DNA of 37,371 nucleotides from Mycoplasmataceae bacterium (GTDB lineage Bacteria; Bacillota_I; Bacilli_A; Mycoplasmatales; Mycoplasmoidaceae), in the NCBI GenBank assembly GCA_031282725.1, contig JAITDD010000021.1, positions 1-37,371 on the forward strand, read 5' to 3'. Shown here in pieces: positions 1 through 37,371 of the stretch. The position numbers and the translations under genes are program-made. How positions within the stretch are numbered: position 1 is the first letter of the stretch; the number at the start of each line of letters is the position of its first letter. Under the pieces are notes generated by a model. The model did no database searches. It saw only the letters and a list, made by a program, of their open reading frames with translations, and had not been told where the DNA came from.

Positions 1-77
1 ACTTTTTCACCAGCCAAGTATCTCTTAACTGTTTTTATTTTAATTTCTGCGGTAACTGATTGGAAGGTGTAACTCAT
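1..77 (-). CDS. Transposase OrfA-like N-terminus (partial, runs off the window)
   Basis: The frame starts at ATG 77-75 on the minus strand and reads MSYTFQSV...KIKTVKRYLAGEK before leaving the window. The spacing of Phe/Tyr, then the helix 'IKTVKRYLAGE', is like the start of IS3/IS150-type OrfA proteins, which bind the inverted repeats through a helix-turn-helix. A purine-rich GGGGGAG lies about 25 bases upstream, rather far for a ribosome binding site. Only 25 residues are visible. The assignment would change if the missing part showed no helix-turn-helix. Confidence 0.4.
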   Translation of the reverse strand, partial: MSYTFQSVTAEIKIKTVKRYLAGEK

Positions 78-113
78 CGTAAATTCGACAAGTACTCCCC
101 CGATTTAGGGACA
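1..113 (-). mobile_element. End of an IS3-like insertion sequence (partial)
   Basis: The window opens inside what looks like an insertion sequence read on the minus strand. Its outer end is taken at 113, where the minus strand begins TGTCCCTAAATCGGGG. A terminal TG is usual for IS3-family inverted repeats. A short open frame starting 36 bases inside this end resembles the N-terminus of an IS3 OrfA. The rest of the element, the other inverted repeat and the target duplication lie outside the window, so the family call rests on one end and about 25 residues. The element stops 30 bases before the rlmN start codon. Confidence 0.45.
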
Positions 114-127
114 TTCTGAATAAAGAA

Positions 128-133
128 TATAAT
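128..133 (+). promoter_or_regulatory. TATAAT -10 box of the rlmN-prpC-prkC operon
   Basis: A perfect TATAAT lies 10 nt before the rlmN ATG at 144 and 14 nt beyond the IS end at 113. No TTGACA-like -35 is evident; a -35 would fall at the IS boundary. Transcription starting about 7 nt downstream would leave a leader of only a few bases. Confidence 0.55.
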
Positions 134-143
134 TATATGAATA

Positions 144-1181
144 ATGGATAATATTTTTAATTACACTTTAAATGAACTTGAAGACAAACTGGTTTCGTTA
201 GGATTAAAAAAATTTATCGCCTCTCAAATTTATGACTGAATATATAAAAAATATATTAAATCTTTTGAAGTGATGTCAAATTTGTCTTCTGCCACAATAA
301 AAACTTTGAATGAAAATTTCGTTTTTGGGAATCTCAAAATAGCTAAAATTAATAAAAGCGATAAGGATGACACAATCAAATTTTTATATGAACTTTCTGA
401 TAAAAATATTATTGAAATGGCAGTTATTGAATTTGAGTTTGGTTATAGCGGTTGTGTCTCCACTCAAATCGGATGTAATATGGGTTGTAAATTTTGTGCC
501 AGTGGATTAAATAAAAAGAAAAGAAATCTTGAAACTTTCGAAATTGTCCAAGAACTATTAATCGCCAACGAATATTTGGAAAAAAATAATCTTAAAAAAA
601 TGGGTTCTACCTCTTTTATGGGAATAGGAGAACCGATGGATAATTTCGATAATTTAGTACACGCCGTCAAAATAATTCATGAACCAAAAGGAATTAATCT
701 TGGTTGAAGAAATTTTACATTCTCTACATGCGGGGTTGCTAATAAAATTGTTACATTAGCACAAACACTTCCACAATGTAATCTCGCTATTTCTTTACAT
801 GCTCCCAATGACACAATCAGAAACCAAATCATGCCAATAAATCAAGCTTTCAATATTAAAACACTAATTGCTGCCGCCGTTAAATATACCCAAATCGTTA
901 ACCATGACATCACTTTTCAATACACAATGATTAAGGATGTAAATGATTCTGAACTAAATGCGTTAGAATTGGCAAAATTATTACAAAACATCAATTGTCA
1001 TGTTATTCTGATAGAGTACAATCCTGTGAAAGAATTTAGTTTTAAAACATCAAAAAATATTAACAAATTCAAAACAATATTGGAAAAAAATCGAATCAGC
1101 GTTTCTTTAAGGAAAAATAAAGGAAGAAATATTGATGCCGCTTGTGGAACAATGAGAAGTAGTTATGAAGCAAAAAAATAA
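144..1181 (+). CDS. rlmN: RlmN-type radical SAM 23S rRNA/tRNA adenine-C2 methyltransferase, copy 1
   Basis: 345 residues, the usual RlmN length. RlmN methylates C2 of A2503 in 23S rRNA and A37 of some tRNAs, using a [4Fe-4S] cluster, SAM and a methyl-cysteine intermediate. The N-terminal RNA-binding region (KKFIASQIYDWIYKK) is typical. The cluster motif is C111-x3-C115-x2-C118. C104 and C334 match the two catalytic cysteines of the E. coli enzyme (C118 and C355). The motifs MGIGEPMDN and ISLHAPND are present, and one UGA-encoded Trp occurs near residue 188. The ATG at 144 was chosen because the family N-terminus begins there and an IS ends just upstream. The next gene overlaps its end by 17 bases. 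In Bacillus subtilis rlmN also precedes prpC and prkC, which supports the call. Confidence 0.9.
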
Positions 1182-2220
1182 TTTTTTTAATTTTCCATTA
1201 AACGAAATTGAAAAAATATTAGAACTAAACTCATTAAAAAAAAGTTATGCAACAGTTATTTTTAAATCGATATATCAAAAAAATATTACTTCCTTTCTAA
1301 AAATTCCTGAAATAAAAAAAGAGAATGCAAAAATAATTAACCAAATTTTCACTTTAAAAGAATGAATTAAAATCAAAAAAAGCTTTGTTGAAAAAGAAAA
1401 TGGGAAAATCACGAGTATCAAATTTCTTGTTCAAATTGAAGAAAATTGTTTTATTGAAAATGTGCTAATGAATTTTAATTATGGATGAAGTTTATGTGTC
1501 TCCACTCAAATCGGTTGCAATATGGGTTGCAAATTCTGTGCCAGTACATTGAATAAAAAGAAAAGAAATCTTGAAACTTTTGAATTAGTACAACAAGTCC
1601 TTTTAGTTAACAAATATCTACAAAAAAAATTCAATCAAACAATAAAAAATATTGTTATCATGGGTATAGGAGAACCTTTTGATAATTATGAAAATGTCAT
1701 CAATTTCCTTTCCATAATCACTTCTCATTTTTCCATTTCTATACCTGAAAGTAAAATCACTGTTTCAACCTGCGGAATTTGTGATAAAATCGAAAAATTT
1801 GCGACTGACGCTTCCAAAATAAATCTTGCCATTTCTTTTCATGCTCCTAATGATAAAATAAGGAATACTCTCATGCCAATAAATCAAAAATACAATATGC
1901 AAAAATTAATTAAATCAATTAAAAAATATCAACTTTTAAATAAAAATAAGCCGGTAACAATTGAATATTTGTTATTAAAAGGAATTAATGATGACATATC
2001 TAATGCAAAACAATTGTTAACAAAGTTAAAAGGAATTAATTTTTACATAAATCTCATTTCATATAATAAGAATAAGGAGCACAATTTTCTTCCAAGTGAC
2101 AACATTGAATTATTTAAAAAATTTTTCGAAGATAACAGCATCAAAGTCACAATCAGACTGAAAAGAGGGAAGAAAATTAATGCTTCATGCGGACAATTAA
2201 GAAACAAATATGAACTTTAA
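1165..2220 (+). CDS. Second RlmN-family radical SAM methyltransferase (tandem paralogue)
   Basis: 351 residues, starting inside the last codons of copy 1 and overlapping the next gene by 11 bases, so the genes are probably translationally coupled. The catalytic set is complete: C111 and C342 match the methyl-transfer cysteines, and the cluster motif is C118-x3-C122-x2-C125. MGIGEPFDN and ISFHAPND are also present. The N-terminal domain is clearly diverged from copy 1. By contrast, 90 bases around the cluster motif (1495-1584) match 453-542 of copy 1 at 82 positions. Two UGA Trp codons occur. It could be a second RlmN with a changed RNA target, or a Cfr-like C8 methyltransferase; sequence motifs alone do not decide. 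It does not look decayed. Confidence 0.8.
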
Positions 2221-3001
2221 ATATAAAATCTCGGTAGCTAGTGACAAAGGTACAAGAGAGACTAACGAAGATTTTTATGGTATTTTAGAGAATCACAAGG
2301 ATATTCTTCTTGTTCTTTGCGATGGAGTTGGAAGCGAACAAGATAGTGATATCGCTGCCAAAATTACTGTAAAAACTTTTCTTACTAGATTTAAAAAAAG
2401 ATTCCCTTTATTTTTTTGTTTTTCTCGTTTTTATAACAATTGCATCAAAGCTTCTTTAAGAAAATTACGTAAACTTACAAATAAGAATCAAGGAATGGGT
2501 ACCACATTATGCGTTGTTTATATCCATAAAAATATCGCTCAGTGTGCCAATATTGGTGATTCACGAATATATTATTATTCTGCTTCTCAAAAACAATGAT
2601 CGCAAAAAACATTCGATCACAATCTATTGAATAAGATATATGCAAAATATGATGCCCAAAGGAAAAAAAGACCAGATCTTATCAATATCATCAACGAAAA
2701 AGAAAATAGTGAAATTGAATTAAACAAAGAAAGTTTATCATTCTTAACAAGCTGTGTCTCCTCAGATGAAGAAATTACCCCTTCCACCTCTTACTACAAA
2801 ACAATCCCTCAACTTCAACCTAACGACATGTTCTTTATTGTGAGCGATGGAGTTTACCATTTTATTAAACCTGAGAAAATAAATGAACTTATTCAAGCAA
2901 AAACTGTTGAATTTAAAAACTATTCCAAAACAATTATTGAACAAGCAATTCAAAACGGTTCTAATGATAATTTGACATCAATTGTTTTAAAAATTAGGTA
3001 A
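2210..3001 (+). CDS. prpC: PP2C-family Ser/Thr protein phosphatase
   Basis: 263 residues. It removes phosphate from Ser/Thr of proteins in the cytosol and opposes the kinase encoded next. PP2C motifs appear in order: RETNED at residues 16-21, the metal-binding CDGVG with D38, GMGTTL near 98, NIGDSRIY near 117, SDGV with D213 and NDNLTS with D253. These acidic residues bind the two metal ions. One UGA Trp lies near residue 131; reading it as stop would remove the second half of the metal site. The stretch at about 140-185 is a charged family-specific insertion. The start overlaps the end of the second rlmN copy, and the stop shares its last base with the kinase ATG (TAATG). Confidence 0.9.
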
Positions 3002-4260
3002 TGGAAGAAAATAAAAAAAACTTTAAACCTAATGACGTCATTCTAAACCAATACACCGTTGTTAAGATTATCGGTAACGGTGGAATGCATTCTGTTATTT
3101 ATCTAGTTAATGATAAAAGTGTCAATGTTTCTTCCTATTTCGATTACAAACTAAAATTAAAAGCAGTAAAGGTCATTAACAAAACCGACGATATCTCTGA
3201 CAATGAATGAAAAAAATTTGGTGATGAATTTATTACTATGTGAAGATTGAAGAAACTTGAAGCTATCGACAATATCGCTGAAATCTACGATTACGCAGTT
3301 GAGCAAAACACTATCTACATCGTTATGGAATACATCAAAGGGAACTCATTATCATCCATAATCAAGAAGAATGGTTTTCTTACCTTAATTGAAACCTTAT
3401 ATATCTTAGAAAAAATATTAACAGTTTTAGATTCGATGCACAATTTCAAGATTAAAGGAGAAAAAGAGCAAAAAGGCCAACAATGTCGTATCATCCACCG
3501 TGATTTAAAACCTGATAACATTATGCTTTCTACTGATTTAACTGAAATTAAACTAATTGATTTTGGTATCTCTACTTCCATCCTTTTTACGAAAGAAAAA
3601 ACCGAGAACCAGTTAGAAACACAAGAAAATGATATTTATGGAACCTACGCCTATTTAAACCCCCAAGTTTTAGAAATGAAAGGTAAGAACCAAAAGGAAA
3701 AAGAAAAAATCTATCTTCAAATCGGTGTTCAGTTTGATATTTATGCAGTAGGAGTTATTTTTCATGAAATGTTAACAGGAAAAAAACCAATTAATGAAGA
3801 AAATTATGATGATATAAAAACAATATATGATGCAAAAGTTTATGATATCCCTTTCATCTCAAAATACAATCCTGAAATCTACCCCTTCATCGAAAACATG
3901 ATTATCAAAATGCTTAACAGTGCAAAAAGAGAAAGTAAGTATAATGGAAGCGAATATTTTGGTGAAAACCTTCCAATTTATTTAAATGTTTCCGAAATCT
4001 TAAATGATATCAAAAAGGTTAATACATTAATGAAAAATGACAACAACAACAAAGAACTTTACCCACCTTTATTAAAACCTGAATTTGAGGACCGTAATCT
4101 TTTAATTAGAGACTTAGAAATATTTGATTTAAAAAAGATTCGTTTTAAATGATATGAAAAAAAGACTTGATTCGTCATTACCTTATCCATCTCGATTATT
4201 CTTATTCTTATTATCGCTTTTATTTTCACATGATGATTGGAAGATATCAAGCCTAAATAA
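3001..4260 (+). CDS. prkC: Membrane-anchored Ser/Thr protein kinase (PrkC/PknB-like, no PASTA domains)
   Basis: 419 residues. An N-terminal Hanks-type kinase domain carries a glycine loop (IIGNGGMHSVIY), catalytic K57, HRDLKPDN with D168, and DFG with D187. An activation segment follows, with GTYAYLNPQ. Residues about 391-411 form one transmembrane helix, followed by a tail of under ten residues (ending EDIKPK). The kinase therefore lacks the extracellular PASTA repeats that sense cell-wall fragments in Firmicutes, as expected for a wall-less cell. It overlaps the phosphatase stop by one base. In B. subtilis rsgA follows prkC; here the next gene is convergent rplD, so rsgA is absent at this place. 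Several UGA Trp codons occur, including two adjacent ones in the membrane segment. Confidence 0.92.
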
Positions 4261-4312
4261 AGGATAAAAAAGCAAAAATGATAGATTTGCTAGAAAAAAG
4301 GTTCAAAAGGAA

Positions 4313-4930
4313 TTAATCAATTAAATTAGTAATTTTTTCAACACTACCATTTTCAAAAATAACATAGTCAGCGTGAATAACATCTTTCGTAGAAACTTGA
4401 TTTCAGTTTTTAGAACAAACACGATTGATATTTTTGGCACTATTGATTAATGTTTTGTTATCATTAGAAATAAATAATATTTTTTTAGGTAATAATTTTA
4501 ACGATTCTAAGAAAGTAAGAATTTTTTTAGTGCTTGGTTTTTCAATAGAAAGGTTATCAATTCCAAACATAGAACCTTGTTTTTCGCTGAAAGCAGATTT
4601 TAAAGCAAGATGAGCAGCTTTTTTATTTAAGTATAAACAATAGTTACGGTTTGGTTTAGGTCCAAAAGCATTTCCACCACCAACACAGTGAGAAGCACGA
4701 GTAGAACCCAATTGAGCTCTACCAGTATGTTTTTGAGCTCTCGGTTTTTTTCCACCACCTCTAACTTCTGCACGAGTTTTTGTAGAAACAGTTGCTTGTC
4801 TTTTTCCGTTGTTTTCTGCAACAACTTGTTCAAATATTGCTTGTTTGTTTGGTTTTTCAACAATGATTCCAGAAACATCAATGTTCTTATCAATTTGTTT
4901 TCCGTTTAAATCAAATGTTTTAATAACCAT
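4313..4930 (-). CDS. rplD: 50S ribosomal protein L4
   Basis: 205 residues on the minus strand, normal L4 length. The conserved core is seen: TKTRAEVRGGGKKPRAQKHTG, GGGNAFGPKPNRNY and the C-terminal Rossmann-like half ending near VEKITNLID. L4 binds 23S rRNA and its long loop lines the peptide exit tunnel. In that loop the usual KPWRQKGTGRAR is KPRAQKHTGRAQ, and the common WRGGG is CVGGG, so the tunnel-facing part is unusual. The ATG at 4930 was preferred over an ATG 30 bases upstream because L4 alignments start at MVIKTFDLNG. One UGA Trp lies near the C-terminus. The gene stands alone, without rplC or rplW, and converges on the kinase gene. Confidence 0.92.
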
Positions 4931-4943
4931 AAAGTATATTGAT

Positions 4944-4949
4944 ATTATA
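4944..4949 (-). promoter_or_regulatory. TATAAT -10 box of rplD
   Basis: Minus-strand TATAAT, 13 nt before the rplD ATG. It allows a leader of about six bases. A second -10-like TATACT at 4938-4933 sits too close to the start codon to be used with that ATG. Confidence 0.45.
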
Positions 4950-4989
4950 TATATTGCCAATTTTGTGATGAACTAACATACATTTGGTA

Positions 4990-5013
4990 AAAGAATTACA
5001 ACCCCAATTCTTT
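4990..5013. other. Perfect inverted repeat between divergent genes
   Basis: AAAGAATT at 4990-4997 is repeated as AATTCTTT at 5006-5013, with an 8-base spacer. It lies in the 129-bp gap between divergent rplD and the giant permease, about 30 bases upstream of the permease -10 box. It could be an operator or a chance hairpin in AT-rich DNA. No regulator gene is adjacent. Confidence 0.3.
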
Positions 5014-5044
5014 CTAAAAATACTAATGATTTTATTTTTTAATT

Positions 5045-5050
5045 TATAAT
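5045..5050 (+). promoter_or_regulatory. TATAAT -10 box of the permease-ATPase operon
   Basis: Perfect TATAAT ending 9 nt before the GTG start at 5060. No Shine-Dalgarno sequence lies between them, which fits a leaderless or nearly leaderless mRNA. Confidence 0.5.
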
Positions 5051-5059
5051 TAATTCATT

Positions 5060-8000
5060 GTGCTTAATTTAATTAAGAACTCCTTTCGTTGTTTAAAGAA
5101 AAATAAACTCATCACGGCCTCGTTGACTTTTTTAATGTTGGTAACTGTTGGACTTTTCACAATCTTCTCTTCTGTTTCTTCTTCTTTATCAAATACTTAT
5201 AGTGATATTGCAAAGAAAAGTAACCTACATGATTTCACTATTAATGAGAACTATGTGTTTTCCTCTCCAAATTATCAATTAGTAGATGAAACCTCAGTCT
5301 TTAGCGTTCATCCATACATTGATGAAGAAGTCACTATTAGTAATTTTCAAAAAGGAATAACTTTTGCTGCTGATAATCCTACTACCGCATATAATCAAGA
5401 CTATAAAGTTTATGGAGCTTTTACCAATATTACAAACACCAATAACTACATAAACTACCTTATCTTTATTCCTAAAATAAATGATTCAAGAGATGAACTT
5501 TTTCAATTTCTTCATTCTAAATATCCATCAGAAGGGTCAAACTCAACATATCTTGCTCACGAATATTCTAAAAACGAAGCAACATTATCTAATTTAATAT
5601 TTCCTGTTTTAAAATTTGATGAAGGAACCACTGCTACTAATGCTTTTTTTAATGGTACGAGTGCAATGAAAGCTTCCGATTTTGCTCAGTATTTAGAAAA
5701 TAAACATGTTCAAGATACTTTGTTAATAAAAGCGAAAGAATTAACTAATTATGTAAAAAAAGTATTCAACCCTTTAAAAAAATTCCTTAATGAAACCTTA
5801 TCTACTGAAATTAGTTTTCGTAAATTCACAAGTTTTGATATTACCAACTCTTCCGATAATTTAAACTACAAGATTATTGAATCCAATCCCAATGATACTA
5901 TTGACAAAATGAACCTTCTTAACTACAAAAACGAACCCGTAGGACAAGAAGCATTTGCTGATGATTATTTTAAACCTTTAGGATATGATGGTGGTGTCGA
6001 AAATATTTATTCAATCTTAACTACCCCAAAAGAAAGTAATGATTCAAAAGCCTTATTAAATAAACACCGTTTAATGCTTTCTGGAAAATGAAGTGATACC
6101 TTTGTTATTACAGATGTGGAAAAACAAGCCTGTATCGATGCTAAAACTGATGAAGAATTAAAAGCGGCACTTAAAGTTATTAAACCTACTGGAGGAGCAT
6201 ATGATAAAATTTTTAATTCATCAGCAACTTTCACCGATGTTTTTGAAAAAGGATACAAATATACAATGCAAGGAGCCGGAACTACCCCTATAACTTGCGT
6301 TATTGAAAATTGAACTTCCTTATTCGCTGTTGTTAATCCCCAATTTCTTCATTCTCACAAACTTTCCCCCATCTCTAAAAAAGACTTAGATGAAAAGTTT
6401 AATCCTGAAAAACTTAAAATGTTTACTACCACCGAGATTTTGAAAGAGTTAGATGATTTCGTAAAAACAAATCCAAAAAACACAATTTCTATCGATAAAG
6501 GTATTCCTTTTGTTATTGTTGGAAGTGGTATTACCCCAGATTTTGTTTATCCTTGTATGAGTTTTGAAAGTATTAATCCTAATGAACAAAAAGATGCCAT
6601 TATTTACACGAATCGTGTTGGATATAAAAGAGTAATTGATGCCTATAATTCCAACCCAGAAGAAACTTATTATGTTTGCAAATTCCTTCATTCAAATAAT
6701 CATCAAGCAATCTTAAACTTAATAAATGAATTCGGAGTGAAGAATATGTCTTATCCAACAAGCAGTAATATTGCCTTTTTAAGCGATGATATTTCTAATA
6801 ACCTAAATACCGCAGCATTACGAATCTCCTTTATTCCGAACCTTATTAAAAATATTGATATTATCTGTTTCTCTTTAACAATGGCCATTATTGCCTTAGC
6901 CATTATTGTTTCCATTGTTGTTGTTAATAAATTCATCAATATCAATAAACAAAGTCTGGGTATCTTACTTGCTAATGGTATTTCTAAGAAAAAGATCATT
7001 GCTTCTTTACAACCCTTCGCTTTTATCCCTTGTCTTATCGGATGTGCCATTGGATACTTTATTGGTCTTTTCTTACAAAACCCGGCCATTTCACTTCTTC
7101 ACGGATATTGGACTCTTCCTACTGCCTTTATTACTTTCTCCCCTCTTGTTTTCATTTTCTCCTTATTAATCCCTTTCTTCTTTATCTCTCTTGCGTGTAT
7201 TATTATCGGATGCATCAGATTAAAAACAAATGTTGTTACATTAATGAAGAATGGAAGTGAATATAAAGTAAATCTAATTGCCAAGATTGCGAAAAAACCA
7301 TTCTCTCGTTTTAATATTATTTTCCGATTCAGAACTAATCTAGCATTATCTTCCTTAGGAAAACTAACAATTTTAACAATTTTAACAGGATTATCAATTT
7401 CCGTTTTTACTTTCGCTATCAACACTTATGGTAAAATAAAAACCAATATCGATACTTCCTTAGTTTCTAAAAACTATTCTTTTGCTGTTGATTTGTACAC
7501 CCCTACAAGACAAGGTGGTCAATATACCCCTGTTCCTTCCACTTATTGGGGAAATTGTGGTATTATTAACACCGAATCTGAAGGAAAGAATTATTTCCCA
7601 GGAATTTTTAAAACTCATGATGATGATATTTTCGATAATTCTCTAGTTAATATTTCCAAGGATTATATTTATCAAGCTTCTTTAACTTCTTTTAATGTGG
7701 CTTCTTTGAAAGAAGATGGAGTTAGTCAAGGAGGAGCACATTTTAACACAGTTATTCCTTGTTTGAGTGATAACTTTGCTCAAATGGCTGATTTACAATA
7801 TCTAAAAAATAAATCACTAGAAAAAACAGGAACCGATTTTAACATTGGGACATTAGGTATCACATCCAATCCTTGGAATATCGTTATCTCCTTAGCTCCA
7901 GATAATCAAATTAATAAAATGAATCAGAATGCCGAAAACCTTTTCAATTATGCAGGTTATAAAGCTTATCCGGAAATGGTGAGTAATGTTTATGGTTTTG

Positions 8001-10030
8001 AAAGCAATAGTTCTTTAGTATTAACTCAATCTAAAATCGGTGGCTATACCATTCCAACAGGAAAAACTAGTCCATATCCCGCTGCTGACTCTAACGAATG
8101 AGCCACAATATTAACTGATAGTGGTACAAAACAAAATTTTCTTATTCCTTTATATAAATATGAAGGACAATGACATTATGGTTCTTTACCTGCAAACAAA
8201 GTAATTAATCCAGCAAATATCCCTAACCCAGAAAATACCATTGCAGAAATAAGCAATTTCGATAAAACGAAAATCGAAGATATTAAGTTTGTCCCTTGAA
8301 CCGAAAAATGTGCACCTTCTACTTATTTAACTTCTTTTTTCTTAAAACTTCTTGTTCTTATGCACTCTGATTTGAAAATGGCGAAAAAAACCTCACAATT
8401 ATACGATGTTCCTACTTCAGAATTACAAACCCCTTCTTCCGATCTTAACTATGTTTTAAACTACGACACTGTCCCTTTACATGACGATGACGAAACTTAT
8501 ACCTATGTTTTAGCTAATAGTGCAAAAGGTGAGAAAGTTAATTTAGATAATAATACAAAAATCTTAGGTATAAAAAAAGATACCAAATTCATCGAATTAA
8601 AAGATGAAGATGGAAATTCGATAAACAAAAAATTGTACGATTACGAGCCTGCCAAAATCCACAACAACCAATCTTTTATTCCTATTGTCCTTAACAAATT
8701 TGCGGCAAAGAAATATGGACTTAGCGAAGGAGATAAAATAAAAATTAGTGTCCTAAACCATATCTCTCGATTAGATAAAAAGATACTTAGCGATGATAGC
8801 GAAATAGATGTTATTTTAGAAGTAAAAGCAATATCTAACTCTACAATAGGACAAGAATTCTTTATCGACCAAGATGCAGCAAACTTTATTGTTGGATTGA
8901 AAAGCAAATTAGCAATAGCTATTAAAAATATAGACAACACTTACAAATTAAAAGTACCCTCCAATTATTACATCGATTCGAATGATTTTACTGACTCCAC
9001 CGATGTTGCTTTTTTAGCTCAAGCTCTTCCTACAGTTTTTGGAAATAATGGAAAAGCAAACGACTGAGGAAAATATGAAGCTTCTTCCACTAGCCGAGAC
9101 CCTAAAAGATCTTTATGAAATACCTCCTTATTGGATGATAATATTGAAGAAGATGGAATCAGTTCCAAACCTAACCTTGCCACAGGCAAAGTTCTCTCAG
9201 GTTACAATGTTACCCCTTTTGGATTTAATGGAGTATTTACGAAACATTCCGATGGTTCTTCTATTCTTGCAAATTCTATTTCCTTATATTCCCCAAGTGG
9301 TATTTATATGGCTAACCAATTCTTTGATTCAACAACTTCCAGAAAAGCTTTAAAATATGGTTCTAACGCAATGATTGCTGTTCAAATTTCAGGATTATGA
9401 AAAAACCCTTCTTCTGGAAAATCAACCGTTATTGGCGAAAAAGTTCATAAATTATGACAAGATAATATAGCTCTTGAAACCAGAAAAGCCTTTATTGATG
9501 ATGAAACTGTAGACCAATTAATCTTTGAATTAAAAAAGATCTATTCTGAATCTCAATTTATCAATCTTGTCAACTCAGCTAGTGACAAAACTGCTAGTGT
9601 GTTAATCTATAAGAATATGAGTGACACCATCGATGAAATCGAAGCTATTGTTTTAGCCATAATCTGTATCGCTACCATCCTTATCGTTTTCATGATTACA
9701 TTAATGATTATTGATGATACAAAAGGAATTAATGCGGTAATGAACGCTTTAGGATACCGAGACAAAAGAAACTTAGCGAACGTCTTATCTATTTATGCTC
9801 CAGTATTCATTCTCTCACTTCTTCTTTCTTTTCCAATCACGTTCCTCGCTAACACTTTCTTCTCAGCTTTGCTATTTAATTCTTTAAGCATTTACATTAA
9901 TATCGGTCTTAATTGAATTTCTGTTTTAGAATCTATCCTTTCCGTCTCAGTAGTATTCATCGCTTCCGCGGGTCTGGGTTATTACAATTTAAAACGAACT
10001 AAGATCGTTGAAAGAATTAAACAAATATAA
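5060..10030 (+). CDS. Giant FtsX/MacB-type ABC transporter permease (MG468-like)
   Basis: 1656 residues with eight predicted membrane helices in two sets of four. Set one has a helix at about 18-40 and three more at about 600-715. Set two has a helix at about 766-790 and three more at about 1527-1645. Each set is the FtsX/MacB arrangement of one helix, a large outside domain and three helices. The outside domains are very large here (about 560 and 730 residues). The start is GTG (5060), the first in-frame initiator after a TATAAT box. The frame is continuous only if UGA is Trp. The ATPase gene follows after 11 bases. M. genitalium has a similar pair, MG468 and MG467. Such transporters usually act on membrane lipids or lipoproteins, or transmit force to outside proteins; the substrate here is unknown. 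Confidence 0.8.
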
Positions 10031-10041
10031 TAAATTAAGCT

Positions 10042-11136
10042 ATGGATACTAAACAATTAATCACTAATAACCGTGCCCTTGTCTCTAAATTAAACGTCAA
10101 TTCTTTTAATCAAATTGTTAAACAAGCAAAGAAAAATAAAGATACTTCCGCTTTTATCTCCTTTATTGAAAATATCCAAACTTCTTTAAATGCAAAAGAA
10201 CCATTTGCTTCTTCCTCTTGTTTAAGAAAAATGGTATCTTCTTTTAAAAGACAAGAAAAAATGCAAAAGCTTCTTCTTTCAGGAATTATTAAAGATAAAA
10301 CAAAACAACAAAAACTTAAAAAAGCACTTGATGCCGAAAAACAATATTTTAAAATTCTTCCAATAGATTGTACAAACAAATTTATCTCAAAATGCGTTAA
10401 ACAATTAGAAAAAATTCAAATAAACGAAATTAAAAACCCTGACCCTTCTGATGTCGTTTATTTAGAAAATGTCACAAAATACTACTACAACAACAGTATC
10501 TCCACCAGAGTTTTAGATAACGTCTCTTTAAAAATAAAAGAAGGAACCTTTGTTGTTATTTTAGGACCTAGTGGTAGTGGGAAAACAACCCTTTTAAACC
10601 TTATCTCTGGAATGGATATCCCAAGCTGTGGACAAGTTATTGTTTGTAACGAAAACCTAACTAATATGAGCTCTTCCAAACTAACAGATTTCCGTTGTCG
10701 TAACATCTCATATGTTTTCCAACAATATGGTTTGCTTCCTAACCTTACCGTAAAAGAGAATGTTGAAATTGGAGCTAATTTACAAAAAAATCCAAACTTC
10801 AAACTAGACATTGATGAGGTTTTAAAATCTGTAGGATTGGAAGAAAATAAAAAAAAGATGCCCTATCAACTTTCAGGAGGGCAACAACAAAGAGCTGCTA
10901 TTGCAAGAAGTATTGCAAAAAACCCTAAAATCCTTTTCGGAGATGAGCCTACAGGAGCTGTTGATCAAAAAAACTCTGACAATATCATAAAACTATTCAA
11001 AGATATTAATAAAAAATACAAAACAACAGTTATTATCGTTACCCACAACCCTGACATTGCGAAAATTGCGGATATGGTAATTAATGTTAATGATGGTAAA
11101 TTGAACATCTCCTATAATACCCCTTCTTCTAAATAA
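10042..11136 (+). CDS. ABC transporter ATP-binding protein (MG467/MacB-LolD-like)
   Basis: 364 residues. The first 135 residues are a charged, helical extension not found in plain LolD-type ATPases. An ABC domain follows: Walker A GPSGSGKT at 175-182, Q-loop VFQQYGLLPNLTV, signature LSGGQQQR at 277-284, Walker B ILFGDEP with D301 and E302, and switch H335. The FQQ-LLP-LTV spacing and GDEPTGAVD are typical of the MacB/LolD/FtsE group, matching the FtsX-type permease directly upstream, so the two probably form one transporter. A TATAAT at 10026-10031 overlaps the upstream stop and ends 10 nt before this ATG, so an internal promoter is possible. Confidence 0.88.
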   Translation: MDTKQLITNNRALVSKLNVNSFNQIVKQAKKNKDTSAFISFIENIQTSLNAKEPFASSSCLRKMVSSFKRQEKMQKLLLSGIIKDKTKQQKLKKALDAEKQYFKILPIDCTNKFISKCVKQLEKIQINEIKNPDPSDVVYLENVTKYYYNNSISTRVLDNVSLKIKEGTFVVILGPSGSGKTTLLNLISGMDIPSCGQVIVCNENLTNMSSSKLTDFRCRNISYVFQQYGLLPNLTVKENVEIGANLQKNPNFKLDIDEVLKSVGLEENKKKMPYQLSGGQQQRAAIARSIAKNPKILFGDEPTGAVDQKNSDNIIKLFKDINKKYKTTVIIVTHNPDIAKIADMVINVNDGKLNISYNTPSSK

Positions 11137-11219
11137 GTTAGTTTTAAAGATTCATCGGTCAATGCTAACTCTTTTTCTTTATTTCTAAAATCTCTCGTTT
11201 GTGTCTGAAGACTTTCCTC

Positions 11220-11290
11220 TTTCTTTTTTCTAGAATGAAGGAAAATAAGAAAATTGAACCTACTTACAAATTTGTGGAATAGTTTTGTTC
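11220..11290. repeat. Possible decayed copy of the ssrA 3' end and its downstream flank
   Basis: Bases 11220-11237 (TTTCTTTTTTCTAGAATG) are identical to 12301-12318, the sequence at and just past the tmRNA 3' end. The resemblance continues more weakly into the tmRNA part: of the next 22 bases about 14 match, including AATTGAAC from the T-arm region. After that it fades. The copy has the same orientation as ssrA and would lie on the far side of the gene at 11369-12130. It could be a leftover of an element that integrated at the ssrA 3' end, or of a tandem duplication. Part of the identity is a T-rich tract, so chance is not excluded. Nothing else is seen in 11137-11333. Confidence 0.35.
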
Positions 11291-11333
11291 TATATTTTGG
11301 TTGTATAAATTTGATAAACATAATATTGAATAC

Positions 11334-11371
11334 TTTTATTAACAAACGAATTTGAATATACAAGTATATTA
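11334..11371. repeat. 38-bp direct repeat, copy 1 (3' end of coiled-coil gene)
   Basis: This sequence matches 12993-13030 at 35 of 38 positions. It contains the palindrome-like ATACAAGTAT and covers the stop codon of the minus-strand gene that begins just to the right. The second copy sits at the same place behind the related pseudogene. It could be a shared transcription end or a recombination tract. Confidence 0.7.
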
Positions 11372-12130
11372 TTTGTCAAGATGAAGTTTATCTTCTTTTT
11401 TATTTTTTTTCCCTTTCTTTTTGGAATTCCTCAATTTATTTTCTAGCTTTGGCAAAACAAAACTTTCAAATTCATTTCCTTTTTTTGCTGGTTTGATAAG
11501 TCTTGCTGGAAACACAAGCTTCATTTTAACGGTTACATGAGTTTTGTCTTTTTGTTCTTCTAATTCTTCCTTAGCGAATCTGGTTCATAATACCTTTTTG
11601 TATTCTAGCTCTATATCCCGTTCTAACCGCTTATTTTCTTCTGCTAATCTAGCGTTTTCCTCCGTGAGTTTTTTGATTTCTTGGATTAAAATCTGTTTGT
11701 AAATTTGTTTCGATTTTGTGATTTGAGGATGGGCGTTTTCAAAAATTCGTGAATATTTATTTAAACTTAAACATTTACCAATTTTTTTATTAATTGTTAG
11801 AAAATTATCTTCTAATTCTTTTAATTTAAGAATATTTTCAGGAAGATTATTAAAATAAATATCAGTTCTCCTTTCTTTTAATGGAACAAAAATTAAACTT
11901 GTAATTGGTAAAAGATTTTTATTATTATTGAAATAATAACACAACTCATATTCCTTGTCGTTGCGCAAGTTTTTTTCTGATATACTAATCAATATATCAC
12001 TATTACTAAAACCTACAAATGGACGATTTTTGTATTTGTTTTTAATTAGCTCTTCTTTTGTAAAAATTTTTTCTAAATATTCGGGTGAAATAAAATAATA
12101 TCCAGCTTTTATTTTGTTTTTATTTTCCAT
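11369..12130 (-). CDS. Coiled-coil protein with a possible ToxN/MazF-like N-terminal domain (intact family member)
   Basis: 253 residues, minus strand. The N-terminal half has the pattern GYYFISPEYLEKIF, NRPFVGF and LLPITSLIFVP. This recalls the beta-barrel toxins of the ToxN/AbiQ and MazF/PemK groups ([F/Y]..S..Y, P[F/Y][V/I]G and P[I/L]TS), which cut RNA. The likeness is by eye and weak. Residues about 150-185 form a charged coiled coil (LTEENARLAEENKRLERD). A motif KEELEEQKDKTHVT and a basic tail rich in KKKGKK follow. Two broken relatives at 13028-13768 and 14377-15239 share the coiled coil but not the N-terminus. The ATG at 12130 was preferred to one 6 bases upstream because it lies exactly 6 nt after TATAAT. 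No antitoxin gene or tandem RNA repeat is seen beside it. Confidence 0.75.
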
Positions 12131-12136
12131 ATACAA

Positions 12137-12142
12137 ATTATA
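12137..12142 (-). promoter_or_regulatory. TATAAT -10 box, leaderless start of the coiled-coil gene
   Basis: Minus-strand TATAAT followed by 6 nt (TTGTAT) and the ATG. The same 6-nt spacing recurs at the related genes at 13768 and 15239. The remaining bases up to the tmRNA 3' end (12143-12300) show no gene or clear structure. Confidence 0.6.
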
Positions 12143-12300
12143 AATTTATATATAAACCTGTTGATTATTTTTTCACAGATTCGGTGTTTTTATTATATTC
12201 GGAGTAAATTTTTATTTCAGGAAGTATATAACTTGTTTTTTTTATTTAACTAGTTACAATATTCCTAACCTTATAAACTTGTGTACCTTATTTAACAAGA

Positions 12301-12318
12301 TTTCTTTTTTCTAGAATG
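12301..12318. repeat. 18-bp repeat at the ssrA 3' end (second copy of 11220-11237)
   Basis: TTTCTTTTTTCTAGAATG, identical to 11220-11237. Its last two bases belong to the tmRNA CCA end, and the rest is immediate downstream flank. TTCTAGAA inside it is palindromic. Confidence 0.6.
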
Positions 12319-12717
12319 GTGGAGATGAGGAGAATTGAACTCCTTTCCAAAATTATCTTTTATCAAAGTACTACAGTTTAGTTGTATTTTAACTTTCATT
12401 ATAAATTATGGTAATACAACAACCATTTATAATATATGATGCTAATTTTCATTTCTTAACGCACCAAATTAAGAAATATAGATTTTTATTTTTTGTATGT
12501 CGGTAAAAACCTAAAACCAAACATACTTATAGTCAGTTACCCTTATGCTACAAACGCGTAGCTAGAATAGTTTTGACTTGAAAGTTGAGCAACTTCGTAG
12601 TCGGAAAGTTGAACAGCTTCAGAATTAGCGTTGTCATGTAACAATACCTCGAGCTATAAAGGGCTGACCCTACTGCACTTGGATAAGCAATAATCTTGTC
12701 GATACCATTGCATCCCC
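12317..12717 (-). ncRNA. ssrA: tmRNA (SsrA)
   Basis: 401 nt on the minus strand. tmRNA rescues stalled ribosomes with SmpB by acting as tRNA-Ala and then as a short mRNA. The 5' end reads GGGGATGCAATGGTATCGAC, and the conserved AAGTGCAGTAGGGTCAGCCC follows. The 3' end carries the T-arm (GGAGTTCAATTCTCC) and a pairing acceptor strand CATCTCC, then A and an encoded CCA. The tag frame runs from GCT at 12629 to TAA at 12543 and encodes 28 residues, beginning ANSEAVQLSDYE and ending SSYAFVA. Long tags ending in small apolar residues are typical of mycoplasmas, where Lon rather than ClpXP is thought to degrade tagged proteins. Confidence 0.95.
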
Positions 12718-12723
12718 AATAAT

Positions 12724-12729
12724 GTTATA
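12724..12729 (-). promoter_or_regulatory. -10 box of tmRNA (TATAAC)
   Basis: Minus-strand TATAAC lies exactly 6 nt before the first G of tmRNA. Because the RNA 5' end is fixed by acceptor-stem pairing, this site gives a local calibration of the -10 to +1 distance, used here to judge the other promoters. Confidence 0.6.
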
Positions 12730-12735
12730 TATAAA

Positions 12736-12846
12736 ATGGAAATTATGCGAAAACACTTTGAGTTATATGATATGCAGTTTCACCTTTTTAACTTATTCTT
12801 ATCTTTGATATTATTAGTACTTTTCTTTAGTAATTGTTCCAAATAA
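12736..12846 (+). CDS. Possible 36-residue membrane peptide
   Basis: A short plus-strand frame starts at ATG 12736, divergent from ssrA. It reads MEIMRKHFELYDMQ, then about 17 strongly hydrophobic residues, and ends FFSNCSK. It is preceded by TATATAAA with almost no gap. The composition suits a single membrane helix, and small toxins of this shape exist, but AT-rich DNA makes such frames by chance. There is no Shine-Dalgarno sequence. The rest of 12847-12992 shows nothing I can assign. Confidence 0.15.
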   Translation: MEIMRKHFELYDMQFHLFNLFLSLILLVLFFSNCSK

Positions 12847-12992
12847 TTGTCTACACAAACTATTATGCAATTTATTAAATATTTTTATCACCAATGTTTA
12901 TATCATTTTTATTCAATAGTTTTATTGTATATGTTTGTCATAAAAAATGTATCCAACATTAGCATAATCATTGTTATCAATATTGTAATAAT

Positions 12993-13030
12993 TTTTATTC
13001 ACAAACGATTTTGAATATACGAGTATATTA
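12993..13030. repeat. 38-bp direct repeat, copy 2 (3' end of coiled-coil pseudogene)
   Basis: This matches 11334-11371 at 35 of 38 positions and likewise covers the 3' end of a minus-strand family member. The two copies flank the segment holding the intact gene and ssrA, which suggests an old tandem duplication of gene plus ssrA region. Confidence 0.7.
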
Positions 13031-13768
13031 TCTACTCAATTGAAATTCATCTTCCTTTTCTTTCTCCTTATCCTTTTTTTGCTACTTCAATACTCCCATT
13101 TTCGCTTTTTCATTCATTGCTTTTATATGTTTGTTTCACATTTCTTTAAATTCATTAATAGATTCTTCATCATGGTGTTTAAAAATTGTATCAATAAATT
13201 CGTGAGCAAGAATTTTATCTTTTTCTAATTCGATATTTTGTTTTTTATTAGTATCATTCTCTTGTTTTAAATGTTTATTTTCTTCCGATAATTTACTGTT
13301 TTCTTGAATTAATTTTTCAATTTTAAAAATGAGATTTGATGAATATATCGAATTAAATTTTTCTGTTATTTGGTTTTTATATTCATTTTCAATACTTCGT
13401 GAAGGATTTAGTTTAAGAACTTCGCCTCTTTTAATTAATCCGATTCTATTGATTAATACTCAGCTTTCTTTATGTTTTTTATCTTTATCATCTCATCATT
13501 TTCTAACTAAAATCGATGTTTCCGGACTACATATTTCGGGGTGACTTGACATTTCGAAATATAAAAAGTTGCCAGAAAGTAGTTTATTAGTGGAATAAAT
13601 TAATATTGGTCATTTTCCTTTAATTTCGATACCTAAGAATTTTTTTCCTAATTCGATATCACTTATTCAAAATGTACACCATTTAAATTTACTTTAATCG
13701 ATATCAGTCATATTTGTTAAAATCGGGGCCGTAGTCCCATCAAAACAAAACTCTATAGTATTGCTTTT
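13028..13768 (-). pseudogene. Coiled-coil family member with PemK/MazF-like N-terminus, broken by stop codons
   Basis: A minus-strand frame beginning 6 nt after a TATAAT box, at a codon that is now AAA rather than ATG. It reads ...IEFCFDGTTAPILTNMTDID, meets TAA at 13696-13694, and continues SKFKWCTFWISDIELGKKF. The next part, WPILIYSTN, SSHPE, ILVRKWW, ESWVLINRIGLIKRGEVLKL, resembles the small beta-barrel of PemK/MazF RNase toxins (inference). A coiled coil follows (LIQENSKLSEENKHLKQEN). A TAG at 13084-13082 interrupts a basic tail KKDKEKEKEDEFQLSR that ends at 13028. An internal ATG at 13711 lies only five codons before the TAA. Two in-frame stops and a lost start point to a dead copy. TAA and TAG are true stops in this code. 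Confidence 0.6.
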
Positions 13769-13774
13769 GTTAAT

Positions 13775-13780
13775 ATTATA
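13775..13780 (-). promoter_or_regulatory. TATAAT box retained in front of the broken toxin-like gene
   Basis: Minus-strand TATAAT, 6 nt before the frame of the pseudogene. The sequence just upstream (AACCTAAA and surroundings) resembles the stretch upstream of the related gene at 15239, so the promoter belongs to a duplicated module. Confidence 0.4.
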
Positions 13781-13807
13781 CAAATTTTTTCAAAATTTAG
13801 GTTTAAA

Positions 13808-13862
13808 CTTAAGCTACAAAATTCTTTAAAATCGTGGAAGCAACATTAAACAATGTAAAGTT
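13808..13862 (-). repeat. Duplicated gene tail, copy 1 (next to IS1634-like end)
   Basis: On the minus strand this encodes FTLFNVASTILKNFVA and a stop. It matches FIMFDVASKISKNFG at 15277-15336, both in protein and in DNA, with the shared core TGGAAGCAACAT on the plus strand. The IS1634-like end lies directly beside it, so the element probably inserted into or recombined with a copy of this unknown gene. Confidence 0.55.
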
Positions 13863-14416
13863 TCCCTGAGTTTCGCAGTTCAGTGTAAAGTTTTTTTGTA
13901 GTTTTAAGAATAGAAAACATTAAAAAAATGCGAAAACTAAACATAGTATAATTTTACTTTAAAATTTTCGCTTTTTCTTCGTGCAGGTATTCGTTGGTTA
14001 CGGAAAAAATTTCAAAATTAACATTATTTTTTTCTGAAATGTCCCTAATAAACTTTTTATATTGCTCTACTTGTGGAAAAAATAGTAGCGACAATAAATC
14101 GTTTAACTTATACATTTTCAAATCCTTTAAACTTTTAGCGATAGTTTTAACAGAATATTTTGGTTTCAAGGAATTAGATTTTTCTTTTGGTAGTTCCAAT
14201 TGTAACAGTCTTACAAGTAAAAGTGCGATAAAACAAGTAAAAAAAATGAGAATCTATTCTTTCTTTTAAATAATGTCTAACTGGTCTTGCTTTAAAATCA
14301 CTTTTAACAACTCTAAACGATTCTTCTATTTTTCATAATTGGCGATATTTTGCAGCAATTTGTCTTCCTGTTAATGTTAAATCATTAGTGATAATGAAAT
14401 AAATACCGTCTCAATA
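13863..14416 (-). mobile_element. 3' fragment of an IS1634-like (IS4 superfamily) element
   Basis: The right end of the element is read at about 13863, where the minus strand carries AACTGCGAAACTCAGGG 3' of the transposase. On the left it is cut off: near 14411-14416 the sequence switches abruptly from transposase to the coiled-coil gene family (GTTACATGAG), so its 5' two-thirds and left inverted repeat are missing. The element can therefore not move by itself. Confidence 0.6.
13954..14412 (-). pseudogene. Truncated, frameshifted IS1634-like transposase (C-terminal part)
   Basis: The fragment reads DGIYFIITNDLTLTG, then YRQLWKIEESFRVVKSDFKARPVRH. The E-x6-K spacing in WKIEESFRVVK is the IS4-superfamily signature that holds the last catalytic Glu of the DDE triad. 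After KERIDSH the frame is lost in a run of eight A (14239-14246 on the plus strand) and resumes as CFIALLLVRLLQLELPKEKSN, ending at 13954. One base too many in that run explains the break. The first two catalytic acidic residues would lie in the missing part. Confidence 0.7.
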
Positions 14417-15239
14417 GTTACATGAGTTTTGTTTTTTTGTTTTTCTAATTCTTCTTTACTAATTTCGATCCGTAACTTGTTTTCGTTTTTTAATGTGATA
14501 TATTGTTTTTTCATGGTAATGTTTTCTTCTAATAATCTAGAGTTTTCTTGAATTAATTTTTCATTCTCTTCTCTAAGTTTACGGTTTTCTTGTTCATTGC
14601 TATCAGGTTGATATTTCGTCTTAGTGTTTTTGTTAGACATTTCTTTAAGATTCTGTTTTGTTTCATTTAAAATGATTTTTCCATACCCGGCGACATAATT
14701 AGTCAAATCATATACTTCCTCAGGTTTTGATATCGTTCAAATAAATTTTGTATTTTCTGAAGCGATTTGTGAAAATCGTTTAATGAATTTATATGTTAAT
14801 ATCTTTATTTCTGGAACCATTAATTTATTTTTACTTGAATAATTACTATCTTTCAAATAGTTAAAACCATTTTTAACCATAAATTTTCTTATTTCCAAAT
14901 AGTGCTTATAATCGAAATTTTTATCTTTTGTGTCCAAATTCTTTTTTCATATTAGATTAATTTCATTTCTTTTCAACAGTTTAAAAGATCATCTGGTTCA
15001 TTATTTCTATAGATTTCCATGAAATTTACTTTATTTCAGATTTCTTTATTTTTTTCTAAAATCGCATGAGCTAAATCATATAAATAAAACCAAGTTTGAT
15101 CCTTACCACCGACATAATACTTCCCGTCTATAAATACTAATTCCCCTCATTTCATTCACTCATGTATTTGTTTTTCTTCCTCTTTTGTTAATGGTTTTTT
15201 TCATTCAACTTCCAATCGGTTTTTTTTATTTAACTCCAT
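14377..15239 (-). pseudogene. Coiled-coil family member, frameshifted and fused to IS debris
   Basis: The minus-strand ATG at 15239 lies 6 nt after TATAAT and reads MELNKKNRLEVEWKKPLTKEEE, then ELVFIDGKYYVGGKDQTWFYLYDLAHAIL. Near 14983-14986, a run of four A on the plus strand, the frame shifts by one. One more base there would give DDLFKLLKRNEINLIW, and the protein continues through LDTKDKNFDYKHYLEIRKFM, a UGA Trp, and a coiled coil (KLIQENSRLLEENITMKKQ). The motif KEELEKQKNKTHVT closely matches KEELEEQKDKTHVT of the intact gene at 11369-12130. Directly after it the sequence becomes IS1634-like, so the basic tail is lost. The N-terminal domain differs from the other two members and I do not recognise it. 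Confidence 0.65.
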
Positions 15240-15245
15240 ACCACA

Positions 15246-15251
15246 ATTATA
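15246..15251 (-). promoter_or_regulatory. TATAAT -10 box of the frameshifted coiled-coil gene
   Basis: Minus-strand TATAAT followed by TGTGGT and the ATG at 15239, again a 6-nt gap with no ribosome binding site. Confidence 0.5.
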
Positions 15252-15264
15252 TTTTCGGTTTAGG

Positions 15265-15658
15265 TTAGAATAAATGCTTAAGTCCAAAATTCTTCGAAAT
15301 CTTGGAAGCAACATCAAACATAATGAAATTCGTTCCTAATAATGCAACTAACTTTTTATCAATCATTTTCTTCTATAGCATCAGCTTTTCAATCATCATA
15401 AAGCCCGTCATGTTTTTTGCAAAGAAGTTGATTAATATATTTATGAAATTGTTTAAATCTAGTGACAATCAAGAAAGAAAAAGCTATACAACTTTCTTGA
15501 TGTCCATTTGATCTTTCGCCGGGATAATATCACCCATCGGAATCATATTGCATGTATTTAGATTCAAGCAAAGCATTTAACATCTCATTAAACATATATT
15601 CATCATCTTTATATTCGATGTTTTGAACCTCTAAATAAACCCCGTAATTATATTTTGA
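15265..15658 (-). pseudogene. Degraded gene of unknown function (duplicated tail, copy 2)
   Basis: One minus-strand frame reads VYLEVQNIEYKDDEYMFNEML and continues to a stop at 15356; its first ATG is at 15595. A second frame carries NNFINILINFFAKNMTGFMMIEKLML, a TAG, then KKLVALLGTNFIMFDVASKISKNF and ends at 15265. The end of the second frame matches the gene tail at 13808-13862. The simplest reading is one gene with a frameshift and stop codons. A TATAAT at 15652-15647 lies upstream, with GTT where a start would be expected. I cannot assign a function. The plus strand has a hydrophobic frame over the same bases, which I take as its shadow. Confidence 0.35.
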
Positions 15659-15799
15659 CTAATATAAATTGGGCACAGAAATATTTTAGTATACAGTCAA
15701 GTTTGCATTTTCATCATGAAATGTGGTGATTTTTATTCTTATCATAGTGAAGGACAACTCCAAGCTCGATAGTAGAGTTTACATTTTTTAAATTTTAAA
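15659..15799. other. Intergenic stretch without a recognisable feature
   Basis: AT-rich spacer between the decayed minus-strand region and the plus-strand genes. I see no open frame, strong hairpin or repeat in it. Confidence 0.4.
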
Positions 15800-15805
15800 T
15801 ATAAT
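15800..15805 (+). promoter_or_regulatory. TATAAT -10 box, leaderless start
   Basis: TATAAT followed by TTAACT and the ATG at 15812, a 6-nt gap equal to the -10 to +1 distance measured at ssrA. No Shine-Dalgarno sequence can fit. Confidence 0.6.
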
Positions 15806-15811
15806 TTAACT

Positions 15812-16924
15812 ATGCCTTCATTCCAGTCTATCATTGCTTCTAATCTTCAATTATGAAACGAATATTACAATGCGTCATATAACAACTTATTCCAAATTGA
15901 ATATGTACTTTCTTCCAGACTTAACAATCGAGATATATTTAAATATATCAATCCTGCAACAGGTGATGTATCATTATTTTCGTTAATAAGTCCACAAAGT
16001 CCAGAAGATAGAGATATTGTTGACCCTATAAAATCTATAATTTCTTACAATGGAAGTATTGGTGGTGTTGTACCCCCATCTTTTGTTGAATCTACTAGTC
16101 GAAATGATGTGATTAAAAACGGTATTATTCTAAGAGCTGCACATGCTCGAGCTGTCGATGTATTTGTTAATAATGTTTCAAAAAAACAACAACTTTTAAA
16201 AGAAATTTATGAACTTGAAAAAATGTATTCTGAAAACGAAAAATTCCAAAAAGAATGATGACATCTATCGTCTACTAAAAGACAACATAATGCTAGTATT
16301 GTTTCTAAAGCCGAAGAAATATCTACGAAATACCATGTAACTCTTAATCGTGGTTCAATAAATCCATTAGCTGATATTCCTAATTTTGTTACCTTAACAA
16401 AAGATCGAACTAAAGAACAAATTAATAATCATTTTTCAACTTTTACTACTAGAATGCAAGATTTAAATACATTTGCCTCTTCTTTTCCTGTTGACCAACT
16501 AACTCAAATGCGAACACTTGCTAATTCCCTTAACCAATCATCTTCAGTTGTTTACTCTTTAACTGCTGTTGAATTAAAAAAAGAACTTGATTTAGAAGTT
16601 CCTAAAACTCCAGAAATAGATCGCCTTCTTGAAACAAGTTTAATGGGCAGATCTAGTTCAGCAACTTCTCAAGCTATATATGATCCACAACAATTATCAG
16701 TTAATAGAACCACTATCATAACTGCTATCGAATCTGCTAAAACGAGAATTGAAAGTGTTAAACAAAGAACTGATGATGAAGAACAAGCAGTAAACCTATG
16801 TCAAAACGCATCTTCCATTGTCTTTTCCGGAGCTCAAATCCCTGAATATGTAGAACCACAACCTCCAACTTTTCTTGAAAGATGTAAATCTGCAATCGTT
16901 AATTTCTTTTCCGGAAATTATTAA
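15812..16924 (+). CDS. Hypothetical soluble protein, 370 residues
   Basis: I do not recognise a family. The protein begins MPSFQSIIASNLQLW, has no signal peptide and no clear membrane helix, and is rich in Ser, Thr, Asn and Gln. A coiled-coil-like helix (KKQQLLKEIYELEKMYSENEKF) lies at about 130-150. The C-terminus ends in a Pro-rich link (EYVEPQPPTF) and a short amphipathic segment (AIVNFFSGNY). UGA Trp codons near residues 15 and 150 keep the frame open. The start codon is set by the TATAAT 6 nt upstream. The next gene, also unknown, is in the same direction but has its own promoter. A structural or cytoskeletal role is possible but unproven. Confidence 0.75.
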
Positions 16925-17080
16925 TTAATCGGTTTTTGATATTTATTTAATTCAATAAGTATTCGTTTTCTCTTTGAAATTAAAGAAAAAAGAATAACAA
17001 CTTTTCTTCGTAAATAAAAGAATAAAAATATTTGGATTTGCTCCTATTTTCCTGTCTTCCACCAAAATAAAAATTCTACC

Positions 17081-17086
17081 TATAAT
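17081..17086 (+). promoter_or_regulatory. TATAAT -10 box, short or no leader
   Basis: TATAAT, then 9 nt, then the ATG at 17096. The gap 16925-17080 before it has no gene or strong hairpin that I can see. Confidence 0.55.
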
Positions 17087-17095
17087 AACATCAAA

Positions 17096-19579
17096 ATGAA
17101 AAAAACCAAATTCACTTTCAAATCAATAATTCCTCAAAGAACAAGACAAGTTTCGACTGTTAAATATATCGATTCTTCCTCTCCAATGGAAGATCAAAGA
17201 AAAATAGCATCCACTCCTTTTTGTGTTTATGAAAATTCTCGTTTTCTATCACAAAGAGATTCCCTAATTGATTTTGAAATAATCGTAGAAGAAAGAGGGG
17301 AAGAAAGTGAAATTGAATTATTAAAAGATAAAGAACGAATGAAAGAAATGCTTCTTCAATTCTTTTACGCAACAGGAACTTTGCCTGAATTTGAAGTTAA
17401 AAAAATGCACGTACAATTAAATTTAGATAAAGATAAAATCGGCATTTCTCCAAAAATCGGAAAAGCTAAAACAATTTCCCAATTTCAACAATTAATTCAA
17501 AAATCTACTTCTTACTTACAAAAGCATTTTCCTACCACTTTTGTTGACCAAGATCCTGTTGAAATAGAAATAAAAAAATTAAAAACTAAAATCGCTTTAA
17601 AACAACATAGTTTACTAACTATGCAGCCAAATAAACATTTAACAGAAGAAGAAAGATTAGTCGTCATAAAACTAGAAACATTTACCACACTCAACAGAAG
17701 CTTTTTAGAACCATTAACTTTAGAAGAAACGGAAATAAAAAAAAGACAAATTGCGGATAAATTCCTTGAAATTTTAACTCCAACTGAATTGCTAATTTAT
17801 TTGTCAAAAAATCGTACAGTTACCCCAACTACAAGTAGACAAGAATTAATTGATGCTTTTTTTGCTGAGTGTATTGCCCAATCAAAACAATATATCGATG
17901 GAAGAATAAATTCGCCAAAAGGATCTATGTCGCTTCGTTTTCCATTAGTTTGTCATTACGATGATGTTTCTAATGTTTTTTTCTACGAATACACTGATGA
18001 ACATGGTGAAAATAAACGAATGAATATATCAGAACAAGCTCATAGTCTTTCCTGTTTAAAAAGTAACGCTAACCCTCCGGAGCTTTATTTATCAAAAGAA
18101 GCATTACAAAGAGATCCGCAACTTCTTGCATTTATTGCGAGCTCTCCCCAATTTGCCAAAGAATATGAGGAAGAAGCATTGGTGAGACGTTTTAAACTCA
18201 TATTCAATTATGATAGACCATTAACTAATTCATTCGCTTTATCATTCTTAACATCGAATGTTATTATATTCTTTTCAAACTATCTTAAAGCTAAAATGCA
18301 AGAGCCGATCTTTTTAGCCAATGAGCATGATTTAGCTATAGCTTCGATAAAAAAAGATGAAGCAAGAATAAATGCGACAAGAAATTCTATTCGAGCAGAA
18401 ACAGCTTCTTTCCCCTATTATGTTTTATTCCCTTACAATTATTTAAAAGGGACTAATTTTCCTGTTAAAACTGCTCTTAATTTCGGATCTTCTGTTTGTA
18501 CTTTACCTACTTTAAAAGGACATTTTGCATCATTATTTACCATCTTCACTACTCCCAAAGAACTTCAAGATTTCGAAAAAAGATTACATTTAACTAAAGA
18601 AAAATCCTCCACCCCTACTCACACTAATCCGACAAGTGCTTTTGTAACTGAATTGGGAACTTTCGACAAAACTCTTTATGAAAACATAAGCCTATTTCTG
18701 ACGGAACAACATGTAGAAAATAAAAGAGAATTCCTTCTTCAAACCCATAATACTGTGGTACAAAAATCATGTAGGAAAATATATGAAGCTTTGAAAAGAA
18801 TGAAACAGATTAGACATTATGAAGAAAAGTATGAGAAATGATATCGTTTTGAAAGCACTAAGAAAAGTGAGTTTTATAAATTACATTGTCTTCCTTGTTC
18901 AAATAGTGAAAAAAGAAAAGAAGAATTAAGAAGGCAAAAAGAAATGTGTTATCAAAAGATTATTCAAGCACAAGAAGCACTATCTTCATACACTGAAACA
19001 ATATATGATTTATTCGGTAATGATAACGACCCTTCAATTATTCAACATGCCAACGCGATAGCATATGCTAACCAAACAATATTTAAACGAACTTCCTTAC
19101 AATTATCAGAATTTAAAGAAGAAATAATATCAGATCCGCAGAGACACATACAATTGTTAGAAGCTCAGAATAAGATTGCTTCAATACAAACAGTTGTTAA
19201 AGAAGAGGAAGTTGCAAAAGCTGCAGATATTAGAGCAAAACTAATCAAATCTGAAGTTGATCATTTTGAAAGACCCATATCAGAAATACCAGAGCGTCTT
19301 TTGCTAGATTATTCCGAAGAATCTATTGTGTCTTCTCTTTCTTCCGCCCCTGAAGAAGCAGAATTATATCAATTAGAAAATGTGGAAATTCAAGATGCAT
19401 TAGCGAGAGAATTCTCGACATTTTCTAAAGTAATAAATGCGGTTTGTCAAAATCCTGAATTAAGTGCTGTGAAAAAATCAACAACGGTTCATACTTTAAC
19501 GGTATATCGAACAAATGATATTCCCGATCTAGAAGGAGAAGTTAGGGAAGTTTTTTATAGAAACCCGAATCTAAACTAA
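17096..19579 (+). CDS. Hypothetical soluble protein, 827 residues
   Basis: Not recognised. The N-terminus is basic (MKKTKFTFKSIIPQRTRQ) with no signal peptide. The body alternates charged helical stretches (for example EIEIKKLKTKIALKQ near 155 and EEEALVRRFKLIF near 360) with a mid-region rich in Phe and Tyr (SFPYYVLFPYNYLKG near 440). The C-terminal third has long helices (RKEELRRQKEMCYQKIIQAQEAL; EVAKAADIRAKLIKSEVDHF). The frame needs one UGA Trp at 18839-18841, beside KYEK. It follows another unknown soluble protein and converges on a small membrane protein gene, with 3 bases between the stops. Large coiled-coil-rich proteins in Mollicutes are often cytoskeletal or part of attachment structures; nothing here proves that. 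Confidence 0.78.
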
Positions 19580-19582
19580 ATT

Positions 19583-19978
19583 TTAATCTACTTTCTTTTC
19601 TACTTTAGTTTTTGTTTTTGTTGTGGTTACTTTATTAGATTTTTTGGTTTTTAAAATTTTATTCTTGATTGTATTAGTATTTTCATTTATAAGTTCATCT
19701 CTTATCTTCTTTTCTAGTTCCTTTTTCATTTTCTCTTGGGTGATTCTGGCGTTCTCTTTTTTATTCACGGTGAAATAGTATAGAAAATTAAACCCCATAA
19801 TTAAGAAAACTAAAAAAAAGATTAAAAAGAAAAGGGGGATAAAATCGGGTTGATTCGGTAAAGCTTTTTTTATCATATTTTCCGGGTCAATAAAACCTCA
19901 AATTGTGAAGATAAAAAAACATAAAGAAACGAAAAAACTCACTAATGATAATACAAAAAAAATAGTTGTACTTTTCAT
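19583..19978 (-). CDS. Small membrane protein with two helices and a Lys/Glu-rich tail
   Basis: 131 residues, minus strand. Two hydrophobic helices lie at about 5-27 and 48-70, joined by a short loop with DPENMIKKALPNQPDF. A highly charged tail (KMKKELEKKIRDEL ... KTKTKVEKKVD) probably stays in the cytosol. One UGA Trp is in the first helix region. The ATG at 19978 lies 21 bases from the divergent lipoprotein gene, so both promoters share the same short stretch. The family is unknown. An internal ATG at 19876 would remove the first helix and is less likely. Confidence 0.65.
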
Positions 19979-19999
19979 TGATTATAATATTATTATACG
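19979..19999. promoter_or_regulatory. 21-bp divergent promoter region
   Basis: The whole space between two divergent start codons is 21 bases of near-palindromic AT-rich DNA (ATTATAATATTATTATA). A plus-strand TATAAT at 19983-19988 is 11 nt from the lipoprotein ATG. A minus-strand TATAAT at 19997-19992 is 13 nt from the other ATG. Any -35 contacts would fall inside the opposite coding region. Confidence 0.5.
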
Positions 20000-21037
20000 A
20001 TGAAAAAGATCCATCTGCTTTCTTTATTATTACCAATAGTTTCTTTATCTCCTATTTTTCTTACACTAACTTCGTGTTCTAATCCGATGTCTAAAATCTA
20101 TTTGACTAATCTTGGAGTTACTAGTGAAGAAGGTGGAATTTCTGGCGCTGGAAAAAAATTCGATCAATTAGATAGAAAAGTTGATTTTTGAAACATCTTT
20201 AAAGGAAACACGAAAATTAACAATGGAAACTATGTTGTTTTTTTATGCGACTCAGGATCTTCCACAAGCCCCTACACGGGAAGTACTACTACCCCTTGAG
20301 CTTCTTCTTCCTTTAACGTTAACGAATCATATAAATTTTTCAACAATAGTCTAAACTCTAACGCTCAAACTATTCAAGATATTTCTCTTAATCCTTTAAA
20401 AACTCTTGAAATTCCTCAAACTAAAAAAGATGACGACACAACTACAGCTGACGAAAACCATTCCAATTTTGTTAAGTCTATTAAAGAATGAGAAGCTTCT
20501 AAACATAACAATGATACAGATGCTAAGAAAAACTGAGAAACATCTGACAATTACGAATTACAATTCTTCTCTTACATTCTTCCAGCAACTTTGCATTCCT
20601 ATGTAAATGGTGCGGACTCTTCTTCTTATGATTCTAAAATACAATATCCAAATATGTCAACTAATCACGATTTTAAATTCGCTGCAAGTGTATTTTCTAA
20701 ATGAACCGACAATGACTTCTGCAACATTGTTTACGATTGACATAATAACCTTAATCATTTGAAACAAGACCAAAAAGAATGAACTAATTGAGAAAAACAT
20801 CACAATCCAAAAGAATACATCAATAATACCCCTGAAGCTGTAAATTATCGTGCCTTATTAACTGAAATGAATAGACTTATGCCTGTTAATATGAAAGATA
20901 AAGTAGATGGTAAAGCAGGTTCTTCCAATATGATCACTATTTATTACAGAAAAGGAAAAATGAACAAAATCGATTTAACCTCTAATGGAAAGACTATTAC
21001 TGACGAACTTAAAACTATCTATACTAAAGGAAAATAA
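20000..21037 (+). CDS. Lipoprotein, 345 residues, upstream of opp
   Basis: A lipoprotein signal peptide is visible: MKKIHLL, a hydrophobic core, and the lipobox LTSC with C26 as the predicted lipidated residue. The mature part is rich in Ser, Thr, Asn, Asp and Trp, the latter mostly UGA (about eight codons). It contains EWTNWEKHHNPKEYINN near 255. I do not recognise a family. The opp gene set follows in the same direction after 22 bases, but OppA has its own TATAAT, so co-transcription is uncertain. It may be a species-specific surface protein or an accessory subunit of the peptide importer. Confidence 0.78.
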
Positions 21038-21046
21038 GGGTTGATA

Positions 21047-21052
21047 TATAAT
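21047..21052 (+). promoter_or_regulatory. TATAAT -10 box of the opp operon
   Basis: TATAAT followed by 7 nt and the ATG of OppA at 21060, directly after the stop of the preceding lipoprotein gene. Confidence 0.55.
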
Positions 21053-21059
21053 ATCATAG

Positions 21060-24000
21060 ATGAAAATTCATCAACTTTTATTACCTTTTTCTTTTCTTCC
21101 GCTTCTATTATCAAGTTGCGGCCAGAATGATATTTTTTCTAAAATAAAAAACAGAGTTATCGATCCTTCTTATCTTGAAATCCAAAATGATATGGGAGGA
21201 AGTTTTAATACTTTTAATCACTTAAACGACTGATCTAGTGGTAACACAATCATTAATAATTCCTTAAACACTCCCTTCACTTATAAAGATAGATTCGAAT
21301 CTTTTCAAGGAGGATTGATCATTGATGAAAATGATCAAAAACAAAGGAATGATTTAACTTATTCCGACAAAGCTGGATGATTCCCTTCTAATGACCCCGC
21401 CCCTTCTTATTTCGACGCTGAAAGTAAAAAATTCACTTCTATTTTTCGAGATGGAACCGGAACTAGTCATTTCACTACTCAGTCAAATACTGGTTCCGAC
21501 AATATTAAAAGAGTAAAATGAACCTCCTACGATGGAGCTAATGTTCACCCAATTTTCCCAACCCAATTTAATCCAGATTTAACAAAAGAATATTATGCAT
21601 GTCCTCAAGATCTTATCAACGAAATAATCATCGCTGTCGATCCTTACAACTTTAGTTCTGATGCTGCCTCCTTCTGAACTGATGAAGTAATGGGATATGG
21701 AGGAGATGTCGTTAGTTTCTTACAACAAATTTGTGGAATTAATGGAACCGACTCACCTTTTTATAACGCTAATTTTGATGCTTACAGAATGAACAAAGAA
21801 GACTCAATCAAATTAACAGATCAACAAAAAATAGTAAAAACCGCCTTTGCTCAAATTAACCTAGCTATCTTAACTACTGCCTTAATTGATGGTACTTTCC
21901 AAGTTTACAATCCTGTTGATAAAACTCTAACTCATTTACGATTATCTAATGGCGAAGGTAGTCCTAAATATGACAAAATTAAAATATATCAATTAGATTC
22001 TTCCTTCACTCCTTCTTTAACTGATTACACCATTCCTAATCCAACCAATTTATCCGATGAAAAACAAAAAGCCGATTTTGGTTTGGATACTGATTTCTCA
22101 AATTATCAATTATGTAACTTCATTAAAATCGGAATAGGAAAAGATTCATATGAAAGCCAAAACAACATGGCAATCCCTTCTGTTAATGTTTCAAACATCG
22201 ACCCTTTAAACAACCCTTGATTTATTCAATTAGATTTAGGCGATGTGCCAAAACCTTATTTATGCGAAATCTTTGACTCGTCTTTTATTGGTATTCTTCC
22301 AGATAGAGCCATTGACTTTCTTCACCCTACAACAAGCGGAAATAATTATGGTTCATTAGTAAACTATAAAGACTCCTTATTTAATGGGCCTTATGCAATT
22401 AAAAGGTACATAATTGATCAATACATCGATTTAGCTTTAAAAGATGATTATGCTCTTTTATCCCCAAACACTATTAATGGTTCAATTAAAAAAATCCGAT
22501 TCTGATTGTATAAAAACAAAACAGGAGCTGACGAAGGATATTTATTCCAATCTAACAACCTTAGTTATTTCTATGTAACCCCTTCCAATCCAAGCGCTTG
22601 AGATCAATTTATCGGAGATGATTATGATAAACCAAAGTTCGATTACATGTCCTACACTTTAAACTCTGACTCTTTATTCTCCTTCATTCTTTTCTACAAC
22701 TATTTGTATGGTACCAGCTTAGAAAACTGTGACTTTAATAATGAAAAAAATGCTTGTTTCCTTCTTCCATCTGTCCGAGCATACATCTCTTTCATGTTAA
22801 ACAAATCCTGATATGGTTATTGTTTTACTAGACATAGTGATGATACTGTCGGAAATGTCTTCGATAAGCTAAAATACAATAAAGATACAGATGGTTTCTC
22901 TTTCTCTATTGCAGGAACTAATTTCACAGTACGAGGAGATGCTTATCAAGATATTGCTGCGGACCAAATAATGACTGATGGAACTGGTTTTTTTAAAAAA
23001 GCTATGTCTTTAATTAATGATGCTAATACTGAGATGGCAAAACCTACTGCAGCTCAATTAAATAGTTATGCTCAATATTACCATTCTCATGCTCATGCTG
23101 GAAAGAAAGATTGAACCCGATTTAACTTCTTTATTGGAATGAATGCTTGAATTGATTGAACAACAGAATCCATTTCTCTTCCTACCGGTTCTGACTTAGA
23201 TTCCTTTAAATCTTTTATGTCTGCCTTTAAAGATTGATGTGATGCTGGATTTGGAGAAAGCGCTGACGCTTCAAAAAAAATAGATGCCGTTGATAAAGCT
23301 GTAAGAGCGTTAAACACTAAAGTTTCTTCTGATTTGAACAATGTATTTGGAAAAAACCAAGTTAATCCCGATTTTTTAGTTTCCGGAAGCACATTAATGA
23401 CAACTTTACCTTACACAAGAAAAATGATCGAATCTATCCAAAATTACCAATTCGCCAATGGTTCTTACAACACTAATGCTCCAATTCAATTCTCTTTAAA
23501 TATTTCTGTATCTGACACTGATTTTAAAACTAAACGAAACTCAAAACAAATCTCTTCCATTCTTAATGGATGATCCCCTGACTATTCCGATCCTTTAAAC
23601 ACATTGATCACTTACAATTATGGCGGGTTCTATGATCAAATAATTATGAATATTGCTAACTTAAAAAAAATATATGCTGCAAATGAATCCTCTTCCGCAA
23701 AAAAACCAATCAACGAAAAACTTAAACCTTATTATCAAAAATTATTCACTATAATGGATAAGTTTAATGAAGCTTTAGAGTTGGCAAAAAGAGAAACTAA
23801 TGAAGAAAATGATGGTGTTAAAGACGCTAGATACAAAGCTTTCTCCTCCGCTGAATGTGACGTTTTATACAAATACAATATTCTTTGTCCTTTGGATATG
23901 AAAGGTGCTAGTGAATACCCTATTGTTACATACATAAATAATGAATCAAGAAAATATTCTAACCAATCTAACAACTTCTTCATTTACGATCAATCTAAAC

Positions 24001-24242
24001 AATTAAGAACAACGCATGAAAACCACATCCAAACAATATTCCGTGACTTCATTGTTGAAAATGAAAATAAAGCTGCTAGTCTTACTCCTGAAAATTTCTC
24101 AAAATTCGTAAATGGCGATGGTGCAACAAAACTTCCTGCATGAAACCCTAAATGAGGAACCGCTCCCACATGAGCTGATTTTGCCGCTAAATATTCTGGG
24201 GAAGGGGGTAAAGTTAAGTCAACATTTAACTGAATTTATTAA
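21060..24242 (+). CDS. oppA: OppA-like oligopeptide-binding lipoprotein
   Basis: 1060 residues. The signal peptide ends in LLSSC, giving lipidated C20. The middle carries a region typical of SBP_bac_5 peptide-binding proteins: GILPDRAIDFLHP near 415, then NGPYAIKRYIIDQYIDLALK near 445 and IKKIRFW near 480. These correspond to the usual 'TGPYKLKEW...I.L..N.DYW' and '...I.FR' pattern. Mycoplasma OppA proteins are about this long, roughly twice the size of E. coli OppA. No Walker A motif of the kind reported for M. hominis OppA is apparent. The position directly before oppB, with TAATG overlap, is the strongest evidence. About twenty UGA Trp codons occur in frame. Confidence 0.8.
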
Positions 24243-25435
24243 TGACAAAAACCAATTCTTTACAAGATATTCTTGCTAATTTACAAAAAAATACTCCCAA
24301 CAAACTTGTTTATTCGTCAAAACTTTCTTCTTTACACACAAAAGAATTCTTTACTAAACATTCTACTTTTTCATATTCTTTAAAAAGAATCTTAATCTCT
24401 CTTATTTGTTTATTTATTGGAATTACTTTAATCTTCCTTCTTGTTCGTTACAGTCTAGAAAAAATGGGAATTAATGCCTTTATGCCAGAAGCCAGTGATA
24501 AAGCGGGATGAAGTGATGACCAAAAAAATAATTACTACCACTATTTATTACGATTAAACAATTTAGATGGGAACATATTCACTCAAATCTTCCACTTTTG
24601 ATACAATATCATTCCTTTCATTCCAAAACGTGTCCTTCTTCCTACTACTGAAATTGATATCCAAACAGGAAAACTTTTAGAAATTTACACAACTAAATAT
24701 GTTTATTTCGGAGTAACAATGACTAATCTTTTAGGAGGACAACAATTAGATGTTGCTAAACTTTTTAATGATGCTATCCCTTATTCTTTTGTCTATGGAA
24801 TTATTGTTATCGCCTTCTCCTATTTTGTCGGTATCCCTTTAGGAATTATTGCTGCGATTAAAAGTAAAAAAATGTTAGGAAAAGCCGTCAACTCCTTATC
24901 CTTATTTATCTACTCCATCCCTTCTGTTATCATCATCATGATTATTTTTGTTATCCCTGTTGGTTTTTTCCACCAAAGTTCCCTTTTTGCATCCGACTCC
25001 TTCTTCCCTAAATTCTGACCCGCTTTAACAATGTGTATTCTTTTCGTCCCTGTAAACATCATTATGACCAGAAAATACTTTATTGAAGAGAAGGAAAAAG
25101 AGTATGTTGTTTTCGCTTACAGTAAAGGATTAACAACTTCTTCCATTTTCTTTAAACACATTTTCCGAAATACTTGTGTTGTAATCTTGCGAACTCTGCC
25201 TATCGATTTAGGACTTGCTATCTTTGGCTTTAGTGTAATTACTGAAACTCAATGAAATATCCCTGGTGTTGGTCATTTATTATCCTCTTCTTTGACTCCC
25301 TCTATTATTGACCCGATGATTGTTTTAACTTACATTACCCTTTCCGGTGTTATTGTTACCTTTGCCTCCTTATTTTCTGACCTTATTATGATATTTTTAG
25401 ATCCTCGTATTAAACTGAAAGGAGATGCAAAATAA
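24242..25435 (+). CDS. oppB: Oligopeptide ABC transporter permease OppB
   Basis: 397 residues. A cytosolic extension of about 45 residues is followed by a first helix (LKRILISLICLFIGITLIFLLVRY), a loop of about 100 residues on the outer side, and five further helices from about residue 180. The loop EYVVFAYSKGLTTSSIFFKHIFRN at about 285-308 is the EAA contact site for the ATPases, and LGLAIFGFSVITETQWNIPGVGHLL is the usual OppB/DppB ending motif with UGA as Trp. The start overlaps the oppA stop in TAATG. OppC begins just after the stop, downstream of AAAGGAG. Confidence 0.9.
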
Positions 25436-25439
25436 AAAT

Positions 25440-26495
25440 ATGAACAAAAAAACAGTTAATAAAACTAATAATTACGAGATTGTAGAACAAGAAAAGTTTA
25501 AGAATGATTTCTATCAACAAAACCACATCAGTTACGACAAAATAGATAAGGAGTTATTCCTTCCCAACACTAAAAAATCCCAGCCTGATGTTTTTTTAAA
25601 CTATAAAAAATATTCTTACTGAACCAATGTTTCCAAATCTTTAATCACTTCTCCTTTATTCATTATCTCTCTTCTTATCCTTGTGGCAGTATTTGTGTCC
25701 ATGTTTGTTTTCTCTTTCAATAAAGAAGCCCAACCTTCCATCGGAAACCCAGGCACTTCCCCAGCTTTTTCTTCCAAAGAACACTGATTTGGTTTAGGTT
25801 TTATTGGTGAAGATTATTGGAATGAAGTTTGAATTGGAACAAGAATGACAACCCTTTTAACTATTGCTATTGTCGCTTTCCAATTAGTTATCGGTCTTTT
25901 TATCGGTTCAATTTGAGGTTATTTTAAAAAGTCTGATTTATTCTTCATTAACGTAATCAATATTCTTAACCTAGCCCCAACTTTAATCTTTATCCTTTTG
26001 ATCATCACAATCATGGGTGCTCATTTTATGCCAATTGTGATAGCTATTTCCATCCAATCCTGAATCGGTTTTGCCATTGCTACAAGAGTTCAGATTATGA
26101 TAATAAGAAATAATGATTACAATGTAATGAGTAATGTTTTAGGAACAAACCCTTTTCGAATTATGGTTAAAAATATCATCCCTAAAATTGCTCCTGTTAT
26201 TGTTTCTATTGGTGCTTTTGCTATCCCAGATTCCATAAGTTGAGACACCTCCTTATCTTACTTAAACTTCGGTTTCGTTGATGGAATTCATACTACTTCC
26301 TTAGGTTATTTATTACAATACACACTAAACTCTAATAAATGAATCCAATTCCCTAACCTTATCATTTTCCCAACCCTTATCCTTGTTATCATCTCCTTCT
26401 CTTTCTTCCTTCTATGTCACAGAATTTCTGACTCCTTAAATCCAAAAAACCACAACAAAGTATACTCCGCTATCACAAGGAGGAGAAGAAAATAA
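25440..26495 (+). CDS. oppC: Oligopeptide ABC transporter permease OppC
   Basis: 351 residues from the ATG at 25440. An N-terminal charged segment of about 65 residues precedes the first helix (LFIISLLILVAVFVSMFVFSF). DPP/OPP-type helices and the EAA loop follow (NVMSNVLGTNPFRIMVKNIIPKIAP at about 228-252), then SISWDTSLSYLNFGF. The nearest Shine-Dalgarno, AAAGGAG at 25418-25424, ends 15 nt before this ATG and abuts an alternative in-frame ATG at 25425, so the later start was chosen; the difference is five residues. The stop overlaps oppD in TAATG. The last codons (TRRRRK) double as the AGGAGG ribosome binding site of oppD. Confidence 0.88.
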
Positions 26496-27862
26496 TGAGT
26501 CAAAAAGTGTTGTTATCTGTTAAAAATCTAAATCTTGGTTTTATCTATGGTTCTTCTTTGGTAAATATAGTGAAGAATGTTTCCTTTGATTTGCACGAAA
26601 AAGAGACTTTGGTTATCATTGGAGAAAGTGGTAGTGGAAAATCGGTTCTTTCTAAATCCTTGGGAAATATGAATGAAAAAAATGCTATTATTACCGAAGG
26701 TTCCATTGAATATTTTTCTAATAACAAACAATTCAACCTACGTGATATCTATTCCTCTTACATTGAACATTCTTATGTGAAAAAAATAAAAAAGATATAC
26801 AAAAATAAACTAAAAAATATTAATAACCAAATTGAAGAGGTAAAACAATTTGCTGCCTTGGAAATAAAATACGAGAATATGATTAAAAACCCTAAATTTC
26901 AAAAAAACAAAAAATTAGAAAAGAAATTGGAGAAAGTAAAAGCAAATCTAATCCAAATCAATAAAGATATTCACAATGTTTCTTTCTTAGAAAAAGAATA
27001 TGAAAACATTAACCTTGAATTTCTAAGAATAATGGAAAGCATCAAAAAATATAGCCACACTACCTCTTCCAAACTGACTCGAAGTATTAGAGGAAAAGAA
27101 ATTGCCTACATCTTCCAAGACCCATCCACTGCCCTAAACCCCCTTTTAACTATTGGATACCAAATTAAGGAAGTTTTAAAACTCCACTGCAATCTAAGAG
27201 GAAAAGCGGCCAATAATGAAGTTATCAACCTTTTAACTAAAGTTGGAATCAATGACCCTAAAAAAGCGATGAAAATGTTGCCAAGTGAATACTCAGGTGG
27301 AATGAGACAAAGAATTGTTATCGCTATCGCTTTGGCTTCCAAACCTAAAATCTTAATCGCCGACGAACCTACTACTGCCTTAGATGTTACTGTCCAAAAG
27401 CAAATCATTGAATTACTCCTTTATCTTAAAAAAGAAATGAACCTATCTATGATCTTTATTACTCACGATCTAGGACTTGCTTCTATAATCGCTGATAATA
27501 TTAATGTAATGTATAGTGGTTCTTTTATCGAAAAAGGAAGTAAAAAAGATATCTTCTTAAATCCTCTTCACCCTTACACTTGAGCCTTAATCGCTTCTAT
27601 TCCTCAATTCAGTGAAAAAAATACTTCCCTTTTCAGTTTGGAAGGTTCTCCTTTTCCTCCTGAAATGGATATCAAATTTGACTCTTTCGCTCCAAGAAAC
27701 AATTATGCTTTAAAAGTTGATTTCTTCTATTCTGCTCCAATGTTTCAAATCTCCCCAACCCACTTTGTTAAATCGTGATTATACTCGCCTAATGCTACAC
27801 CTATACAACCACCTGAAAACGTTTTAAATGCTATCGAATGTTTAAAGGAGGTAATCAAATAA
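26495..27862 (+). CDS. oppD: Oligopeptide ABC transporter ATPase OppD
   Basis: 455 residues. Walker A GESGSGKSV lies at 43-51, the Q-loop FQDPSTALNPL at about 207 (Q208), the signature SGGMRQR from 267, Walker B ILIADEP with D290 and E291, and the switch histidine at 324 (ITHDLG). The C-terminal part has HPYTWALIASIP, typical of OppD/DppD. Walker A and the Q-loop are about 160 residues apart, roughly 100 more than in E. coli OppD. The extra part is a Lys/Glu-rich coiled-coil-like insertion (about 85-190). A strong AGGAGGAG lies before the ATG, inside the end of oppC. The stop overlaps the oppF start. Confidence 0.92.
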
Positions 27863-29229
27863 TGAAAAAACCAATTCTTCAAGTTCGTAATCTTGCCGTC
27901 TCTTTTAAAAAGAATGCCAAATACACCAAAGCTTTAAAAGAAGTTAGTTTCGATTTATACGAGAATGAAATTTTAGGTATTATTGGAGAAAGTGGTAGTG
28001 GGAAAACAACAATCGCCAAAGCTGTTATGAGACTTTTATCTTCCAAAGGTCAAATAGTTTTCGAAAATAAACAAATTAATAAAGATAATGTTAACTTTCT
28101 GAAAGATATCAAAAAAGCGATTAGTGAGGAAGAAAGTGCAAAATTCGCATTAATCAGATTAACAAAATACCTTATCAAAGAAACTGATACTAAAATAAAT
28201 GAAGAAAAACTTGAACGATACATAAATGATATAGCCTTATTCCTTTACTCCTGTCACACCACCTTAAAAGTCTTATCTTCCAACATAGATTACTTCAAAA
28301 TTAATATCGATGTTTCATCCTTCCAAAATTTAATTCTTGACTCCTTATCTGAATTGTCTAAAATCATTCCTTTATACAAAAATGTTGAAACATTCAAAAA
28401 AACCAATCCTTTACTTCTTCAAATAATCTCTAATATCTCCTCTTCCCTTATTTCCTTTTCTTCCATAAAACTCCTTTTAAAACAAAAAGACAACTTCAAA
28501 AAACCAACCTTTGAAAAAAATAAAAAACACCACCTTTTAAAAAAAGACTTACAAATCATTATGCAAGACCCTTCCACTAGTTTAAACGAAAGAATGAAAG
28601 TAAATGATATCATCGCTGAAGGTTTAATTAATTTCAAAAAACAAATCTTGCCAAAAAATAAAAACAACAAAGATACAAAAAAACTAATTCATAACTATGT
28701 AAAAAACACTCTATCCTTTGTAGGACTTTCTGAAAATGTTTTAAACAAATACCCTTTTGAATTATCTGGAGGACAAAAACAAAGAGTTAGTATTGCTCGT
28801 GGTGTTATCATTCAGCCGAAACTTCTTGTGGCAGATGAACCTATTTCCTCCCTAGATGTAACAATAAGAGCCCAAATCCTTAATATCTTAAAACAAATAA
28901 AAGAAAAATCCAAACTCTCCATCCTTTTCATCTCCCATGATCTTTCTACTATCCGATATTTCTGTGACCGAGTTATTGTTGTTTATAAAGGAAATATTGT
29001 CGAAATAGCTTCCAGCGACGAACTTTATAAAAACCCAATCCACCCTTACACAAAAAAGCTTCTTTCATCTACTTGTATCAAAGACAAAGACTGCAAAATC
29101 TTTAATGAAAAAGAGACAAAATATGATGACTCTGCACAAAAATACATTTTCTTCCCCCGAGAGTTAATCGAATTCAGTCCTAATCATTTTGTTTTCTGCA
29201 ATAAAGACGAGTATCAGAAATGAAAATAA
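27862..29229 (+). CDS. oppF: Oligopeptide ABC transporter ATPase OppF
   Basis: 455 residues from the ATG at 27862, which follows AAAGGAGGT by 9 nt. An earlier in-frame ATG at 27838 lies before that site and is less likely. Walker A GESGSGKTT is at 42-50, the Q-loop MQDPSTSLNERM has Q235, the signature LSGGQKQR starts at 301, Walker B LLVADEP has D325, and the switch motif is ISHDLS. HPYTKKLLSS closes the family pattern. About 190 residues separate Walker A and the Q-loop, about 130 more than usual, again a helical insertion, but unlike that of OppD in sequence. It is the last gene of the opp operon; a UGA Trp is the second-last codon. Confidence 0.92.
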
Positions 29230-29247
29230 AAAATAATAACTAACGGA

Positions 29248-29253
29248 TATAAT
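29248..29253 (+). promoter_or_regulatory. TATAAT -10 box of the giant surface protein operon
   Basis: TATAAT, then 9 nt, then the ATG at 29263, in the 33-bp space after oppF. No Shine-Dalgarno sequence is present. Confidence 0.55.
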
Positions 29254-29262
29254 GTAATTATC

Positions 29263-32200
29263 ATGCGTTTTGGACATAAAAAAGCCCTTGTCTGTATTTC
29301 AGGTTTTGCTTTTATCTCCCTTATTTCTTTTTCTCAATTTTTTGTCTCTACTAATCCTTTAACTTCTTCTACAAACTTAAACAAAGAAAATGCTGCTAAA
29401 CCACTTGTTGGAGCTAGCGGTATAGATCCCGTAGAATACAATACTTGTGCTTTAAGTGCGATGTCTGCCAGGGACAAGGTAATTGATGGAGAAGAAAATC
29501 CAACAACAAGAACACTTGCTCGATTAGAATCTCCCACATTGGCTGGCATCACCTATCCTGTTTCTGTTAGTGAAATTGATAATATATATGGATGGTCTGC
29601 ATTTGACCCTTCCCAAAAAGAATTAAAATTCCGTAACTGTTCAGAAACGCTTGAAGATTATATACTTTACAAGCAATTAAGTCAAATAAAACCTGGTTCT
29701 GTACAATGACAAGGCGATCCAACATCAATTGCTAAACCTATCACTATGATTGATTTCAATAATGATTCACTAGTCCCAACAAATCTAAAAAAACCTGGAT
29801 TTTATAGAGATACAACTGATTTTTTAAAAGAAACTGACAATAACCTACAAGGTATTACAAAAGTGATAGTAACCGATGGAGCGGAAGATAAAGAAAATTT
29901 TCACAATTATACTTCCGATAAAACCGAATTCACTTCCGCGTTAACCGAAATCGGATATTTTTGTTTTTCTGGATTAGCTAGGATTTTCAACACTTCTTCC
30001 TTTAAATTTCACGATTACTATACTGATACAAATTTTTATAAAACCCCCGCTCCAGCTTTTGCTAATTTAGAAAGTGTTGTTTTCAAAGATGTTGATGAAT
30101 ATCTGATAGGTCATCAAGGCGATCTTGCTTATAAAATAAGAGCTAAAGTATCTTTAAAAGTAATCCATTCAGGAGCTTTTTCAGATGCGACAAAGCTTGA
30201 AACAGTTGATTTCGGTTCTTCTAATCAAATAGCTTACATTGATGAAATGGGGTGACCTTCATTAGCACAAACAGAAGATTATAAAAAAGACCCTGAAAAT
30301 ACTCCTCGACCTTATATTTCAGAAGATGGTGCTGATTATTCAGGTACTGTTGGAATATTTGAAAATGATGTCAAATTATCTAAAGTAAATCTTTATCAAC
30401 AACATTATGGTCTATACAACACCGACCCTAATAAACCCCAATACCATTCTTATCTAAAAACTATTCCTGGCAATTTTTTAAAAAACTGTAAAAGTCTGAC
30501 TTCTTTTAATGCTGATGGTCCAGATGACGCAAAAAATGCAATCTATATACCAAACTCAGTAACCTCTATTGGAAAAGAAGCTTTCAGTGGTATTAATTCT
30601 GGTATTACCAAAGTTTATTTTCCAGAGCCCAACATAGACGAAAATCAATACGGTGTTGCTTCTTGTGCTTCCGATATATTTGGTTATTCCCCTTCTCCCA
30701 TCACTGACATCTACCTTCCAGAATTAAACCCCTCCTCTAACTTTCTTCTTGGATTAGTAAACAGTGTTGATAATGCCTACAACCCAGACAAAAGCCACCA
30801 ACTTACTTTTCATGTTCCCTACAATTTTAATGAAAAACTAGAAGTTGATAAAAAAGGTTTACCTGAATATACTGCGGCTGATTCCATATATGCAAAATAT
30901 CTTCGAAATTCAATCCTTAAAACCAACATTTCTTTCGAATTCTCATCTCCTAAATCTTTCGTTATCACAGAACCTAAAAGCGGAATTAAAAAGATTTATG
31001 GGAATGCTGCCAAAGATACTTCAGCCAAAAATTATGTCTACTTCAATAATTTCGATGGAAAATGAACTGATGATAAAGCATCAAAATATGCCTGAGAAAT
31101 TTCAACCACCCCTAAAAATTCCAAATTTACTAATGAACAATTTTATCAACAATTTAGTGCAGAAGGACCTAGTAGTATCGATATAAATATAGACCCAAAT
31201 GCTAATAAGAACGATTATTATGTCTCTAAAACCGGAAGATTCTATTATTGTCCATCCTATTATGTGAAAAATAACATTACCTCCGCCAATATTTCATTAA
31301 ATTTCAAAGCTCCCGCAATAAATGGTAACCGTTCTACAACCACCTTTAAAATTCCCGTCTGGGCCGATGATCCTTCCAAAACTACAATACAGTATTTACA
31401 ATATGGTGAGACATCAACAACTACTACACCCACCGTCTCTTCGATAGTTAAAAAAATATCCTCCAACACTAGTTTTACTTCTAAATTTGATAAAGTTATT
31501 TTCAATCCTAACTATCCGACAGCAGTTTTAGATAAAGTAACTAGTGATGATCTTTTAGCAACCTTCTCTGTCACTCCTGTCGCCACTTATCTATCAGCAA
31601 AAAATGTTGAAGTACCCCTTACTTATTCTTCCTCAATAGATGGTAAAACAACAACCTACAATTTCTATCCAGTAGAAGATCAAAATTCTGTTATTTTCAC
31701 AGCTACTGTTAAATTTGTTGATGAAGTGCCTGGAGAACCTAGTACTACTCCTGCCCGTTTTGAATGTGAAGTTTTTCCTTCTGCCTCTTGCTCTTTCGCT
31801 AATGCTTGTGGGAAATATACTGTTAAATTTGTTTTAAAAAATAATATTACTCTAACAGAAAAAGCATCCGCACCTTATACAATGCAATTTTGACAAAGAA
31901 CCGGAATATATACTTCTAATACTAACAAACCAAATAATAGCGTAAGTATCACACCTTATATTGGTGTTTCAGGAGGGGGTGCATTCACTAGTGCCAACAA
32001 ATCTGCCGCTGTAACAGATACATATCATTATGCATATGTTAATGATTTTTATCCTGATTTTCCAACTAACTTTCCAAACACAAATGTAGTTCCAACAAAT
32101 ACCCCTACTTTTACCCCTCCTTCCGAACAAAAGTGAAAACCTGATAGTGCTTCCAATTATTCTACATTAAACACTTCCATTGCTACCGATCCTACTAAAG

Positions 32201-34929
32201 ATGAATTTACAGTTACATTTACATGTGTTATTAACAATGTAGCAGATGCCCCTACCGGAAACAACCCCCCAAAAATATTTGAGAATCTTAATGTCATCAT
32301 TCAAGATCAAGGTGACACAAATGTTAAGACAACAATATCCTTTAAAGTATCTATAAGCGGTTATACAGAAAATTGATCCGTTAAAAATGATGATACCAAA
32401 AACCTTGGAATCTTTTCTAGTAGTGTAGGTACATATAAAACTTCATCTTATTCCTTTCCTTTAATCTCTACTCCTTTACCCGCAACAGGAGGTGCTGATT
32501 CTATTGGTCAAATTAATTTTAAATTAGAAGATGAATTTACCACAGATGGAGATTGAAGTGTCTCTTCCGAAGATAATGCGGTTTCAAAAGACGATTTGAC
32601 TAAAGTTTTTGGTATTACTTCAGAATTTGGTACTACCCCTAACAACTATTGTTGAGTCACTATAAGTGTAAGATTAAATTGTGGATTATATATTAAAAAC
32701 CCAGGAAATCATGAATTTAAGGTTATTTTTACTCCAAAAGAAACTAACAAAGAAACCCATGCGGCCCATTTCTGACTTAACTGTTTTAAAATATCTACCC
32801 CAACTATTACTATGGTTACTCACCCTGATATTGCTAACCCCAAAAATATTTATATCGAACCAGGAACTGATCTGGTTACTGGTAATGAAAAAATAAAAGT
32901 AGCTCAGTTTATATTAACACCTAATTTTATCGATAGCGTCGTTCCTAATGCTTCCAACTATTCCTTCGATCCTGTTTGTACATTTACTTCCACTGAGTCT
33001 AATAAGTGGAGTAAAATATGTAAAATAGAAAGAACTGCCAATTCATCCAATCGATATGATGTAGTTATTGATGCTACAGAATTTAAAGGAAATGAAACAA
33101 TCCCTACGGTAACTTCCAATAGTTTTTCTTTCAATATTAATAGTTTAGAATATAGTGATGACACTGTATTTACAAAAACTAATAGTCATTCCGTCACTAT
33201 TCCTGTTCCTTCCTCCTATGGTTTCTCATCCTCTTCTGTTAATATCAACAATGTCAATATTATTCAAAATAAAGCATCTGCCCATCCTTCAGCAATAAAT
33301 TTTATCAACCCTCCTTCAAAAAAATACATTACTTCAATAAAAAAAGATGGTAAATTTTCTTCCCCTTTTTCAATTAATGCCCCAAATATGAATATATCTG
33401 ATAAACCTGATTTTTTAAACCAAGATGATGCAAAATTTGATACAGACTTTACTTACCATTATACCATTATTGGTTTGCAAAAGAAGAGTGCTGCCGATCC
33501 ATCCGAATGAGACAGCGTGTCCAAAGACCTTTTTAAAATTACAAATAAAGGGCTTGTATATTGAAACTCGGAAGATTGAGATGCTGATACTGATAACGGG
33601 GAATATCGTTTTGGTATTGGAATGTATATTGATGTAAAAAACTCTGCATATTCTTCTTCTCCAAGCTCCCACCTTGTTGCTTATGCCTCTTCTGATAACG
33701 AAGCATACAGTTTTAATACCTCTGAAAAAACTTGATCTCTAAAAGAGGGTAAAACTCCAGACTGTGATGTTATCGTTACATCTTCTTCTTCTTCCTTTTC
33801 TTATAACTTAAAAGATGAAAAAGATCGAGGTGATTACTTTATTGATAAAAATGAGAACATAAACCTTGTTTTCTGTCCAAGTGATGAAAGAACAATTACC
33901 TTTGAATTAAATATTCCTCACAATTTTAATAATCAAAATTTCTTTGAAAATGATACAAAATACACCGCTAAAATAAATGATACTAACGTTTTAAAATATG
34001 TAGACGAAATTCCTGTTCCTTCTGCCTCTGATTTAATTCCACCCACTTCCGGTCATGATGGAAAAGTTTCTTTCACTCTTAAATTCAAAATTCCTAAAAC
34101 CCCTCCTTCCCCCGCCTTTTCTTTCTCCATTGATTTTTATGTAGAACATGGTGGTTTAAATCTTCTTGTTTTTACAAGTCCGATAATTAAATGTTTCATT
34201 TCAAAAATTGATTCTATATCTGTTTCTTTCTATTACAATGATGATGGAAAAAAAGTTGCGATTAAAAATGGACAAAGTATTGATGTATCATTAGCAAACG
34301 CTGTTGACTCTTTTATCTTTCCAGAATATACTTTCAAAACAACATACACTCCTATTGACAAAACATCCAATGAAGCAGTTTGATTATTATGATTCAATCG
34401 ATTAGAATATTCTTCTATCAATAAAGTCTCTCTAAATGGAAATATTGTCGCTAATGATTTTTTACCTGAGTGATTCCAAATCGGTGTTTCTCAATACAAT
34501 ATTCACGATAACCAAATCACTGATGCGGAAAAGTTTGGACAACCTCTTCATTTAAAAACAGAACCGGTGTCAAAACACCCTGAATTTTCAAAATACTTCG
34601 GAACCTACACGATAAACACAACAACAAAATTCGATTCTTCCCAATGATACAAAGGAGACTCCTCTTTCGAGTTTAATTTTGGTATTGTCTGCTCACTTCA
34701 CCCTGTTGTTGTTTCTCATACGGGAGAGGTTATTGGAATAATTGTCGGAGTTATTGCTGCCATCGCTGTTGTTATTATTCTTTTAAAAATCATGTCTGCA
34801 AAAGCAAAAGCTAGAAAAATCTTAAAAGAAGAGGAAGAAGAGGAAAAAACTTCGTCGGGTTCATCTGGCCCAGTTTCCGCCAAATTCGGAGTCATTGAAA
34901 AAGTAAAAGAAAGCGCAACTGGATTCTAA
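29263..34929 (+). CDS. Giant surface protein with BspA-like leucine-rich repeats
   Basis: 1888 residues. A signal sequence (ALVCISGFAFISLISFSQF, about 9-27) has no lipobox. Residues about 290-480 carry BspA-type (LRR_5) repeats: VIHSGAFSDATKLETVDF, then YIPNSVTSIGKEAFSGI and ITKVYFPE, with a further degenerate unit (DIFGYSPSPITDIYLPEL). The region 500-1800 is Thr/Ser/Asn-rich with beta-strand patterns and no family I know. One helix at about 1824-1844 (GIIVGVIAAIAVVIILL) anchors the C-terminus, leaving a 44-residue charged cytosolic tail (ILKEEEEEEK). The protein should face outward. BspA-type repeats bind host matrix proteins in other bacteria, so adhesion is a fair inference. Two membrane protein genes follow at 1- and 9-base spacing. 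The frame is open only with UGA as Trp. Confidence 0.82.
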
Positions 34930-34930
34930 T

Positions 34931-36094
34931 ATGATATTACAAAACAAACTTACAAAAGAACAAAAGAAAGCCTTATTTGATAAGCATGTTCATAAAATCG
35001 ATTTAAAGAAGCACGTCCTTATCACCCACATCTTCCTTATAGCCACCACAGTTTTATGTTGAACCCTTTTAGGGATATTGTGATACACTTTATTTTTCCA
35101 ATACATTAATTTTACCAAGCCGATCAATGATGTTTCTGAACTTAGCTTAAATTTAACAGGAAAAGATTTTGGTTTTTATCATATTTCAGGATACAATAAT
35201 ATCTTCGAATTAGGTTGATTATTTTGATCTTGTTTTGGAATTTTTGTTTCCATTATCCTCCTTTTCTCTTCTTGCCTTATTCTTGATCATAACTGACATT
35301 TCCGTCTCGCTAAACACAAAATTTCCTACTTTCTTATCGTCCCTTTAATTCTTCTTTCTACTTTAACCTGAGTCACTGCTTTTTTTGCTATTCCTAAAAC
35401 CTATAATATTACTTTAAATGTAGGAGGAGTATGCACTAGTTTTGAAAATATTATCTCTAGATTTGTGATTGTAGGGAATGATAATGAAGGATGAAAATAT
35501 GATAACGTCTTCACTCCTTTAGGCTTCGCTATTTTTGTTATTTCAATCTTTATCCTTTTCTATGAAATTAAAATGACTTCTGCCTTCTTTTATGAATTGA
35601 AGACAAAATGAGGAAGTAATGTTCATTTAACAAACCACGATAAAAACAAAACATTACAACAAATATTCCATCATAAAAAAATCGTTTGTTTCTATTTCTC
35701 TTTAATTGATATCCTTATCACTCTTTTCCTTATTATAACCATTCTATCCCTCATCTTCTTCGAACCTCATGTTATAAAAATCTTCTATGATGAACAAACG
35801 CTTTTCTATATAAGAGATATTTTTATCCCCTGCATCTGTGGTATTATCCTTCTTTCTGACATCTTAGGTTTTGTTTATCTTTTATTAAGCATGAAAAACA
35901 AGGATGAAGAAAGACATAAATGAATGGATATCCTTTTAATAATCTTTGGTGGTATTTTAACAAGTGTTGCTGGAATTATTCTTTTAACGGACTTTTATTA
36001 TGCAAGAATTAGAGCTAACACCAAAAATCCTCTTCCAGATCCTTCTTCTATTCCTTCCGCTTTTCAGATAAAAAGGAAAGGAAAAAAAATATAA
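34931..36094 (+). CDS. Polytopic membrane protein, unknown family
   Basis: 387 residues with about seven hydrophobic helices (for example HIFLIATTVLCWTLLGILWY near 36, FGIFVSIILLFSSCLIL near 100, FLIVPLILLSTLTWVTAFFAI near 137, IFVISIFILFYEI near 205 and ITLFLIITILSLIFF near 260). The N-terminus is charged (NKLTKEQKKALFDKHVHKIDLKKH) and the C-terminal tail is basic. It starts one base after the stop of the giant surface protein, with no ribosome binding site, which suggests translational coupling. I do not recognise the family. It could help export or anchor its neighbour. About nine UGA Trp codons occur. Confidence 0.72.
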
Positions 36095-36103
36095 TTTTTA
36101 CTA

Positions 36104-36937
36104 ATGAAGGTCCAACTTGGGGGGTTAGTCCATATCTTATCACTTTTTATCTTTATAGGAGTAATTGTTGGAATGCATTTTCTTTTAAATGTAAAGTTTT
36201 CTAAACAAGAAAAGAAAAATATCAAAATCCAAAACTGAGTCTTATTTTCCCTCCTTTGCTTCGCTTTTATCACTGATATTTTAATCCAACCAGTTTTTAT
36301 TGCTCAAATTCCTATATTCTCAGAAAAATGATGAAATAAAATGTTTCGAACAAATATATGTTCGATTTCCGTTATCCTTTTCCCTTGTGTCTTTTTTACA
36401 AAATCTCGTTTTTTTAAAAACTGTATGATCTTTATTGGTATTATCTCAGGTATCGCTGCCTTTATTTTTCCAGAAGAGGTAAGAAATGAGTACGTTAGTT
36501 GGTTTGTAATTCGCTTTTATTGAAATCACTTGATCATTGCCATGGTTCCTATTTTAATGCTTAGTTTGAATCTTTACAAAATTAGTTACAAAGACTTATA
36601 CAAACCAGTTCCCCCTTTCCTTTTCTTCTCCTTTTACCAATGTTACATAATCTTCAATCAGGGAATAAATGTTTATCTAGGTTTCCATTCAAAGATCGAT
36701 TATGCGAACAATAGTTTAGAGTTTAATAGTGATGAGTTTGCTCCTGTATTTGATTGGTTAACGCCTCCTTTTATGAGAAATATCCCAATTCTCTCTACAA
36801 TAATTCCATTAGCTTTTTTTATGACAATCTTTTCTTCCATCATTATTACCGTTTTCTTATTTTCTAAAAAACAATTCAAGTTTCAAAAAAATTGGAAATG
36901 ACCTAGAACGGTAAAAACTGTTTCTAAAAATAAATAA
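36104..36937 (+). CDS. YwaF/TIGR02206-type integral membrane protein
   Basis: 277 residues with six or seven hydrophobic segments. The pattern WNHLIIAMVPILMLSLNLYKISYKDLYKPV, then PFLFFSFYQCYIIFNQGINVYLGFHS, resembles the TIGR02206/YwaF membrane family, common in Firmicutes and Mollicutes and of unknown function. The start ATG at 36104 follows TATAAT (36090-36095) by 8 nt; this box overlaps the upstream stop, so the gene may be made from its own leaderless transcript as well as from the operon. The gene ends 10 bases before the convergent tRNA. The family call is by pattern only. Confidence 0.65.

Positions 36938-37371
<434 letters not shown>

Follow-up and report, generated by a model that had tools for sequence, protein, structure and literature searches.

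RlmN of Escherichia coli is encoded by one gene copy and has a dual specificity, forming m2A2503 in 23S rRNA and m2A37 in tRNA. In Arabidopsis, which has several RlmN paralogues (RLMNL1, RLMNL2 and RLMNL3), these substrates are divided, with RLMNL1 serving chloroplast rRNA and RLMNL2 serving chloroplast tRNA (PMC10838301). The structure of the rRNA-only enzyme Cfr with its substrate showed that Q28 touches U2522, that M95 and N288 hold A2503, that the phosphate of U2504 is held by S151 and S153, and that H286 stacks on G2502 (PMC13001441). Here we describe a pair of bacterial RlmN paralogues for which a split between rRNA and tRNA is proposed from sequence. Unlike the RLMNL genes, which are nuclear and depend on compartment targeting, these genes overlap, belong to a single bacterial compartment, and appear to have undergone gene conversion.

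The pair lies at one end of the window, i.e., the whole stretch of 37,371 nucleotides analysed, which comes from a Mycoplasmataceae bacterium (genome G000) whose closest named relatives are Mycoplasmataceae bins that we take, from their isolate codes, to be from the termite gut. The first gene, copy A (144-1181, plus strand), encodes 345 amino acids, and the second, copy B (1165-2220, plus strand), encodes 351. Both frames are open only under genetic code 4, in which TGA is read as tryptophan (two such codons in each), and are broken under code 11. The 3' end of A overlaps the start of B by 17 bases (1165-1181, plus strand; 14 bases in the relative G017), through which the two genes are likely to be translationally coupled, and they are presumably co-transcribed. 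A and B open an rlmN-prpC-prkC gene cluster: prpC, encoding a PP2C phosphatase (2210-3001, plus strand), overlaps the end of B and is a conserved neighbour of the resident rlmN, and prkC, encoding a Ser/Thr kinase (3001-4260, plus strand), is the next gene. The locus of B is also found elsewhere in the family and order. No tandem rlmN in mollicutes was reported in the literature that we searched, which included few subscription journals, and the search for viral relatives gave a single distant match (28% identity). The window, as far as shown, takes up all of contig 6 of the genome bin (876 kb), which is 75% complete, so that a third rlmN copy is possible in the missing part.

Upstream of A, positions 1-118 (minus strand) hold the 5' end of an insertion sequence encoding a transposase N-terminus, which ends 25 bases before the A start codon and within which the contig ends. 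These bases are repeated elsewhere in the genome at 100% and 96% identity, and the longer genomic copy has a minus-strand gene for an rve-type transposase; the assignment to the IS3 family is our own reading. An alternative A start at TTG 60 was ruled out, since it falls in this insertion-sequence DNA. The element reads away from rlmN and may have removed or supplied the A promoter; a promoter and terminator scan gave nothing above shuffled sequences. Farther along the window, a very large FtsX-like permease (1656 amino acids) is followed by an ABC ATPase (5060-11136), probably forming one exporter, and an apparent oligopeptide transport gene cluster (20000-29229) adjoins a probable surface protein of 1888 amino acids that carries a hydrophobic segment close to the C-terminal end (29263-34929).

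Both copies score above the curated cut-off (290 bits) of the RlmN equivalog model TIGR00048, A with 337.9 and B with 316.2 bits. In A, the CxxxCxxC cluster cysteines are C111, C115 and C118, and the catalytic pair is C104 and C334 (E. coli C118 and C355); the five corresponding residues in B are C118, C122 and C125, with C111 and C342. The predicted models have the whole RlmN fold (pLDDT 92.9 and 92.2 for the two copies), and the nearest solved structures are those of RlmN (TM 0.93 for A, 0.88-0.90 for B), with Cfr structures well behind (TM 0.77 and 0.72). The earlier note's description of two intact paralogues head to tail, both retaining the cluster motif and the catalytic cysteines, is thereby borne out. 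Fold, cluster motif, catalytic cysteines and family score, all common to E. coli RlmN, suggest that A and B are working RlmN-type enzymes, and both would transfer a methyl group via a methylated cysteine to C2 of adenosine. Apart from being two rather than one, they differ from the E. coli enzyme in that A is changed at N307, Q357 and L358 (E. coli numbering) and B lacks conserved N-domain residues.

Several of the changes in A lie in its substrate pocket. At columns with at least 90% conservation among single-copy RlmN, eleven departures are fixed in the clade of A genes (V93A, M95I, Y99F, V157S, I191F, E259Q, Y286H, N288I, E325N, Q336T and L337M); all of them lie in the barrel or the C-terminal part, and the N-terminal domain has none. 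N288, Q336 and L337, the counterparts of the three E. coli residues just named, do not vary in 156 other RlmN (including that of E. coli), in Cfr(A) or in Cfr(D); for V157 and E259, conservation among RlmN is 99%. At the pocket residues equivalent to E. coli V174, E278, N307, Q357 and L358, B keeps all five whereas A is changed at all five. The N-terminal RNA-binding domain of A (PF21016; 150-323, plus strand) retains Q28, W32, Y34, F41 and M44 and matches RlmN_N with 49.1 bits. Four departures (V157S, Y286H, N288I/T and M95I) fall on positions of Cfr that contact rRNA, and A155 is a serine like Cfr S151. The sequence thus suggests a pocket altered where the target nucleotide and its neighbours are met, with partial convergence on Cfr. 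Given that some of the altered residues are kept by every RlmN and Cfr examined, A might be inactive or act elsewhere.

The convergence raises the question of whether A could be a C8 methyltransferase of the Cfr type, protecting the ribosome against peptidyl transferase antibiotics, and the earlier note had mentioned another position on A2503 as a possible new target. A carries the Cfr residues at the positions of S151, S153 and H286; however, it lacks N288 and the CGQL sequence, both of which Cfr keeps, and it branches among mollicute RlmN (in a tree built without any Cfr). Its best score against the NCBIfam Cfr models, whose cut-offs are 468-550 bits, is 215.8 bits (cut-off of the CfrAB model, 530), that of B is 189.8 bits, and both are under half of any cut-off. 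Of 18 positions that, by our computation, separate RlmN from Cfr(A)/Cfr(D), A has the Cfr state at two and B at none. Scores and positions together rule out Cfr membership for either copy and do not favour activity at C8, which we consider exceedingly improbable for A; because Cfr-like activity is unsupported, the antibiotic relevance of the pair is speculative.

B presents the complementary pattern. Its barrel is canonical, with a CGQL C-terminus and no clade-wide departures, and its N-terminal domain (1165-1353, plus strand) has lost Q28 (99% conserved; V31 in B), W32 (99%; S35) and M44 (89%; I47). The Pfam model RlmN_N (PF21016) finds no match in B even at E<=10; helices are predicted in this region, and the domain is predicted to be a changed sequence on a kept fold. 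Between G000 and G017, A has a pN/pS of 0.26 outside the N-domain and 0.47 within it, and B has 0.33 outside and 0.82 within, values that are rough given near saturation of synonymous sites and the poor alignment of the two B N-domains. The N-domain values for pairs of single-copy species are 0.27-0.47, with the exception of G010/G031 (0.93), in which the conserved residues are still there. It appears, therefore, that the B N-domain evolves almost neutrally and that the barrel is under purifying selection, on which ground B as a pseudogene was rejected. The earlier note had suspected a changed target in the second copy; a pocket change was found, but in the first, and it is the N-terminal domain that the second has lost.

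This pattern recurs in relatives. RlmN_N matches A in G000, G017, G008 and G004 with 47-50 bits and the A-type copy of G014 with 39.5 bits, and at E<=10 it matches none of the five partner copies in these genomes, whose barrels score as well as or better than that of A. It is present in the resident copy of G009, in which A is frameshifted, and in the single-copy species G002, G012, G030, G013 and G028. Across 36 species, the resident retains 0-2 of the five N-domain residues in each of the five genomes in which A is intact, and 4-5 in every one of the remaining 31. All the independent contrasts taken on the rpoB tree point the same way, although with n=3 the best possible p is 0.25.

Elsewhere in the family, the only RlmN homologues of two species of genus g11, G068 (L074:1510-2514) and G045 (L075:1431-2411), lie beside prpC and prkC in open frames that match RlmN_N (41.6 and 48.7 bits), have no Radical_SAM match, and lack the cluster motif and the catalytic cysteine pattern. 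A mirror image of B, they are either decaying genes or a dead RlmN retained to bind RNA. No RlmN match was found in genera g2, g5, g6 and most of g7, which fits repeated loss in mollicutes.

To account for these patterns, we tentatively propose, with confidence a little short of an even chance, that A and B have partitioned the dual rRNA/tRNA function of RlmN, a split for which RLMNL1 and RLMNL2 offer a tested plant precedent. A would have arisen by an old duplication, at the base of one subclade of the genus or close to it, and where A persists, the ancestral specificity for 23S A2503 and tRNA A37 would have been split: A would have kept its RNA-binding N-domain while changing in the residues by which the target nucleotide and those next to it are held, and the resident B would have kept the canonical pocket while its N-domain was released from constraint. 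In the lineage of the window, the copies would have come to lie in one overlapping cluster and to swap the cluster-motif segment by gene conversion. This partition explains both the decay of the partner N-domain only where A is present and the changed pocket of A. Both substrate classes remain in A-bearing relatives: the A2503 context of 23S rRNA is unchanged in them, which speaks against a changed 23S target (rRNA genes were not found in the 75% complete assembly of G000 itself), and A37 is present in tRNA Glu, Asp, Gln, His and Arg(ACG) of G004. As to which copy serves which RNA, we would guess that A serves 23S rRNA and B tRNA, because A keeps the N-domain and shares its residues at the S151, S153 and H286 positions with the rRNA-only Cfr. 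The guess is a weak one, because both RNAs are contacted through the RlmN N-domain in known structures.

The same pocket could instead mean that A has gained a new function, methylating another adenosine (a different RNA, tRNA set or atom), while the ancestral targets are left to B alone, its N-domain being relaxed. The changes on target-holding residues, three of them invariant throughout the comparison set, and the purifying selection on A fit such a gain; however, it leaves unexplained why the resident N-domain has decayed only where A is present, and we regard it as doubtful. It is also conceivable that the two proteins form one complex, in which the RNA-binding N-domain would come from A and the canonical active site from B. 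Such a heteromer would suit the complementary loss of constraint, the overlap of the genes in one cluster, and the occurrence of an RlmN relative with the N-domain alone elsewhere in the family. However, RlmN works as a monomer, the genes are unlinked in G008 and G004, and A retains its own cluster cysteines and barrel constraint, which together make a shared enzyme very improbable.

The partition reading supposes that A is the added gene. In single-copy species of the genus, rlmN mostly lies directly before prpC, often with prkC too. In the two-copy genomes G008 and G004, it is the B-like gene that sits at the prpC locus, with the A-like gene elsewhere and unlinked. The added paralogue is therefore A, and B is the resident of the prpC-prkC locus; the extra gene is the first copy rather than the second, for which the earlier note had considered a new target. 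The tandem arrangement occurs only in G000 and G017; in G014, neither copy can be placed at prpC (for one of them owing to a contig end), and the assignment of the resident is ambiguous. In G008 and G009, A has a common neighbour, which we read as DegV-like, and this suggests inheritance by descent.

A second copy is unusual, in keeping with the earlier note's remark that most bacteria have one rlmN. One copy is found in 30 of 36 genomes of the genus. A phylum sample of 120 gave RlmN matches in 64 genomes besides G000, and a second strong match turned up in only one of these. In G223, of the same class, a second RlmN-like gene (G223:C17:114548-115393) scores 277 bits and matches the model from position 54, and its N-domain may also be atypical. 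In the RlmN tree, five A sequences form one clade with support of 100/100 (97/92 for six, including G014). The rpoB tree places all six two-copy genomes in one subclade of 11 species (SH-aLRT 98), the only one in which A is found and in which the single-copy G012, G030, G013, G028 and G002 are interspersed among them. One gain followed by several losses is the simplest reading, and transfer of A between species of the subclade is not excluded. Grouping the four tandem copies as one clade was rejected (AU test, p-AU 4e-5), which rules out a recent tandem duplication and with it the very recent duplicate that the earlier note had named as its own refutation; an origin of A inside the subclade was not rejected (p-AU 0.14). 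We dropped the long branches of B as a stand-alone argument, because the whole subclade evolves fast genome-wide (rpoB branches of 1.25-1.31 for G004 and G008).

The two copies are most alike around the cluster motif. Over 31 codons from the Cys codon, A and B are identical at 83 of 93 DNA positions, compared with 511 of 936 elsewhere, closely matching the 82 of 90 identities noted earlier and there put down to gene conversion or strong constraint. Over the motif, A and B are 89% identical within G000 and 88% within G017, whereas the identity of each copy to its orthologue is lower (80% and 78%); outside it the order is reversed (55% and 53% within genomes, 74% and 64% between orthologues). 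In a four-way comparison of the G000 and G017 pairs, the ratio of sites grouping by genome to sites grouping by orthologue is 9:1 within the block, compared with 16:131 outside it (Fisher p 1.5e-7). With no block preset, a scan located a tract at 464-538 of A (plus strand), flanked by orthologue-grouping sites at 451 and 539 and reached by none of 20,000 shuffles; the same comparison places its counterpart in B at 1506-1580 (plus strand). In the non-tandem G008, G004 and G014 the motif is not homogenised, with a partial echo in G009 (77/93). Of the two causes, then, strong constraint is disfavoured by the site test and the non-tandem genomes, and the block is best explained by gene conversion, at least once after the G000 and G017 lineages parted.

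The repeated loss of A means that its function is dispensable, and it could be argued that A, with its odd active site, or B, with its decayed N-domain, is nearly functionless and being lost as in most sister species. A is missing in the five single-copy species of the subclade, and in G009 (L042:3998-5031) it carries a one-base frameshift between the equivalents of E91 and M92, with the remainder open and a canonical resident copy; a young pseudogene is likelier here than an assembly error. The two g11 species keep only a dead RlmN, and mollicutes in general shed the gene, which is retained in only four of those surveyed (PMC4014445). However, the frames and catalytic cysteines of both copies are intact in the window, the low pN/pS outside the N-domain has been sustained over a long divergence, and it is the functional core that has undergone conversion. 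We therefore consider ordinary decay distinctly unlikely.

Two RlmN copies are an odd finding in a lineage known for shedding RlmN, and the complementary divergence of A and B is the new result here. What makes RlmN and Cfr select rRNA or tRNA, and one atom of an adenosine over another, still calls for an explanation, and swaps of regions between E. coli RlmN and Cfr mostly killed activity (PMC4689488). Paralogues separated by evolution, with intact single-copy sister species as controls, yield short lists of candidate residues. It is possible, though we would lean against it, that duplication was followed, in several lineages in parallel, by a split of the dual-specificity enzyme in which one copy stayed constrained in its RNA-binding domain and the other in its canonical target pocket, and that A may read a nucleotide context unlike that of known RlmN and Cfr.
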